DNA of 64,000 nt from Paraglaciecola arctica BSs20135 (GTDB lineage: Bacteria > Pseudomonadota > Gammaproteobacteria > Enterobacterales > Alteromonadaceae), in NCBI RefSeq assembly GCF_000314995.1, contig NZ_BAEO01000027.1, positions 62,001-126,000 of the forward strand, in the 5' to 3' direction. The notes beneath the pieces are model-generated. The model did not search any database. It was not told the origin of the DNA and saw nothing but the letters and a program-made list of their open reading frames with translations. This document shows positions 1 to 64,000 of this stretch, one piece after another. A program made the position numbers and the translations under genes. The first letter of the stretch is position 1. Each line of letters starts with the position of its first letter.

Positions 1-886
1 GTTGATCGCTACAGTACTTATCACAAAACACATAGCCGTTTCCGGTCCTATGTTGCAGCGGTATTCGCCATGTCCAACCTGCATCACGGGCCTTTGACAC
101 AGTATAGGGTGGCGTAGCGCCAACATTTTCAGTTTGCACCGCAACGGCGCGATTACAAGGTAGATAAGCAGACCAATCGTCGTATCCACAATTGAGGCTT
201 TGCTCAATCAATAAGCCTCTAAACCCTGAGCAATCTATGAAAAAGTCCCCTTGTATTTGTCGACCTGAGTTGAGTACCACGCTATGGATTTCGCCATTTG
301 CATTTTGTTCTACTGTTTCAACCTTGCCTTCGCTGCGCACCACGCCCAATTTCTCGGAAAACTTCCGCAGAAACTTGCCAACTAAAGCAGAATCAAGGTG
401 CAGGGCATATTGCGCTCCGGCTAAGGGAGTGCCGGCGGCTTTAAAAGGTAGAAAAAACCGCCCTTGCTCAGACAAAACTGCTTCAGGTGAATGGGCCATT
501 AGAGGGGGGGTATCCCCTTCGGCCTGAGATTTTAACCAAAGCTGATAAAAATCATGGCCGTCAATAATGCTGCCAATGCTGCCGAAGGGATGAAAATAGG
601 ATCCGCCTTTTATGCGCCAATCTTCAAATTGTATGCCCCATTTAAAACTAGCCTGAGTAGCTTTAATAAATTCGACTTCATCTATGCCCAAACTTCTAAT
701 AGTAGCCAAAAGCGGAGGAATGGTAGCTTCGCCCACGCCAATAATGCCAATTTCATCGGACTCTACCAGTTCTATTTGCACATCTTTTTGCTTGAATATA
801 TTGCCTAGAGTTGCCGCGGCTATCCAGCCAGCAGTTCCGCCCCCAACGATAACAATTTTCTTGATGGGATCTTGAGTCGGTTTCAT
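1..886 (-). CDS. flavin-dependent halogenase family protein, C-terminus cut by window edge
   Basis: About 295 N-terminal residues are visible and the reading frame runs off the left edge. It opens with the FAD-binding GGGTAGW motif, followed by GVGEATIP and a lysine in FKWGIQFEDW that lines up with the catalytic Lys79 of PrnA. The WxWxIP signature of tryptophan halogenases is present as WTWRIP. I chose the ATG at 886 because a GGA lies 8 nt upstream; an in-frame ATG at 895 is possible. It sits 40 bp downstream of a full-length paralogue on the same strand and is probably co-transcribed with it. Family members halogenate indole-type or phenolic substrates with FADH2 from a separate reductase. 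The real substrate is unknown. Confidence 0.9.
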   Translation of the reverse strand, partial: MKPTQDPIKKIVIVGGGTAGWIAAATLGNIFKQKDVQIELVESDEIGIIGVGEATIPPLLATIRSLGIDEVEFIKATQASFKWGIQFEDWRIKGGSYFHPFGSIGSIIDGHDFYQLWLKSQAEGDTPPLMAHSPEAVLSEQGRFFLPFKAAGTPLAGAQYALHLDSALVGKFLRKFSEKLGVVRSEGKVETVEQNANGEIHSVVLNSGRQIQGDFFIDCSGFRGLLIEQSLNCGYDDWSAYLPCNRAVAVQTENVGATPPYTVSKARDAGWTWRIPLQHRTGNGYVFCDKYCSDQ

Positions 887-926
887 AAGTAACATCCATT
901 GGCTGGCGGGAAAGTTTTATTCAACA

Positions 927-2450
927 TTACTGTGTATTAGCCTTATAGGCACAAAAACGGCTTAGGAATTCAAGGTGGGAAGGCACCGGTGTAACCATAT
1001 TTTTAATAGCGCTGCGCATTTTCGCCAGATTGGTATTTAAATATTCTGTCGGCATATTATCTACTTCAGCAGCATAAGTGTCTGGCAAATAATTAAACCC
1101 AGAATAAATGGCTAACCAACTATCAGGACCGAATATTTCCCAAGGGGAGCGACTTAGATCTCCCACGGATTTAAAGGCCTGCATCTTTTCGTTTAAGCTA
1201 TCCGGCACCGACATTTCCCGGCAATATCGCCACATAGGTGAGTCATCTCTTTGATTGGCTTTGTAGTGCAAGATTATAAAGTCTCTTACTCTCTCGTATT
1301 CAGTGGCGGTGACCTGATTAAATTTATCTACTTCGGTTTGACTAAAGGCAGCTTTGGGGAAAGATTGAATGATCTTATCTATAGCCGTCTCTACCAAAGC
1401 AATACTGGTACTTTCTAGAGGTTCAAGGAAGCCTGCCGCCAAACCAACCGCAATACAGTTTTTATGCCATGCATTCTTACGTCGACCTGGCTTAAACGAG
1501 AATTGGCGAGGTGAATGCAGGGCTTTGCCGTCTAAATTTTCAATTAGGGTTTGCAGGGCATCATCGTCGCTTATGTATTGACTACTATATACATGGCCAT
1601 TGCCGCTTCTGTGTTGTAAAGGGATTTTCCACTGCCAGCCGGCTTGATGCGCTTTGGCTATGGTGCGGGGAATAGGCGCGCCAACAGATTCAGTTTGCAC
1701 TGCAAACGCTTTGTCACATAGCAGCCATTGGCTCCAATCTTCAAATCCGCAATGCAGGGCTTTTTCTATAAGCAGACCGGCAAAGCCTGAACAGTCAATA
1801 AACAAGTCACCGTTTATTTGTCGGCCATCTTCAAGTTGCAGGGTTTTAATATCACCGTTTTGTGAATCTAACACTACTTCGGCGATTTTACCGTCAATGG
1901 CGGTGATGTTGTTTTTTATGGCGTGAGTACGCATCAAATCAGCAAAAAGAGCGGCGTCAAAATGTAAGGCCCAGTCAAAAATCTGCAAAGCTGATTCTGG
2001 CTTTGGGGAGGGAAAACAAAATTTATCCTGCTTGGCTAAATTCACGCCCAGGGAATAATCGGCTAAATCACTTGCATTACCTGTTTGCTGGGCCTTGAGC
2101 CAATAGTGATGAAATGGCGTATCCTTGACCGGTAAGCCAAATAAACCGAAGGGGTGGATAAAGGAACTGCCTGGGCTGTGCCAGTCTTGGAATTCTATGC
2201 CTAACTTGCAAGTAGCGTTAGTGGCGCGGATCACGTCTATGTCGGAGAAACCTAATTTATTATAAAAACGTCGTAGAGTAGGAATGGTGGCTTCGCCAAC
2301 GCCAATTGTGCCCAGTTGGGATGATTCAACTAAGGTGATTTGAACCGGCGTATCAAGGAAGTGTTGGCAAAGGGCGGCGGCTGTCATCCAACCGGCAGTA
2401 CCACCACCCACTATGACAATTGAAGAAATTTGTTGCTCTACTGCAGCCAT
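927..2450 (-). CDS. flavin-dependent halogenase (tryptophan halogenase family)
   Basis: This is a 507-residue protein of usual family length. Visible motifs are the dinucleotide-binding GGGTAGW (15-21), GVGEATIP near 50, Lys82 in CKLGIEFQDW (equivalent to PrnA Lys79), the DCSG segment (219-222), WQWKIP at 272-277, and Glu346 in FLEPLESTS, which matches the second catalytic residue of PrnA. All hallmark residues are therefore kept, which suggests an active halogenase. An AAGG sequence lies 11 nt before the ATG. It follows the TonB-dependent receptor gene on the same strand, separated by a terminator, and precedes a second halogenase. Receptor-linked halogenases of this family are known from Xanthomonas and Caulobacterales; a link to uptake of the receptor's ligand is inference. 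Confidence 0.92.
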   Translation of the reverse strand: MAAVEQQISSIVIVGGGTAGWMTAAALCQHFLDTPVQITLVESSQLGTIGVGEATIPTLRRFYNKLGFSDIDVIRATNATCKLGIEFQDWHSPGSSFIHPFGLFGLPVKDTPFHHYWLKAQQTGNASDLADYSLGVNLAKQDKFCFPSPKPESALQIFDWALHFDAALFADLMRTHAIKNNITAIDGKIAEVVLDSQNGDIKTLQLEDGRQINGDLFIDCSGFAGLLIEKALHCGFEDWSQWLLCDKAFAVQTESVGAPIPRTIAKAHQAGWQWKIPLQHRSGNGHVYSSQYISDDDALQTLIENLDGKALHSPRQFSFKPGRRKNAWHKNCIAVGLAAGFLEPLESTSIALVETAIDKIIQSFPKAAFSQTEVDKFNQVTATEYERVRDFIILHYKANQRDDSPMWRYCREMSVPDSLNEKMQAFKSVGDLSRSPWEIFGPDSWLAIYSGFNYLPDTYAAEVDNMPTEYLNTNLAKMRSAIKNMVTPVPSHLEFLSRFCAYKANTQ

Positions 2451-2501
2451 CTCGTTGTTAACCTTCTCGACATCGACAAATTTATTGTTGTGCTAAGACA
2501 C

Positions 2502-2529
2502 AATATACGGGTAGCCAATTTATTTGCAA
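2502..2529 (-). promoter_or_regulatory. candidate sigma-70 promoter for the halogenase pair
   Basis: On the minus strand TTGCAA (2529-2524) is followed after 16 nt by TATATT (2507-2502), about 50 bp upstream of the halogenase start. It lies just beyond the terminator of the receptor gene, so it could drive the halogenases independently. This is a pattern match only. Confidence 0.4.
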
Positions 2530-2550
2530 AAATTACTAAGTAATACCAAT

Positions 2551-2582
2551 TAAAAAAACCGCCACACAAAGTGTGGCGGTTT
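2551..2582 (-). terminator. rho-independent terminator after the TonB-dependent receptor gene
   Basis: A perfect 12-bp stem (2556-2567 with 2571-2582) with a 3-nt loop is followed on the minus strand by a run of seven T. It ends or attenuates the receptor transcript before the halogenase genes. Confidence 0.85.
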
Positions 2583-2620
2583 GAAAGTGTTAAGCAAAGC
2601 TTAACATTCGACACACAAAT

Positions 2621-5600
2621 TTAGAAATTAACACGTGTTCCTAGCGTCCAGCGGGCTTCATACTCGTTTTGAAAAGCTTTCTGAGAAGAGAATTCCAGAT
2701 AAGTCTGTTGATACTCTTCAAGTATGTTTGAGCCGTTAATATATACGCTTACATTCTCGTTTATATTGTAGGTGGCACTGATATCCAGCTGCGAATAGGT
2801 GTCTTGATATAGTGCTTGACCGCCTACTGCACCAATTGAACCTACAGTGATTAGACGCGGGCTAATGGAGTTCCATGCTATACGGGCAGAGAAATCTTCC
2901 TGCTCATACCATACAACAAGGTTATAAGTGTCCTCAGACATGCCTTGGAAGGGCAGTTCACCACCATCTGCAGCTTTGGTTGGTTGTGAACTATCTGCAT
3001 AGGTATAGTTCACATCAAATCCGAGGTTACTTAAAAACGCGTTATCCAGGAAATCACTCAAGGCCACCTTGGCACCTACCTCAAAACCACTTACATCACC
3101 GCCGTCCCCTTGTACTTGAGTGGCAAAAGGCCAGGGCCCGCGGCGAATGCCATCGGCATCGGGCTCATCAATCATGATTGTGCCACCTGTAGTGAAACTT
3201 TCGATGTCAATTTTGTAGGTGGCAAGGAACATCATAGAGGCTTCTCCCGTATACCACTCAGCCGACAATGACAGGTTTTCTGAGCGCCATGGATTCAATC
3301 CCGGGTTGCCGTTTAAGGTGCCGCTGACTACACGTAAACAATCACAGTCTTCGTTATTCACTCGGCCCACGGTTTTACCACCGCCCCAATTTGACAAATT
3401 TAATGGCTGCATATTTTTAGCATAGGCAGCACGAATAATCACATCTTCTGAAGCGGCCAGAGCCAAGTTCAAAGAGGGTAAATAATCGGTATAGCTGCGT
3501 TCGGTTACCGCATCCCCCGTATCCGGGCCTAAACCACTATGTGGTAGGCTGGCGCCGACTATGTTCTGCTTAACATAGAGGTCGGTTTCAACCACTTTCA
3601 TGCCCACGTTACCGCTGACTATGCCATGTTCAAAATTGGCTTGTAGAAAATAATTGGTTTCGTCCAGTTGTACATCATAGGTGGCACCACCATTTTCGGT
3701 ACGTGCAACATTACCAAAGGTGTTCAAATGCCACTGGCGGGGGTCACGGAAGTTTTCCGGATCAATTGACCACACACCAGGAATACCAGTTACACTGCCA
3801 AAATTGGTTTGATAAGACACTGTGGCATGTTCGTCTAAACGTGTCGGAGGCAATAAGGTATAAGGCACCCAAGTACCAGCAGCTAAGTCACCCACAGCTT
3901 CAGCCAAATATTCACCGGCGGCAGGATTTCCCTCACAGCCTGCAGTATTAATAAATTGATCCACTGCCTTCCACTGGGCGATGTCGCAACCATCACCGAA
4001 GTTAGAGGTATAGGTAAATTGGTCGTGATCGACCAGACGTTCACTGACTCGCACACCAAAGTCGACACTGGTAATATAGTCATTGTTTTCCAATGCATAA
4101 TTCCATTTAGAACTGAAAGTATTGATCTCACCTGTGTCATCGGTATTACCCTCAGAAGAGAAAGCACCAATGTGGTAGGAGTCTAAATCGGCCATGTAAT
4201 CGGCAACAGAGCGTGAACCTTTTCCACCATTAACCATTTGTTCAAAACCGCTAAAGACCGGATGTTCGCCCGATGCGTCATAACCAAGAATAAATTGGTC
4301 TTCGATGCCGCCCGGTGCAAAGCTGGCATAACAACCACCGGCGGCACCAACTATGTCTTCACCGTTTACACAATTTTCTCCCTGAGAGAATGCGCCAGGG
4401 CCGGTGACTAGTGTACCCTTGTCTATGCTTAACATGTCACCTTCACCGTAACCGTGACGCATTTTGGCTGTGGCTCTGGCCCGGGTCATTCTTACCTGAC
4501 CGGTTAATGCCCCGCCGTTGTCGTAGTCTAGCTGTAGGTTAAAATTATGGGATTTTTCTTCGTTATTATTGACCTGGGTGAATGACTGCAAACGATAAGA
4601 TTTCATGTCAAAGGCGTTAACCGCGCCCCATGAATCACCGTTTTGATCAGTAAATGTATCACCCGTCCAGCCGTCAGCCGTGGGGTAAGCGTAGTCATTA
4701 AAGGAATTCCAGCGGTTGTTTTGTGACAAACCACGTTTCGCGTTAAAACGGTCTTGTTGGGTATAAAAATAATCTGCAGTTAGAGTGAAACCTTCGCCTA
4801 AGTCTGCCTGAGCCGATACCTGAAAGGCATCCCGTTTACGCTCTTCGGCCTTGTTAAAAGCAGCAAAACCTTGAGGTACAACATGACGAGTGTCTTCACC
4901 ACGGGGGTTTTGGCCCCAAGTAAAGTTGTTATTGGCCGCACCAATTCCGCCGTCTTCAGAGGTATCAAAATAACCACTATAATCGGTGGCTAAGTTAACT
5001 TCAGAGGTGACAGCAGAAAATAACACGCCAAATTTGTCCGCCCGATAACTAACCAAGCCGTTAAGACTCGGATCAGATTCTTTACTGATCGAACCTTGAG
5101 TCACTTCAGCTCCGCCTGCGAAGGTAAAGCCCTCTTCCATATCAAAGGGACGGCGGGTTTTTAAATCGATTGAGCCGGAAATACCAGCGGCACTGTGTTT
5201 GGCCTCACTAGATTTATACACATCTACGCCCGAGAATAATTGAGAGGGTAAATCGCCAAAATCAGCACCCGAAGCGTCAATAGTAGTGGCGCTTAGAAAT
5301 ACTTCCCCGTTCATGGTGGTGTCAACCTGAGGCAAACCACGAATGGCTACAGGGCCACCTTCACCGGCTGTGCGTACAATTTGCACCCCTGTTATACGTT
5401 GCAGTGAATCGGCAATGGTCACATCTGGCAATTTACCAATGTCTTCTGCGGCAATGGCGTCTACCTGTGATGATGCAAAGCGTTTGGCATTGATGCTGAC
5501 AATAGTACTGCCGCGAATACCGCTAATTTGGATGATTTCCAAATCCTTATCAACAGTTTCGGCTTCTTGAGCAACTATTGAAGTGGACAGCAATGTGGCG

Positions 5601-5674
5601 CTAGCTGCGCTAATACACAGTGCGACCTTAATGCTGTGGGATACTTTAGTTAGTCTTGTTTTGTTTGTGTTCAC
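2621..5674 (-). CDS. TonB-dependent receptor, Xanthomonas/Caulobacter type
   Basis: A 1017-residue outer-membrane receptor. It has a signal peptide (cleavage likely after SIVA-Q near residue 36), a TonB-box-like segment (EIIQISGIRGS, about 46-56), a plug domain (about 65-175, with the typical IGKLPDVTIADSLQRITGVQ stretch), and a long beta-barrel ending in phenylalanine (GTRVNF), as expected for BamA-dependent insertion. The start is GTG at 5674, with GAGGA about 8 nt upstream. The length and plug style match the subfamily that imports oligosaccharides and other large nutrients in Alteromonadales, Xanthomonas and Caulobacter; the ligand cannot be told from the sequence. Two LacI-type operators lie 29 and 93 bp upstream of the start codon, so repression by the neighbouring LacI protein is likely. 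Confidence 0.95.
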   Translation of the reverse strand: MNTNKTRLTKVSHSIKVALCISAASATLLSTSIVAQEAETVDKDLEIIQISGIRGSTIVSINAKRFASSQVDAIAAEDIGKLPDVTIADSLQRITGVQIVRTAGEGGPVAIRGLPQVDTTMNGEVFLSATTIDASGADFGDLPSQLFSGVDVYKSSEAKHSAAGISGSIDLKTRRPFDMEEGFTFAGGAEVTQGSISKESDPSLNGLVSYRADKFGVLFSAVTSEVNLATDYSGYFDTSEDGGIGAANNNFTWGQNPRGEDTRHVVPQGFAAFNKAEERKRDAFQVSAQADLGEGFTLTADYFYTQQDRFNAKRGLSQNNRWNSFNDYAYPTADGWTGDTFTDQNGDSWGAVNAFDMKSYRLQSFTQVNNNEEKSHNFNLQLDYDNGGALTGQVRMTRARATAKMRHGYGEGDMLSIDKGTLVTGPGAFSQGENCVNGEDIVGAAGGCYASFAPGGIEDQFILGYDASGEHPVFSGFEQMVNGGKGSRSVADYMADLDSYHIGAFSSEGNTDDTGEINTFSSKWNYALENNDYITSVDFGVRVSERLVDHDQFTYTSNFGDGCDIAQWKAVDQFINTAGCEGNPAAGEYLAEAVGDLAAGTWVPYTLLPPTRLDEHATVSYQTNFGSVTGIPGVWSIDPENFRDPRQWHLNTFGNVARTENGGATYDVQLDETNYFLQANFEHGIVSGNVGMKVVETDLYVKQNIVGASLPHSGLGPDTGDAVTERSYTDYLPSLNLALAASEDVIIRAAYAKNMQPLNLSNWGGGKTVGRVNNEDCDCLRVVSGTLNGNPGLNPWRSENLSLSAEWYTGEASMMFLATYKIDIESFTTGGTIMIDEPDADGIRRGPWPFATQVQGDGGDVSGFEVGAKVALSDFLDNAFLSNLGFDVNYTYADSSQPTKAADGGELPFQGMSEDTYNLVVWYEQEDFSARIAWNSISPRLITVGSIGAVGGQALYQDTYSQLDISATYNINENVSVYINGSNILEEYQQTYLEFSSQKAFQNEYEARWTLGTRVNF

Positions 5675-5702
5675 TATTAGAGTCCTCGTGTTTGGTATTT
5701 TA

Positions 5703-5716
5703 TGACAGCGTTGTCA
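5703..5716. promoter_or_regulatory. LacI-family operator, copy 1
   Basis: TGACAGCGTTGTCA, a near-perfect palindrome centred on CG, as usual for LacI-family operators. It lies 29 bp upstream of the receptor start. An AT-rich TATAAA sequence on the minus strand lies directly upstream of it, so bound repressor would block the start of transcription. Confidence 0.85.
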
Positions 5717-5766
5717 TCTACTGATTTATAAAAAATGAAAACCTGTCTTTATATGTGAATTATTAG

Positions 5767-5780
5767 TGACAGCGTTGTCA
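5767..5780. promoter_or_regulatory. LacI-family operator, copy 2
   Basis: This copy is identical to the sequence at 5703-5716 and is offset from it by 64 bp, close to six helical turns. That fits binding on the same face of the DNA and possible short-range looping across the receptor promoter. Confidence 0.85.
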
Positions 5781-6412
5781 TTCAGGGCAAACTTACAACA
5801 CAGAGAAACATAAGGCAAACATAAATTACAATTTATTAACAAATGCTTTTTGTATTTGCAGAGCGAGAGCATACTTTTATAGGCCGCTAATTTTCAGTGA
5901 ACAGATCCTCAATTCAGTAATCAGGGCATTGGTCATGAGCTTTATCCGCTATCTAGTTATCAATCTAAAAATAATATTTTGGAGATAAATTTTCTTGTGG
6001 CGTTACCTAGATATGAATATTTATCTAAAATTAATAACAGCGCTATATGTGTTAAACCATTATTGGTGACAGCGTTGTCATTTATAGGTAATCTAATTAA
6101 AATAAATAGTTGTGCAACAAATTTCACAAAACCAACATTAATTGACTTGTACGATTAAACTATAAATAGGCTGCTTTTCATTCAAAAAATAAGACCTAAA
6201 AACTAATTAAGTTACTGAAATAAATGAGTTTCTGTTTGTGTTGGGATCGGGGGTTATCGTTAGGATCACAATCTAAAAATTGTATTGGTGCGATGATTTT
6301 TACAAAAGTAACACAAGGTAACTTGTGGTTTATCCATTACAATGCTTTTTCTATTGTCATGGATAAGCTTTTAGTTATTATCTAGGCTTAGCGTTAATGG
6401 CTAATTATACAA
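5781..6412. other. intergenic region upstream of the LacI-family gene
   Basis: An AT-rich gap of about 630 bp without a convincing reading frame. Apart from the operator copy at 6067-6080 I see no clear promoter, hairpin terminator or repeat. The regulator's promoter must lie here, but no -35/-10 pair stands out. Confidence 0.5.
6067..6080. promoter_or_regulatory. LacI-family operator, copy 3
   Basis: Third identical TGACAGCGTTGTCA, exactly 300 bp from copy 2 and about 350 bp before the LacI-family gene. It may serve autoregulation of the regulator or a larger repression loop. Confidence 0.8.
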
Positions 6413-6430
6413 ATGGTGCTTGATACTGTG

Positions 6431-7477
6431 ATGAAAACAAAAACTACCATTAAAGAAGTGGCTGAATTAGCTGGTGTGTCTTTTAAAACCGTTTCCCGTG
6501 TAATCAATAATGAAGGGTCGGTCCGTAAGGAAACCTTGCAAAAGGTTAACGACGCTATTAGTGAATTAAACTATCAGCCTAATAATGCTGCGCGAAATTT
6601 AGCGGGAAATAAATCTTATTCTCTAGGGTATGTTTACGACAACCCTAACGCCTATTATGTTCTCGACATGCAAAATGGAATATTGGCGGAATGTAGAGAG
6701 CGAGGCTATGAACTGGTGATCCATCCTTGTTCCGCCAATAACAAACATATTGTAGATGAATTAGCGACTATGATTAAACGTTCACAATTGGCTGGATTGA
6801 TTATTTCACCACCGCTATCAGAAATGCCGGAAGTGCTTAGCGGCTTAGATGCAATGAATATTCCGTTTATTCGAATTATCTCAGCCAGTGAAGTGAGTCA
6901 AGAGTCGTCTCCTTGCGTGTATATTAATGACCGTGATGCAGCCTTTGATATCACCGAGCACTTAATCGAACAAGGCCATACTAAGATTGCGTTTTTACGA
7001 GGGGACGATAATCACCGTTCGAGTCATGAGCGTAAGATAGGTTATTTAAATGCTTTAAAGAAGCACGATATATCCATTAATGAGGATTATCAGATTGATG
7101 GCTCTTATTCATTTGAGTTTGGCGTTCAAGGAGCGAAACAATTATTGTCCTTGTCAGAGCCTCCTACTGGGATATTTTCGTGTAACGATGAAATAGCAGC
7201 AGGTGCGTTATTTGCAGTGCGCTTGCAAGGGCTTAATGTGCCTGATGATATGGCGATTGCAGGTTTTGAGGATAGTCCATTCTCCCGCCAAACTTGGCCC
7301 ATGTTAACTACTGCAGCACAGCCAACTAATACTATTGCCCGTAAAGCTGCCGCGTCTTTGATCCAGCATTTAGTGCATTTACGTTCTCCTAAAACTAGTG
7401 TCGATAGCATTCCTCATTTGCATTATAGGCCGCAATTAGTTAAACGAGAATCAACTCTTTCAGTACCTTCGAAATGA
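6431..7477 (+). CDS. LacI-family transcriptional regulator
   Basis: About 348 residues. The N-terminal helix-turn-helix reads TIKEVAELAGVSFKTVSRVIN, followed by the hinge helix (NNAARNLAGN) and a periplasmic-binding-protein-like sensor domain to the end. I prefer the ATG at 6431, which places MKTKTTIKEVA at the N-terminus as in relatives; an ATG at 6413 adds six residues. Neither has a good ribosome binding site. It is divergent from the TonB-dependent receptor, and three copies of one CG-centred palindrome lie between them. Local control of the receptor, and perhaps of the halogenases, by a sugar-like inducer is the natural inference; the effector is unknown. Confidence 0.93.
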   Translation: MKTKTTIKEVAELAGVSFKTVSRVINNEGSVRKETLQKVNDAISELNYQPNNAARNLAGNKSYSLGYVYDNPNAYYVLDMQNGILAECRERGYELVIHPCSANNKHIVDELATMIKRSQLAGLIISPPLSEMPEVLSGLDAMNIPFIRIISASEVSQESSPCVYINDRDAAFDITEHLIEQGHTKIAFLRGDDNHRSSHERKIGYLNALKKHDISINEDYQIDGSYSFEFGVQGAKQLLSLSEPPTGIFSCNDEIAAGALFAVRLQGLNVPDDMAIAGFEDSPFSRQTWPMLTTAAQPTNTIARKAAASLIQHLVHLRSPKTSVDSIPHLHYRPQLVKRESTLSVPSK

Positions 7478-7634
7478 TTCTTTGACTAAACCTTTTGGTT
7501 ATTAATTGTCGACTGAGGTACTGATGCTTGGGTGCTAACCAATTCGTTGATATAAGTGTTGCTTGCTCATTTATCGATAGCTAATCTTCCGACATCTAAT
7601 TCAATTTAATATGTTTTTTGAACCTAGAGGCAGA

Positions 7635-7991
7635 TTACAACACCAAGTTTCTGGGAGGAGAGCGGCTAATAATAGTGGTTGAATCGAGATTTGTTTTTGC
7701 ACTATCTTCAGGTTGATAGACTAAAATGTAGCTGGCGATAAAAATTGCGTCACCCGCTTGCAGTGTGTATTCGCTCTCTAATACCTTACCGTTAATTTTG
7801 GTGCCATTTACTCCAAGATTTTGAATGACTCTATCGCTACCAACCGACTTGATAATGGCGTGTTTACGAGACACTTTTGAGTCTGGGATACTCACAACAC
7901 AATTTGCGTCGCGACCTAAAAGAAATTCACCATCGTCTAGTTTAAACGAGGCTTGAAGTTCATAGTTAGCGTACATATCTAGTCGAGCCAT
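7635..7991 (-). CDS. FHA domain protein
   Basis: A 118-residue protein made almost entirely of one forkhead-associated domain. The conserved residues are visible: LGRD (Gly-Arg, about 25-28), SRKH (about 41-44) and GVNGTKING (about 60-68), the set that binds phosphothreonine. There is no signal peptide or membrane segment, and the C-terminal 25 residues are polar and probably flexible. AGGAAATT precedes the ATG. It is divergent from the patatin/Dev operon. No Ser/Thr kinase gene is in the window, so its partner is not known. Confidence 0.85.
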   Translation of the reverse strand: MARLDMYANYELQASFKLDDGEFLLGRDANCVVSIPDSKVSRKHAIIKSVGSDRVIQNLGVNGTKINGKVLESEYTLQAGDAIFIASYILVYQPEDSAKTNLDSTTIISRSPPRNLVL

Positions 7992-8304
7992 AATTTCCTA
8001 TTACCTAGTGGTTCCAAAGTTAATCTCAACAACTTGGATGGAAAAATCATTATTTTACCGCTAGACAACTTAACCGACAATTTCCATTCCTTGTGTTTGG
8101 CAGTGTACTATTTTGTATGGAATTCGTACAGCGGCTTGTATACACTCCATTATAGGAATTTATAAAAAAATGTACCATAAACTGCAAGATTTAAAGTCAA
8201 TCCGTTAAGAACTGTTGATCTTAACTCAATTAGGCTTCTCAAATTTAGCTGTATTTGGCGAAGCCAATAGTTGGCCCTAAATTGATTGATGGAATAATAG
8301 ATAA
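7992..8304. other. divergent intergenic region between the FHA gene and the phospholipase operon
   Basis: 313 bp of AT-rich sequence. It must hold promoters for both directions, but no confident -35/-10 pair, operator palindrome or reading frame was identified. Confidence 0.4.
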
Positions 8305-10554
8305 TTGGACACCTTCTCGCCACAAATTGCCTCTGATCAAGACTATGCTTCAGCTCAAAGCAATACACTAAATGAACAAGAACGACAAATTTTCACAGAA
8401 TATGCAGAATTAAAAAAAGTCTGTGCCAATGATTATTTGGTGTCCGAAGGTGATGGCGATACATGCTTTTATTTGTTGGTAACTGGAAACCTAGTTAAAG
8501 AGCAGTCTGGAAAAGCAAAGATGTTAGGGATGTACCAACAACTGGAAGAAGGGGAGCTGATTGGTCTATTAAGCTTTTTTACTGAAGAAAAACATTTAAA
8601 TTCCATTCTTGCCCGTTCTGATAGCGAAGTCGCAATCGTTACTCGAGAAATTTACGATAGTTTGTTAACTGAGCAGCCACTATTGTGGAAAAAACTCCAA
8701 AGTATTGGCCTGCATATGATGCGTAAGCATCGCTTATCAATCCACCTTGATAAATTATTTGGACCTTTCGGTGTCATGTTGCCTTTTGTGCTGACTGATA
8801 TAGAAAATGAACTTGAGTGGGTTACTCTCCCTAGTGGGCAGACTTTGTTCCGCCAAGGTGATGTGCCAGATGGTGCCTATATTTTGGTGGCTGGACGTCT
8901 GCAAATGACTACAAAATTGCTAGACGGAAGAGAAGTTGTCAATGATGCAATATTAGCTGGCGAAACTATCGGAGAAACAGCCCTTTTAACCAACCAGCCG
9001 CAAGCCCACACCGTATATGCCGTAAGGGATAGTGAATTAGTTAAACTATCGAATTACAGTTTTGAATTGATGCTGCAACGTAATACTCGAGCAATACACA
9101 ATATTGCGCAAATATTGGGTAAACGTCTTACCAATTTGCCGGTCGAAAAAGGTACCACTAAAGCACCAGTTCGATGCATCAGCTTACTTCCTGCAAATGA
9201 TAACATTCAACTCTCAAATTTTGCCGAGCAGCTATGCTCAACACTTTCAGAGTATGGTTCCACTAAGCATCTAAGTAGTGACATAGTGAATTCTGAACTC
9301 GCTACTGAAGACATTGCTCAAAGTCATGAAAACGAAGCGACTAGTTTGCGATTGGTAGAGTGGTTGCATTCACAAGAAGATAACTGCCAGTTTTTACTGT
9401 ATCAGTCTGACCAGAAATGGTCAGAATGGAGTGCCAGATGTGTTCGCCAAACAGATCAAGTCATAGTGGTTGCCGAGGCAAATTCAGAACCAAATTTGAC
9501 ATCTCTAGCGCCACATTTATGCGGTGAGCGACAGCGTTGGAGTTTGGTATTGTTGCATGACTTCGACACTGACCGACCAAGAAACACTGCGGCTTGGCTG
9601 AAGTCAGCTTCGCCAGATGCTATTTACCATGTGCGTAAAGAACACGCTGCAGACTTGGCAAGATTAACGAGGATCTTATCAGGTAATGCCATAAGTTTGG
9701 TTTTAGGCGGTGGTGGTGCTCGAGGCTTTGCTCATTTGGGTGTCATTAAAGCGATGGAAGAATTAAATATACCCATTGATATGGTGGGAGGCACCAGCAT
9801 GGGCGCACCTATCGCTGGCATAGTTGCGCAAGGTGCTACCGCAGATGAAGTAATGCGGCGGGCTAAACAGGCCTATCACAAAATTATAGATTTCACTTTT
9901 CCGCTGGTATCTGTAATAGCGGGAAAACGCATTAGCCAAACGATAAGAGAGCAGACTCAAGGATGGGACATTGAAGATTATTGGTTACCATTTTTTTGTG
10001 TCTCAACTAATTTGACAACAGCTTTACCGGTTATTCATCAACGTGGAGATTCTTGGCTAGCTATCCGCAGTAGTGTCTCCATTCCAGGGGTTTTACCCCC
10101 AGTGCCTCATGGGGATCATTTGTTAGTTGATGGTGGTGTATTAAATAATTTACCAGTGGATATTATGCGAGAAATCAATCCTTTCGGGGTAATTATTGCT
10201 GTGGATGTCGCTCCACCTGTGGGACCAAAAGCAAAATCAGACTACGGTACAGAAATATCTGGATGGTATTTACTTATTCAACGTTTATTTCCATGGTTAA
10301 AAGCACCGTCTGTGCCGAGTCTAGGTTCAACCATTATGCAAGCAATGGTGGCCGGGTCTGCCCTTAAGCGACAACAAATAATTGAACAAAAACAAGCAGA
10401 CTTGTACCTCAATATTCATGTGAAAGGAGTAGGTATGCTGCAATTTGATGCACAAGCTAAAGCAACAAAAATTGGCTATAAAGGTAGCTTTGATAGGCTT
10501 AAAGCTCATTTTAAGTCGTCCGATGAAAAGTCTGAAATAAGTCAGGAGGAATAA
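8305..10554 (+). CDS. patatin-like phospholipase with two cNMP-binding-like domains (NTE type)
   Basis: 749 residues. Two cyclic-nucleotide-binding-like domains (about 30-145 and 165-275) are followed by a linker domain and a C-terminal patatin domain. The patatin oxyanion motif GGGGARG is near 467-473, the nucleophile is Ser498 in GTSMG, and the dyad aspartate is Asp609 in DGG. This is the architecture of neuropathy-target-esterase-type lysophospholipases. In the second domain the phosphate-binding cassette reads GETIGETALLTNQPQAHT, with Gln where the ligand-binding Arg is usual, so cNMP binding is doubtful. The frame opens right after a stop and the first usable start is TTG at 8305. The stop is 1 nt before the Dev-type fusion-protein gene, so this enzyme is probably made together with the exporter. 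Confidence 0.9.
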   Translation: MDTFSPQIASDQDYASAQSNTLNEQERQIFTEYAELKKVCANDYLVSEGDGDTCFYLLVTGNLVKEQSGKAKMLGMYQQLEEGELIGLLSFFTEEKHLNSILARSDSEVAIVTREIYDSLLTEQPLLWKKLQSIGLHMMRKHRLSIHLDKLFGPFGVMLPFVLTDIENELEWVTLPSGQTLFRQGDVPDGAYILVAGRLQMTTKLLDGREVVNDAILAGETIGETALLTNQPQAHTVYAVRDSELVKLSNYSFELMLQRNTRAIHNIAQILGKRLTNLPVEKGTTKAPVRCISLLPANDNIQLSNFAEQLCSTLSEYGSTKHLSSDIVNSELATEDIAQSHENEATSLRLVEWLHSQEDNCQFLLYQSDQKWSEWSARCVRQTDQVIVVAEANSEPNLTSLAPHLCGERQRWSLVLLHDFDTDRPRNTAAWLKSASPDAIYHVRKEHAADLARLTRILSGNAISLVLGGGGARGFAHLGVIKAMEELNIPIDMVGGTSMGAPIAGIVAQGATADEVMRRAKQAYHKIIDFTFPLVSVIAGKRISQTIREQTQGWDIEDYWLPFFCVSTNLTTALPVIHQRGDSWLAIRSSVSIPGVLPPVPHGDHLLVDGGVLNNLPVDIMREINPFGVIIAVDVAPPVGPKAKSDYGTEISGWYLLIQRLFPWLKAPSVPSLGSTIMQAMVAGSALKRQQIIEQKQADLYLNIHVKGVGMLQFDAQAKATKIGYKGSFDRLKAHFKSSDEKSEISQEE

Positions 10555-10555
10555 T

Positions 10556-11473
10556 ATGAAGGATGCATTAGTAAGGACAATGTTTGTCGCTTTCTGTTTA
10601 TGCAGTCAATTGTTACTTGCCAGTGATATAACCTCAGTCGCTGCGCTAGGTCGAATTGAACCTGAAAACGGAATTATTGTCATTGGAGCCCCCTCCACAC
10701 CAGAGTCAACCGCAGGATCTTTGATTTCTAAGTTACATGTTAGAGAAGGTGACAGTGTTACAGTCGGTCAGTTGCTGGCTGAAATAGATTCAGCTGCTGT
10801 AGCAAAGGCGTTAGTTGTCGAAATGGAAAAAGAATATGAGTTTGCGGTGCGCCAATTTGATGCTGACAACAGTATTGCTGACGCTGCTTGTGTACAGGCT
10901 GATACCGCTAAAAGTGAGGCGGGTAGGCGAGAGAAGTTATTAAGTCAAGGATTGGCACCTGCAGAAGAAGTTGAACAGGCGCAAGGTTATGCCAAGTCTC
11001 TTAAGGCGTCTTGTCAATCGGCTCGTGTCTCTGCCACTGCAGGCGAGATGGCGATTGAAGTTGCTAAGGCTAGGTTAGCCCGTCGTAGTGCCGAATATCA
11101 GCGTAAACTGATTTATTCCCCCCTTGATGGCATGGTTTTACAGGTAAATGCTTACCCAGGTGAATTTGTGCAATTAAATGGCATTTTGGAATTGGCCGCA
11201 GTAGAAAATATGTATGCTGTGGCTGAAATTTACGAAACAGATATAAAGCGCGTTCACATAGGTCAAAAAGCAACAATAAGTAGTGATGCGTTAACAGAAA
11301 AACTAACGGGAAAAGTGACCTATATCCAGCCTAAAGTACAAAAGCATGATGCCATAGGCACTGATCCGGCGGCACGTAAAGACGCGCGAATAATCGAAGT
11401 TGATGTGCTGTTAGACAATCCGCAAGCTGTGAGGCGTTTAATCAACTTGCAAGTTGAAATTGTGCTTGAGTAA
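10556..11473 (+). CDS. devB: DevB-type periplasmic adaptor of an ABC exporter
   Basis: 305 residues with an N-terminal signal or anchor (about 1-23), then the DevB hallmark GRIEPENG. It has the two halves of a biotinyl-lipoyl domain (about 50-82 and 180-215) split by an alpha-helical hairpin of about 90 residues, and a C-terminal beta-barrel. It is a membrane fusion protein that links the DevC/DevA inner-membrane pump to an outer-membrane TolC-like channel. A strong AGGAGGA lies 5 nt before the ATG. It lies between the phospholipase (1-nt gap) and devC (8-nt gap). In heterocystous cyanobacteria DevBCA exports glycolipid; here the cargo is unknown. No outer-membrane channel gene is nearby. Confidence 0.88.
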   Translation: MKDALVRTMFVAFCLCSQLLLASDITSVAALGRIEPENGIIVIGAPSTPESTAGSLISKLHVREGDSVTVGQLLAEIDSAAVAKALVVEMEKEYEFAVRQFDADNSIADAACVQADTAKSEAGRREKLLSQGLAPAEEVEQAQGYAKSLKASCQSARVSATAGEMAIEVAKARLARRSAEYQRKLIYSPLDGMVLQVNAYPGEFVQLNGILELAAVENMYAVAEIYETDIKRVHIGQKATISSDALTEKLTGKVTYIQPKVQKHDAIGTDPAARKDARIIEVDVLLDNPQAVRRLINLQVEIVLE

Positions 11474-11481
11474 TAAATAAC

Positions 11482-12639
11482 ATGATACCAATGCAAACTA
11501 AAGTTGCGTGGTTGCAGCTAAAACATCGGCCGGTGCGGCTTATTATTGCCTTGTGTGGAATTGGCTTTGCGGTATTACTAATCCTTATGCAATTGGGCTT
11601 TCGCTCCGCTTTGTTTGAAAGTGCCGTTCGCTTCCACGAAAAGCTTAATTACGATATTGCACTGTTTAGCCCAGACAGTGTGTTTATTGTTCGTCCACAG
11701 GCATTCTCGCAGCGCCGTCTTTATCAAGCACTTTCATTGGACGAAGTTGCACAGGTGATGCCGATCAACATCTTTCCGGGGCTATGGAAAAATCCATGGA
11801 ACCATGGCAGTAGGAGCATTAATACAGTGGGTTTTGAGCCTGGGGACCCGATATTTGACAACCCCGAATTTGATAAACTCCGGCCCTTGCTTAAAGCGCG
11901 GGATGCCATGATTTTTGACTCAGCTTCACGACCTGAATTTGGCCCTGTTAAGGAATCAATGAGCCAAAATTATCTGTTGGTTACTGAAATAAACAATCGA
12001 GAAATTAGTATTGTTGGTTTGTATAAAATGGGTACGTCTTTTGGATTGGATGGCAGCGTATTTATGAGTACAGATAATTGGCATCGATTATTTCCTGAGC
12101 GCACCCGAGAAAACATAGAGCTTGGCTTAATAAAGCTCAAACTGGGCAGTAACGCCAACAATGTTCGCGATAAACTCAGAGAATATTTGCCCGGTGATGT
12201 TTTGGTCATGACAAAGCAAGATTTTGTAGATAGGGAAACTGCTTATTGGAATTCAGCGACACCTATAGGCTATATCTTTGCATTTGGGGCAATAATGGGC
12301 TTTGTAGTAGGCGCCATAATCGTATATCAGATATTGTTTGCCGGTGTGTCGGAGCATCTTAGTGAATACGCAACTTTGCGTGCCATGGGGTATTCCAGCA
12401 CATTTGTATCAGGCATAGTGGTTCAACAAGCTGTGTTATTGGGTGCCCTTGGCTACATTCCTGGTGTAGCTGTGGTTATGTGGTTGTATTCAGTCGCAGC
12501 CGCTGCAACTAATTTACCCCTTTATTTAACCCAAGATAGAGCCATATTTGTATTCGCATTAACCATGATAATGTGTGCCATTTCAGCCTTGCTGAGCGTT
12601 AGAAAAGTCGCTCGTCTCGATCCTGCCGAGGTATTTTAA
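11482..12639 (+). CDS. devC: DevC-type ABC exporter permease
   Basis: A 385-residue MacB/FtsX-like permease with one N-terminal membrane helix (about 18-40), a large periplasmic domain (about 45-255) and three C-terminal helices (about 260-285, 310-340, 350-372). The stretch RETAYWNSATPIGYIFAFG, then YQILFAGVSEHLSEYATLRAMGY, is characteristic of DevC. It ends in LDPAEVF, like FtsX-type permeases. Its TAA stop shares its last A with the ATG of the ATPase gene, implying translational coupling. It forms the membrane part of the DevBCA exporter. Confidence 0.9.
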   Translation: MIPMQTKVAWLQLKHRPVRLIIALCGIGFAVLLILMQLGFRSALFESAVRFHEKLNYDIALFSPDSVFIVRPQAFSQRRLYQALSLDEVAQVMPINIFPGLWKNPWNHGSRSINTVGFEPGDPIFDNPEFDKLRPLLKARDAMIFDSASRPEFGPVKESMSQNYLLVTEINNREISIVGLYKMGTSFGLDGSVFMSTDNWHRLFPERTRENIELGLIKLKLGSNANNVRDKLREYLPGDVLVMTKQDFVDRETAYWNSATPIGYIFAFGAIMGFVVGAIIVYQILFAGVSEHLSEYATLRAMGYSSTFVSGIVVQQAVLLGALGYIPGVAVVMWLYSVAAAATNLPLYLTQDRAIFVFALTMIMCAISALLSVRKVARLDPAEVF

Positions 12640-13931
12640 TGTCCTCAGATATTTCAATTAGTGTTAAAAATCTCGACTTCTCTTTTGGTAGTGGCGATCT
12701 TAGAAAACAAATATTATTTGATATCAGTACCGATATTAAAGCCGGTGAAATTGTCATAGTTACCGGGCCTTCAGGCTCAGGAAAAACCACTCTTTTAACT
12801 ATTGTTAGCGCTTTAAGAACGGTCAATACTGGCAGCGTGCAAATACTTGGCAAAGAATTAAGTGGCGCAAAAAGTAAAGCATTGGAGCAGGTTCGAAGAA
12901 ATATTGGTTTCATTTTCCAACAACATAACCTTATCGGTGCACTAACAGCACTGCAAAATGTGGTGCTTGGTATACGTATAAGCGGCAAGTTTAAAGGTAG
13001 CCAAATAGAACAAAGAGCTATTGAATATTTACATATTGTGGGGTTAGGTGACCGTATTCATTATCATCCTGAGCAATTATCAGGGGGGCAAAGACAAAGA
13101 GTTGCTATTGCAAGAGCAATGGCTGCTGAGCCGAAAATTTTGATGGCGGATGAACCCACGGCTTCGTTGGATAAACAGTCAGGTCGAGATGTGGTCGACA
13201 GAATGAAAAGTTTGGCTAAGGAACAAGGCTCAACTATTTTGTTGGTAACTCATGACAACCGTATCCTCGATGTTGCTGACCGGATCATCTATCTGGAAGA
13301 TGGACATATCGCCAGTTTTAATGAGGCAGTCATTGATAACAGTCAGCATATGATGAAAGTCGTAGCTGATACACCATCTGAGCGGCCAAATAACCAAAAT
13401 GAAAGTGATTTTGATTCTCAATACTTTATGGTTGACCTCTCATTACAATCGCAACGGATTTTGGCACTTAAAAGTAAAATTAATCCTGTGGCGTTCAAAG
13501 GTGTACTAACAAATGCGTTAACCGACTTTACCGCTCAGGCTGCTGAAAAATTTAATACACATGGATTTCCGTTGTATCTGGCGACTGAGGACGGATGGAA
13601 TGCTTTGCCACTGGGAGATGTCAGTGGTCAACATATTGCTACTTATCCAAATCAGGGAGGGCTTGTTAATGCAGTAAGAGACTTGAATAAGTCAATTTTG
13701 GTTAACAACTCGCTGTTAGACAAACAGATAGACCCGGTCATTGATAAACAGTTTGAAGAAGCGCAAATGATTATGGCGGTTCCATTAAAGCGACGAACGG
13801 GTGAAGTTTTTGCTGTTGTTGAGTGTCGACGTTTGATGAATAAGCCTATTTTTACAGAACGAGATCTAAAGTTATTTGAGCTGTTTTGTACTAGTATCAC
13901 AGGTCTGTTGGATGCATATACGAAGTTATGA
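12639..13931 (+). CDS. devA: DevA-type ABC exporter ATPase with C-terminal GAF-like domain
   Basis: 430 residues, about 190 longer than ordinary DevA/LolD ATPases. Residues 1-235 are a complete nucleotide-binding domain: Walker A GPSGSGKT (43-50), signature LSGGQRQR (147-154), Walker B LMADEP with Asp171-Glu172, and the H-loop THD near 205. Residues about 250-430 look like a GAF domain: a helix-rich start, a central strand pair (MIMAVPLKRRTGEVFAVVEC) and a final helix (FTERDLKLFELFCTSITGLL). A GAF domain on an export ATPase suggests control by a small ligand or redox signal, which is inference. It overlaps the devC stop by 1 nt and is followed by a terminator. Confidence 0.9.
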   Translation: MSSDISISVKNLDFSFGSGDLRKQILFDISTDIKAGEIVIVTGPSGSGKTTLLTIVSALRTVNTGSVQILGKELSGAKSKALEQVRRNIGFIFQQHNLIGALTALQNVVLGIRISGKFKGSQIEQRAIEYLHIVGLGDRIHYHPEQLSGGQRQRVAIARAMAAEPKILMADEPTASLDKQSGRDVVDRMKSLAKEQGSTILLVTHDNRILDVADRIIYLEDGHIASFNEAVIDNSQHMMKVVADTPSERPNNQNESDFDSQYFMVDLSLQSQRILALKSKINPVAFKGVLTNALTDFTAQAAEKFNTHGFPLYLATEDGWNALPLGDVSGQHIATYPNQGGLVNAVRDLNKSILVNNSLLDKQIDPVIDKQFEEAQMIMAVPLKRRTGEVFAVVECRRLMNKPIFTERDLKLFELFCTSITGLLDAYTKL

Positions 13932-13980
13932 TTTCAGCTATTTAGTGGCAACCTCAGAAATTTTCAAGGGTTACCTAAAC

Positions 13981-14010
13981 AAAACAAGCGCCAATTAGGC
14001 GCTTGTTTTA
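13981..14010. terminator. bidirectional rho-independent terminator between convergent operons
   Basis: A 12-bp stem (13981-13992 with 13998-14009) and a 5-nt loop, with A-run and T-run flanks. It serves the exporter operon on the plus strand and the RND pump operon on the minus strand. Confidence 0.85.
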
Positions 14011-14022
14011 GTATCAAAAAAC

Positions 14023-17000
14023 TTAGGCTTGTGATGGTGATGTATCTATTGGTGCTGTTTTTTTGCGATTGAATATTTTTCCAAACAGACCAAAAAACCA
14101 AGAAAGTCCGGCTTTAAGATCTTCTAGTATCATATATAAACATGGTACTAATACCAAAGTAACCAAGGTTGCATAGAGCACAGCAAAACCTAAGGCAACT
14201 GCCATAGGTATGACAATTTTAGCTTGAGTGCTGGTTTCAAACATTATGGGTAATACACCCACAAAGGTGGTAATTGAAGTCAATGTAATGGCCCTAAAAC
14301 GCGCGCATCCCGCTTCTGTTACTGCGGCTAATAAAGCATGTCCTTGTTTGCGCCTTTGATTGACAAAATCTGTCATCACTAAGCTGTCGTTGATCACTAC
14401 CCCTGCAGCGGCAATCAAGCCAAAAAGTGACAACATGCTTAGGTCTATACCAAAGATAAAATGCCCCCAAATTGCACCGGTCAAACTAAAAGGGATAACC
14501 GACATAATGATTAAGGGTTGACCATAACTTTTTAATGGAATAGCTAGCAAAATATAAATCATTAACATACCAACAATAAAGAATACTAGTTGTTCACTCT
14601 CTTGGGCTTGTTGTTCTTCAATGGAACCACCTAACTCAGATTTTACCCCTGGGAAATTAGATTTAAGTTGAGGTAATAGTTTTTCCTCTACTTCGCTAAT
14701 CACTGTATTGGGTTCTACGACTTCTTCGTCAATAGATCCATATACATAGACGCTTCTATAACCTTCTTCACGACGAATATAATTAATGCCTGGTTTTTCG
14801 GTTAAGGTAACCACATCTCCGAGCATAACTTCTTGCCCTTGGGGTGTAGTGATCACTGCATATTTCAACTCAGCAAAACGTTCCCGGGTGAGTTTAGGGT
14901 AACGCACCATGACTCTCACTTCTTCTCCGTCACGGATCACTCTTTGGGCTTCGCCGCCAAAAAAGCTAGCGCCCACTTGATTCGCGATGTTGGTTAGGTC
15001 TAAACCTAGATCGTAAGCTACAGGTAATAAATCTATTTGGATTTCTTTACTTGCAGGATCGATGCTTGAACTGATGTCAAATAATCCCTCCTGTTGTTGC
15101 AACATGGAGATAAATTCACGCCCAGCAGCATTAAGTAATTCAATATCTGCGCCATACAACATGAAACCAAATTCACCATCACCGCCACCGCCACCCATGA
15201 GATTATCTTGGATGGTAATTGACTTCATGCCTGGGATAATAGGCATGGCCTCACGCCATCTTCTAGCTAACTCAAAAGCGTCAAAATGTCGATCTTCTTC
15301 ATTGACCAGAGGGACCAAAATCCGGCCCGCTGTGCGACCTTGATTAAACACCATAATGTCTTTCATCATGCTGCTGCCAAATTCATCCTCGATATTTTTG
15401 TCGACAGCATAAACCATAGTTTCTATAGATTTAAGCGCGTTTAAAGTTGTGTCATCTGAGACATTATCATTCATCTCAATATTGATGCCGGGAAAATCAT
15501 GGGCCACTTTAGGCGACATAACTGTTCTAACGTAGTCCCCTTGTATCAGACCAATGCTCATAAATAAAAGTGCGAGGAAGGAAGTCAATACGACCCAGCG
15601 CCATTCTATGCAGCGAGAGACAAAGTTTTTGTAGGGACCGTTTACAAAGCTAAAAAATCTTCTATTAAATCGTGCTCGCCAACTACTTTCTTTGATAGGA
15701 GTGAACTTCATATGGGCTAGATGCGCCGGTAAAATCCACTTAGATTCTATTAGACTAAATACTAAACATAAAATTACCACTACTGAAATATTGGTAAAAA
15801 ATGCTGCTTCTGGACCTGAAGCAAATAATGACGGGGCGAATACTGCTATGGTAGTTAGTACTCCAAAAGTTGCAGGTGTCGCTACTTTTTTAGCCCCTCG
15901 GACAACACTTTCTACGCCGCCGCCATTTTCTTCGATTTCGGTGTACGCGGCTTCACCTATTACTATGGCATCATCAACCACTATACCAAGCACCATAATA
16001 AAGGCGAATAATGATAAAACGTTAATGGTCACACCAAAAACAGGCATCATCATAATAGCACCCAAGAAACATACTGGCAGGCCAAGCATTACCCAAAATG
16101 CTAATCTGAAACGTAAAAAGATGGTTAACATCAAAGCGACTAAAAGTGCACCCTGAAACAGGTTTTTGAGCATCATGTCTAAACGTGAATTCAAGTAGAA
16201 AGTCATGTCTACCAAAACTTTTAATTGCAGCCCTTGAGGTAAGGTCTTGTTGCGTGCTTCTACATAGGCAAGCACTGACTCAGCAATGGGCACAGAGCTT
16301 TGTTCTTTAGTGGCTTTGACACTTAAAGACATGGCGTTTACGCCAGAATATTTGAAATATCGCTCACCTTCAGTAAAGCCATCTTTTATTTGGGCGATAT
16401 CTTCAAGTAATACTTTGGCGCCATTTTCACCAATTTTGACGGGGATCTTTCTGAATTCATCGCCATTGTATAGCTGATTTTCGACTCGCACTGCCACTAT
16501 GCCTGCATCAGTACGTAACTGTCCGGCAGAAATATCCGCAGAAAAACGCCTAATCGCTTGGGTTACGTCGGCAATAGATAAATTATATTTACGTAAGGTT
16601 TCTGGCTTAATTTCTATGGCTATTTCATCTTCAGGGGCCTCCAATTGAACCAAAGATACATTTTGTAATGCCAGTAATTCATCTTCAACTTGTTTGGCAA
16701 TAGGCTTTAATTCGCTTATTGGCAAGTCACCTACTAGTGCCATTTCGATCACGTCTTGTTGAAATTCAATTTGAGAGATATTAGGTGGCTCCATATCAGC
16801 TGGGAAAGTCGCGATACTGTCTATCCTAGCTTTAACCTTATCTAATACTTCAGATAACTCTTCGTCTGGGTCTATCTCTAGAGTAATTGAGCCACTGCCG
16901 CGACGCGCTCGAGAGGTACTTTCTTTAATTTCAGTAATGTCTTTGAGGGCTTCTTCCATTTTAATTAAAATGCTTTGCTCAATCTCTTGAGGTGAGGCAC

Positions 17001-17217
17001 CTCGATAGACTGAAGTCACACTAATATAGTTAATTTCAATATTAGGGAACATTTGTCGTTGAATAGTGAAATAGCTAAAAATGCCCATAATGATAATAAA
17101 CATCATCATTAAGTTGGCGGCAACAGAGTTATTGGCAAAATACGCAATTAAACCTGTTTGTTTGGGCTCGGGCGTTTGTGGTTCGGTAGCTGGAATGCCT
17201 GTATTTTCAGTAGACAT
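14023..17217 (-). CDS. RND efflux transporter, inner-membrane pump
   Basis: A 1064-residue protein of AcrB/MexB/CusA type, with the first membrane helix at about 25-48, large periplasmic loops after helices 1 and 7, and about 12 helices. The proton-relay aspartates are present as Asp415-Asp416 in VLGIVVDDAIVIGE. The charged periplasmic domains and the GASPQEIEQSI segment match the hydrophobe/amphiphile branch. AAGGG lies 8 nt before the ATG. It is 10 bp downstream of its adaptor gene; no outer-membrane channel gene follows, so a shared TolC is likely. Substrates cannot be predicted. Confidence 0.93.
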   Translation of the reverse strand: MSTENTGIPATEPQTPEPKQTGLIAYFANNSVAANLMMMFIIIMGIFSYFTIQRQMFPNIEINYISVTSVYRGASPQEIEQSILIKMEEALKDITEIKESTSRARRGSGSITLEIDPDEELSEVLDKVKARIDSIATFPADMEPPNISQIEFQQDVIEMALVGDLPISELKPIAKQVEDELLALQNVSLVQLEAPEDEIAIEIKPETLRKYNLSIADVTQAIRRFSADISAGQLRTDAGIVAVRVENQLYNGDEFRKIPVKIGENGAKVLLEDIAQIKDGFTEGERYFKYSGVNAMSLSVKATKEQSSVPIAESVLAYVEARNKTLPQGLQLKVLVDMTFYLNSRLDMMLKNLFQGALLVALMLTIFLRFRLAFWVMLGLPVCFLGAIMMMPVFGVTINVLSLFAFIMVLGIVVDDAIVIGEAAYTEIEENGGGVESVVRGAKKVATPATFGVLTTIAVFAPSLFASGPEAAFFTNISVVVILCLVFSLIESKWILPAHLAHMKFTPIKESSWRARFNRRFFSFVNGPYKNFVSRCIEWRWVVLTSFLALLFMSIGLIQGDYVRTVMSPKVAHDFPGINIEMNDNVSDDTTLNALKSIETMVYAVDKNIEDEFGSSMMKDIMVFNQGRTAGRILVPLVNEEDRHFDAFELARRWREAMPIIPGMKSITIQDNLMGGGGGDGEFGFMLYGADIELLNAAGREFISMLQQQEGLFDISSSIDPASKEIQIDLLPVAYDLGLDLTNIANQVGASFFGGEAQRVIRDGEEVRVMVRYPKLTRERFAELKYAVITTPQGQEVMLGDVVTLTEKPGINYIRREEGYRSVYVYGSIDEEVVEPNTVISEVEEKLLPQLKSNFPGVKSELGGSIEEQQAQESEQLVFFIVGMLMIYILLAIPLKSYGQPLIIMSVIPFSLTGAIWGHFIFGIDLSMLSLFGLIAAAGVVINDSLVMTDFVNQRRKQGHALLAAVTEAGCARFRAITLTSITTFVGVLPIMFETSTQAKIVIPMAVALGFAVLYATLVTLVLVPCLYMILEDLKAGLSWFFGLFGKIFNRKKTAPIDTSPSQA

Positions 17218-17227
17218 GATGGTGCCC

Positions 17228-18376
17228 TTATAATGATTTCTGAACGACTAAGTCTTCTTTAGGCTTGGCAATTTTAACTTTCATGCCTTTCTGCGGATAT
17301 TCAGGCAGAGTCGTCACTAAGGTATCTTGGTTTTGGAGGCCTTCGCTGATCAAAAAATATGCCCCTTCTTCACGTAAAATTTCAACTCGTTGCGGTTGCA
17401 TCTGTTGTTCTGCATCTAACAACCAAATAATACGGTTATTGACTAATTCTTGGGGTAAACGATATACCTGATTAAGGGTTTTTCCTGCAAAGTCTACTTC
17501 AACATAATGGCCAAATTTAAGTGGAGGTAGAGAAGATTTTAAACTGTAAGGGTCTTCTATTCTCACTACCAGCTGACTCATGCGAGTACTTTTGTCAATA
17601 ATGCCTAAATCTCGAGTAACTTTACCCTCGCGAGTAATAGCGTTGTAACCTTTGGTACTGATAGTGGCGACTTGTTGGGTAATGTCGTTGGGTAAAAATT
17701 CTCTGTCAAAGCCAGCTATAGGAAATAACACTTCTGCAGACTCAATATTATATAATTCGCCTACTTGGGAGCCTTGATTCACATATTGCCCAACACCTAA
17801 ATCACGCTTCACAACCAAAGCGTCGTAGGGGGCTTTGATTTCACAATTATCTAGATCTCGTTGAGCTATTTTTATTCTTGCTTGAGCTGATTTCATCGAT
17901 GCTTGGGCACTTAATATTTGTGGTTTACGCAAATATAAATCGGATACTTTACTGCCTTTTGCTTCTCGTTCGGCTACTTCTGCTCGCGCTTGTTCTTCAA
18001 TTAGGTTTGCTCTGGCTAAACTAAGGTCCGCTTCGGCTTGTAATAAGGCGGCTTCATAAGTATCAGCCTCTATGGTAAACAGGGTGTCGCCACGTAAAAC
18101 TAAGCCACCAGGCACGAAGTTAGGATGCCAAGTTAACACTTCGCCGGAAACTTGAGCAGAAATCATAGTGCTTTCAAGAGGTTTAACCTCACCGTAGCTG
18201 GTAATTCTAACTTGGTAGTCTTCAGCAATGGCGGTTTCAGTTTTTACAGTAGGGCGTGTATCTACTGGCTTTTTATCTTCATCTTCTTCACCAGAAGCTT
18301 TAATTGCAGACATGCCGCCAATACCAATCACCAGTATTACTAGGGGAAATATTCCTTTAAACCACTTCTTTTTCAT
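17228..18376 (-). CDS. RND efflux periplasmic adaptor (HlyD/AcrA family)
   Basis: 382 residues. It has a single N-terminal hydrophobic segment (about 6-25), a lipoyl half-motif around 60-100, an alpha-helical hairpin (about 105-165), the second lipoyl half (KAPYDALVVKRDLGVGQYVNQGSQVG) and beta-barrel and membrane-proximal domains. The acidic stretch SGEEDEDKK after the anchor is unusual but looks like a linker. It is the first gene of the pump operon and lies 10 bp before the transporter gene. Confidence 0.92.
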   Translation of the reverse strand: MKKKWFKGIFPLVILVIGIGGMSAIKASGEEDEDKKPVDTRPTVKTETAIAEDYQVRITSYGEVKPLESTMISAQVSGEVLTWHPNFVPGGLVLRGDTLFTIEADTYEAALLQAEADLSLARANLIEEQARAEVAEREAKGSKVSDLYLRKPQILSAQASMKSAQARIKIAQRDLDNCEIKAPYDALVVKRDLGVGQYVNQGSQVGELYNIESAEVLFPIAGFDREFLPNDITQQVATISTKGYNAITREGKVTRDLGIIDKSTRMSQLVVRIEDPYSLKSSLPPLKFGHYVEVDFAGKTLNQVYRLPQELVNNRIIWLLDAEQQMQPQRVEILREEGAYFLISEGLQNQDTLVTTLPEYPQKGMKVKIAKPKEDLVVQKSL

Positions 18377-18582
18377 TTTGTTCTGCCCAAACTACAAATT
18401 CCAATTGCTGTATATTAACTTACGACAACTCAGATACATAAGTTCATTTGTAAAAAAATATGTGATTTTAAAATAGGTTCAATTATCTCGCCGAATTAAT
18501 AAAATTCCACAAGCCTTAGTGTATAAATGTGGTGAATTTACTATAGTGATACGCATTCAATCCTAGAACAATAAAGAGACCT

Positions 18583-19443
18583 ATGAAACGTTGTGCATTT
18601 TTATCTATGGACAGTCTTGAAGACTTTTTTTCTTCCGACACAATGTTATTTGAACCGCTAAAAAATGTAGGCTGGTTAGTCGAAGAAGTGTCTTGGCGAA
18701 AAACCGATGTTGATTGGAATGTTTACGATGTAGTGGTAATTCGCAGTACTTGGGATTACCAGGATGATGCTGAAGGTTTTATGGCCTGTTTACAGCGTAT
18801 TGAAGCCTCATCAGCTCAACTGCAGAACAGTTTGAATATCGTCAGGTGGAATATTAGTAAAAAGTACTTAAAAGAATTACAAAACCAAGGGATCAACATT
18901 GTACCTACTCTTTGGTTCGATTCATTTTCATTGCCTGAGATACAAGCTGGGTTTAGCCATTTTGATACTCCAGAGCTAGTCATCAAACCTTTGGTTAGCG
19001 CAAACGCTGATCATGCTTATAGATTGACGCCTGAAAACCTTAAACAACAAGCGCAAAAATTAGACACCATTTTTGCAACTCGTGAATTTATGGTGCAGCC
19101 TTTTTTAACCGGCATAGTTGATGAGGGTGAGTATTCACTTTTCTATTTCGCTGGGCAATATAGCCATAGTATTTTAAAGCAGCCTGAATCAGGTGATTTT
19201 AGAGTGCAGGAAGAACATGGTGGTCGACTCAGCACAATTCAACCTTGTGAAGAGATGTTAACTACGGCAAGACATAGCTTAGCGGCATTACCAGAAGATG
19301 TGTTATATGCACGCATAGACCTAGTACGTCACAAAAACGAATTTGTGGTCATAGAAATAGAGTTAATTGAACCTTCGTTATATTTCAATATGGACCCGGA
19401 TTCTCCACAACGTTTTGTGGATGCATTTATTGAAATGTTATGA
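18583..19443 (+). CDS. ATP-grasp domain protein, resembling DcsG
   Basis: 286 residues. The N-terminal part has the IRSTWDYQDD signature seen in a small ATP-grasp family that includes the D-cycloserine enzyme DcsG. The centre has ATP-grasp features: KPLVSANADHAYR (about 140-152), MVQPFLTGIVDEGEYSLFYF with metal-binding acidic residues, and a C-terminal IEIELIEPSLYF (metal-binding Glu and an E-P-S-Y motif). It should form an amide or similar bond using ATP. It stands alone, without neighbouring biosynthetic genes, so the substrate is open. Confidence 0.75.
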   Translation: MKRCAFLSMDSLEDFFSSDTMLFEPLKNVGWLVEEVSWRKTDVDWNVYDVVVIRSTWDYQDDAEGFMACLQRIEASSAQLQNSLNIVRWNISKKYLKELQNQGINIVPTLWFDSFSLPEIQAGFSHFDTPELVIKPLVSANADHAYRLTPENLKQQAQKLDTIFATREFMVQPFLTGIVDEGEYSLFYFAGQYSHSILKQPESGDFRVQEEHGGRLSTIQPCEEMLTTARHSLAALPEDVLYARIDLVRHKNEFVVIEIELIEPSLYFNMDPDSPQRFVDAFIEML

Positions 19444-19886
19444 GTATCTACCAATGACAAGAGACCCAGAATATTAGTTAACACAATCCAGTTCACCAAA
19501 AACCAAGTTGGCCAATGAAAAACCACTAGGGTAAATCGGTTGCTTATGACCAGCTTTTGAAAAGTTGGCAGGGAGTAACAGCGGTATTTAAGAACAGAGC
19601 ATTTTGGTGCTCTGTTTTTAATTTAGCGGGAATTAGGGTTCGCTGATTTCTATTTAATCTATTACTGCAAGTTGCATGATTGAGTGCATCTGATTAACGA
19701 TTTATAGTAGAAAAGATGCAATCAGTTAAATCACCTAAATTAGGGGCATATCTGTCTTGATTTCAACCCCAATAAGCGGTTCAATTTACCCTCTAAATCT
19801 CCAATAAAAAATATTTTTTAAATCACTATCTTATTTCACAAAGTGGAGTACTATCCGCGAATTCACCACCTCTCAGTCTATTTTCA
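19444..19886. other. intergenic region, no gene seen
   Basis: 443 bp without a convincing reading frame. It holds a strong terminator hairpin (19594-19620) about 150 bp after the ATP-grasp gene, and an imperfect inverted pair of TGCATCT/AGATGCA around 19680-19730. The distance from the gene to the terminator leaves room for a long 3' untranslated region or a small RNA, but nothing specific was recognised. Confidence 0.45.
19594..19620 (+). terminator. rho-independent terminator
   Basis: Stem AACAGAGCA (19594-19602) pairs with 19609-19617 around a 6-nt loop and is followed by a T-rich tail on the plus strand. It is downstream of the ATP-grasp gene. Confidence 0.8.
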
Positions 19887-20807
19887 ATGGCCATTGGTTT
19901 TCACGAACAAAAAGAAAAACGCTTATTAACCCTGTCGTTTTATGTCGCAGGTTTATTTGTATTTGTTGCTTTGGGTTTTGCCCTAATTACGCATTCAGCT
20001 GCTATCTTATTTGACGGTATCTACTCGCTTATTGCGTTTTTTATGGCGTTGTTAACCTTAAAAGTGGCTAACCTGGTACAAAAGCCTGACGATGATAGAT
20101 TTCACTTTGGTTATACCGCCATCGAACCCACTCTTAATTTATTTAAGTCACTCATTATCATTGCCACTTGTTTGTACGCTATTGTTGGCTCCATAGACAG
20201 CCTAATGACTGGGGGCAACTCAGCAGAATTTGGGCTGGCAATTATTTATGGTGCAATAGCAACAATTGGCTGTTTTGCCGTGTCCAGTTATATGAAGTAT
20301 CAAGGTAAAAATTTGCGTTCAGATTTAGTAGGCGTTGATGCTCATACTTGGTTTGTAGACGGTGTGTTAAGTGCATCGATTTTACTAGGTTTTTGTTTGG
20401 CTTATTTTATTGAGAAAACCAGTTTTGCAGGTTATGCCCCCTTTATCGACCCATTACTACTTATTGTGTTGGGTACGGCTATTTTACCTATACCAGCTAA
20501 AATTATGCTCGAAAGCCTCAACGAAGTTATCAATAAAGCTCCGCCCGAGGCGGTAACTTTGGTCATTGAGAAAAAACTTAAGCAAACCCTTGTAGCGGTA
20601 CCGTACGAGCATGTTGAAGTGCGTATCAGCAAAAGCGGAAGAGATCTGTATATATTGGTGCATATCATAGTGGCTGAGTCATTTTCAGTTGCCACTATTA
20701 GCGAACTAGATGACATTCGAATAAGTTGCGAAACAGCCATGCGCGAATGGAACCCATCGATTCTCATGGACATTTTGTTTATTAAGGATCCGAAGTTGGC
20801 AGGGTAG
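19887..20807 (+). CDS. cation diffusion facilitator family transporter, atypical metal site
   Basis: 306 residues with about six membrane helices (first at about 13-33) and a cytoplasmic C-terminal domain (about 215-306), the CDF layout. The helix-2 metal motif DxxxD is LFDGIYS here (Asp43, Ser47). The helix-5 motif HxxxD reads DAHTWFVD (His153, Thr154, Asp158), so the Zn site of FieF-type transporters is altered. RFHFGYTAIEP matches the conserved H-x-G-(Y/H) region after helix 2. Divalent-metal export is the family role; the specificity is probably not the standard one. No clear ribosome binding site precedes the ATG. Confidence 0.85.
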   Translation: MAIGFHEQKEKRLLTLSFYVAGLFVFVALGFALITHSAAILFDGIYSLIAFFMALLTLKVANLVQKPDDDRFHFGYTAIEPTLNLFKSLIIIATCLYAIVGSIDSLMTGGNSAEFGLAIIYGAIATIGCFAVSSYMKYQGKNLRSDLVGVDAHTWFVDGVLSASILLGFCLAYFIEKTSFAGYAPFIDPLLLIVLGTAILPIPAKIMLESLNEVINKAPPEAVTLVIEKKLKQTLVAVPYEHVEVRISKSGRDLYILVHIIVAESFSVATISELDDIRISCETAMREWNPSILMDILFIKDPKLAG

Positions 20808-20875
20808 GTTGGTTAATCCATTTTTAAGTTGTAAGGCAAAAACTCTACGGCTCTGAAAACGGCTGTCCCCTTTGA

Positions 20876-21835
20876 TTATTTCGCCCACGGGGCTATTTTT
20901 AAGATAAAGGACGCGTTTTTTATAAGAACTTTTTGCTCTAACCTGGAAACAATATCACCTACAAACCCAAGCGCTATAAGATAATATTCGAAGGCATCAA
21001 TAGGAGTTTTGATCATTTCCGCATACCTTAATTTTATAGCATCTTTGTCAGAAGGCAAACCTGCCAAACCAGATGAATCAATACCGCTCTCAAACTTACT
21101 CAAATGTGAAATTAGGTCATCCAAGTTGTGGCCATGCTTGCTGTTTCCAGATTTTGAATGGATCAATACTTTAATTGATTTCTCTATCGCTAAATGGAAC
21201 TCCCAGCATGCTATGGAAGCCCGCTCGCTTCTTAAACTCAGTATGTCACTGATGCCTTTTTCGAAGTGACTCCATATTCCTTGAGCCATATCAGAGGCTG
21301 TCTGGTTGACATGGCTAGCCATGTTCAAATCTAGATTGATTGAGCGAGTTAAAGAAACTACCCGTTCGATTTGAGAACGAAGCTTACGAACTGAGGTTTC
21401 TTCCATTTTACTAAGCTTAAAATTTGGCTCGATTAAATCTTCAAAATTTTCCGATTCCTGCAAATGATCAGGAAATGTCATCTTTGCCAATTTCCCTTTT
21501 TCTATGACTTCATTTGTAGTGGCAGGTATTTTCAGTTTTACTGGTTGTCCGTACGCTAAAACAACCCCAGAATACACATAATTCCCTTGTCCTTTAGCAA
21601 GATCACCATACTTTTTAAAGTACCAGTCATTAAATAGAGGAAGAATACATTCACGATAAACCTCGCTCTCAAGTAATTCCTCATTAGACTGAAAACTGGA
21701 ATTCTGAATTGCAGTCTCAACATACAACTTTCCCGCAATAAAGAATCTCCCATGGATTGGAATATTCTGCTCCGCTAATATTTCATCGATATGTGGCATA
21801 TGTTCGTCGATATGATCTTTTAATTCGTTTGACAT
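20876..21835 (-). CDS. hypothetical protein with HEPN-like C-terminal region
   Basis: 319 residues that I do not recognise as a named protein. The C-terminal half contains ACWEFHLAIEKSIKVLI followed by KHGHNLDDLISHL (about 205-245), the pattern of HEPN domains (paired helices with a GHxL/D motif). There is no signal peptide or membrane helix. The N-terminal half is acidic with no recognisable motif. HEPN proteins are often RNases or antitoxin-paired, but the catalytic Rx4-6H is not obvious and no MNT-type nucleotidyltransferase gene is adjacent. It stands alone between the CDF and NRAMP genes. Confidence 0.7.
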   Translation of the reverse strand: MSNELKDHIDEHMPHIDEILAEQNIPIHGRFFIAGKLYVETAIQNSSFQSNEELLESEVYRECILPLFNDWYFKKYGDLAKGQGNYVYSGVVLAYGQPVKLKIPATTNEVIEKGKLAKMTFPDHLQESENFEDLIEPNFKLSKMEETSVRKLRSQIERVVSLTRSINLDLNMASHVNQTASDMAQGIWSHFEKGISDILSLRSERASIACWEFHLAIEKSIKVLIHSKSGNSKHGHNLDDLISHLSKFESGIDSSGLAGLPSDKDAIKLRYAEMIKTPIDAFEYYLIALGFVGDIVSRLEQKVLIKNASFILKIAPWAK

Positions 21836-21872
21836 ACAAACGCCTGCTCCATGAAAATTTTACAATATTAAT

Positions 21873-21914
21873 AGCTGGAAAAGTTCTGTGTTTAAACACG
21901 GACTTTTACCAGCT
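21873..21914. repeat. 42-bp near-perfect inverted repeat
   Basis: AGCTGG at 21873 mirrors CCAGCT ending at 21914. The two 21-nt arms match except for one indel and G-T pairs. There is no T-run, so it is not a typical terminator. It lies between the end of the NRAMP-like gene and the start of the HEPN-like gene, 38 bp upstream of the latter. Confidence 0.6.
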
Positions 21915-22114
21915 TTCTAAATAACATATGTTTTAGCATAGCCACTAACTTACTGTATAGCTTAATATTTTTTTACCGTTGCTGATTTAGCGATTGTGGA
22001 GATACGGTATTTTCCTAGAGCTCTCTGTTTACCGAAACCGCCAGAGTCAAATCCGATGAAATTTCTTTTTAAGAGCTGGAACAGCTGATTGATAAGGTAC
22101 TAAACGAGAATAAA

Positions 22115-23332
22115 TCAAAGCACCCCAGTCGCACTCAATATTAAACGAACACCTAAACCTGCAGTGATAAGCACCACTATGATACCCAAAGTATTACCCA
22201 GCCATTTATTGGTATATTCACCCAATTGTGTTTTCTGGTTCATTACCATTAGTAGGAAAATCGCAATGATAGGTAACAACAAACCATTGGCAAATTGTGC
22301 GGCCAAGATAATGCTAATAGGTTTGATGCCGGTTAAGGCGAGGGCTGAACCACTGATAACCACGCTTAGCGCAATTAGCTTAAAGACAGGTGACGAAGTG
22401 CCGCCTTTAATGCCTAAGATTTCGGTCATGGCATAAGCTGTGGCTAAAGGTGCGGTGATGGAGCTGCTTAAGCCTGCTGCAAAAAAACCTACACCTAACA
22501 TGGTTTTTGAAAATGACCCAAATAGTGGTTCGAGTTGTTTGGCCATGTCACCGGCGCCAGATATTTGTAAGCCGCTGCCAAAGATACTAGCTGCGGCTGT
22601 GGAGGCTATTAATATGGTAATGAGCCCACCTAGGCCAATGGCAGTCGCTGTGTCTGCTCTAGCATGATTTAAATCGTCCACTGACGACCACTTAGCTTTG
22701 ACCGCTGAAGCATGCAAAAACAGGTTGTAAGGAACCACAGTTGTGCCAATTAGGGCGATAACAGTTAATAGGCTTCCATCTGGAATTTGAGGTGTGGTGA
22801 GGCCTTTAAAAATAGCGGTGAAATTTGGGCCAACTGATATAAACGTCCCAATAAATGCCAGCGCCATTAATGTTACTAATAGTAGTAACATACGTTCAAT
22901 TTGTTTATATGAACCGCGCCACAATAAAAAACCAGCTAACAGCGAAATCACAGCCACAGATATTCGGTAAAAAGACTGGCTGTCATCTGTTAGCGCATCA
23001 ATACCTAAGGCTGCACCGGATAAGTTACCTGCTTCGTAGGCAGCATTGCCTAAATACAAAGCCACTATGATCAAAATAAACAGCGGCCATTTCCAGACTG
23101 ACTGATTGAGCATAATGCGTAGTGTTTCAGCCAGTCCTTTTTGAGTCACTAATCCCAGCCGAGCAGACATTTCTTGCAAAATAATAGTGGCGATAGTCGC
23201 AAATAACAGCGCCCAAAGTAGGGTGTATCCAAAATTTGCGCCAGCTAAGGTACAAGCCGTCACTGTGCCTGGGCCAATAAAAGCGGCGGCGATTAATGCA
23301 CCTGGGCCGATATTTTTAATGCGTTGTAACAT
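22115..23332 (-). CDS. NRAMP (SLC11)-family transporter lacking the canonical metal motif
   Basis: 405 residues with about 11 membrane helices and the overall NRAMP fold. The helix-1 metal motif DPGN is replaced by GPGT (residues 20-23), and the helix-6 MPHN by VVPYN (199-203), so the Asp, Asn and Met ligands for Mn2+/Fe2+ are gone. Such divergent SLC11 branches exist (for example Mg2+- or Al3+-transporting relatives) and may carry other substrates. It is not a standard MntH. A weak AGGTAAT precedes the ATG. It is divergent from the ABM-domain gene. Confidence 0.88.
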   Translation of the reverse strand: MLQRIKNIGPGALIAAAFIGPGTVTACTLAGANFGYTLLWALLFATIATIILQEMSARLGLVTQKGLAETLRIMLNQSVWKWPLFILIIVALYLGNAAYEAGNLSGAALGIDALTDDSQSFYRISVAVISLLAGFLLWRGSYKQIERMLLLLVTLMALAFIGTFISVGPNFTAIFKGLTTPQIPDGSLLTVIALIGTTVVPYNLFLHASAVKAKWSSVDDLNHARADTATAIGLGGLITILIASTAAASIFGSGLQISGAGDMAKQLEPLFGSFSKTMLGVGFFAAGLSSSITAPLATAYAMTEILGIKGGTSSPVFKLIALSVVISGSALALTGIKPISIILAAQFANGLLLPIIAIFLLMVMNQKTQLGEYTNKWLGNTLGIIVVLITAGLGVRLILSATGVL

Positions 23333-23449
23333 TGGTCATTACCTACTCTGTTCTAGGTTTTATGAGCTGTATTTTTTGTATGAGCTTTATTGTGATTATG
23401 CCAGAGCCCGTGTTTTAATCTATTAACTTAACTAAGATGACCTAACCTA

Positions 23450-23743
23450 ATGATTATTATTACCGGTGATTTGTTAATAAAAGAAGGCCATATGCAGCAA
23501 GCTATGCAAGTCTGTCAAAAACACGTGGCGCATTCGCGCACTGAAACAGGCTGTATCAGCCATGCCGTGTATCAAGATCCTGAAAATGTTTTGCGTTTGT
23601 TCTTTTTTGAACAATGGGCCGATCAAGCCGCCATTGATGCCCATTTTACCTTGCCTAGTTCCCAAGCTTTTGTTGCTGAGGTTAGAGCTTTAGTTAGCGC
23701 TGCACCCAATATGCATATTTTTAATGCCCAACAAATAAAGTAA
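23450..23743 (+). CDS. antibiotic biosynthesis monooxygenase (ABM/YgiN-like) domain protein
   Basis: 97 residues, the typical length of a one-domain ABM protein. The features are a short N-terminal strand, the ETGCISHAVYQDPENVLRLFFFEQWAD core, then AIDAHFTLPSSQAFVAEV, the conserved H-x3-P/S pattern near the end of the second helix. These dimeric ferredoxin-like folds act as quinol monooxygenases or unknown small-molecule oxygenases. It lies in a short monocistronic unit and has no strong ribosome binding site. Confidence 0.88.
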   Translation: MIIITGDLLIKEGHMQQAMQVCQKHVAHSRTETGCISHAVYQDPENVLRLFFFEQWADQAAIDAHFTLPSSQAFVAEVRALVSAAPNMHIFNAQQIK

Positions 23744-23824
23744 ACCGTCATTTAAACCTTTTGCTAGTTGTTAGCGACTTAGTCTATATCGCTTACCAAG
23801 CCAGTGTTAAAAAAGGATTAAATC

Positions 23825-24572
23825 ATGAAAAAGTTGCTTATTGTTTGTTTAGTTGTATGTATTGCGTTTTTGAGTCAGGGGCTTTTCGCCGATGGGTGGG
23901 ACAGCGCAAAGTTAAACAAAGAAGTGGACTTGGCTTTAGCTGACAATGCAATAGTGCAGTTAAAGGTCGATGTTGGTGCGGGTGAGTTGCGCATAACAGG
24001 CAAGGAAGGTCAGTCAGAAATTGCGGTCATCGCCAAAGTGTTTGGTGAGGAATTAAGTGACGACCATTATATTCTGAGCCTTGAAAAGCAAGACGATACA
24101 GCAGTATTGATTGCACAATTTAAAAATGACAGTTACAACAATGCAAGAATCGATTTAGAGATCACCATGCCGCCATCATTGGCTTTGTTGGTTGATGATA
24201 GGTCAGGGCATATAATAATTGAGTCTCTTAAAAATGGTGTATCCATAAATGATCGTTCCGGTGATATTGAATTATCCGATATTACAGGCCTAGTAAAAAT
24301 TGAAGACCGTTCGGGGGATTTGTTAGGTAAAGACTTACGAGGTGACGTGTTTATTAATGATCGCTCAGGTGAAATTCAACTAAAAGATGTTTCTGGAGAT
24401 GTGAACATTGACGACTCTTCAGGTGATATCCGCGCAAAAAAACGTATCAGGCATAGTGACAGTTGCAGACAGTTCTGGTGACATAAATATAAATGGTGCC
24501 GCTGATTTTAAATTAAAAAGAGATAGTTCTGGTGATGTTAGTTTGAAGAACATCAAAAGGCATTTGAAATAG
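23825..24572 (+). pseudogene. DUF4097-type beta-solenoid secreted protein, frameshifted
   Basis: AAGGA sits 7 nt before the ATG, followed by a signal peptide (about 1-22). The rest is a right-handed solenoid of roughly 19-residue repeats carrying SGDI/SGDV turns with Asp-Arg-Ser-Gly or Asp-Ser-Ser-Gly. Reading breaks at a run of seven A (24436-24442): in the original frame it continues with unrelated RIRHSDSCRQFW to a stop at 24481. In the next frame the repeats resume (NVSGIVTVADSSGDI, DSSGDVSLKN) and end at 24572. One fewer A would restore a single frame. This is a recent mutation, a sequencing error or transcriptional slippage. Function unknown; DUF4097 proteins are probable surface or adhesin-like proteins. 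Confidence 0.8.
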
Positions 24573-24706
24573 TTTTAGAATAGGAGGAGGGCGCTTTTAG
24601 GGGGAGTGTCAGTGAGTAATTCCTATTCGCATTTTGCTAAGCCCATCAGTATATATTGCTAAAAGCATTTTGTTCATTGAAGCAGCAGTCTTCTTCTCCC
24701 TTTATT

Positions 24707-25540
24707 TTATCTCTCGGGGTCGCCATAAATCCAGTCTAGCCCTTGAATTAAGGTGGTTGGAAAGGCTGTTGCATGTCTAGCCTCCTCAATAACTCTGAAC
24801 TTGAGAGTTGTATTGTCACCTGACTGGGCTGCAATTTTTTCTGCTAATTGTTTAGCTCCCGCGAGCATATCTTGTTTCTCACCAAACTCCGGTTGTTCTA
24901 AGCTACCAACGGATAAATATACCTTAATCGGTAAACTAGGTTTGGTGATATTCATAGTCAATATGTCATGGTTGTTAAACCATACTGAAGGGCTACCCAG
25001 TATATAACTACTGAACATCGCTGGATGCGTAAACAACATATACGCACCAAACAAGCCTCCAAGTGAATTCCCTACAAAAGTGCGCTGTGATGAACTAACT
25101 CTATAGTTAGCTTTTATGTAAGGAAAAACAGTTTCAGCTATAAATTTCCCATGACCTTCAGCATCACCAGTTTGTAGTTTCCAACTAGTTGCGTTACTCG
25201 GTGTGTAATCTCTTATTCGGCTAGATGCACCTTTGGAACCTTTTGAATAAGACAGGCCAACAATAATAGCTTCTTGCATTGCGCCACTATTCATGGGGAA
25301 TCGAGTAGCTCCAGACGCAATTTGAAAACTATACAACGCATCCATTAAGTAGATTACTGGATAATTTTTATCTGTATTTGATCCGTAAGAACGAGGTGTT
25401 TTTATAAATACAGGATAAACCCTCTTGGTAGCGGGATCAGTTAATTCAACAGTGTTGCTCCGTGGTATTTCAAAAGCATCATTAGCAAATCCGAATGAAC
25501 AAAATAATAGAAAAATAAAGAATACAAAATACTTCAACAA
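24707..25540 (-). CDS. secreted alpha/beta-hydrolase of the esterase D/IroE type
   Basis: About 277 residues with a signal peptide (1-19). The catalytic Ser lies in FVGNSLGGLFGAY (G-x-S-x-G), there is an oxyanion region PVIYLMDALYSF, and the C-terminal His is in EEARHATAFP. This matches the putative-esterase family that includes siderophore esterase IroE and esterase D. No siderophore genes are nearby, so the substrate is unknown. The start is TTG (25540 or 25537) with AAGGAAG just upstream; no ATG is in place. Confidence 0.88.
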   Translation of the reverse strand: MLKYFVFFIFLLFCSFGFANDAFEIPRSNTVELTDPATKRVYPVFIKTPRSYGSNTDKNYPVIYLMDALYSFQIASGATRFPMNSGAMQEAIIVGLSYSKGSKGASSRIRDYTPSNATSWKLQTGDAEGHGKFIAETVFPYIKANYRVSSSQRTFVGNSLGGLFGAYMLFTHPAMFSSYILGSPSVWFNNHDILTMNITKPSLPIKVYLSVGSLEQPEFGEKQDMLAGAKQLAEKIAAQSGDNTTLKFRVIEEARHATAFPTTLIQGLDWIYGDPER

Positions 25541-25594
25541 AACTTCCTTTGTTTAAAATGTGACAGGCAGCAGAAATACGATAATTAACTGCTA

Positions 25595-26419
25595 TCAGCT
25601 AATGTTTATTATGCGATCACGCCCTTGTTGCTTTGCTTGAACTAGACCCTTATCTGCTCGTTTCAGAGCACTTTCTAACGTAATTTCTGCTTTCTGCCAC
25701 TGTGCGACGCCGCCACTGACAGTGATTTCTATAATCAGTTTATCTGAAAAAGTGGGGGCGCTAGCAATTTTATTACGAACTTTATCTGCAAATTTAGTTG
25801 CATCAGCTATTGAGGTTTGTGGCAGTAAAATTAAAAACGCTTCACCGTCAAAACGAAACACTGAATCTGAATCGCGGCAATTCTTTTGAATAACATTAGC
25901 TACATTTTGAATCACTTTGTCGCCTAATGCTTGCCCATATTGTTCGTTGATGGATTTAAAGTGATCGATATCCAAACTGACTATAGATAGATCAGATTTG
26001 TAACGTTCACTGATGGCAACCGCTTGTTGCGCAAGTAACTCAAAAGAACGCCGATTAAGTAGATTGGTGAGGTAATCGTGATTGGCTTCTTGGAGCGAAC
26101 TTTTAGTATTTTTTGCAGAGCTTGTTAAAAATGTACGGATGATAACAATGCCAAAAATAAATACACTTAGCACAATGACAATAAATATTAATCGCTGAGA
26201 GGCGCGCAACGTATCGCTTTTTTTACTATTCTCAACATCAATTTGTGGCACGTATACACTAATAGGATTGCTAGCAGTACTTTGATTAACGATGATGTTA
26301 TCCAACGAGAAATACACTAAAAGAGACAGGCTAGTAATCAGTGTAAGGGAAATAACATAAGTTACAGTCATGGTATGTGCTGAGTTTAATATGTGTTTAA
26401 TACTCAATGATTTATCCAT
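25595..26419 (-). CDS. membrane GGDEF-family protein with degenerate active-site motif
   Basis: 274 residues. Two membrane helices (about 18-38 and 76-97) frame a short periplasmic loop of about 35 residues, too small for a standard sensor domain. The GGDEF domain follows (110-274), beginning with DYLTNLLNRRSFE. The metal aspartates are present in LDIDHFK (150-156). The signature is DGEAF (191-195) instead of GG(D/E)EF: the first Gly and fourth residue are changed and the catalytic third-position Glu193 is kept. Diguanylate cyclase activity is therefore uncertain and a signalling or receptor role is possible. Confidence 0.88.
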   Translation of the reverse strand: MDKSLSIKHILNSAHTMTVTYVISLTLITSLSLLVYFSLDNIIVNQSTASNPISVYVPQIDVENSKKSDTLRASQRLIFIVIVLSVFIFGIVIIRTFLTSSAKNTKSSLQEANHDYLTNLLNRRSFELLAQQAVAISERYKSDLSIVSLDIDHFKSINEQYGQALGDKVIQNVANVIQKNCRDSDSVFRFDGEAFLILLPQTSIADATKFADKVRNKIASAPTFSDKLIIEITVSGGVAQWQKAEITLESALKRADKGLVQAKQQGRDRIINIS

Positions 26420-26534
26420 TTTAGTGATCAGTAAGTTTTATTTCGCAAGCTATAACGAAATCATACTCACTTTTAATAAAATGCGCATATGATATTGTGG
26501 TTTCCAACATACATTTTCAACGGGGATAAGTTAA

Positions 26535-27281
26535 ATGGCGCAGTGGTTAGATGCAAAAGTGGTAAGCAGAACGGATTGGAATGATCATTTGTTTAGTTTG
26601 CGTTTTTCTTGCGACGATTTTCCCGAGTTCACGGCGGGACAGTTTACTAAGGTCGGCGTAGAACAGGATGGTAAAATATTATCTCGTCCCTATTCACTTG
26701 TTAGTGATCCAGACGATAATGAGTTAGAGATCATCGCTGTGCCTGTTGAAGAAGGTTTGTTGTCTCCTAAATTACACACATTAAAAATGGGCGATCCATT
26801 AAAAATCATGTCACCTGCAACTGGATTTTTAGTGCTTGATGAAGTGCCTAAAAGTCGCGACTTGTGGCTAATGGCAACAGGTACAGGAGTAGGGCCTTTT
26901 TTATCTATTTTAGCCACTGAACAAGCGTGGCAGAGTTATGAAAATATAATATTAGTTTATGGTGCACGGTATGAGCATGACCTAGCCTATACCCAATTGA
27001 TTGAAACTTGGTCTAAGCAATATGCTGGTAGGTTTCATTTTGTGCCCATCGTAAGCCGAGAAAGTAAAGGCGATAGATTACGGGGGCATATTCCTGCATT
27101 GCTTAAATCTACCTCTATTCAACAGAAAGTAGGTCTAGATATTCATCCAGACCATAGCCAAGTTATGTTATGTGGCAATCCAGCCATGATCGAAGATGGC
27201 ATACAGACCTTAGTTGAACTGGGTTTATCTAAACATCTAAGGCGGACACCCGGTCAGATATCCATGGAGAGATATTGGTAA
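26535..27281 (+). CDS. fpr: ferredoxin/flavodoxin-NADP+ reductase
   Basis: 248 residues, the same length as E. coli Fpr. It has the FAD-binding RPYSLVSDP (about 51-59), MSPATGFL, the NADP-binding ATGTGVGPFLSIL (about 115-127), CGNPAMI and the C-terminal MERYW with terminal aromatic residue typical of bacterial FPR. It exchanges electrons between NADPH and ferredoxin or flavodoxin and is often part of oxidative-stress defence. GGGGATAA precedes the ATG. Confidence 0.95.
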   Translation: MAQWLDAKVVSRTDWNDHLFSLRFSCDDFPEFTAGQFTKVGVEQDGKILSRPYSLVSDPDDNELEIIAVPVEEGLLSPKLHTLKMGDPLKIMSPATGFLVLDEVPKSRDLWLMATGTGVGPFLSILATEQAWQSYENIILVYGARYEHDLAYTQLIETWSKQYAGRFHFVPIVSRESKGDRLRGHIPALLKSTSIQQKVGLDIHPDHSQVMLCGNPAMIEDGIQTLVELGLSKHLRRTPGQISMERYW

Positions 27282-27382
27282 AAACTAACACAAGCTTCGA
27301 GTAAGAAAACATCCCCAAAAAATAACAAGTAAATATGGGTTGCCCCCAGCCGTACTTTGAACTGGAGGCAACTTGAATTGTT

Positions 27383-30300
27383 TTACTCGTCTTCTTCTAC
27401 CAATGTCATTAATGAAGTATTACCGCCAGATGCTGTGGTATCTATGCTCACTGTTTTTTCCGTTAACAAACGTTGGATCAAGTGGTCAAAATATTCAGCG
27501 GTAATAACCGGTAGTATTGCCCCAGTGCGTTTGGCTAACATTTGTACCATGTAGCTAGAGCGGTCACTTTCACTGTCTATTACCACACCAGCTAGATCGT
27601 CTTCGGCTAACAATGATTGTAAATGATGCAGCTTAGCAACCTGAAATACATTTTCTGGTGCGCCGGTTGCTAAAAACTGTTCGCGGAATTCTGTCGCTTC
27701 TGCGTAAAACAGTTCAGATACCACTGAAATAACCACGTTGCCTGTTGCTAGCGCAGTTACAACGGATAAAATCCAATACTCGAAAGTTACGTTTTTATCG
27801 GCGAAACAAACAATGATCCCTCTGGGCTCTAAGTACAACACATTGGATTCACCCGTTGGCCCAGGTAACACTTTGGGTTTTTTCAGGCGTTTTTCGATAC
27901 TGATCAACTGCGAACGAGCCGCGGCTAATGTGGAATTCAAATCATCGGCTAGATCCTCTACTATGCCCACTTTGGCTATAGTCGCAAGTAATTGACGAAC
28001 TGAAGATACACGGGTATTTAAATCCGTTAAGCGCCACTCATGTTCGCTAGAGCGAGCATTTTCCATGAACTGGATTGCTTGTTGCTCAGCTTCAGGGTTA
28101 CTTTCTAACGCTTTATCTGTGTTAGGTAAGGATTCGCCAACGGCTCGTGGTGTCGATTTTTCAAGCATTAGGCGCGTCAAATAATTAGGTCCACCGGCTT
28201 TAGGGCCGGTTCCGGAAAGTCCGCGGCCGCCAAAGGGCTGAACTCCTACAATAGCGCCAATCATATTGCGGTTAACATATACATTGCCAGCGCGAGATAG
28301 TTTGATTAACTCTATAGCTCTGAAGTCAATGCGAGTATGAATACCCATAGTTAAACCAAACCCAGTGGCATTGATTTTTTCTACAGTTTGTTCCAGCTCT
28401 TCTGCTTTGAAGCGTACTATGTGTACACAAGGGCCAAAAACTTCACGTTTAAGAACTGATATATCGGCTATTTGATAAAGTTTAGGCGCAAAATAAGTAC
28501 CCTTGTTTGCTGGTATTTTGCATTCGTATAACAAGGTGCCATTGTGTTGCATATCTTCAGCATGGGCTTGTAAATTAGCCAAGGCTTTTTGGTCAATAAC
28601 TGGGCCAATATCGGTCGCCAAATAAGCAGGATCACCGACGCTTAACTCATGTAATGCACCGATTAACATTTCGGTAACCGAGTCGGCTATTTCCTCTTGC
28701 AAAAATAACACTCGTAAGGCTGAACAGCGTTGACCAGCACTCTGGAATCCAGAAGCAATCACGTCATCAACCACTTGTTCAGGCAAAGCAGTTGAGTCAA
28801 CAATCATACAGTTTTGACCACCTGTTTCGGCGATCAAAGGAACCTGTTCACCACCTCTGTGTGCCAAAGCGTTAGCAATGACATTACCGGTAACGGTTGA
28901 ACCGGTAAACATTACCGCTTTTATCCGCTCATCTGGTAACAGAACTTCGCCCACATCTGGCCCAGCAGCAATTACAGACTGCACTACACCTGCGGGTAAA
29001 CCCACGTACTCCATCAACTGTAAAGCGCGCAAGGCAATTAAACTGGTTTGTTCTGCTGGTTTGGCAATGACTGTATTACCGGTAACAATAGCGGCTGCCA
29101 CTTGTCCTAAAAAGATCGCTAATGGGAAATTCCAAGGACTAATACACAACACCACGCCTCTTGGCGCTAAGCGGTCATCTTCAGCAAGTTCTTCCGCTCG
29201 GGCGGCATAATAACGACAAAAATCAACCGCCTCACGAACTTCGTCCACTCCATCTGATGTGACTTTTCCTGCTTCTTTAATACACAAAGCAATGAGTTCA
29301 TCCATATTACGTTCAAGGATGTCCGCAGTACGACGCAACAAATTGGCCCGTTCCTCAATTGGAGTTTGTGACCAAGTGCTAAATGTTTGGTGTGCAATAG
29401 TTAATTTATCAGCCATTTGCTGCTGAGTATCGAAACGATGAAAACCAATTATTTCATCCAAATTGGCAGGGTTTCGCACTGCAAGGCAACCTTCAGGTAC
29501 TTGCTCTTCGCTTAATAGGTGTTCATCAAACCAGCGATCAACGGCCGCCTTTAACGGTGTTATTTGATTAATGTCTGTGACATCAAGACCTTTGGAGTTG
29601 TCTCTTTCTTTACCGTACAAGGCAATGGGTTTCTGAATTTGGTCGTTATATTTAGATTTTAACCTTTGGGTTTTCTCAACCGGATCTTCGAGTAATGATT
29701 CAACGGGTCTTGATTCGTCAACTATGGCATTAACAAAAGAAGAATTTGCGCCGTTTTCAAGCAGGCGGCGCACTAAGTAGGCTAATAAATCTTCATGCTC
29801 TCCTACAGGCGCGTAAATGCGGCATTGGATACTTTCTAAGGAAACGATCTGATCATACAGACTGTCACCCATACCGTGCAGGCACTGAAACTCAAAACCT
29901 TCTTTATCATCACCGGCCAATTCCACTATTACCGCCGCAGTGTAAGCATTATGAGTCGCAAATTGTGGATAGATAGTGTCACGATAATCGAGCAAACGGT
30001 TGGCACAGGCATGATATGACACATCGGTAGATGATTTACGGGTAAACACTGGGAAGTGTTCCAAACCATCTTTTTGGGCATTTTTTATTTCCGTATCCCA
30101 ATAGGCGCCTTTTACCAATCTGACCATCAACTTGCGACCGACCTTTTGAGTCAGTTCTCGCAACCAATCTATCACGTACATGGCACGTTTTTGATAAGAC
30201 TGCACGGCTAAACCAAAACCATCCCAACCAGTTAAGTCGGGATCGCTAAATACTTGTTCAATAATATCTAGGGAAATATCTAAACGTTCTGACTCTTCGG

Positions 30301-31168
30301 CATCAACCGTTAAGCCAATATCAAATTCTTTGGCAAGCAGACACAACTCTTTAAGTTTTGGCGGGATCTCCGCCATAACTCTTTCTCTATGAGTAAATTC
30401 ATAACGAGGGTGTATGGCTGATAACTTAACTGAAATCCCTGGGCTTCTTCTAGGACCTTTGCCTTTTGCTGCTTTGCCGATAACTTTTATGGCTTGTGCA
30501 TAGGCATTAAAATAATCATCGGCATCTTTTTGGGTTCTGGCACCTTCACCTAACATGTCGTAAGAATAAACATAACCTTTACGCTCTTTTTCTTCAGCCC
30601 GCTGCACCGCATCTTCAATGGTTTCACCCATAACAAACTGTTGACCCATGACTTTCATGGCAATATTCATAGCTTTACGAATAACTGGCTCACCAACCTT
30701 GCCTAGTGTTTTTTTCAAAAAGCCAAATTTATTCTGTTGATTGGCATAATTAACCAAACCACCGGTTAACAGTAAACCCCAAGACGAAGCATTAACAAAT
30801 AGTGATTCGCTATTGCCTAGATGAGAGCTCCATTGTCCTTTGGATAATTTATCGCTGATCAACTTATCTTGGGTTTTTTTGTCTGGTACCCGTAATAATG
30901 CTTCTGCTAAGCACATCAAAACCACGCCCTCAGCCGAAGATAGTGAGTACTCATTAAGTAGGGCCTCAACCACACCTGTGCCTTCCTGATCATTACGGAT
31001 CTGCAGCACCATTTTACGGGCTCTCTCCCAAGCACGACTACGAGCACGCATATTGACTTCTGCATCTGGCAGAATATGTTCAACGGCAAGGTTTTCATCG
31101 ATGCGATAAAAATCGCGAATTTTTTGACGAATCGGTGATTCAGTGACTAAGTTACCGTCAAACAACAT
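27383..31168 (-). CDS. putA: bifunctional proline dehydrogenase / P5C dehydrogenase PutA
   Basis: About 1261 residues from the ATG at 31168, which has GGAG 6 nt upstream; an upstream in-frame start has no such site. The arrangement is a proline dehydrogenase barrel (about 240-550, with VRLVKGAYWDTEIK), an aldehyde dehydrogenase domain (about 600-1060, with the ETGGQN Glu and the GQRCSALR Cys), and a C-terminal ALDH-like domain. It lacks the N-terminal ribbon-helix-helix DNA-binding domain of E. coli PutA, so it does not act as its own repressor. It oxidises proline to glutamate at the membrane, passing electrons to quinone and NAD+. Confidence 0.96.
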   Translation of the reverse strand: MLFDGNLVTESPIRQKIRDFYRIDENLAVEHILPDAEVNMRARSRAWERARKMVLQIRNDQEGTGVVEALLNEYSLSSAEGVVLMCLAEALLRVPDKKTQDKLISDKLSKGQWSSHLGNSESLFVNASSWGLLLTGGLVNYANQQNKFGFLKKTLGKVGEPVIRKAMNIAMKVMGQQFVMGETIEDAVQRAEEKERKGYVYSYDMLGEGARTQKDADDYFNAYAQAIKVIGKAAKGKGPRRSPGISVKLSAIHPRYEFTHRERVMAEIPPKLKELCLLAKEFDIGLTVDAEESERLDISLDIIEQVFSDPDLTGWDGFGLAVQSYQKRAMYVIDWLRELTQKVGRKLMVRLVKGAYWDTEIKNAQKDGLEHFPVFTRKSSTDVSYHACANRLLDYRDTIYPQFATHNAYTAAVIVELAGDDKEGFEFQCLHGMGDSLYDQIVSLESIQCRIYAPVGEHEDLLAYLVRRLLENGANSSFVNAIVDESRPVESLLEDPVEKTQRLKSKYNDQIQKPIALYGKERDNSKGLDVTDINQITPLKAAVDRWFDEHLLSEEQVPEGCLAVRNPANLDEIIGFHRFDTQQQMADKLTIAHQTFSTWSQTPIEERANLLRRTADILERNMDELIALCIKEAGKVTSDGVDEVREAVDFCRYYAARAEELAEDDRLAPRGVVLCISPWNFPLAIFLGQVAAAIVTGNTVIAKPAEQTSLIALRALQLMEYVGLPAGVVQSVIAAGPDVGEVLLPDERIKAVMFTGSTVTGNVIANALAHRGGEQVPLIAETGGQNCMIVDSTALPEQVVDDVIASGFQSAGQRCSALRVLFLQEEIADSVTEMLIGALHELSVGDPAYLATDIGPVIDQKALANLQAHAEDMQHNGTLLYECKIPANKGTYFAPKLYQIADISVLKREVFGPCVHIVRFKAEELEQTVEKINATGFGLTMGIHTRIDFRAIELIKLSRAGNVYVNRNMIGAIVGVQPFGGRGLSGTGPKAGGPNYLTRLMLEKSTPRAVGESLPNTDKALESNPEAEQQAIQFMENARSSEHEWRLTDLNTRVSSVRQLLATIAKVGIVEDLADDLNSTLAAARSQLISIEKRLKKPKVLPGPTGESNVLYLEPRGIIVCFADKNVTFEYWILSVVTALATGNVVISVVSELFYAEATEFREQFLATGAPENVFQVAKLHHLQSLLAEDDLAGVVIDSESDRSSYMVQMLAKRTGAILPVITAEYFDHLIQRLLTEKTVSIDTTASGGNTSLMTLVEEDE

Positions 31169-31510
31169 GTGCAACTCCAAATAAGTTGGAAAGTGAAACT
31201 TAAAACGCGCTTTTTTCAAGCACATTCAATATTTCGTGGAGTATATAGACTGCAACTAGTGGCTACAACGTTTGTAGAAAAACTTGTAGGGAAGCCGTTA
31301 AGCAGAGTGTAAATATTTTAGAATAAACAACTCTGAGAATTGCCAATCTGGCTTTAGGTGACATCTAAGGAAGCGTTTCATAAATCTGCCAAAAACTAGA
31401 TCTTAAGTAGAGCGATCCCAAAATAAATTGAACATTGGACTAAGATAGACGCAATCATGAGGCGCTTTTTCGGCGAGTAAAATCCATCTGGATTTTTTGT
31501 TAGATAATAA

Positions 31511-31972
31511 TTACAACTTCCATGATATTTCATTTCTTAATTTTTCAACAAGCTTAGGATCTGGTCCCGCAACTACCATGTAAACAAAAGATTGCTCATC
31601 GATTTTTATACACTTTATTGCAGCACGATTATTATTGAAATTGCCATAAACGTAATTACCATTTTTCACTACTGATTTAAAACCAAGTGAATTTAAAATA
31701 CTAACTCCTTTAGTTGCACATAATTCAGGTGATTCTTTTAATAGTTTATGGTGTGACCATAACTGAGGTATATATTCTTTAGTGACAGTAATATATTGGG
31801 TTTCTTGCTTAGTGACAGTCGGATTATTGTTTTCAGATGTACTTGAACAGCCTGATAAGGCAATTAAGAATAAGATAGCTAAAGACTTGATGGAACTCTC
31901 CTTGATATATAACTCCTCGTTTAGAGGCAAAAAACTGTTGGCTAAGACTAGCGACGGAAGAGCAAAAGCCAA
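31511..31972 (-). CDS. small putative lipoprotein, start unclear
   Basis: The frame contains a lipoprotein signal (SLAILFLIALSGC with lipobox ALSGC), then about 110 polar residues with two Cys (CATKG and AIKCIK). The only ATG, at 31972, would place about 30 residues before the hydrophobic core, which is long. An AAGGAG sits closer to the lipobox, but no ATG, GTG or TTG follows it at a normal distance, so the true start may be non-standard or the gene damaged. It is 26 bp downstream of the guanidinium exporter gene on the same strand. Function unknown. Confidence 0.55.
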   Translation of the reverse strand: MAFALPSLVLANSFLPLNEELYIKESSIKSLAILFLIALSGCSSTSENNNPTVTKQETQYITVTKEYIPQLWSHHKLLKESPELCATKGVSILNSLGFKSVVKNGNYVYGNFNNNRAAIKCIKIDEQSFVYMVVAGPDPKLVEKLRNEISWKL

Positions 31973-31998
31973 CTGTTTTGGGCCTTTTAAAAGACCTG

Positions 31999-32316
31999 TT
32001 AGCTATGGGCCAATTTAAGGCCGATAATACCAATACAAATAAAACCAAGACTTACGATTTTAAGCATGTCAGCGGGTTCGTGGAACAATATAATCCCTAG
32101 TATTGCCGTCCCAATTGCGCCGATGCCTACCCATACAGCGTAGGCTGTACCAACAGGTAATGTTCTCATTGCTATACCTAGCAATAGAAAGCTCGCAACT
32201 AGCGCTAGCACAGTGCCTACTGTTGACCAAAATTTAGTAAAGCCTTCTGTATACTTCAGCCCAATTGCCCAGCTAATCTCAAGCAGTCCTGCCATAAATA
32301 GAATAAACCAATTCAT
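31999..32316 (-). CDS. gdx: SMR-family guanidinium exporter Gdx (SugE)
   Basis: 105 residues with four membrane helices and the essential Glu in helix 1 (FMAGLLEISWAIGLKYTEGF). The WAIGLKY and GTAYAVWVGIG segments mark the Gdx (formerly SugE) branch of small multidrug resistance transporters. The ATG at 32316 has GAGAGG 5 nt upstream. A two-hairpin guanidine-II riboswitch lies directly in the leader, which strongly supports guanidinium export by proton exchange as the real job. Confidence 0.93.
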   Translation of the reverse strand: MNWFILFMAGLLEISWAIGLKYTEGFTKFWSTVGTVLALVASFLLLGIAMRTLPVGTAYAVWVGIGAIGTAILGIILFHEPADMLKIVSLGFICIGIIGLKLAHS

Positions 32317-32333
32317 AAACACCTCTCAATAAT

Positions 32334-32380
32334 AGGGGTCGTCCCCTGAAAATTTTTGAGAGGTGAGGTCGTCCTCACTT
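32334..32380 (-). promoter_or_regulatory. guanidine-II (mini-ykkC) riboswitch
   Basis: On the minus strand there are two small hairpins, each with an ACGA tetraloop: GTGAGG-ACGA-CCTCAC (32378-32363) and AGGGG-ACGA-CCCCT (32347-32334), joined by a 15-nt AU-rich linker. Twin stem-loops with ACGR loops define the guanidine-II class. The second hairpin ends about 18 nt before the gdx ATG, just upstream of its ribosome binding site, so guanidine binding should free translation. Confidence 0.93.
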
Positions 32381-32531
32381 CTGAATGCCTAACACTTATA
32401 TAAGTAGCGAATATTACTCTGTATTTTTGTCGATATTAAGTTTTTTATTTGTCTCGCTTAATTTCTCTTGTGGCTATTAGCCAACTTGGTGTTCGTCCAT
32501 AAAAAGCAATCATTCCACATAGCAAAGGTTG

Positions 32532-33920
32532 TCACACCCCTTTCCCAAACCAACTCAACTTCTCATGTAAACTAACCACCGAACCTACAATGATTAACGC
32601 TGGTGGTTTGATGTCAGCGGCTTCTGCCTTGTGCTGAATATCTTCTAAGGTGCCAGTCACCACTTTTTGATCGGAAGTCGTCGCGGATTGCACCATGGCG
32701 ACTGGGGTAGTGGCTGCCAATCCATGATTAACTAACTGCTCACAAATAATAGGTAAGCCGGTTAAACCCATATAAAACACTATGGTTTGGTCTGGCTGTG
32801 CTAAACCTTTCCAATTTAGGTTAATACTGTTGTCTTGTAAGTGTCCAGTGGCAAAAACTACCGATTTGGCGTGATCTCTGTGGGTAAGTGGTATGCCTGC
32901 ATAACTGGCTGCGCCGCTGGCAGCAGTAATGCCGGGAACGACCTGAAAGTTTACGCCGCGTTCGATTAGCGTTTCGAGTTCTTCGCCGCCTCGGCCAAAA
33001 ATGAAAGGGTCGCCACCTTTTAATCGCACTACGCGGTTACCTGCTAGGGCTTCTTTGGCTAGTAACTCATTAATTTCATTTTGCGGAACTGTGTGTTTAC
33101 TTTTAGCTTTGCCCACATAGATCTTTTCAGCATCACGCCTGACAAGCTCTAGTATTTCTGGGGAAACCAAGCGGTCATAAACCACTACATCGGCTTTTTG
33201 CATTAAGCGCAAGGCTCTAAAGGTTAATAAGTCTGGGTCGCCCGGACCTGCGCCTACTAAATATACTTCTCCAACTGTTTTGCTAGCATCTGCTGCATTT
33301 AATTTTTCTAAGAATTTTTGTTCCGCGACTTGTTGGTTACCCTGTAATACGTTTTCGGCTATATCGCCGTCTAAAACGTCTTCCCAAAAATAACGGCGTT
33401 CGGTGACTGATTTGAAACGCTTTTTAACGGATTCTCTGAATTTCTCTGAAAATTTCCCTAATAAACTGATTTTCTGAGGGATAACCGATTCGAGTTTTTG
33501 TCTTAAATATCTGAGTAATACTGGTGCTACACCACCGCTACTAATAGCAATAATGATAGGTGAGCGGTCAACAATAGATGGGGTTATAAATTGGCAAAGT
33601 GGTGTGTTATCTACCACGTTGACTAAAATCTTCTGTGCTCGGGCATGATCGTGAATTTGTTTGTTTAATTCGCTGTTATCTGTGGCTACAAAAACCATTT
33701 GTTTATTACTTAAATCTGACTCGTCGTAAGGTCTGACAATCAGGTTGATTTTTTCTTCATTGGCAAATCGTTGCACTGTATCGCACACCCAAGGTGCTAC
33801 AACTGTGATCTGCGTAGCGGTTTTTAACAGTAATTCCACTTTACGTGCGGCAACTTCTCCAGCGCCCACAACTAAACAGCTTAAGTCTGTGGTATCTAAA
33901 AATATTGGGAAATATTGCAT
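32532..33920 (-). CDS. cysG: siroheme synthase, trifunctional
   Basis: 462 residues, standard length. The N-terminal domain (1-205) is the precorrin-2 dehydrogenase/sirohydrochlorin ferrochelatase (CLVVGAGEVAARKV NAD-binding motif; ISSGGVAPVLLRYLR). The C-terminal domain (about 215-462) is the uroporphyrinogen-III C-methyltransferase (YLVGAGPGDPDLLT, VRLKGGDPFIFGRGGEE, VVPGITAASGAA). It makes siroheme for sulfite or nitrite reductase. No sulfur-assimilation genes are in the window. Confidence 0.96.
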   Translation of the reverse strand: MQYFPIFLDTTDLSCLVVGAGEVAARKVELLLKTATQITVVAPWVCDTVQRFANEEKINLIVRPYDESDLSNKQMVFVATDNSELNKQIHDHARAQKILVNVVDNTPLCQFITPSIVDRSPIIIAISSGGVAPVLLRYLRQKLESVIPQKISLLGKFSEKFRESVKKRFKSVTERRYFWEDVLDGDIAENVLQGNQQVAEQKFLEKLNAADASKTVGEVYLVGAGPGDPDLLTFRALRLMQKADVVVYDRLVSPEILELVRRDAEKIYVGKAKSKHTVPQNEINELLAKEALAGNRVVRLKGGDPFIFGRGGEELETLIERGVNFQVVPGITAASGAASYAGIPLTHRDHAKSVVFATGHLQDNSINLNWKGLAQPDQTIVFYMGLTGLPIICEQLVNHGLAATTPVAMVQSATTSDQKVVTGTLEDIQHKAEAADIKPPALIIVGSVVSLHEKLSWFGKGV

Positions 33921-34046
33921 GTGTTAGTGCTCGTTAAAATGTAGCGCTTAGTGTGCCTTGCTTGGATAGAAGTGCAAACCAATTAAATTAGAATTGATAT
34001 TCCATTAGGTTATTAAGGTTATGGATAAACTTGTATTTGTATATAT

Positions 34047-34072
34047 AAAAAAAGGGGCTGTATAGCCCCTTT
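34047..34072 (-). terminator. rho-independent terminator after the DEAD-box helicase gene
   Basis: Stem 34051-34059 with 34064-34072 (AAAGGGGCT/AGCCCCTTT) and a 4-nt loop, followed on the minus strand by a T-run. It is 24 bp past the helicase stop. Confidence 0.85.
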
Positions 34073-34095
34073 CTGAATTTTTAAAAGCTTAAAGC

Positions 34096-35853
34096 TTAGT
34101 CACGATTAGCTGGATTACCACGTTTTTTAGGTGGTTGTTCTGACCATTCGCGCATACCTAAACTACGACCTGCTACACGAGTTTTTTGTAAAGTGTCGTG
34201 TGTCGCTTTAGGCATATCTTTAGGTAAATCTACTGTGCTGAAATTATCATAAATTTCGATAGAACCAATATTTTTACTGCTGATATTTGCTTCGTTAGCG
34301 ATCGCGCCCACTATGTTGCCAGGTTTGGCACCATGAGTATGACCGACCTCAATACGATAACGTTGCATACCTTCACTAGGTGGACCAGATTTGCGTTCAC
34401 GTTTAACACGCTCACCGCCGCCACGCTCGCCGCCACGTTCTGGACGACCACCGCGCTCTCTTGGAGCACGATCATTTCTGTCGCCACGATCACCTCTTGG
34501 TGGGGCAGCATTTAAATCAGGACGGTCACTTTCTCTAAGGATAAGTGGCTCATCACCTTGAGCTATTTTGGCTAATGCCGCCATGATCACTTCTGGTGCT
34601 GCGTCAGTTTCTTCTTGAATTGATTCAACGATTGGAATTAGCGTTTCAATTGAGGAGTCGCCAATCGCTTCAATCACACTATTTTTAAAACGAGATAAAC
34701 GGGTTTCGTTTAATTGTGAGATTGACGGAATAGTCATCGAATCAATTGTCTGCCTAGTGGCGCGTTCAATAGAAAACAACATGCGTTTTTCACGATGTGA
34801 AATAAACAATATCGCATCACCTTCACGTCCAGCACGGCCTGTACGACCAATACGGTGAACATATGATTCTGTATCATAAGGCACGTCAAAGTTGATTACA
34901 TGACTTACACGTTCAACATCAAGTCCTCGAGCTACAACATCTGTGGCAACCAAAATATCGATTTTGCCTTTTTTCAGGCGATCAACAGTACGTTCACGTG
35001 AATTTTGTGGAATGTCACCATTAAGAGGTTCAACTGCATATCCTCGTGCTGACAGCTTTTCAGCTAATTCCATAGTGGCTGTTTTGGTGCGAACAAAGAT
35101 GATCACACCATCAAAAACTTCGACTTCTAATATGCGAGTCAGAGCTTCTAATTTATGATGTCCAGCTACTTGGCAATAACGCTGGCGAATGGTGCTAGCG
35201 GTAGCTACTTTGGATTCGATTTTGACTGATTTAGGGTCATTCAAATAACGCTTGGTTATTTTACGAATAGGGTCTGGCATAGTTGCAGAGAAAAGTGCTG
35301 TTTGGCGCTTCTCTGGGGCATGACCCAATATCCAGGTTACATCGTCGATAAAGCCCATACGCAACATTTCGTCAGCTTCATCTAGTACCAAAAACTTCAA
35401 TTTGTCGAGTTTAAGTGTACCTTTTTTGATGTGGTCAATAACACGGCCAGGTGTTCCGACTACAACTTGTGTACCGCGTCTTAGTTGACGAATTTGGTTA
35501 TCGTAAGACGAACCACCGTAAATAGGCAATACGTTAATTTTCTTGGAAAAGCTTGCATACACTTGGAATGCTTCAGCTACTTGAATAGCAAGTTCACGAG
35601 TCGGTGCTAATACCAATAGTTGAGTGTTCTTATCATCAGGATCAATATTCGCTAACATAGGTAAGGCAAAGGCGGCGGTTTTACCGGTACCTGTTTGTGC
35701 AGTACCTAAGACGTCATGGCCGTCTAATATAAGCGGAATACATTCTGCTTGAATAGGTGTTGGTTTTTCATAGCCGACTTTATCTAATGCTTGCAGCAGT
35801 TCTTCGGGTAGGTTTAAATCTCTAAATGTTATTTCAGATGTGGTGGTTGTCAT
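34096..35853 (-). CDS. deaD: DEAD-box RNA helicase DeaD/CsdA
   Basis: About 585 residues from the ATG at 35853 (GGGAAA upstream). It has all helicase motifs: Q-motif KPTPIQ, Walker A AQTGTGKT, PTRELA, TPGR, DEAD, SAT, ARGLD and HRIGRTGR. After a basic RGG-rich linker (about 440-500) comes a DbpA-type RNA-binding domain (RYRIEVGHTHGAKPGNIVGAIANE). The layout matches the cold-shock helicase CsdA, which acts in ribosome assembly and RNA turnover. A frame extension of nine residues upstream is possible but unlikely. Confidence 0.95.
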   Translation of the reverse strand: MTTTTSEITFRDLNLPEELLQALDKVGYEKPTPIQAECIPLILDGHDVLGTAQTGTGKTAAFALPMLANIDPDDKNTQLLVLAPTRELAIQVAEAFQVYASFSKKINVLPIYGGSSYDNQIRQLRRGTQVVVGTPGRVIDHIKKGTLKLDKLKFLVLDEADEMLRMGFIDDVTWILGHAPEKRQTALFSATMPDPIRKITKRYLNDPKSVKIESKVATASTIRQRYCQVAGHHKLEALTRILEVEVFDGVIIFVRTKTATMELAEKLSARGYAVEPLNGDIPQNSRERTVDRLKKGKIDILVATDVVARGLDVERVSHVINFDVPYDTESYVHRIGRTGRAGREGDAILFISHREKRMLFSIERATRQTIDSMTIPSISQLNETRLSRFKNSVIEAIGDSSIETLIPIVESIQEETDAAPEVIMAALAKIAQGDEPLILRESDRPDLNAAPPRGDRGDRNDRAPRERGGRPERGGERGGGERVKRERKSGPPSEGMQRYRIEVGHTHGAKPGNIVGAIANEANISSKNIGSIEIYDNFSTVDLPKDMPKATHDTLQKTRVAGRSLGMREWSEQPPKKRGNPANRD

Positions 35854-36183
35854 CAATTTTCCCAGGGTACAGGCAGGCACAGCGTTATTTGAATCGGTAA
35901 TACAATTTCTAAAATCAGTAATACAATTATTTAAGGCGAAGCCGGCACGGTTTCAAAGGTTAAATTATATTCGATTTTCAACATTTACTCCATGTAATGC
36001 TTTGTTTAATTGCATTATTTTTGGGAAATGTGTTTTTGTGGTGCAGCAATTTGTGGTTTATTGTCAAGTATGTTGCAAATAAGTGGTTTAGTTGTATCAG
36101 GTGGTTAACATGTGACGATAGATTTCTTCATTTGGCAAATTTTTCATCAAAAGTAGTTTTTAGGATTAAGAGCAAAGGCCTCT

Positions 36184-37467
36184 ATGAAACCAAGTATTAA
36201 GAAAGACCGATTTATCCCACTGAGAAAAACAGATTTGATCCAAGCCTGTTTAGATGATGGCCAATTGTCAGGTGAGCAACTCAGTCCATTTAAAACACTT
36301 TGTCAGCAGATCGTGAGTACCTTACATTTCGAATATCATCAAATTCTAGAAGAATTAAAAGATAGTTATGCACCTTTTGACCTTAATTCCGACACCTTAA
36401 CCGTTACTAAGTTAACTGATGATATTTTGCAGGCTAAGCAATCTAGCTTCACCTCTAGATTTACCCAAGTATTAAATGCGGCTAACTTCGAAAAAGTCAC
36501 AGATCAAGATCTACAAGAAGCGCTACAAGAAGAATCATTATTTAAGGTGAGGTTAGCGGTTGAATTTGAAGATTTTGAAGATGTAGTTTTTTATCGCCGT
36601 GGCGAATATCAACAAACCGAAACTATCAGTAAATTTTGGGGATTACGTAAACAAAAGATAACTTTCACCAACTACGACAAAGTTGCGGTGTACATTAAAT
36701 TTAAAGATGCAGATTATTTTAGCCAGACAAAAAGTAAAAAACTGAAGTTTAAGCAGGGCATTGCCGACCCAGGCTCTACCATAATTAAGCTCTTTCAGAA
36801 TGTACCTAAAGCCGATTTAGAAATGTTGTTCCCTAATAGTCAGGTGCGTATGAGAACGATCGATAAAGCCATAATAGGAGGTTCGGCATTAGTCGGGGGG
36901 GCGGTAGTCTTAGTGACTAAACTTGGCGCTTCGCTATTAGTATTAGCAGGACTTTTTAGTTATTGGCTGGGATTGACTAACCAAGAAGTGACGATTAACA
37001 CCCAGCAATTAATTGCTTTGGGGGTTGGGGCAGGGGTGTTAGGTGGTTTTATCTTTAAAGAGTGGAGTAAGTTTAAAAACCGAAAGTTGCGTTTTATGAA
37101 AGCCTTGGCAGATAACTTGTACTTTAAAAACTTAGATAACAACTCAGGTGTCTTTCATCATCTTATCGATTCTGCTGAAGAAGAAGAATGTAAAGAAGCT
37201 ATATTGGCTTATTATTTTCTTGTGGTTCAGGGGGCTTCTATGACAAGCGAACAACTGGACAATAAAATAGAACAGTGGTTTGCAGTACATTTTGATTTTC
37301 AAATTGATTTTGAAATCGCCGATGCTTTAGCTAAATTGCAACGATTTGGTATTATTAAATCTGCTGACGGTAAATATACGGCATTGCCAATAAAGGTCGC
37401 ACAATCGCAACTTGATGCTCAATGGGACGGAATATTTAACTTTTCCAATGCGCCATTGCCAGAATAA
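36184..37467 (+). CDS. DUF3754 (TMEM143-like) membrane protein
   Basis: 427 residues. A soluble N-terminal region (1-230) contains FYRRGEYQQTETISKFWGLRKQKITFTNYDKVAVYIKF. Two membrane helices follow at about 235-262 and 275-292, then a C-terminal region (LRFMKALADNLYFKNLDNNSGVFHHLIDSAEEEE). This order and the YFKNLDNN-type motif fit the DUF3754 family, also found in mitochondria as TMEM143. No biochemical role is established. It is probably monocistronic, 716 bp from nothing related on either side. Confidence 0.8.
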   Translation: MKPSIKKDRFIPLRKTDLIQACLDDGQLSGEQLSPFKTLCQQIVSTLHFEYHQILEELKDSYAPFDLNSDTLTVTKLTDDILQAKQSSFTSRFTQVLNAANFEKVTDQDLQEALQEESLFKVRLAVEFEDFEDVVFYRRGEYQQTETISKFWGLRKQKITFTNYDKVAVYIKFKDADYFSQTKSKKLKFKQGIADPGSTIIKLFQNVPKADLEMLFPNSQVRMRTIDKAIIGGSALVGGAVVLVTKLGASLLVLAGLFSYWLGLTNQEVTINTQQLIALGVGAGVLGGFIFKEWSKFKNRKLRFMKALADNLYFKNLDNNSGVFHHLIDSAEEEECKEAILAYYFLVVQGASMTSEQLDNKIEQWFAVHFDFQIDFEIADALAKLQRFGIIKSADGKYTALPIKVAQSQLDAQWDGIFNFSNAPLPE

Positions 37468-37566
37468 ATGAGGAATATCTATACAATAAAACTGTTTGTG
37501 CTAGTCGCATAAGACAAAAACACATGTCATTATATCTCCATAGGATTAATACAAGGAATAATCAGT

Positions 37567-40335
37567 ATGAAAGGTTTTAATTCAACGCAATTAAAATATG
37601 CATTAGCTGTTGTTGCATTAAGTGCGTTATCGAGTTGCGGTAAACAAACAAGCGACGAATATATAAAAGACGCGCAACAATATATTGCAGAAAATAAACC
37701 TGCTGCTGCTGTAGTTGCACTGAAAAATGCGGTGCAAGTTGAGCCGAAGTCAGCTCAAGCTCGATTTGAACTAGGGCAGCTTTATATTCAACAGAAGCAG
37801 TTTGAAAGTGCTGAGAAAGAGCTTAATCGTGCATTAGAATATGGTTTTGAAGCATCAAAAGTATTACCACTATTAACTCAAGCTTACCAGCAAACTGGTG
37901 CCTATTCAGCCATTAGTAAATTAGAACATAACGAAGGTGGTTTAACCTCGGTCGAACGAGCTGAAATCGGTTATTTCAAAGTGGTTGCATTGGCGCGCTT
38001 AAATAAATTAGATGAAGCGCGTTTATTGATTGAGGAATTGTCTGTAATTGAATCAAGTTCTGTTTTTAAAGGTCTGACGGCAGCTTATAAGCTGGTATTA
38101 GATAAAGAATATGAAACAGCCGCTGCAACTGTAACTGAGTTGCGTGAACAAGCGCCACAAAATGCAGAAGTACTGAAGTTATTAGCTCAGCTAAAATTGT
38201 CTCTTGGTGCACCAGATGAAGCTGCTGAAATATTTAAAGACTATGTTAAGTTTTACCCAGAAGACAAACAAACAACCTTTGTTTTGGCTAAATTATTGGT
38301 GGATATAGGTGATTTAGAAGCTGCTGATCCCTATATAGATGAACTTCTGTTACTCAATGATCAAAATGCCTTACTAAATCAATTGAAAGCTGCAACTTAT
38401 GCAAATAAAGGTGATTATGCTAATGCCCTTAAGCGTGCAGAAATAGCCATTACTGGTAATATTGATGAGCCGTCTCTACGCTTGATTGCAGGTTATTCAG
38501 CCTATCAAATACAAGATTATTCAAGTGCCAACCGCCATTTGACTTATATCGCGTCTTTATTACCAGATAATCACCCTGGTCTTAGATTACTTGCGGCGAG
38601 TCAATTGCAGTTAGGACTTACCTCAGAAGTGGGGGATGTGTTAGAGCGACTCGATCAACTCACTGATAAAGACGCCCCATTGTTTTCCAAGGCAAGTTAT
38701 CAACTGCTGCGGGGTGGTTTTGAAAAAGAAGCTAAAGCTTTGATAGAGAAATCTTCAGATATCAGCCGTACTGCTGAAGATTTAACACGTTTAGGACTAT
38801 TGCAGCTATCTCTGAACAACCTTGATGGCATTGTTAACTTAGAAGAGGCCGTTAGTAAGTCCCCTGAACTGGTGAGCGCACAGACTACTCTCGCAAAAGC
38901 ATACATAGTCACTAAGAAATATGATAAAGCCTTGGAACTAGCAGCTAAGTGGAAAATCACTAGCCCTGATGATGCAAAACCCTATCTGTTGGCTGGCGAT
39001 GTTTACACAAGGCAACAGAAATTTAATGAGGCAAAAGTAGAATTTGAAAAAGCGTCAGGGCTAGACAAAATTAGCCCCTCACCAAAATTAGCCATGGTTA
39101 ACTTAGCATTGGCACAAGAAGATGTGGCACAGGCTAGCCTGTTATTAGAGCAATTGTTACTTGAATATCCTGATAATGTCCCCGCATTGGCGACTTATTA
39201 TATGGTCAGTAAAAAAGCTAATAAGTTGTCATCAGGAATTGACAAAATCCAAGCTGCGTTTAACCGTGATCCTGCAAATATTACTACAAGGTTACTGCTA
39301 GCCCGTGTCCAAGTTGTCGAAAACAACTACCCAAAAGCTATTGAGTTATTAAACGCAATAAAAGATCAAAAAGACCTGCCACAAGCTTATTGGAAAACAT
39401 TAGGTCAAAGTTTGATTAAAACTAACCAACTGCGACCGGCTACTTTGCATTACGATGCATGGTTGGCAAAAGAACCCAATAATAAGGACGCTATTGTAGG
39501 TAAGTTATTATTACTCGACAGTCAGAATAAATTTGCAGAAGGTTCAAAATTGACCCAAGGATATCTTAACAATCGTGACGATGTTCAGATGCAGTTGTTG
39601 AATACTCACTTTCTCATTATGCAGGCGGATTATCCTGCTGCTCAAAAGGCGTATGATGCATTACCTGAGAATGTACTTGATTTACCCTTAAGCAAAGGTT
39701 TTCTGGCGCGTTTTCAATTACATAATAAACAGCCAGAATTGGCATTAGAAAATGCACTGATTGCTTACAATGCGGTGCCAAATATTAAAAATTTAATGTT
39801 ACTGGTGGCCACCTACGAAATATTACAACAACCAAACAAAAGCATAGAATTGCTTAAGCAACATCTTCAGAAGCAACCCACAGATTTGGCCGCAAAAATG
39901 TTACTGGCAGAAAGACAAATAGGTGATGATTTATCTGGGGCGATGGTTACTTATGAACTGGCTTTGCAACAAAACCCTAATAATTATATTGCCAGTAATA
40001 ACTTAGCCTATTTGCATTTACAAAAAGGTAATATTGATAAGGCTAAGGGTTATGGAGAAAAGGCAGTTGAACTCGAACCTAGTAACCCCGCGGCTTTGGA
40101 TACTCTAGCGCAAATATTTGTAGCGGAAAAAGACTACAATGAAGCGTTAAAATTATATGACCGAGCGATAACTGATGATATGCAAAATGAAGAAATCTAT
40201 CTCAATTATGTTGAAGCTCTGTTATTAGCGGATGATATGTTTTTAGCTAAACGCAAACTAAGTCAGCGTGAGATGAAACAGAAAGCATCAATTATTAGAG
40301 TCGCCCAGCTAAAGGCTGACTTTGGTATTGAGTAG
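37567..40335 (+). CDS. prsT: PEP-CTERM-type TPR-repeat lipoprotein (PrsT-like)
   Basis: 922 residues. A lipoprotein signal with lipobox LSALSSC (Cys about 24) is followed by about 20 tetratricopeptide repeats to the end, including clear N-P-x-N-Y units near the C-terminus (LQQNPNNYIASNNLAYLHLQKG). Composition and length match the PrsT TPR protein of exosortase/PEP-CTERM exopolysaccharide systems. No exosortase, sensor kinase PrsK or regulator PrsR is adjacent, so it may be an orphan or a distant member. It is followed at once by a terminator. Confidence 0.85.
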   Translation: MKGFNSTQLKYALAVVALSALSSCGKQTSDEYIKDAQQYIAENKPAAAVVALKNAVQVEPKSAQARFELGQLYIQQKQFESAEKELNRALEYGFEASKVLPLLTQAYQQTGAYSAISKLEHNEGGLTSVERAEIGYFKVVALARLNKLDEARLLIEELSVIESSSVFKGLTAAYKLVLDKEYETAAATVTELREQAPQNAEVLKLLAQLKLSLGAPDEAAEIFKDYVKFYPEDKQTTFVLAKLLVDIGDLEAADPYIDELLLLNDQNALLNQLKAATYANKGDYANALKRAEIAITGNIDEPSLRLIAGYSAYQIQDYSSANRHLTYIASLLPDNHPGLRLLAASQLQLGLTSEVGDVLERLDQLTDKDAPLFSKASYQLLRGGFEKEAKALIEKSSDISRTAEDLTRLGLLQLSLNNLDGIVNLEEAVSKSPELVSAQTTLAKAYIVTKKYDKALELAAKWKITSPDDAKPYLLAGDVYTRQQKFNEAKVEFEKASGLDKISPSPKLAMVNLALAQEDVAQASLLLEQLLLEYPDNVPALATYYMVSKKANKLSSGIDKIQAAFNRDPANITTRLLLARVQVVENNYPKAIELLNAIKDQKDLPQAYWKTLGQSLIKTNQLRPATLHYDAWLAKEPNNKDAIVGKLLLLDSQNKFAEGSKLTQGYLNNRDDVQMQLLNTHFLIMQADYPAAQKAYDALPENVLDLPLSKGFLARFQLHNKQPELALENALIAYNAVPNIKNLMLLVATYEILQQPNKSIELLKQHLQKQPTDLAAKMLLAERQIGDDLSGAMVTYELALQQNPNNYIASNNLAYLHLQKGNIDKAKGYGEKAVELEPSNPAALDTLAQIFVAEKDYNEALKLYDRAITDDMQNEEIYLNYVEALLLADDMFLAKRKLSQREMKQKASIIRVAQLKADFGIE

Positions 40336-40369
40336 TATTGACTAATAGTTAGGATTATATAATTTATTC

Positions 40370-40395
40370 AAAGGCCACGTTTTGTGGCCTTTTGT
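40370..40395 (+). terminator. rho-independent terminator after the PrsT-like gene
   Basis: A 9-bp stem AAAGGCCAC/GTGGCCTTT (40370-40378 with 40384-40392) with a 5-nt loop and T-rich tail on the plus strand, 35 bp after the stop. Confidence 0.85.
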
Positions 40396-40396
40396 T

Positions 40397-40664
40397 TATA
40401 CCATTCCGCATAAAGAAGTGACCTCTCAGCGAGATTTTAAAAGGACTTAATCAAGGCGCTTGAATGAAGTAATAGTTATTCTATTGCGAATTCGAGCAAC
40501 GCAGAGTAAGTCCTTTTAAAACTCGCCCTAAAGGGAAAGCACCAGCCATTCTTGCGCTTCGTTCTCACTACTTGAAAGGGATTAACCATTACTGCATAGT
40601 GACGCCTTACGCAAAAATGGCTGGTGCATTCTGAGTGGTCACTTCTTTATACGGATTGGTATTA
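40397..40664. repeat. 268-bp palindromic repeat element (MITE-like)
   Basis: The outer arms 40397-40429 and 40631-40664 are inverted copies (about 33 nt with three or four mismatches, core AAAGAAGTGACC). Inside are two further inverted pairs: 40429-40449 with 40507-40526 (about 20 nt, one indel) and 40539-40555 with 40611-40627 (17 nt, one mismatch). It could fold into a three-way cruciform. No open reading frame of useful size is inside. It fills most of the 489-bp gap between the PrsT-like and DUF1304 genes. I recall similar sequences in Alteromonadales intergenic regions. Confidence 0.75.
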
Positions 40665-40824
40665 TACAATCGAACAATTATTGGAGGTACCGAGGCAAAT
40701 TTTTACGGCAACCACACGCTATTGTGAAGATGGCCGTAATAAACAGCTGCAATAATAGTGGTACTGGACACTATGGCTTATCCCAAGCTCTGGTTAACTA
40801 GTCTGAGTTTGGGACAGCTATTAA

Positions 40825-41211
40825 TTAAGAGAAAAGACGTGCTTCACCCGCTTGGCGTCTCTTGGCTTTTAATATTAGCAATAACGTGATGAATCCAGGT
40901 AATGCTTGAATATATAAGATACTAACCTTGGCAGTGAGGCCACCAAAAATACCTGCAATAGTGATGCATATAAGTAGAAATACTTTTAGGCTTTGATTAC
41001 CACTGATTAAACCCCAAAGTAAACCAAAGCCTAAAAAGCTATTGTACAATCCCTGATTCATGGCCAATACTTCTGAAGATTGTGCAACCTCAGCCGTCAT
41101 TGAGAATATTTTTTGTCCTACAGGATGATTCCAGAAAAACATTTCTAGCACCATTATGCCTATATGTAACAGGGCGACTAAAAAGGTCATAAACCCAGCG
41201 AAAAACTTCAT
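40825..41211 (-). CDS. DUF1304 membrane protein
   Basis: 128 residues from the ATG at 41211 (AAGG 8 nt upstream); a longer frame to 41280 adds 23 residues with no family match. It has four membrane helices and begins with FVALLHIGIMVLEMFFW, typical of DUF1304 (helix 1 H-x-x-x-x-x-E-M-F-W). NQGLYNSFLGFGLLWGL in the centre is also a family hallmark. Function unknown. Confidence 0.88.
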   Translation of the reverse strand: MKFFAGFMTFLVALLHIGIMVLEMFFWNHPVGQKIFSMTAEVAQSSEVLAMNQGLYNSFLGFGLLWGLISGNQSLKVFLLICITIAGIFGGLTAKVSILYIQALPGFITLLLILKAKRRQAGEARLFS

Positions 41212-41317
41212 AGATATTACCTTGACTACTTTGCAACAGATATATTTTTTCATAGTGTGGTAAATCTGCCTAAGTTGCAAGGATTGCAGTTAAATCGCAG
41301 GCGAGTTGTTTTGGAAC

Positions 41318-41346
41318 AAAAAAAAAGCGCCGATAGGCGCTTTTTT
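41318..41346. terminator. rho-independent terminator at the end of the hfq-hfl operon
   Basis: An 11-bp stem (41321-41331 with 41336-41346) with a GATA loop and A/T-runs on both sides. It is 22 bp past hflC and can stop transcription from both strands. Confidence 0.88.
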
Positions 41347-41368
41347 GTATAACAATTTAGTAATTGGT

Positions 41369-42253
41369 TTATTTACCGCCTTTTTGACCCTTCATATAAC
41401 GGAAAAAGTCACTATCCGGTTCTACCACTAAGATGTCTTGTTTGCTGCTAAAGCTTTTCTTATAAGCATCCATACTACGCAAGAAGCTATAAAACTCAGG
41501 ATCTTTGGTGTAAGTCTCAGCATAAATCTGAGCCGCTTGAGCTTCACCTTCACCTCTAAGTTTACGCTGATTACGTTCTGCGTCAGCTAACATGACGGTA
41601 ATTTTGGCATCAATATCTGCTTTGATAAATTCAGCTTTTTCTTTACCTTCAGAGCGATGCTCTCTGGCTACCGCTTCACGTTCAGTTCGCATGCGTTGGA
41701 AAATATAGTTACGTACCTCTAATGGTAAATTGATTTGTTTAACGCGCACGTCAACAATTTTTATACCTAATTCATCTGAACTTGAAGAGGCTTGTTCCAT
41801 AGCTTCGTCCATTAATTCTGAACGTTCACCAGAAACAATTTGTGTAATAGTGCGGGTACCAAATTCAGAACGCAGACCATTATTCACTTTTTGTTGTAGC
41901 AGTATTTCCGCACTCGCTTTGATACCACCAGTTGCTAGATAGTACTTAGCGAAATCTTCGATTTTCCACTTAACATATAAGTCGACAATCAAATCTTTTT
42001 TCTCTGAGGTAACAAAACGATCTGGTATTTCATCCAAAGTTTGAATACGTGCATCAAGACTTACGACGCGATCAAAAAACGGCAATTTTAGGTGAAGGCC
42101 AGGTTCGAAAACCTTAGTATCACCGGTTTCGCTGTCTCTTTGTACTTTACCAAACTGAATAACGATGGCCTTGTTGCCTTCATCTACAACAAACAAAGAA
42201 CCAAATACAAGTAGGCCTAAGGCCACAATAATTAGTGCAATAAAATTTTTCAT
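41369..42253 (-). CDS. hflC: HflC, FtsH protease modulator
   Basis: 294 residues. It has an N-terminal membrane helix (about 4-22), then an SPFH/band-7 domain (LPFFDRVVSLDARIQTLDEIP, about 60-80), a coiled-coil rich in AEREAVAREHRSEGKEKAE, and a C-terminal YFSFLRSMDAYKKSF-type motif (EFYSFLRSMDAYKKSF). With HflK it builds a large periplasmic cage that limits FtsH proteolysis of membrane proteins. It starts 3 nt after hflK. Confidence 0.97.
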   Translation of the reverse strand: MKNFIALIIVALGLLVFGSLFVVDEGNKAIVIQFGKVQRDSETGDTKVFEPGLHLKLPFFDRVVSLDARIQTLDEIPDRFVTSEKKDLIVDLYVKWKIEDFAKYYLATGGIKASAEILLQQKVNNGLRSEFGTRTITQIVSGERSELMDEAMEQASSSSDELGIKIVDVRVKQINLPLEVRNYIFQRMRTEREAVAREHRSEGKEKAEFIKADIDAKITVMLADAERNQRKLRGEGEAQAAQIYAETYTKDPEFYSFLRSMDAYKKSFSSKQDILVVEPDSDFFRYMKGQKGGK

Positions 42254-42256
42254 GTC

Positions 42257-43414
42257 TTAGTTTCTCCCACTACGTGCGCCGCTACTGCGACTGCTTCTGG
42301 AGTTGTTGTCAACCGACTGAGTATCACTGTCTTGATTCCGTAAACCTTCTAACGTACTTCTATTATTGGCAGGAATAGTTGGACCCGATTGATTGCTCAA
42401 TATTTTTTCCAACGGTAAATACATCATGTTGCCAGTGCCTTTGGTATCCACCAAGATTTTGCTGGTATTACCATATACTTCTTCCATAGACTCAATATAG
42501 ATGCGACTACGAGTCACTTCTGGAGCTGCCTGGTATTGAGGTAATAACTCTTCAAAACGTGCGATTGCACCTTGAGCTTCTAATGTAACACGCTCTTTAT
42601 AGGCTTGAGCTTCTTGTGCCATACGGTTGACTTGTCCACGAGCTCTAGGCTCAATTTCACGAGAATAGGCTTGTGCTTCGTTGATAAAACGTTGTTCATC
42701 TTCTTGTGCTGCAATGGCATCATCAAAAGCTTCCTTCACTTCTTCTGGTGGTCTTGCATCCTTGAAGTTCATATCAACCACAGATATTCCCATGTCGTAT
42801 GACTCAATAATTCCAGTTAACTCATCCCGAACACTTTGTCTTGCTGCTTCACGACCACCTGTTAGCACGTCATCCATTTTAGAATGTCCGACAACATAAC
42901 GAATGGCACTATCAAACGCCTGACTCAAACTTTCTTCAGGGCTTGTGACCGCAAAGCTGTATTTATATGGTTCGAGGATGCGATATTGGACTTCCATCTC
43001 AACACGTACCACGTTTTCATCTTCAGTTAACATTGAACCAGACGAAGGCATAGAGCGGATCGTTTGCACATCTACAGGTTTAACTGTGTCAACAAAAGTC
43101 GGTTTCCAACGTAAGCCGGGATCAACAAAATGGCTAAATTCACCAAAACGCAACACTACGCCGCGCTCTGCTTCACGAATAGTATAAAAACCACTAAACA
43201 CCCAGACTATAACCAATATACCTAAAATTACGAGTGCACCTATACCACCAAGACTTTTACCTCCTGATGAGCCGCCACTACCTCCACCGCCAAACTTGCC
43301 AAATTTATTCATCAAGTTTTTGAATACCTCGTCTAAATCAGGTGGGCCTTGATCTCGGCCGCCCTTGTTTTTCCAAGGATCATTGTTGTTACCACCGGGC
43401 TCATTCCAAGCCAT
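42257..43414 (-). CDS. hflK: HflK, FtsH protease modulator
   Basis: 385 residues from the second of two adjacent ATGs, which has GGAG 7 nt upstream; the first ATG at 43417 is only 4 nt away. A Gly/Asn-rich cytoplasmic start (MAWNEPGGNNNDPW, as in E. coli), a membrane helix (about 58-78) and the band-7 domain follow, then a helical stretch and a disordered Ser-rich tail. It pairs with HflC. Confidence 0.96.
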   Translation of the reverse strand: MAWNEPGGNNNDPWKNKGGRDQGPPDLDEVFKNLMNKFGKFGGGGSGGSSGGKSLGGIGALVILGILVIVWVFSGFYTIREAERGVVLRFGEFSHFVDPGLRWKPTFVDTVKPVDVQTIRSMPSSGSMLTEDENVVRVEMEVQYRILEPYKYSFAVTSPEESLSQAFDSAIRYVVGHSKMDDVLTGGREAARQSVRDELTGIIESYDMGISVVDMNFKDARPPEEVKEAFDDAIAAQEDEQRFINEAQAYSREIEPRARGQVNRMAQEAQAYKERVTLEAQGAIARFEELLPQYQAAPEVTRSRIYIESMEEVYGNTSKILVDTKGTGNMMYLPLEKILSNQSGPTIPANNRSTLEGLRNQDSDTQSVDNNSRSSRSSGARSGRN

Positions 43415-43476
43415 CATTTCTCTCCAACTAGTTAATTCAATAAATAGGTCTATTGACCAATACGAGTTTCTTTAAA

Positions 43477-43509
43477 TTTGTTATTTGTTATTTGTTATTT
43501 GTTATTTGT
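43477..43509. repeat. heptanucleotide tandem repeat, TTTGTTA x 4 plus 5 nt
   Basis: Four perfect TTTGTTA copies and a partial fifth lie between the hflX stop (43512) and the hflK start. Simple repeats of this size are prone to slip, so the length may differ between strains. It does not lie in a coding frame. Confidence 0.9.
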
Positions 43510-43511
43510 CG

Positions 43512-44801
43512 CTAAATTTCTACAATATATGACTCTAAATCTACGTCGATACGTTTAATGAGTCTATTCCAATCACGCTGTTCCATACGCACATCGACTT
43601 GCCAATCGCCATTTTCGGCATAATCTTCTGAGGCAATACAGTTCATATCAAAAAACACACCACGTAAATTACTCTTATGTGGTGGTATTAATAAGCTATG
43701 TTGTACCATGTTTTTTGATAAACATTCAGTAATTGCGTTGAGCAGTAAATCAATACCAAGCCCTTGTTGGGCAGATATCCAAACGCGAATAGGCATGCCT
43801 GATTCGTCGCGATCTATTTTTGCATTAACGCCATCCATGCGATCAATTTTATTACACACCACTAACTGTTGGATCTCGTCAGCTTTTATCTCTTCAAGCA
43901 CTTCATTGACTTGTCCGATATTTTCTCGAAATTGCTCGTCAGAATAATCGACTACATGCAATAACAGGTTAGCTTGTTGGGTTTCTTGCAAAGTAGCTTT
44001 AAAGGCCGCTATGAGATCATGGGGGAGGTGACGAATAAAACCAACCGTATCGGCAAGAATCGCTGCGCCAACATCTTGTAACTGAATCTTTCTAAGCGTT
44101 GGATCAAGCGTAGCAAACAGTTGATCCGCTGCATAAACGGCAGAATCTGTCATAGTATTAAATAATGTTGATTTACCAGCATTAGTATATCCCACTAGCG
44201 AAACCGTTGGGATCTCTGCTCGAACTCTGGAACGGCGACCTTGTTCACGTTGTTTTTGTACTTTGTCGAGGCGGCGTTGGATTGCCTTAACTCTAGCTGC
44301 TAATAGTCGTCTATCAGTTTCAAGCTGACTTTCACCTGGACCACGTAGACCAATTCCACCTTTTTGTTTATCTAGGTGAGTCCAACCGCGAATTAACCGA
44401 GTGCTGATATGACGAAGTTGCGCTAACTCTACTTGTAACTTACCTTCGTGAGTTCGGGCACGTTGGGAAAAAATATCTAGAATAAGACCAGTACGGTCGA
44501 GTACCCGACATTGGCATAATTGTTCTAAATTACGTTCTTGAGAGGGAGATAAACTATGATTAAAAATTACCACATCAGCTTGCAAAGCCCTGACAGCATT
44601 GGCAATTTCTTCGGCTTTACCGCTTCCTACAAAATATCGAGCTTGTGGCGTCTGCCGAGATCCTGTGACTACATCTATGGCATTTACGCCAGCAGACGAA
44701 ACAAGCAATTGTAATTCTAATAAATCTTCTTTGCTATTTTCATCAGCAAAATCAATATGTACTAAAACAGCTTGTTCACCTGCTTCATAACGGTCAAACA
44801 A
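43512..44801 (-). CDS. hflX: ribosome-associated GTPase HflX
   Basis: 429 residues. The N-terminal HflX domain (1-190) starts MFDRYEAGEQAVLVHIDF, very like E. coli, and the start codon is TTG with AGGAG 6 nt upstream. The GTPase domain has VSLVGYTNAGKSTLFN (G1), DTVGFIRHLPHDL (G3) and NKID (G4). It splits stalled or stressed ribosomes. It lies 19 bp after hfq in the operon. Confidence 0.97.
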   Translation of the reverse strand: MFDRYEAGEQAVLVHIDFADENSKEDLLELQLLVSSAGVNAIDVVTGSRQTPQARYFVGSGKAEEIANAVRALQADVVIFNHSLSPSQERNLEQLCQCRVLDRTGLILDIFSQRARTHEGKLQVELAQLRHISTRLIRGWTHLDKQKGGIGLRGPGESQLETDRRLLAARVKAIQRRLDKVQKQREQGRRSRVRAEIPTVSLVGYTNAGKSTLFNTMTDSAVYAADQLFATLDPTLRKIQLQDVGAAILADTVGFIRHLPHDLIAAFKATLQETQQANLLLHVVDYSDEQFRENIGQVNEVLEEIKADEIQQLVVCNKIDRMDGVNAKIDRDESGMPIRVWISAQQGLGIDLLLNAITECLSKNMVQHSLLIPPHKSNLRGVFFDMNCIASEDYAENGDWQVDVRMEQRDWNRLIKRIDVDLESYIVEI

Positions 44802-44820
44802 TCAGTTCTCCTAAAACCAT

Positions 44821-45066
44821 CTAGTTTTCGTCTACTTCCGATTGACCAGCAGTTGGCATTGGGATTGCGCGTGATGGGACAACGGTAGAGATTGCGTGTT
44901 TATAAACCATTTGGCTTACAGTGTTTTTAAGTAAAATTACAAACTGATCAAAGGACTCAACTTGCCCTTGTAGTTTAATACCGTTTACTAGATAAATGGA
45001 TACAGGAATACGCTCTTTACGCAGCGTATTGAGGAATGGGTCTTGTAATGATTGCCCTTTTGCCAT
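44821..45066 (-). CDS. hfq: RNA chaperone Hfq
   Basis: 81 residues from the ATG at 45066 (AAGGA upstream), giving the universal start [13 protein letters not shown]. The Sm1 motif is [21 protein letters not shown] and the Sm2 motif [11 protein letters not shown]; Lys and His residues of the proximal and distal RNA faces are kept. It is a hexameric matchmaker for small RNAs. The C-terminal tail is short (about 16 residues), unlike the long tail in E. coli. Confidence 0.98.
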
Positions 45067-45140
45067 GTTCAATCCTTTTTTATTATAAAATTACCCTAAA
45101 TCGGGATTATACAGTAAAAAATATAGCTGTATAGACCGCA

Positions 45141-46094
45141 TTAGGATTGAAATTTACTCTGTCTAATGACTTTCGACAAATTGTTTGACGAAAATGTATC
45201 TAAGGGGTGAATATTTTCCCAACTTCTTAACCAAGTCAATTGCCTTTTGGCTAACTGCCGAGTCGCGGCAATTGACTTTTCACGCATTTCATTAAAATCA
45301 TAATCACCATCTAGGTACTGCCACATTTGCCGGTATCCGACACATCTGATAGAAGGTAAGTTCAAATGTAGATCACCTCTATCTTTTAATTTTTCTACTT
45401 CGGCCTGAAACCCTGTATCGACCATCAATTGAAAACGCTGAGCAATGCGTTGATGTAATACCTTGCGATCATCCGGTGCAATACAAAATTGTTTTACATT
45501 ATAGGGTATGGGGGCGGATTTAGTAGCCATCAAGTCTGTCATTGAGCGATTTGTTAGAAGATAAACTTCTAAGGCTCGAATTAATCGTTGCGGATCATTG
45601 GGGTGAATACGTTTAGCAGAGGTAGGATCGATTAGCTCTAATTGTTGGTGCAATACTTGCCAACCGGACTCCTCGGCTTTTGCTTCTATCGCTTTTCTAA
45701 CGTTTTGATCTGACTCTGGTAATGGCGAAAGCCCATCTAGCAAGGCTTTGTAATACATCATAGTGCCACCAACCAATAATGGGATATTGCCCCGTGATGT
45801 AATGTCTTGCATTGCTATCAGCGCATCTTTACGAAATTCGGCTACAGAATAACTTTGTGCGGGATCTAAGATATCTATAAGCAGATGCGGGGCTTTTTTT
45901 AATTCCGCAGCGCTTGGCTTAGCCGTGCCTATGTCCATACCTCGATAGATCAACGCAGAGTCGACACTTATTATTTCGCAAGGCAGGTTTTCGCAAAGTT
46001 CAATCGCAAGGTCGGTTTTTCCTGACGCAGTGGGCCCCATCAAAAATAATGCAGGTGGCAAGCTAGTTGTGTCTTTGTTCAAAATATCATTCAT
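45141..46094 (-). CDS. miaA: tRNA dimethylallyltransferase MiaA
   Basis: 317 residues. It has the P-loop [13 protein letters not shown] (about 18-30), the [16 protein letters not shown] substrate-binding stretch, [13 protein letters not shown] and RCVGYRQMW. It prenylates A37 of tRNAs reading UNN codons. Its start overlaps the mutL stop by 8 nt, so translation is probably coupled. Confidence 0.97.
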
Positions 46095-47892
46095 GCATAT
46101 TCAGCCAATCATCTAAATTTACGGGGGTAGCTATTTTAGCCATATCATGTTCTAAATTAACTGATGAATGGACAAACTGCTGCCACAATTCTTGTATCTG
46201 GCTAAGATCTGTTTCTTCAGCTGAAACCATGCATGTTAGCAAGTGCTTACGTACCATTTTGGTATCTAATTCCGTACAACTCAAAATGTCCTCTAAACAT
46301 TCTATCCACCGAAATTGCCTTAATCCAGCAGGTACTTTACGTAGAATTATTCTATTTGGTGTCCAACCAATTTCCACACTGTTCTCCAAAAGTGGCTGAT
46401 AGAGTGCTTTTGCCTGGGCTAACAAATCAGCCGTGGCTTTTATCGATATCGGCATCAATAAAGGTTGGCTTACGGGCATAGTATCTGCGTAAATTTTTGA
46501 CATCACATTAAGATGCAACGCTTGTGTTTCGAGTAAATAGAATTTTTTATCAACTTTAATCAGAATTTTTTTATCTGTTACTTGTAGCCATTGCCCGGGC
46601 AGCGTAGTTGCTTGCTCAGCAGAATTAATTGACTGTGTTGGGGTCATCAATTGTTGGTAGTTTTTTGAAGATTGCTTGATAACTTGTGAAGAGTTGACTA
46701 AGTGCTCTGCCTTGTCCTTGTTTGCAAAGGTGCCCGAAGAACCAGATGACTGACTGCTTGCACTACCATAGCTAGATAAAACATCGTCAACTTTAGGTTC
46801 AGATGTTGGCCTTTGCAATGCTTGAATATAGTTATGATTGGGTTCGGCATTGGGTAATACGTTCACTTCAGGGGGATGTTGTTGCCCTTGTTGAAAATAT
46901 TGATTAAGGGAATCCGTTAATGCTCTATATATGAAGTCATGTACCAAACGAGCTTGATGGAACCTCACTTCATGTTTGGCTGGATGAACATTAACATCGA
47001 CTTGGTTGGGCTCAAGGGTCAAATATAGTACATAGGCTGGATACAAATCGGCACCAATCAATCCTTCAAACGCTTGGCGAACAGCATGGTTGATCAACTT
47101 ATCGCGCATCATCCGGCCATTTACATAGAAGTACTGAAAGTCGCCATGAGGTTTAGCTTGTTCTGGTTGAGCCAACCAGCCTTTTAACTCAAACTGTTGA
47201 TATTGACTATTAAGCTCAATGCATTGCTCGGAAAACTCTTTGCCACAAATATTAGCAAGGCGTTTTAATTCAGAACCTTGTACTTTCACTGCAGGGTATT
47301 TACGCAGTAATTTACCATTATGTTTAAGACTAAAACTCACATCAAACCGACTTAGAGCAATACGCCTGACAATTTCATCGATATGGGCAAACTCAGTTTT
47401 TTCGGTACGTAAAAATTTGCGCCTCGCGGGGGTATTAAAAAACAAATCGACTACATCGACACTAGTGCCATCAGGATGTGCTACTGGATTAAGTTGCACT
47501 TGCATATCGCGACCTTCGCAGTGTGCTTGCCAAGCTTGGGTCTGCTCTTTGGGCTTAGAACTTAAACTCAAGCGTGCAACTGAACTGATACTGGCTAAAG
47601 CTTCACCGCGAAAACCTAAACTACAAATAGCTTCTAAATCATCTAATTTTGCTATTTTACTAGTGGCATGGCGGCTTAACGCTAAAGCGAGTTCATCATG
47701 AACAATGCCGCTGCCGTTATCGCGGATCAATATGCGTTTATGTCCGCCTTTTTCAATATCAATTTCAATGGAAGTAGCGCCTGAATCTAGGCTATTTTCT
47801 ACTAACTCTTTGACCACAGAAGCGGGGCGTTCAACCACTTCTCCAGCGGCAATTTGGTTGGCTAATCTTGCGGGAAGAATTTGAATTGGCAA
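46087..47892 (-). CDS. mutL: DNA mismatch repair protein MutL
   Basis: 601 residues. The N-terminal GHKL ATPase carries [33 protein letters not shown] and [14 protein letters not shown] flexible Ser/Gln-rich linker (about 345-440) is followed by the C-terminal dimerisation domain. The DQHA...E endonuclease motif is absent, as usual in gammaproteobacteria that use MutH. It lies 35 bp after amiB. Confidence 0.97.
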
Positions 47893-47927
47893 AACAATGA
47901 CCTTGGTATAAATGCTAAATGAGTGGA

Positions 47928-49262
47928 CTAGGTGCTAGGGATCGTTAGAACTTGTCCGATACGCACCACGTCAGTATTTAGGTTGTTGGCTTTTTTCAGG
48001 GTACTGATCTGTACATTATAACGTTGCGCGAGCAAAGATAATGATTCACCGCTGCGGACTCTATGAGTACGCTTTTCTTGTTTCCATTTAGCCCATAAAG
48101 AACCATCAGGAGGTGAACCTTTAAAATGTTGTTTAAGTCCGTCAAATACCGATTGAGCCAACCTCTGTCTATAGGTGGACCAATTAAGATTTTTTTCTTC
48201 TTTAGGGTTAGAAATAAATCCAGTCTCTACTAAAATTGATGGGATATCTGGTGAAGTTAACACCGCAAGGCTAGCCGCTTGTGGGGTCTTTTTATGTAAT
48301 CTTGTCACTTTTCTTAGGTGTTTGATCATGTCACGACTTACATCGTAACTGGTGGTCAAAGAGTGATCCATTGACATATCAAGTAATGCTTGGGCTAAAT
48401 AACGTTCATTCGCCGTATCTTGAATAATTTCCGCGGCACCGCCTAACAATTCAGAATGACGTTCAGTTCTCTCTAACCAACGACCTAATTCAGTATTTGC
48501 CCTTTTCATAGATAACACCCACACAGAAGCTCCACTAGGTTGAGGAGTGGTAAAGGCATCTGCGTGGATTGATACAAACATATCCGCTTTATGTTTTCTG
48601 GCAAGTTGAGGTCGCTTATTTGGTGAAATATAATAATCACCGGTTCGAGTCATCACAGGCTTCATGCCATTTTCTTTATTAATCAAGGCCTCTAATCGCT
48701 CGGCTATACCTAGAGTGATATTTTTTTCATAACTGCCACTAGGGCCAATCGAGCCTGGATCTTCTCCACCATGGCCAGCATCGATAACAATGATAATGTC
48801 TCTGTCTGTGGTGGATTTTGAATTTAATACAATTTGTGGTGCACTAGAGTCAGGATCGTTTAGATCAATCACTAACCTATCGCCATAGGGAGCTGTAGGA
48901 GGTAAAGCAAATATATTCTTTTCGAGTTTTTTGGATAACTCAATAACTACTCTTACTGATTGCGGATTTTTGGCTGTGCTGTAACGCACCTTTTTGACCA
49001 ACTTACTATCATTATCCACTTTTGAAAAATCGTAATTTCTTGGAGTATTTTCTATATCGATAACTAATCGTTGCGGATTGTTTAAGGTGAAGTAACTGTA
49101 ATTAGGCGTATCTGCTAAATCAAATACTAAACGTGTCGTATTCGGGGAAGGCCAAATACGCAGTCCTTCGATGGTGTTTTTAGCAAAACTTACTGTGCTA
49201 AAAGCCATCAATATAAAACTGATTAATAGTACATTGAGTTGTTTAGAGCAAAACGTTTGCAT
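47928..49262 (-). CDS. amiB: N-acetylmuramoyl-L-alanine amidase with AMIN and LysM domains
   Basis: 444 residues. A signal peptide (1-27) is followed by an AMIN domain (about 30-140) for septal localisation and the zinc amidase domain (about 155-375: [29 protein letters not shown]). A C-terminal LysM domain follows (about 398-442: [27 protein letters not shown]). It splits septal peptidoglycan during daughter-cell separation. The order AMIN-amidase-LysM is typical of AmiB in this group. Confidence 0.95.
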
Positions 49263-49272
49263 TATTATTTTT

Positions 49273-49764
49273 CTAGTTTAATAGCTTAAGCAAGTCCGAG
49301 CCTTTTGCAGATTTGGCCTGCATCGATAACGCACGTCCTGTTTGCGTGTACTCAATACTAATGTGTAAATCCGCTGATGCCAAGAGGCCAGCGCCTTTGT
49401 CTGGCCATTCAATCAAACAAATACAATCAGCATCAAAATAATCACGGATACCCATAAATTCTAACTCTTCAGGGTCAGACAAGCGATATAAGTCAAAGTG
49501 AAATACCCGCCAGCCTGCTATTTCATAGGGTTCAACTAAAGTGTAGGTAGGACTTTTGACCTTACCAATATGTCCTAATCCTTGTATAAAACCTCGGCTA
49601 AAAGTGGTTTTACCTGCGCCTAAATCACCCTCAAGATATATCACTATACCTTGATGACACAACTGTGCTAATTTTCCAGCCAAAGTTACTGTGGCTTCTT
49701 CATCCACTAAGTCATAATGTGTTGTGGGTAAATCCGCAATGGGTGAAATCAATGAAATGCTCAT
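49273..49764 (-). CDS. tsaE: tRNA threonylcarbamoyladenosine biosynthesis ATPase TsaE
   Basis: 163 residues with the P-loop [15 protein letters not shown] (about 44-58), [10 protein letters not shown] and the C-terminal IEWPDKG. It works with TsaB and TsaD to add t6A37 to ANN-decoding tRNAs. Its start overlaps the stop of the NAD(P)HX repair gene by 4 nt. Confidence 0.97.
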
Positions 49765-51314
49765 AGTCCGTTAACAATGGCTCGTAAAGGTTGTAATAAA
49801 TCTGAGGTAATCATACCACGTTGACCATATTGTATGGCAACTCTGTCTCCGGCTTCTGCATGAGCGCATACGCCATAAACTGCAGCTTGTTGTGAGGTAA
49901 ATCCTTGTGCCAAAAAAGCGCCAATAACTCCGCTTAATAAATCCCCCATGCCCGCGGTTGCCATACCAGGGTTGCCGCCTTCGCAAACCCAGCTCTGTGG
50001 TTCTTGGTCTAGTCTATTGGTTTGTATAATAGTGCCAGCACCTTTTAATACACAGCTAGATTTATATTTATGGGCAATATTTTTACTAGCCAAATACCTA
50101 TCATTTTCAATTTTCGCAATATTGCACTGCAATAGCCGGCTCGCCTCGCCTGGATGAGGGGTTAATACTATTGCCGGTAATTGTGCCAAAGTGTCTAGCT
50201 GGTCTGCATCATCTGCCATTGCCGCTATCAAATTTAGAGCATCAGCATCAATGACCAATGGCTTAGGGTGAAGTTTAAGATGAGCCAATAACCGCGAAAA
50301 CTGCTGATGAGCCCAATCATCTTGGCCTAATCCTGGCCCTATAACTATGCAGCTACACCAATCCAATGCTGCCTCAAGGTTTTTGTGAGCAAGCATAATT
50401 TCTGGGCGACCAATTGAGATCGCCAAACTGCTTGATTCATGGCAATAAACCTTTACTAAACCAACACCACAGCGCAAGGCAGATTCGGCACTGAGTCGAA
50501 TTGCTCCAGGCATACCTTGATTACCCCCTATGCATAACAATTTACCAAAAGAGCCTTTATTACTGTGAACAGGTCTGCTTTTTAATGGTTGTAACATTTT
50601 CCAGTTGACTAATTGTGCGTCGCTGTGGGCAAGACTAAAAAATTCTTTTGCCACAGCCAAATCGGCAAAAACCACCTTGCCGCTAAATTCTTTGCCAGTA
50701 CCGCTAACCAGTCCAGGCTTAGTTGCAATAAAAGTGACTGTCACATCGGCTTTGACACAAATAGGCAGCGCTTGCCCGGTATTAGCCTGCATCCCAGAAG
50801 GTAAATCTATACTCAATACAGGAGTGTTTGATTGATTGATTTGTTGGATAACGGCTTGAAAGTCTGGTTTGACTTCGCCAGTTACACCAGTACCCAATAA
50901 TGCATCTACTATCAGATCAAATTGTGCATAATTTTGTCCAGCAAATTTTTGAGTTTCACCACCGACGTTTTGCCATTGAGCTTGTACTTGTTTTGCATCG
51001 CCAGTTAATTCTCTTTGTGGCTGCTGGCAGACTACTACAACATGCATGCCTTTTTGTTTAGCCAGTTTAGCCAACACATAACCATCACCGGCATTATTAC
51101 CATTGCCAGCAACTACCATAATATTTTGGGCTTCAGGCCATTCTTTGGTTAATACTTGAAACGTAGCTTCGCCAGCTCTTTGCATCAATTCAAACATACT
51201 GCAACCAGCGAGTTGGGCAGCCTTAGGTTCAATCGTTCTGACTTGTTCTGAACTCACTATTTTATGTGCTAGAATCGCAGCCGCTTGCTCGGTTAACAGG
51301 TTTGTCAATGTCAT
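49761..51314 (-). CDS. nnr: bifunctional NAD(P)HX epimerase/dehydratase
   Basis: 517 residues. The N-terminal YjeF_N epimerase domain (about 15-225) has [16 protein letters not shown] and [10 protein letters not shown]. The C-terminal ADP/ATP-dependent NAD(P)H-hydrate dehydratase (about 235-515) has [22 protein letters not shown] and [18 protein letters not shown]. It repairs damaged hydrated NAD(P)H. The start ATG at 51314 faces and overlaps the start of queG on the other strand; later GTG starts are also possible. Confidence 0.96.
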
Positions 51315-52453
51315 TTCTAAACACTTCTGAATTATTGTCTTTGTCTGAAAATATCAAGGCTTGGGGGAAAGCGCTAGGTTTTCAGCAAGTGGGTATTTGT
51401 GATGTTAACCTAGAACAGCATGAATCCCATCTACAATCGTGGCTGGAAAAAGGTTATGCCGGTGAAATGCATTACATGGCAGAGCACGGTATGAAAAGGG
51501 CCAGACCAGCAGAACTGTTGCCCGGCACTATGCGAGTTATCAGTGTCAGGATGGATTACCTGCCCCCCGATGCAAAATTTGCACAGACCCTAAAAAATAA
51601 ACAGCAAGCTTATATCAGTCGTTATGCCCTCGGTCGCGATTACCACAAGTTGTTGCGTGCTCGTTTGAAAAAGCTTGGTGACAAAATTAAGGCTGAATGT
51701 GCAGAATTAAACTTCAGGCCTTTTGTCGACTCAGCCCCAGTACTCGAACACGCCATTGCTGAAAAAGCAGGCATAGGATGGACAGGTAAGCATTCACTTA
51801 CTATCAATAAAGAAGCCGGTTCTTGGTTTTTTTTGGGCGAATTGTTTGTAGATATTCCATTACCTGTGGACAAGGCTGTAGTTGAAAACTGTGGTAGTTG
51901 CACAGCTTGTCTGACGATTTGTCCTACTCAAGCAATAGTGGAGCCTTATGTTGTCGACGCTAGGCGTTGTATTTCATACCTGACCATAGAACAAAAAGGC
52001 GCGATACCCGAACAATATCGATCTTTGATTGGTAACCGTGTTTACGGTTGTGATGACTGCCAACTTATTTGCCCTTGGAATCGCTACGCCAATATTACCG
52101 ATGAAGCAGATTTCCATCCGCGACAGAAACTGATGAGCCAAGAACTTATAGACTTATTTGCGTGGAATGAAGAAACCTTTCTGAAAAATACCGAAGGATC
52201 TCCGATAAGGCGTATTGGTTTTGAACGTTGGCAACGCAATTTGGCCGTGGGCTTAGGAAATGCAGCTTATTCAGAGAGGATCGTTAACACCTTGCAGGCC
52301 GCTTTGAGCCAGGCTACAGACTTAGTCAAAGAACATATTCAATGGGCATTACAACAACATCAAAACAAAGCCTCTCAGAATGAAAAAAACGATAGCCGCT
52401 TAACTCAAAGATTAGTCCGAAGTATTGAAAAAGGCTTGGTTAGAGACGCATAG
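51308..52453 (+). CDS. queG: epoxyqueuosine reductase QueG
   Basis: 381 residues from the ATG at 51308, with AGG about 8 nt upstream; an upstream start at 51266 has no good site. It has the N-terminal B12-binding domain, two 4Fe-4S clusters (CGSCTACLTICPT and CDDCQLICPWN) and a C-terminal HEAT-like tail. It performs the last step of queuosine synthesis in tRNA. The gene is divergent from nnr and their first codons overlap. Confidence 0.96.
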   Translation: MSFLNTSELLSLSENIKAWGKALGFQQVGICDVNLEQHESHLQSWLEKGYAGEMHYMAEHGMKRARPAELLPGTMRVISVRMDYLPPDAKFAQTLKNKQQAYISRYALGRDYHKLLRARLKKLGDKIKAECAELNFRPFVDSAPVLEHAIAEKAGIGWTGKHSLTINKEAGSWFFLGELFVDIPLPVDKAVVENCGSCTACLTICPTQAIVEPYVVDARRCISYLTIEQKGAIPEQYRSLIGNRVYGCDDCQLICPWNRYANITDEADFHPRQKLMSQELIDLFAWNEETFLKNTEGSPIRRIGFERWQRNLAVGLGNAAYSERIVNTLQAALSQATDLVKEHIQWALQQHQNKASQNEKNDSRLTQRLVRSIEKGLVRDA

Positions 52454-52482
52454 TGAGTGAACACTTACTTATTTAGGTAGTA

Positions 52483-52860
52483 TTAAACGTAATCTTTAAC
52501 AATCCTAAAGACTGAGCCATGAGATGAAGAAAGTTGCATATCTGACTCAATATGATCCGCTGGGTACCCATACAAACCAAAACAGTTACCACGGCTATGG
52601 CTGATAATCAGTGCAAAATTAGGGTGAAAATCAATGTCTCCTCGAAAAGGATCTAAAACAGGGATCTTGTATCGACCAAAATGTAACAGGCCAATTTGTC
52701 TACTATTTCGAAATACAATCTGATCAAAAATCGGTTTTTCAATAATGGCATAAACTGCAAATTTGGGGATCTGCACTGGCACACCTTGCCAGACCATTTG
52801 GATAATTTGTAATTCGTTAGCCAGAGACGATATTGACTTGGGTAATTCAAATGTTTTCAT
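52483..52860 (-). CDS. CheW-like domain protein (tentative)
   Basis: 125 residues; I prefer the second of two adjacent ATGs because AGGGG is 5 nt upstream. The centre reads IGLLHFGRYKIPVLDP, then FALIISHSRGNCFGLYGYPADHI, which resembles the beta-barrel pattern of CheW domains (the GxxxxRGxxIPVxDL and GLxVDxVxxI elements). Only one such domain is present and no chemotaxis gene is adjacent. The assignment is by pattern resemblance and could be wrong. Confidence 0.55.
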   Translation of the reverse strand: MKTFELPKSISSLANELQIIQMVWQGVPVQIPKFAVYAIIEKPIFDQIVFRNSRQIGLLHFGRYKIPVLDPFRGDIDFHPNFALIISHSRGNCFGLYGYPADHIESDMQLSSSHGSVFRIVKDYV

Positions 52861-52935
52861 CATTTCCCCTGAGATTAGCTAACACTTTTTATCAAAACCT
52901 ATGTATCAAAAGATAGATGATAAGTGTAAAAACTG

Positions 52936-53649
52936 TCAAAAATTAAAATAGTAATCTTTGCAAAGAGTAATATATTCATTGGAATAACTGTCTAGGTGGT
53001 TATAAATACTAAGTTTTTCACAGGTTTTGATGGTTTTTTTACGACTAAATTCTAATAAAAGTCGCGTCACATTTGATTGATATTTCGGCTGCACCTGAAG
53101 TTCCCGAGTACAATACAACCCTTCTGACTCAGCGTCCGCTGTGAATGTGTTAGCTACATCTAGCGGCAATACACAATAAAATTTTCCTTTTGAAGATAGG
53201 TGTTTGTTTACTTCTTTTAAAAGTGTTGGATGATCTAACGCAATTGTTTGCCGTGCATTGAGGCGATTTTTGGTGGATTGAGTTTTATTCGCGCTGATAT
53301 TAATTGAAAAATAGGGAGGGTTACTGACAATTAAGTCATAACCAGTAGTTAATGGAAATTGTTGAAGGCTAATATGCTCAAAAGTCAGTCGAGCTGTCCA
53401 AGGACAATTTCTAGCATTGTCTTTAGCTTGTGTAATTGCTGCTGCATCGATATCTATTCCGTCAATTAAACAAGTATCTTGTGTTTTTTGAGCCAACATA
53501 ATGGCTAACAAACCACTACCTGTACCAATATCTAAAATACGTTGAGCGTTTTTAGCTTCTACCCAGCTCCCCAACATGATGCTGTCGGTTCCCACTTTCA
53601 TAGCACAAGCATCATGTTCAATAGTGAATTGTTTAAATTTAAAGCCCAT
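52936..53649 (-). CDS. trmN6: tRNA1(Val) (adenine-37-N6)-methyltransferase
   Basis: 237 residues. It begins FKFKQFTIEHDACAMKVGTDSIMLGSWV, typical of the YfiC/TrmN6 family, then a SAM-binding ILDIGTGSGLLAIMLAQ, GIDID and the target-adenine NPPYFS motif. It modifies A37 of tRNA-Val1. It is adjacent (1-nt gap) to an NAD(P)-binding protein gene on the same strand, so they probably form one unit. Confidence 0.93.
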   Translation of the reverse strand: MGFKFKQFTIEHDACAMKVGTDSIMLGSWVEAKNAQRILDIGTGSGLLAIMLAQKTQDTCLIDGIDIDAAAITQAKDNARNCPWTARLTFEHISLQQFPLTTGYDLIVSNPPYFSINISANKTQSTKNRLNARQTIALDHPTLLKEVNKHLSSKGKFYCVLPLDVANTFTADAESEGLYCTRELQVQPKYQSNVTRLLLEFSRKKTIKTCEKLSIYNHLDSYSNEYITLCKDYYFNF

Positions 53650-53650
53650 T

Positions 53651-54274
53651 TTAGAATACCTGTAAACGGATCATCTGAGCCGCCACATCCGCAGCTTGAA
53701 CAGGTTTGTATTTGCTTAACTTTCCTCGCAACAGCGGCGACAAAAATGGACTTAGCATGCTGGCAAGTTTCTCGGCTGGTCGCATCTCTTCGCGCTCACC
53801 CAATAATAATGACGGTCTAACTGCTGCAGCATTGTCTAAACCTGACATATTAAGAATGGCATTTTCTAATTCACCTTTTACCCTTAAGTAAAAATTATTA
53901 CTTTTAGCATTGGCTCCCACAGCAGAAATCCATACAAAACTGATTGCACGTTGTGCTTTGGCAAGTTGCGCAGCAATATGTACATACTCAAAGTCCACTT
54001 TCCGAAATGCACTTTTGCTGCCTGCTTTTTTGATTGTTGTACCTAAACACACATAAATATGATCGCAACCAAAATAGCCTTGGTAATCTTTTAGGTTTTC
54101 AAAATCTACTACTATAGGCTGCACTTTAGCTGCATTTGCATTAAAAAAGTCTTTTGATAATGGTTTACGCAATAAACAAGTGACGGTTTGATATCGAGGG
54201 TCTAGGCATAATTGCTCTACCAATATTTTGCCCACTAAACCTGTAGCGCCTAAAACCAAAGCTGTTTTTAACAT
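53651..54274 (-). CDS. NAD(P)-binding Rossmann-fold protein (HTATIP2/YwnB-like)
   Basis: 207 residues. The glycine-rich motif is LVLGATGLVGKILVEQL (about 7-23). An atypical short-chain/epimerase fold follows with VWISAVGANAKSNNFYLRVKGELE, which has the S...Y-x3-K order, and RPSLLLGEREE. This fits the atypical SDR group near human HTATIP2. It is probably an oxidoreductase or regulator; the substrate is unknown. It is upstream of trmN6 with a 1-nt gap. Confidence 0.88.
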   Translation of the reverse strand: MLKTALVLGATGLVGKILVEQLCLDPRYQTVTCLLRKPLSKDFFNANAAKVQPIVVDFENLKDYQGYFGCDHIYVCLGTTIKKAGSKSAFRKVDFEYVHIAAQLAKAQRAISFVWISAVGANAKSNNFYLRVKGELENAILNMSGLDNAAAVRPSLLLGEREEMRPAEKLASMLSPFLSPLLRGKLSKYKPVQAADVAAQMIRLQVF

Positions 54275-54759
54275 CTGTTACCTGCGATTTTACTTGTAGG
54301 GTAGAAAACCCTGCAATACGGTTAATGGGCTTAAAATAATAATGCATCTTATCCTACAGATAAGTGCAAAGACCAATGGGAAAATTTGAATGAACAAGCT
54401 CACTTGGCTTTTAGTCATTGATTTGGCGGAATGCTCTGCAAATGCAGTTGGCAATAATCACACCGAATCCGTACTCAGTATTGAACGTATTTTTTAATCT
54501 CCAATCTACTTTGTATAAAACCAGCTCCAATTTTTTCGATAAACATTTAGAGATGGAGTCGAACAGCTGAAAGCAAAAAGAGTTTGCACCACAGGGGCAC
54601 AGAGAGCACAGAGGAAAAGTAGGTGAAAAGAGAGTTATTATTGGGTTAAGGAGCTAGAACTGATTGGTTCAAATGTGCCAAAACCCGACAGACATAGCTC
54701 TCTGGCCGACTTAGCGGTTATAGCAGATTACAGACGGTGAGGATTTACAAGCTATTACA
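54275..54759. other. intergenic region with degenerate outer repeat
   Basis: No gene is supported here. A sequence rich in CACAGAG motifs (54582-54619) is a degenerate inverted match of 55388-55416 on the other side of the GIY-YIG gene. The rest is unremarkable, with no recognisable promoter or terminator. Confidence 0.5.
54582..54619. repeat. degenerate outer inverted repeat, left arm
   Basis: Reads GTTTGCACC then CACAG-rich units. Its reverse complement resembles the CTCTGTGT...GGTTCAAAC sequence at 55388-55416, with several differences and a length change. Confidence 0.45.
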
Positions 54760-54784
54760 CGTCATTCCCGCGAAGGCGGGAACC
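54760..54784. repeat. 25-bp inverted repeat, left copy
   Basis: Contains the palindrome TTCCCGC-GAAG-GCGGGAA preceded by CGTCA. It is a perfect reverse complement of 55199-55223, and the two enclose the GIY-YIG gene. Confidence 0.9.
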
Positions 54785-54815
54785 CCTAAATTTCCCCAGT
54801 AAGCTCAATCGATTC

Positions 54816-55106
54816 TCACCCAACTAAGTCAAAATATAAGTCTTTCCAGCTAGGATTTAACTCATTGATGAGCCGATTTTTCCATTCTCTGTTCCATTTT
54901 TTGAGCATTTTCTCTCGAAGTATTGCGCTATCCATATCTTCAAATTGCTCAAAATAGACTAGTTTATTCAAGTTGTATTTGAAACTAAAACCCTTCATTT
55001 GTTTGTTTTTATGTTGATAAATGCGCTGCACTAAATTACTTGTTACCCCGATGTATAGCGAACTGTTGTTATCATTTGTGAGAATGTATATGCAGGGCTG
55101 TTTCAT
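54816..55106 (-). CDS. GIY-YIG nuclease domain protein
   Basis: 96 residues from the ATG at 55106 (AAGGAG 7 nt upstream); a longer frame adds six residues. The GIY-YIG core is CIYILTNDNNSSLYIGVTSNLVQRIYQHK, with the catalytic Arg in QRIYQHK and a Glu in ILREKMLKKW. It is a stand-alone small member of the UPF0213/YhbQ-like group without a DNA-binding extension. The gene is enclosed by perfect 25-bp inverted repeats (54760-54784 and 55199-55223), making a unit of about 464 bp that looks like a small mobile cassette. Mobility is inference. Confidence 0.9.
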   Translation of the reverse strand: MKQPCIYILTNDNNSSLYIGVTSNLVQRIYQHKNKQMKGFSFKYNLNKLVYFEQFEDMDSAILREKMLKKWNREWKNRLINELNPSWKDLYFDLVG

Positions 55107-55198
55107 AGTTGAACTCCTTTTCAATCATTTAATAAATATATGCAGAAATTTCCATGTTGAAAAGGACGATTCTTTTAGATTTGCCAGTTGGTTTTGGA

Positions 55199-55223
55199 GG
55201 TTCCCGCCTTCGCGGGAATGACG
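55199..55223. repeat. 25-bp inverted repeat, right copy
   Basis: Exact reverse complement of the left copy at 54760-54784; itself a hairpin with a 7-bp GC-rich stem and 4-nt loop. Confidence 0.9.
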
Positions 55224-55647
55224 GGATATATACGGCAGGCTGTCACTGTCAGCTTACTAGGTAAACTTGCCATTGAAGGCGTCATTACTGACAGGCGGTT
55301 GATCGCTCAAACCGCCCGTCAGGTTCAATTTGAATCTATTGACCAGAAGTAATAGATATTTATCTTTTTAGCCAAGTCGTTATTTTTCTTTTCTCTGTGT
55401 ACTCGGTGGTTCAAACATTTTTATTTTTTCTAGTAACTATTTACTAGCAACTAACCGCCGTTTTAATCAAACATTACCACTTCACTGATATCAATTTCAG
55501 AGGTGTTATGGGCAATACATACAATAATCCCATTTGATTTCCTTCTAATATTTAAAAAGCAATCTGCATAATTATTAATGCGAAAAAAGCCCTGACAGGC
55601 TAATATCCCTCTTATTTCCATGCCCTAACTATGGTGCCCATGATTTT
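55224..55647. other. intergenic region before the dehydratase gene
   Basis: About 420 bp without a gene. It holds an imperfect hairpin (CTGACAGGCGGTT near 55288 with its mirror ending 55322), without a T-run, and the right arm of the degenerate outer repeat (55388-55416). No clear promoter for the downstream gene was identified. Confidence 0.45.
55388..55416. repeat. degenerate outer inverted repeat, right arm
   Basis: CTTTTCTCTGTG...GGTTCAAAC; partner of 54582-54619 on the far side of the GIY-YIG cassette. Confidence 0.45.
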
Positions 55648-56643
55648 ATGTCCAATGTGACTTTTGCCGATGTGCAAGCTGCCGAAAAACGTATTAGTTC
55701 TTTTATCAATAAAACTCCTGTGCTTGAATCTCAATTATTAAATAGCTGGCTAGGTCACAAGTTGTTTTTTAAAGCTGAGTGTTTTCAGAAAACAGGGGCG
55801 TTTAAATTGCGTGGCGCACTGAATATGATATTAAAAGCCAAAGAAGAGGGGCGACTTGGTAGCCAGGTTGTGGCCAGTAGTTCGGGCAATCACGCACAGG
55901 CAGTGGCTTATGCCGCAAAAATATTAGGTGTCAAAGCAACCATTTATAGTGCGCAAAACGTATCTAAAGTAAAAGCAGCTGCAACCCAGTTTTATGGGGC
56001 GACACTTGACTTAAGTGCGACCCGTAAAGAGGCTGATGAAAAGGTCGCCGAGGCTGCAAATAATGAAGGGGTATTATGGATACCACCTTTCAATCATAAC
56101 GATATTATAGCCGGTCAAGGTACTGCTGCGCTTGAGGCTATTGAGCAAACCGGTACAGTGGATAGTGTGTTCGCACCCGTTGGCGGCGGTGGATTGGTTT
56201 CGGGTACCTTGATCAGCACTAGAGCTTTGCTTCCTAAGGCTAGTGTTATAGGAGTTGAACCTTTAGTCGCAAATGATGCTGCACAATCTCTGCGCTCTGG
56301 TGTTATTCAATCTTTACCAGAGCAACCATATACTTTGGCAGATGGTGCCGCGACCTTACAAGTAGGCGCAAAAACCTTTCCACAGCTGCAGGCCTTAGAC
56401 GGTTTTTATGAGGTGGATGAAACAAAAATTGCTTACTGGACTCAGTGGTTACAACATTTACTTAAAATTCATGTTGAGCCTACTTGTGCGATGAGCATGG
56501 GCGCAGTAGTCGAGTGGCTTAAATTACAGCCCACTGAACAAAAAGTGCTAGTGATCTTGTCTGGTGGCAATATCGATCAACAAAAAATGCAAAAAATATG
56601 GCAAGATGATCATTTACAGCAAGTACCTAGTTTATTGATTTAA
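55648..56643 (+). CDS. PLP-dependent threonine/serine dehydratase family enzyme
   Basis: 331 residues of fold-type II. The PLP lysine is in TGAFKLRGA (Lys about 53), SSGNHAQAVA binds the substrate carboxylate, the phosphate loop is VGGGGLVSG, and a Ser near the C-terminus (LSGGN) contacts the pyridine. There is no C-terminal ACT domain, so it is the short, non-allosteric kind: catabolic threonine dehydratase, serine racemase or hydroxyaspartate ammonia-lyase. These cannot be told apart from motifs alone. The ribosome binding site is weak. Confidence 0.9.
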   Translation: MSNVTFADVQAAEKRISSFINKTPVLESQLLNSWLGHKLFFKAECFQKTGAFKLRGALNMILKAKEEGRLGSQVVASSSGNHAQAVAYAAKILGVKATIYSAQNVSKVKAAATQFYGATLDLSATRKEADEKVAEAANNEGVLWIPPFNHNDIIAGQGTAALEAIEQTGTVDSVFAPVGGGGLVSGTLISTRALLPKASVIGVEPLVANDAAQSLRSGVIQSLPEQPYTLADGAATLQVGAKTFPQLQALDGFYEVDETKIAYWTQWLQHLLKIHVEPTCAMSMGAVVEWLKLQPTEQKVLVILSGGNIDQQKMQKIWQDDHLQQVPSLLI

Positions 56644-56703
56644 CTACCAAAAACTGATTTAGTATAGTGTGATTGCCAACAGGCTTTGAAAGGAAAGGAT
56701 ACA

Positions 56704-57087
56704 TTGCGAATTTATTCACTCAGCATAATATTAAGTCTATTGGTGTTAATGCCCTACACAGGTATTGCCCAAGACTCGTTTTTCACTCAAGCCAATTGCA
56801 CTATTGTGTATTCTTTAGAGCGTTCTGCTGACAAGTATTTTAATGACGAAATAACCCAATTAAGTGCGCCAATTAGTCGCATGAATATCCACTTCATTGA
56901 TTTAAACAACTGGGGTAAAGCATCACCACATATAGAAATTAGTGGTCGACTTCGCAATCAATTACGCGAGCAATACAATCTAGATAAGAGTCTAAATCAA
57001 GCTGTTTTAGTGGATAAACATGGGCAAATGTTGAACCGTTATAGTGGTTCCGTCACATTGGTTAATGCACTAATAGACTGCAATTAA
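56704..57087 (+). CDS. small secreted DUF4174-like protein
   Basis: About 127 residues. I chose the TTG at 56704 because an AAAGGAAAGGA purine tract lies just upstream; an earlier TTG at 56686 would sit inside that tract. A signal peptide (about 1-23) is followed by a thioredoxin-like DUF4174 pattern: a strand, then NIHFIDLNNWG and QAVLVDKHGQMLNRYSG at the end. Two Cys are present (near 30 and at the C-terminus). Function unknown. Confidence 0.75.
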   Translation: MRIYSLSIILSLLVLMPYTGIAQDSFFTQANCTIVYSLERSADKYFNDEITQLSAPISRMNIHFIDLNNWGKASPHIEISGRLRNQLREQYNLDKSLNQAVLVDKHGQMLNRYSGSVTLVNALIDCN

Positions 57088-57197
57088 TTTACAGTCGTCC
57101 AGCAATTTACAGCTTATTTGCATCACCATTAATTGCTGTTATTGCATCTGCACAAAATCTAAGGCAAGTTAAGTAAAACATTTATGGGGATTTGCTT

Positions 57198-58847
57198 GTG
57201 AAAAAAATACTTACCGCTTGTTTAATTTTTGCCAGTGCGCTAACTCTGGCCGCACCTAGCCATATTAGTCATGTCAAAGGCTATACCCTTAATAATTCTG
57301 GTGAGCTTATCCGTTTTACAAATATGGTTTTTGATGGCGGTAAAGTTATTGCCATTGGTGGCTTAGAACTTAATGAACGTTTTCCTAATGCAACCCAAAT
57401 AGATGGCCAAAACAAAGTGATGTTACCTGGGCTTATCGACGCCCATGGTCATGTGATGGGATTAGGTGAAGGATTATTGCAAGTTGATTTGCGCGAGAGT
57501 AAATCAGCCTTAGAAGCGGTTAAAATGGTGCAGGCATATGCCAAGAGTCAGCAAGGATCTCCTTGGATAATAGGGCGAGGTTGGAATCAAGTACTCTGGC
57601 CTGGCAAGGCTTATCCTACGGCTAGTTTGTTGGATGAATATGTCAAAAATAAACCCGTGATGTTGTCACGAGTAGATGGCCATGCAAGTTGGGTCAATAG
57701 TAAAGCCCTAGAAATAGCAGGGATTACTAAAGATACACTCGACCCACCAGGTGGTAAAATAGAACGAAATAAGCTAGGTGTTCCCACTGGTATACTGATA
57801 GATAATGCCATTGATTTATTATACAAACATTTGCCTAAAAACTCTGAAGCTAACTTATCCGCCAATTTAAATGCTGCCGGTGAACAACTACTTTCTGAGG
57901 GTATTACCAGTGTGCATGATGCCGGTATTAATAAGGCGGAATACGACTATTTTATAAAACGTGTGGCTGAGCACACCTTGCCCGTGCGTATTTACCCCAT
58001 GATTGCTGCAACCTCACCCGTTTTGTTGCAACTATTAAAAGCCGGTCATGTGCAAGATCAATACGACTGGTTATCCATCAGAAGTGTCAAAGCATACGGT
58101 GACGGTGCCTTGGGTAGTCGTGGCGCTGCGTTATTAAAACCCTACTCTGACGACCCTGATAACTCTGGCTTGTTGGTAACCCGAGAAGCTGACTTAAAAC
58201 CACTATTTGATTTGGTTTTAGGGAATGGTTTTCAACTTAACTTTCATGCCATAGGCGACAGAGCCAATCGTTTGATCTTAGATCAGTTTGATGACAGTTT
58301 TAGTCGAATTGGTGGGCAGTCGTTACGCAACCGTGTTGAGCATGCACAAATCATAAATGTTGACGATATTCCCCGTTTTAAAACTCTGAATATCATTCCT
58401 GCCATGCAGCCAACCCATGCTACTAGCGATATGAATATGGCTGAAGACAGGTTAGGTGCCGATAGGTTAAAAGGCGCTTACGCATGGCAAACGTTTTTGA
58501 AACAAGGCTCACCTGTGGCTTTTGGTTCAGACTTTCCGGTAGAGCTGTCTAATCCATTTTTTGGTTTACACGCCGCAGTCACAAGACAAGATCGTAACAA
58601 CTCACCAGACAATGGCTGGATCCCTAGCGAAGCGGTGACAGTTAAACAAGCCTTCCGTGGTTTTACTTTGGATGCGGCTTATGCAGCTCATCAGGAGAAA
58701 ATTTTAGGTGGGTTAACTGTAGGGAAATGGGCAGATTTTATTTTGGTTGACCAAGATATCTTTACTATCTCACCACAAGATATTTGGAAAACCCAAGTGC
58801 TTGAAACATGGATAGCGGGTGAAAAGCGTTTTACAAAAGCGCCTTAA
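57198..58847 (+). CDS. secreted amidohydrolase family protein (YtcJ-like)
   Basis: About 549 residues from GTG at 57198 (GGGGA 8 nt upstream), giving MKKILTACLIFASALTLA, a clear signal peptide. It is a metal-dependent amidohydrolase: LPGLIDAHGHVMG (HxH), GRGWNQ, VHDAGIN, KAYGDGALGSRGA, HAIGDRAN, RVEHAQ, and GSDFPVE with the metal Asp. This order and GDGALGSRGAAL belong to the YtcJ/exoenzyme-regulatory AepA subgroup. The substrate is unknown. Confidence 0.92.
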   Translation: MKKILTACLIFASALTLAAPSHISHVKGYTLNNSGELIRFTNMVFDGGKVIAIGGLELNERFPNATQIDGQNKVMLPGLIDAHGHVMGLGEGLLQVDLRESKSALEAVKMVQAYAKSQQGSPWIIGRGWNQVLWPGKAYPTASLLDEYVKNKPVMLSRVDGHASWVNSKALEIAGITKDTLDPPGGKIERNKLGVPTGILIDNAIDLLYKHLPKNSEANLSANLNAAGEQLLSEGITSVHDAGINKAEYDYFIKRVAEHTLPVRIYPMIAATSPVLLQLLKAGHVQDQYDWLSIRSVKAYGDGALGSRGAALLKPYSDDPDNSGLLVTREADLKPLFDLVLGNGFQLNFHAIGDRANRLILDQFDDSFSRIGGQSLRNRVEHAQIINVDDIPRFKTLNIIPAMQPTHATSDMNMAEDRLGADRLKGAYAWQTFLKQGSPVAFGSDFPVELSNPFFGLHAAVTRQDRNNSPDNGWIPSEAVTVKQAFRGFTLDAAYAAHQEKILGGLTVGKWADFILVDQDIFTISPQDIWKTQVLETWIAGEKRFTKAP

Positions 58848-58861
58848 GTTAGATAATAAAA

Positions 58862-59317
58862 TTAAGAGGCTAGATTAATAATCTTAAATTGGATCTTGGC
58901 CTCTGCTGCAGAACATAGGACTTTTATCAAAAGCGCATAGAAAAATGGTAAGACACAAACCGCCAATGCCGAACCAAATATTTGAGAAATATTTTCACCG
59001 TATAGCGTATTTCCCATAGCAATTGCCCCTATGATGACGCCAATAAACCCCATCAAAATATTTAAGTTTCCAAAGGTCGTAAATACGTGTTTTGCAGCGA
59101 TTAACTCAGCGCTGTTCAAATGCAAACTTTCATTAAATAATAGTTTTACCGCATGACTGCGTGATTGTTTTGAGCTGCTGGTTAGAGTGAACATTAATGC
59201 AGGTGGGATCACGACTATGAGTGATGGTAGATTTACAAACATCATCATTTCGCCACTCATCATCATGGCCATAACTATCATTCCAACAAAAATAATCATT
59301 CCAAGTAAAAACATCAT
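58862..59317 (-). CDS. MotA/ExbB-like membrane protein (tentative)
   Basis: 151 residues from the first ATG at 59317, which has AGGG upstream and overlaps the TGA of the GNAT gene by 1 nt. It has four hydrophobic segments. The start, MMFLLGMIIFVGMIVMAMM, then FVNLPSLIVVIPPALM, resembles the N-terminus of MotA/TolQ-type proteins (the F-x-D/N-x-P-S segment). It lacks the long cytoplasmic loop and there is no MotB/ExbD partner. The assignment is weak. Confidence 0.6.
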   Translation of the reverse strand: MMFLLGMIIFVGMIVMAMMMSGEMMMFVNLPSLIVVIPPALMFTLTSSSKQSRSHAVKLLFNESLHLNSAELIAAKHVFTTFGNLNILMGFIGVIIGAIAMGNTLYGENISQIFGSALAVCVLPFFYALLIKVLCSAAEAKIQFKIINLAS

Positions 59318-59817
59318 CAACCCTCTTTTAGTTTTAGTGGAAAATTGCAATCTGGTAAAACCATATAGACACAATTTTGCATATTGCCGGGAAAGGGTTC
59401 TTCTGGATAATCTGTTTCAATAAAGCCCAGTGATTGATAACAATCGTAAGCCACAATATTGTCTCTAAACACAAATAAAGAGGCGCCTTTGGCTGATTGC
59501 TCTTTAAAGGCCTGCTTAAGTATTTTTGTAATTAATATTTTGGCCCAACCTTGACCGCGGTATTTTGGGTTAACTGCGAGTCGTCCAAGGTGATGATGTT
59601 CTAAGCGCCGATAATATTGGCCAAAAGCTACAAGTTGTCGCTCATCGTTTAGTAGACAAAACGATGTAAAATGAGCGACGGTTAGATGTTTAATAAAGTC
59701 TTCGTCAGACATAGGGTAGGTCATATTTGGCCCACCCCATGTGTAGATTTCTTGATGATTGCTAAACCAATTTTTCACCTGTAAATATTGCTGTTCTGTG
59801 GGGTAGGTAAGTGTCAT
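59317..59817 (-). CDS. GNAT family N-acetyltransferase
   Basis: 166 residues. The acetyl-CoA-binding motif A is LAVNPKYRGQGWAKILITKIL (R-G-Q-G-W-A), followed by FVFRDNIVAYDCYQSLGFIETD, the usual motif B. The substrate cannot be told. Its stop overlaps the start of the membrane-protein gene downstream, indicating coupled translation. Confidence 0.92.
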   Translation of the reverse strand: MTLTYPTEQQYLQVKNWFSNHQEIYTWGGPNMTYPMSDEDFIKHLTVAHFTSFCLLNDERQLVAFGQYYRRLEHHHLGRLAVNPKYRGQGWAKILITKILKQAFKEQSAKGASLFVFRDNIVAYDCYQSLGFIETDYPEEPFPGNMQNCVYMVLPDCNFPLKLKEG

Positions 59818-59849
59818 TGGTTTAGCCTTTTAGGTTACTGTCCGTTATG

Positions 59850-60713
59850 TTACTGCCCGTTATAAAGCGTAGTGATCCATTTTTCTTCATTAATAAATGA
59901 CCAAGACCAAGATTTATATTTTTCACCTAAGCCTTTTTTTAGAACGTCGTCTAAACTTGCACCTTTTGACTTTTGTTGCCAAACGATTGCAGCTGTTTCT
60001 TCCATCATGTTTAGTGCTTGTTGATAACCCGCTTTGTTGCTTAGTTTTCCATGACCAGGGATGATTTTAGTGTCTTCTTTAAGCATACTAATTAGTTTTT
60101 TAACATTACTAATATAACCTGCTACTGTGCCACCGCCGTCTAAATCAATGAATGGAAAAAGGCCAGAGAAAAACAAGTCTCCGGGGTGTAAAACATTAGC
60201 TTCTTCAAACCATACTACGCTATCACTGTCAGTGTGGCCTGCTGGAAAATGCATTACTTTAATGGTGTCGCCATTAAAGTGAAAAGTGACCCCTTGTTGA
60301 TAGGTGACAACAGGTAATTCATTATGAGTATGCTCTGATTTATTGGCTAAACGTTTACGCACGTTGTCATGGGCAAAGATAGTACTGCCTTGGATTTCTT
60401 TAAAATAGCTGTTAGAACCAGTGTGATCACCATGGTAGTGAGTGTTTACTACATACTTCATCGGTGTTTTCGCGATTTCACCAATAGCTGTGGCTATTTT
60501 TTCAGCTAGTGGCGCAAATTGATCATCAATGATTAAGATACCTTCATCACCAGCTGATACGCCAATATTTCCTCCCGCACCTTCTAACATATGCACTGAA
60601 CCACTCACATGTTGGCTAGTGATCTCGACATCGGCAAACTTGTCTTGCGAAATAGCAGAACCAGCCGAAAAAAGAGTCGCAATTGCTGTCATTAAAAGAA
60701 TTTTTGAGCGCAT
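59850..60713 (-). CDS. secreted metallo-beta-lactamase-fold hydrolase
   Basis: 287 residues with a signal peptide (about 1-22). The zinc motif is NTHYHGDHTGSN (H-x-H-x-D-H), with later ligands in FPAGHTDSDS and IIPGHG. This is the layout of the MBL superfamily members that process small molecules, near the quinohemoprotein-associated SoxH-like/cyclase group. Class B beta-lactamase activity is possible but unproven; it lacks neighbouring resistance genes. Confidence 0.9.
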   Translation of the reverse strand: MRSKILLMTAIATLFSAGSAISQDKFADVEITSQHVSGSVHMLEGAGGNIGVSAGDEGILIIDDQFAPLAEKIATAIGEIAKTPMKYVVNTHYHGDHTGSNSYFKEIQGSTIFAHDNVRKRLANKSEHTHNELPVVTYQQGVTFHFNGDTIKVMHFPAGHTDSDSVVWFEEANVLHPGDLFFSGLFPFIDLDGGGTVAGYISNVKKLISMLKEDTKIIPGHGKLSNKAGYQQALNMMEETAAIVWQQKSKGASLDDVLKKGLGEKYKSWSWSFINEEKWITTLYNGQ

Positions 60714-60808
60714 AAGTATTGTTCCTTGAATAAAAATAAGTAAATCCTAGATCTTTGTTATAACTAACGACAAACTAAGAAATATACTAGACCGTTAAGA
60801 TAACCCGC

Positions 60809-62536
60809 ATGTTTCAATTTACAAAACGTATTAGCTTTATTTTCTTTGTGCTTAGTCTGACTACTGCGTTTTATATTAATTTTAAAGTTAGCCCAACTTG
60901 GGTTGAAACCCAATTGCAATATCAAACCTATAGCAATGAACTTGGACAATTGGCATATCGCGCCAGCGGCCAAGAAAGCTTAATAACTAATCCCGTACCT
61001 TATAATGAGTCGCCTCTACGACAATCAGTCCTAAATAACCAACAAGGTAAACCCGAGTTATCACAGCAGTGGGTGTATAAAGGCACGCCAGACAACGCTG
61101 TGTTACTCAAAGCTGATTTTCACTTTGGTATTTGGTCATTATTGCCAGCTTTAGTTGCCGTTGTATTGTGCTTAATGACCCGTGAGCCTCTAGTTGCACT
61201 GTTTGGTGGCATAGTGATTGGCGCTGTAATGTTAGGGCGATTCGATATCACTCATGAGGTATTTATTCCGAATATAGGTACATCGAGCGCCGCTTCCATT
61301 TTGATTTTATACCTGTGGTTGCTCGGAGGCCTAATGGGGGTGTGGGCAAAAACAGGTGCGGCTAAGGCCTTTGCCGACCATATGAGTCAACATTATGTAA
61401 AAGGACCACGTTCAGCCAAAGTAGTCACTTGGTTTTTAGGCTTAGTGTTTTTTCAAGGAGGCACAATGAGTACGGTTTTGGTCGGCACAACGGTCAAACC
61501 CATCGCAGACAAAGCAGGGGTTAGCCACGAAGAACTTAGTTATGTGGTCGATTCTACTGCATCACCTATTGCGTCGATCATTGCATTTAATGCTTGGCCA
61601 GCTTATATACAAGCCTTCTTATTTATACCAGGGGTGGCGTTTCTGGCCACAGAAAATGACAGAATTGCGTTCTTTTTTGCCAGTATTCCTTTTAGTTTTT
61701 ACGCAATACTTGCTGTTTTGGGGACCTTGTTACTAAGTCTGAATATTACAATCTTTAGTGGGGCCCCCCTTAAAAAAGCGATAAAACGGGTAGCTGAAAC
61801 AGGTGAATTGGACGCGCCTAACGCGTCACCTATTAGTGCTAAAGAGTTACATCAAAGCCAAGTTCCAGAGGGATATACAGCACACAGACTGGAGTTTATT
61901 TTACCTTTGGTGAGCTTAATCATTATCGCTATTGGTTCTTATTTTGTAACAGGTAGCCCACAAATTCACTGGGCATTTTCAGGGGCTTTGTTTCTGTCTA
62001 TTTTTATGGCTTTGGCAAAAGGCATGGCACTAAAGCAGGTACTGGATGGTTTCGGGAATGGTTTAAAAGGCGTGGTGGTGGCGTCAGTGATTTTAATGTT
62101 TGCTTTAACTATAGGTGTGCTTAGCAAACAGTTGGGTGGGGGCATCTATTTGGTTGAATCTTTGGGAGAGCAAATCCCTTATTGGAGTTTGCCTATCATT
62201 TTACAACTTATGACCATAGTTATTGCTTTTTCAACTGGCACTAGCTGGGGCACTTACGCTATTGCTTTTCCCCTAGGTTTGCCGTTGGCTTGGACTATTG
62301 CCCAGAGCCAAGGCTTAGATAACCCAGAACTGTATTTGATGGTGTGTTTTGCAACAATTTTGAATGGCAGTGTATACGGTGACCAATGTTCACCTATATC
62401 AGATACGACTATTTTGAGTTCTATGACCACGGGTTGCGATTTAATGGATCACGTGAAATCGCAGATTGTTCCGGCTTCATATGCAGCGTTGCTCGCTGGA
62501 ATATTGTGGACTTCTACAGTTTTGTTTTTTGCTTAG
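60809..62536 (+). CDS. NhaC-family Na+/H+ antiporter
   Basis: 575 residues with about 12 membrane helices. After a membrane helix (about 8-27) comes a periplasmic segment of about 75 residues, an unusual extension, then the NhaC core (FFQGGTMSTVLVGTTVKPIADKAGVS, STASPIASIIAFNAWPAYI, and a C-terminal GDQCSPISDTTILSSMTTGCDLMDHVKSQ). It likely exports Na+ or a substituted organic ion in exchange for H+. There is no strong ribosome binding site at the ATG. Confidence 0.9.
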   Translation: MFQFTKRISFIFFVLSLTTAFYINFKVSPTWVETQLQYQTYSNELGQLAYRASGQESLITNPVPYNESPLRQSVLNNQQGKPELSQQWVYKGTPDNAVLLKADFHFGIWSLLPALVAVVLCLMTREPLVALFGGIVIGAVMLGRFDITHEVFIPNIGTSSAASILILYLWLLGGLMGVWAKTGAAKAFADHMSQHYVKGPRSAKVVTWFLGLVFFQGGTMSTVLVGTTVKPIADKAGVSHEELSYVVDSTASPIASIIAFNAWPAYIQAFLFIPGVAFLATENDRIAFFFASIPFSFYAILAVLGTLLLSLNITIFSGAPLKKAIKRVAETGELDAPNASPISAKELHQSQVPEGYTAHRLEFILPLVSLIIIAIGSYFVTGSPQIHWAFSGALFLSIFMALAKGMALKQVLDGFGNGLKGVVVASVILMFALTIGVLSKQLGGGIYLVESLGEQIPYWSLPIILQLMTIVIAFSTGTSWGTYAIAFPLGLPLAWTIAQSQGLDNPELYLMVCFATILNGSVYGDQCSPISDTTILSSMTTGCDLMDHVKSQIVPASYAALLAGILWTSTVLFFA

Positions 62537-62615
62537 TATTTAATTTTGCACTGTTACATATTGATAAAGTCAGGTGGCCGCCTAAGGACGCGGCACCTCT
62601 TAGCTCGACTTCAGA

Positions 62616-62831
62616 TTAATTATCACCCAAATACTTAAATCGTGGTGTATCCAAGCCTTCCACTTGAACTGTCTCGGTAAACATATCCAACGGCCTAACC
62701 CATAGGCCTCTTTCTCCATATAGAGGTCGATAAACCACTAATTCAGTCTCATCTTCAGAATGTTTAGCGACACCAATCACTTCGTATTCATTACCTTTAT
62801 AATGACGGTAACGTCCTATTTCTAATGACAT
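62616..62831 (-). CDS. DUF1653 protein
   Basis: 71 residues: a single DUF1653 domain, with GRYRHYKGNEYEVIGVAKHSEDETELVVYRPLYGERGLWVRPLDMF matching the family from end to end. These small beta-rich proteins occur alone or fused to hydrolases; no function is known. It is 15 bp downstream of the MFS gene on the same strand and probably co-transcribed. Confidence 0.93.
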   Translation of the reverse strand: MSLEIGRYRHYKGNEYEVIGVAKHSEDETELVVYRPLYGERGLWVRPLDMFTETVQVEGLDTPRFKYLGDN

Positions 62832-62846
62832 CTTTTTTCCTTATTG

Positions 62847-64000
62847 TTAGGGGATATTATTGTAGGGATGTAGATTTTTTTCCCTGATCTGTTGCCATGT
62901 GATAACTAATAATTGCATTGCGATGATGATAAAACTAGCAAGTAATAAACCGCGCCATTCAATTAGGTTGAGAAAAACACCAGCACTTAATGCTGCGATA
63001 GCTTGACAACCAAACACCAGAAATTCATTTAAACCTTGTACTTTAAATCTTTCACTGGGCTGATAGCTCTGCGCCAGTAAAACAGTACCGCCGACAAACA
63101 AAAAATTCCAACCAATGCCTAATAATACCAAGGCACTCCAATAATTTAGCCATTCGTTGCCTGTTAGTGCAATTAGTATGGCGGCGACATAAGAGCTTAA
63201 TCCCAAATAAATGATCTTCGAGGTGCCTAATTTACTGATTAACCAACCGCTAAATAGTGATGGGAAAAACATCGCGAAAATATGGCTTTGGATCACCCAT
63301 TTGGTATCTTGTAATGAATAGGCTTGGTGAACGTGCATATGTACAGGTGTAGCCGTCATAATAAAGCTCATCAACGCATAACCTACTACTGAAGCCGATA
63401 CAGCCAAAATGAAGACTGGTTGGCCTGCTATCAGGCTTAGTTTTCGACCCGTATCAGCTGACTTTGTGGTGACAACATGTGTGTTATCAATTTTAGTAAA
63501 CAATAGACTGCATAATATTAGCAGACCGGCCATTAGATAGAAGGCCCCAACGAAGGCTTGGTCGCTAATCAGTTGACCCAAAGTAACCAATTCGGGGCCT
63601 AAAACTGCTGCAACTAATCCTCCCAGCAATACAGTCGAAGCGGCTTTAGGCATCAGCTCAATGCTGACCGACTCCATAGCTGTAAAACGAATTTGTTGAA
63701 TGGCAGACATCATCATGCCCAATAAAAATGCTGATATTACCAGTCCCCAAAAACTACTGTTTGCGATACTTGTGGCAGCAAACAAGGTAACAAATGCGCC
63801 AAATGTGGTAGCCGTAATAAAAACGGGTTTTCTACCAAAGTGTTGCATCAAACGTGTAATAGGTACAACGCCACAAGCAGTACCCACAATGCTCATGGCT
63901 AAGGGTAGTGTTGACCATTTAGGATCAGGGGTAAGTTGTGCGCCCAAGACCCCACCTGCCAATACCAACATAGTGACAGAACTCATGGCTAAAGCTTGAA
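62847..64000 (-). CDS. MFS transporter, N-terminus cut by window edge
   Basis: About 384 residues are visible. The frame is still open at the right edge (residues QALA precede the first Met), so the true start is outside and the first membrane helix is cut. About 11 helices are seen; the loop 2-3 motif (QHFGRKPVF, G-x-x-x-D/R-R-x-G-R-[RK]) is present. No substrate can be assigned. Confidence 0.88.
   Translation of the reverse strand, partial: QALAMSSVTMLVLAGGVLGAQLTPDPKWSTLPLAMSIVGTACGVVPITRLMQHFGRKPVFITATTFGAFVTLFAATSIANSSFWGLVISAFLLGMMMSAIQQIRFTAMESVSIELMPKAASTVLLGGLVAAVLGPELVTLGQLISDQAFVGAFYLMAGLLILCSLLFTKIDNTHVVTTKSADTGRKLSLIAGQPVFILAVSASVVGYALMSFIMTATPVHMHVHQAYSLQDTKWVIQSHIFAMFFPSLFSGWLISKLGTSKIIYLGLSSYVAAILIALTGNEWLNYWSALVLLGIGWNFLFVGGTVLLAQSYQPSERFKVQGLNEFLVFGCQAIAALSAGVFLNLIEWRGLLLASFIIIAMQLLVITWQQIREKNLHPYNNIP

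Follow-up and report, generated by a model that had tools for sequence, protein, structure and literature searches.

An operon joining an NTE-type patatin phospholipase to a DevBCA exporter in Paraglaciecola arctica: a candidate phospholipase-coupled export unit

The window, a stretch of 64,000 nucleotides from Paraglaciecola arctica BSs20135, contains one operon that encodes an NTE-type patatin phospholipase together with DevB, DevC and DevA. With slightly better than even confidence we regard this locus as a phospholipase-coupled tripartite exporter, probably gated by cyclic nucleotide in relatives and subject to some other control in the window's genus; the explanation draws on the linkage of the genes, the identity of the domains, conserved residues, tree positions and purifying selection. 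A literature search restricted to open-licence papers yielded no description of an NTE-type phospholipase paired with DevBCA, which agrees with an earlier, sequence-only reading that knew of no named system of this form. The fixed exporter partner offers a concrete test for the role of cNMP domains in bacterial NTE-type enzymes, and lipid release as a signalled process becomes testable. In the following, loci are labelled L and genomes G; L227 and L228 are the loci of congeners.

The operon and its products

The four genes lie on the plus strand in the order phospholipase gene (8305-10554), devB (10556-11473), devC (11482-12639) and devA (12639-13931), with gaps of 1 nt between the phospholipase gene and devB and of 8 nt between devB and devC, and an overlap of 1 nt between devC and devA. 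The open reading frame coordinates thus bear out the positions, order and spacing given in the sequence-only reading, and its further identifications were confirmed as well: Pfam finds two cNMP_binding stretches and a patatin domain in the first protein, each Dev protein scores over its curated TIGR cut-off, and a divergent gene for a small stand-alone FHA-domain protein (118 aa; Pfam FHA, E 9.9e-13) is located on the minus strand at 7635..7991. The convergent neighbour of the operon, at 14023-18376, is an RND-type pump.

Patatin enzymes are characterised by a GXSXG serine motif, a DG[GA] aspartate motif and a glycine-rich loop. The window's phospholipase (749 aa) possesses all three (GTSMG, VDGG and GGGGARG) and shares with the NTE family its cNMP-fold domains, the NTE P-loop-like domain and the patatin domain with its catalytic residues, all of them over the Pfam cut-offs (109.5 bits for the cNMP domains, 100.4 for NTE_Ploop, PF24179, and 93.1 for patatin). 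The catalytic domain comprises residues 465-620 (9697..10164; PF01734, E 3.2e-26). The start codon is TTG, as in the congener genes of L227 and L228, which are of equal length. Animal NTE has an N-terminal membrane anchor, whereas hydropathy reveals none in the window's enzyme, whose highest 19-residue value is 1.28; in the phospholipases of 20 relatives the corresponding maxima range from 0.92 to 1.79, and the peaks are internal, not N-terminal. Lacking a transmembrane stretch by this measure, the phospholipase should act in the cytoplasm, and it also differs from the NTE family in being gene-linked to an exporter.

DevB is a periplasmic adaptor (TIGR02971, 189 bits, cut-off 129) and DevC a permease of FtsX/MacB-like type (TIGR01185, 420 bits, cut-off 290; FtsX, 47.8, cut-off 25.5). 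The ATPase DevA (TIGR02982, 324 bits, cut-off 295.8) owes its length of 430 aa to a C-terminal extension, a diverged GAF domain at residues about 293-420 (13515..13898), which lies just above the Pfam cut-offs for GAF (25.4 bits, cut-off 22.4) and GAF_2 (29.8 bits, cut-off 28.6). The curated family cut-offs and the gene order B-C-A recall the heterocyst glycolipid exporter DevBCA-HgdD of Anabaena, from which the locus differs by the linked NTE-type phospholipase and the GAF domain on DevA; neither feature was found at the cyanobacterial loci among the best 80 of at least 578 DevC matches (see below).

The nearest known principle is E. coli YbbAP-TesA, in which, according to excerpts of PMC12646458, a type VII ABC transporter is likewise paired with a lipid hydrolase. 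By this analogy the module could be an extraction-and-hydrolysis or membrane-repair machine, in which damaged or lyso lipids are handled by the transporter and degraded by the phospholipase with little net export, and the top 50 fold matches obtained with DevA include entries for YbbAP and YbbAP-TesA, aligned to its ATPase part. However, TesA is a periplasmic GDSL-family enzyme, whereas the window's enzyme is a patatin whose lack of a transmembrane stretch should place it on the opposite side of the membrane. Moreover, the module contains regulatory domains and a DevB adaptor, while the excerpts of PMC12646458 mention no adaptor for YbbAP. We consider such a machine unlikely and prefer the phospholipase-coupled exporter.

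Selection on all five genes, including that for FHA, is purifying: dN/dS is between 0.01 and 0.15 in the congener pairs with computable dS, values that are rough since dS is high. No Rfam match above the gathering score was obtained within 6000-18000, and promoter and terminator scans scored no better than in shuffles. The AlphaFold models are weak (mean pLDDT 65 for DevA and 49 for the phospholipase), and the first 50 matches in the fold search with the DevA model are ABC ATPases and transporters, with nothing informative on the GAF domain.

Conservation of the linkage

The phospholipase adjoins devBCA in 23 of the 24 loci of one DevC clade (the window, L064-L067, L179, L203-L218, L227 and L228), which, forming a single clade, do not represent 24 independent events; at the remaining locus, L205, the contig ends just past devA, and the phospholipase is counted as unknown. 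The co-occurrence check named in the sequence-only reading does not refute the pairing, and accidental linkage is rejected by this adjacency. In the DevC tree, 21 clade rows, the window and L205 among them, are located on one side of a branch with support 100/99, and L218, L227 and L228, which are not in that tree, were placed in the clade by identity; L218, whose devC is short and whose devA is split, was excluded from the GAF and DevC-tree counts. Two gene orders occur among the 23 loci, the phospholipase gene opening the operon in six (the window, L066, L067, L179, L227 and L228) and closing it in the other 17. It overlaps devA by 4 nt in 10 of those 17, and at L066, 422 nt separate it from devB. 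At least two changes of gene order are required on the DevC tree (20 rows).

A DevC scan of named genomes gave at least 578 confirmed matches, and among the best 80 of these, taken for reading, only four have an NTE beside devBCA, namely L064-L067, the four closest to the window, with DevC 64-67% identical to its own; the other 76 are without NTE, some of them on short contigs. Likewise, neither an NTE nor another patatin of the panel was found at 12 other DevBCA loci (L058-L063, L176, L219-L223). GAF-bearing DevA also occurs without patatin, none being present at L068 (flanks of about 9 and 1.6 kb) or L069 (about 9 and 9 kb). Since locus flanks vary in length, such absences are lower bounds.

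The nature of the cargo has to be considered against this conservation. According to excerpts of a review (PMC8277102), the Anabaena relatives of DevBCA comprise, besides the glycolipid exporter, pumps on which drug resistance depends, and because of these pumps a lipid cargo is not assured; it is a likelihood and not a result. The module could alternatively be a drug or metabolite efflux pump with non-lipid cargo, whose phospholipase merely adjusts the membrane or a signal. Some Anabaena DevBCA paralogues are needed for ethidium efflux as well as drug resistance (excerpts of PMC8277102), and the RND-type pump convergent to the operon would be a fitting neighbour. Against this, the 20 kb surrounding the congener site L228 yielded no RND genes, and in the 23 loci the phospholipase keeps its place next to the pump while the other neighbours change. 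An efflux pump of this kind seems to us improbable, and we retain the phospholipase-coupled exporter of a probable lipid.

Cyclic-nucleotide signatures and neighbouring cyclases

The ligand arginine of CRP-fold domains and the residues of the N-K/R...F...DE motif of GAF domains contact cyclic nucleotide. The arginine is present in the cNMP domain of all 20 other readable clade phospholipases, and the N-R pair and F of the GAF motif in all 20 other readable clade DevA proteins, 19 of which also keep the final Glu. Both the phospholipase and the DevA ATPase of the relatives thus carry cyclic-nucleotide-binding signatures, as predicted from their residues. The GAF domain of the one relative searched, L065, has its best match among solved structures in 1ykd, i.e. 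CyaB2 (E 4.7e-40), followed by PDE2A and PDE5A; unlike in these proteins, the GAF domain of the module sits on the ATPase of an ABC exporter. The window's GAF part alone gave no significant match to a solved structure (best E 0.44).

In the window's genus these signatures are altered. In the window and in both congeners the cNMP arginine, which in the window falls in the second cNMP-fold domain (residues 173-260, 8821..9084), is replaced by Gln and the last GAF Glu by Leu, and Arg occupies the aligned GAF Asn column. A few residues beyond this column the window and L228 have an N-K pair that is absent from L227; since the window's GAF retains both this pair and, near the motif, the F, loss of GAF function is not certain. 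The window's GAF has a mean identity of 22% to those of 20 relatives, which are 65% identical among themselves, while its ATPase part reaches 67% (75% among the relatives); correspondingly, the window's DevA keeps 19 of 59 conserved columns in the GAF but 115 of 129 in the ATPase. In the genus, constraint on the second cNMP domain is about as strong as on the patatin domain (dN 0.017-0.078 vs 0.026-0.058) and weaker on the GAF (64-75% identity), and this conservation indicates that both domains are still in use.

Cyclases of family PF00211 were matched 37 times in 22 genomes, the window's included, and five of these matches are at most 5 kb away from the module, as compared with 0.17 expected (P about 1e-6, kinship ignored). 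They were found in five of the 22 genomes (L064, L065, L207, L213, L215), and not all five loci are independent, three of them grouping together in the DevC tree. Each of the five cyclases carries a fused receiver domain and has a histidine kinase nearby, as judged by Pfam for L064 and L065 and by similarity for L207, L213 and L215. In G562, G563, G803 and G843 the near-module cyclase is the sole PF00211 match of the genome; in seven other genomes with a single match it lies away from the module. At L066 and L067 a small cyclase-like protein without Pfam match is encoded downstream of devA, that of L066 matching the solved structure 3mr7 (E 1.3e-6). The window's genome has two PF00211 cyclases, both on other contigs, and a panel of class III cyclases gave no match within the 64 kb window.

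Cyclases, cNMP domains and a phospholipase could also point to an anti-phage defence based on cyclic nucleotides and resembling Pycsar or CBASS, in which the phospholipase would be the effector. In PADLOC, the cNMP domains match TIR/PycTIR effectors, the receiver-fused cyclases PycC models, and the window's DevA mad3 (E 1.4e-32), while a patatin at a further locus, L087, matches CBASS phospholipase effectors (E 2.3e-43). However, most PADLOC matches span a shared domain only, probably including those of the ATPase; DevB, DevC, FHA and the two small cyclase-like proteins have no PADLOC match; and even with these small proteins counted, a cyclase is found at seven of 22 loci and at none of the other 15. 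A defence system appears very improbable, and we see in the signatures rather a means of controlling the exporter and its phospholipase: together with the cyclase present at some loci, they make a joint switching of both proteins probable.

Probable exchange of the enzyme in the window's genus

The clade phospholipases are about 600 aa long, as compared with 749 aa in the window. In an NTE tree of 37 rows, 18 clade phospholipases form one group (100/98), and the window's phospholipase falls outside it, together with NTEs from genomes in which no devC exceeds the cut-off, nearest to that of L041, which at 757 aa is about as long. For this tree 12 of 16 other NTE loci passed the length and motif filter, and the truncated phospholipases of L065 and L203 were excluded. 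A single clade for all module NTEs is rejected with p 0.0007 in the set of 37 rows, but disfavoured with only p 0.056 in a set of 28 rows, obtained by omitting five long and six distant rows and adding the two congeners, in which the placement of the window is unchanged. Most likely, as judged by tree position, the window's genus has exchanged its phospholipase for a member of a different NTE branch. A further pairing occurs at L087, where the gene directly upstream of devB encodes a patatin of 334 aa that belongs to another subfamily and is the sole patatin match of this draft genome; DevA of this locus runs off the contig.

The FHA gene and the shared intergenic region

At the congener locus L228, similarity to the window extends from 7634 to 13929, i.e. 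from the FHA stop to the DevA stop, and the block stands at a different genomic site with other neighbours on both sides. An exact block of five genes has thus moved as a whole, and the FHA gene is to be regarded as part of the unit in the window's genus; no FHA match was found at the clade loci outside this genus. The intergenic region between the FHA and phospholipase genes harbours a block (8102..8147) that is nearly invariant in three species, while the surrounding sequence of L228 diverges. It contains the near-palindrome TGTATGGAATTCGTACA, which is matched nowhere else in the 64 kb when up to three mismatches are allowed (0.19 matches expected), and is a candidate operator or promoter element.

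Proposed mechanism

In the phospholipase-coupled exporter that we favour, the direction and nature of the cargo, the cyclic-nucleotide gating, the TolC partner and the role of FHA are what we infer. The soluble, cytoplasmic phospholipase would deacylate (lyso)phospholipid on the cytoplasmic side of the inner membrane, and the transported lipid would be either its product or a lipid whose supply it sets. This lipid, made or limited by the phospholipase, would cross the bilayer and then leave via the pump, DevC-DevA with DevB and a TolC-type channel encoded elsewhere conveying it from the periplasmic side to the outside. With a cytoplasmic phospholipase, enzyme and pump would work from the two opposite sides of the inner membrane.

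In relatives, cyclic nucleotide probably switches the phospholipase (through its CRP-fold domain) and the ATPase (through its GAF domain of PDE/CyaB type) together, and the sensor domains on both proteins suggest a signal-controlled lipid-release pump. In the window's genus the phospholipase has apparently been replaced, the arginine is lost, the GAF has diverged and the FHA gene travels along, so that control probably uses another signal. The enzyme-exporter unit proposed in the sequence-only reading is conserved, and the export of a phospholipase product suggested there may apply, but that reading overlooked the GAF domain on DevA, the cyclic-nucleotide theme in relatives and the membership of the FHA gene. 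More tentatively, and with more doubt than confidence, such loci could represent a class of second-messenger-gated ABC exporters, in which cyclic nucleotide would bind GAF and CRP-fold domains and so switch lipid release and export jointly; in the window's genus the enzyme would have been exchanged and the control rewired, perhaps to phosphothreonine through FHA. If so, selection would keep the pairing with a phospholipase and not one particular enzyme. A mycobacterial transporter fused to a cNMP-patatin enzyme is a possible, not confirmed, parallel.

Distribution among genomes

NTE_Ploop proteins are present in 17 of 229 genomes of the class, while the DevC family exceeds its cut-off in two of these 229 and in two of 197 genomes of the order. 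With a model of the clade DevC (E 1e-60), three of 369 class genomes match, the window's being the sole clade member among them; in its family four of 246 genomes match, and the three clade genomes among them all fall within the 12 listed members of the window's genus. The same model matches five of 194 genomes in the order of G570 and two of 147 in that of G564; the five all lie outside the clade and the two both inside it. Matches are common in the order of G562, with 18 of 151 genomes, of which 16 match at more than 640 bits, one has a truncated clade-type gene and one is of another type.

Genomic neighbourhood of the operon

Next to the phospholipase-devBCA operon of the window lies an RND-type pump pair (14023-18376), which is convergent toward it. 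Such a pair also adjoins the operon in the congener locus L227, yet none was found around L228, the congener locus that carries the exact five-gene block at a different site, and we therefore regard the pumps as lying outside the unit. The stretch 927-7477 of the window encodes a tryptophan-halogenase-like protein adjoining a TonB-type receptor (both assigned by eye), together with a LacI regulator (assigned by Pfam).

Variation among related loci

The tails of DevA vary from lineage to lineage, since the C-terminal domain of the DevA of a Halieaceae locus (L094:11128-12222) is TerB (PF05099) in place of GAF. In Nostoc sp. RI_552, GAF is separate from DevA, with no fusion, and CyaB-like GAF-type and cyclase-type stretches (L091:13547-15784) start about 1.5 kb past devA. 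A cyclase-like stretch was seen within a 1103-aa protein (L229:3681-6992), about 0.9 kb from the NTE nearest to the window's enzyme.

Proteins with cNMP-binding domains also occur near DevBCA-type genes. Two small, single-domain ones adjoin the module in the clade locus L209 (12014-12780), divergent from devB, and at L070 (3827-5023) one protein, neighboured by DevB and a GAF-DevA, combines such a domain with an Rce1-like membrane protease domain.

The short devC of the clade locus L218 (9130-11014) and its devA, broken into two reading frames, reflect either decay or an assembly error, and transfer or mis-binning would account for L086, a MAG labelled Tatlockia whose DevC groups within cyanobacteria.
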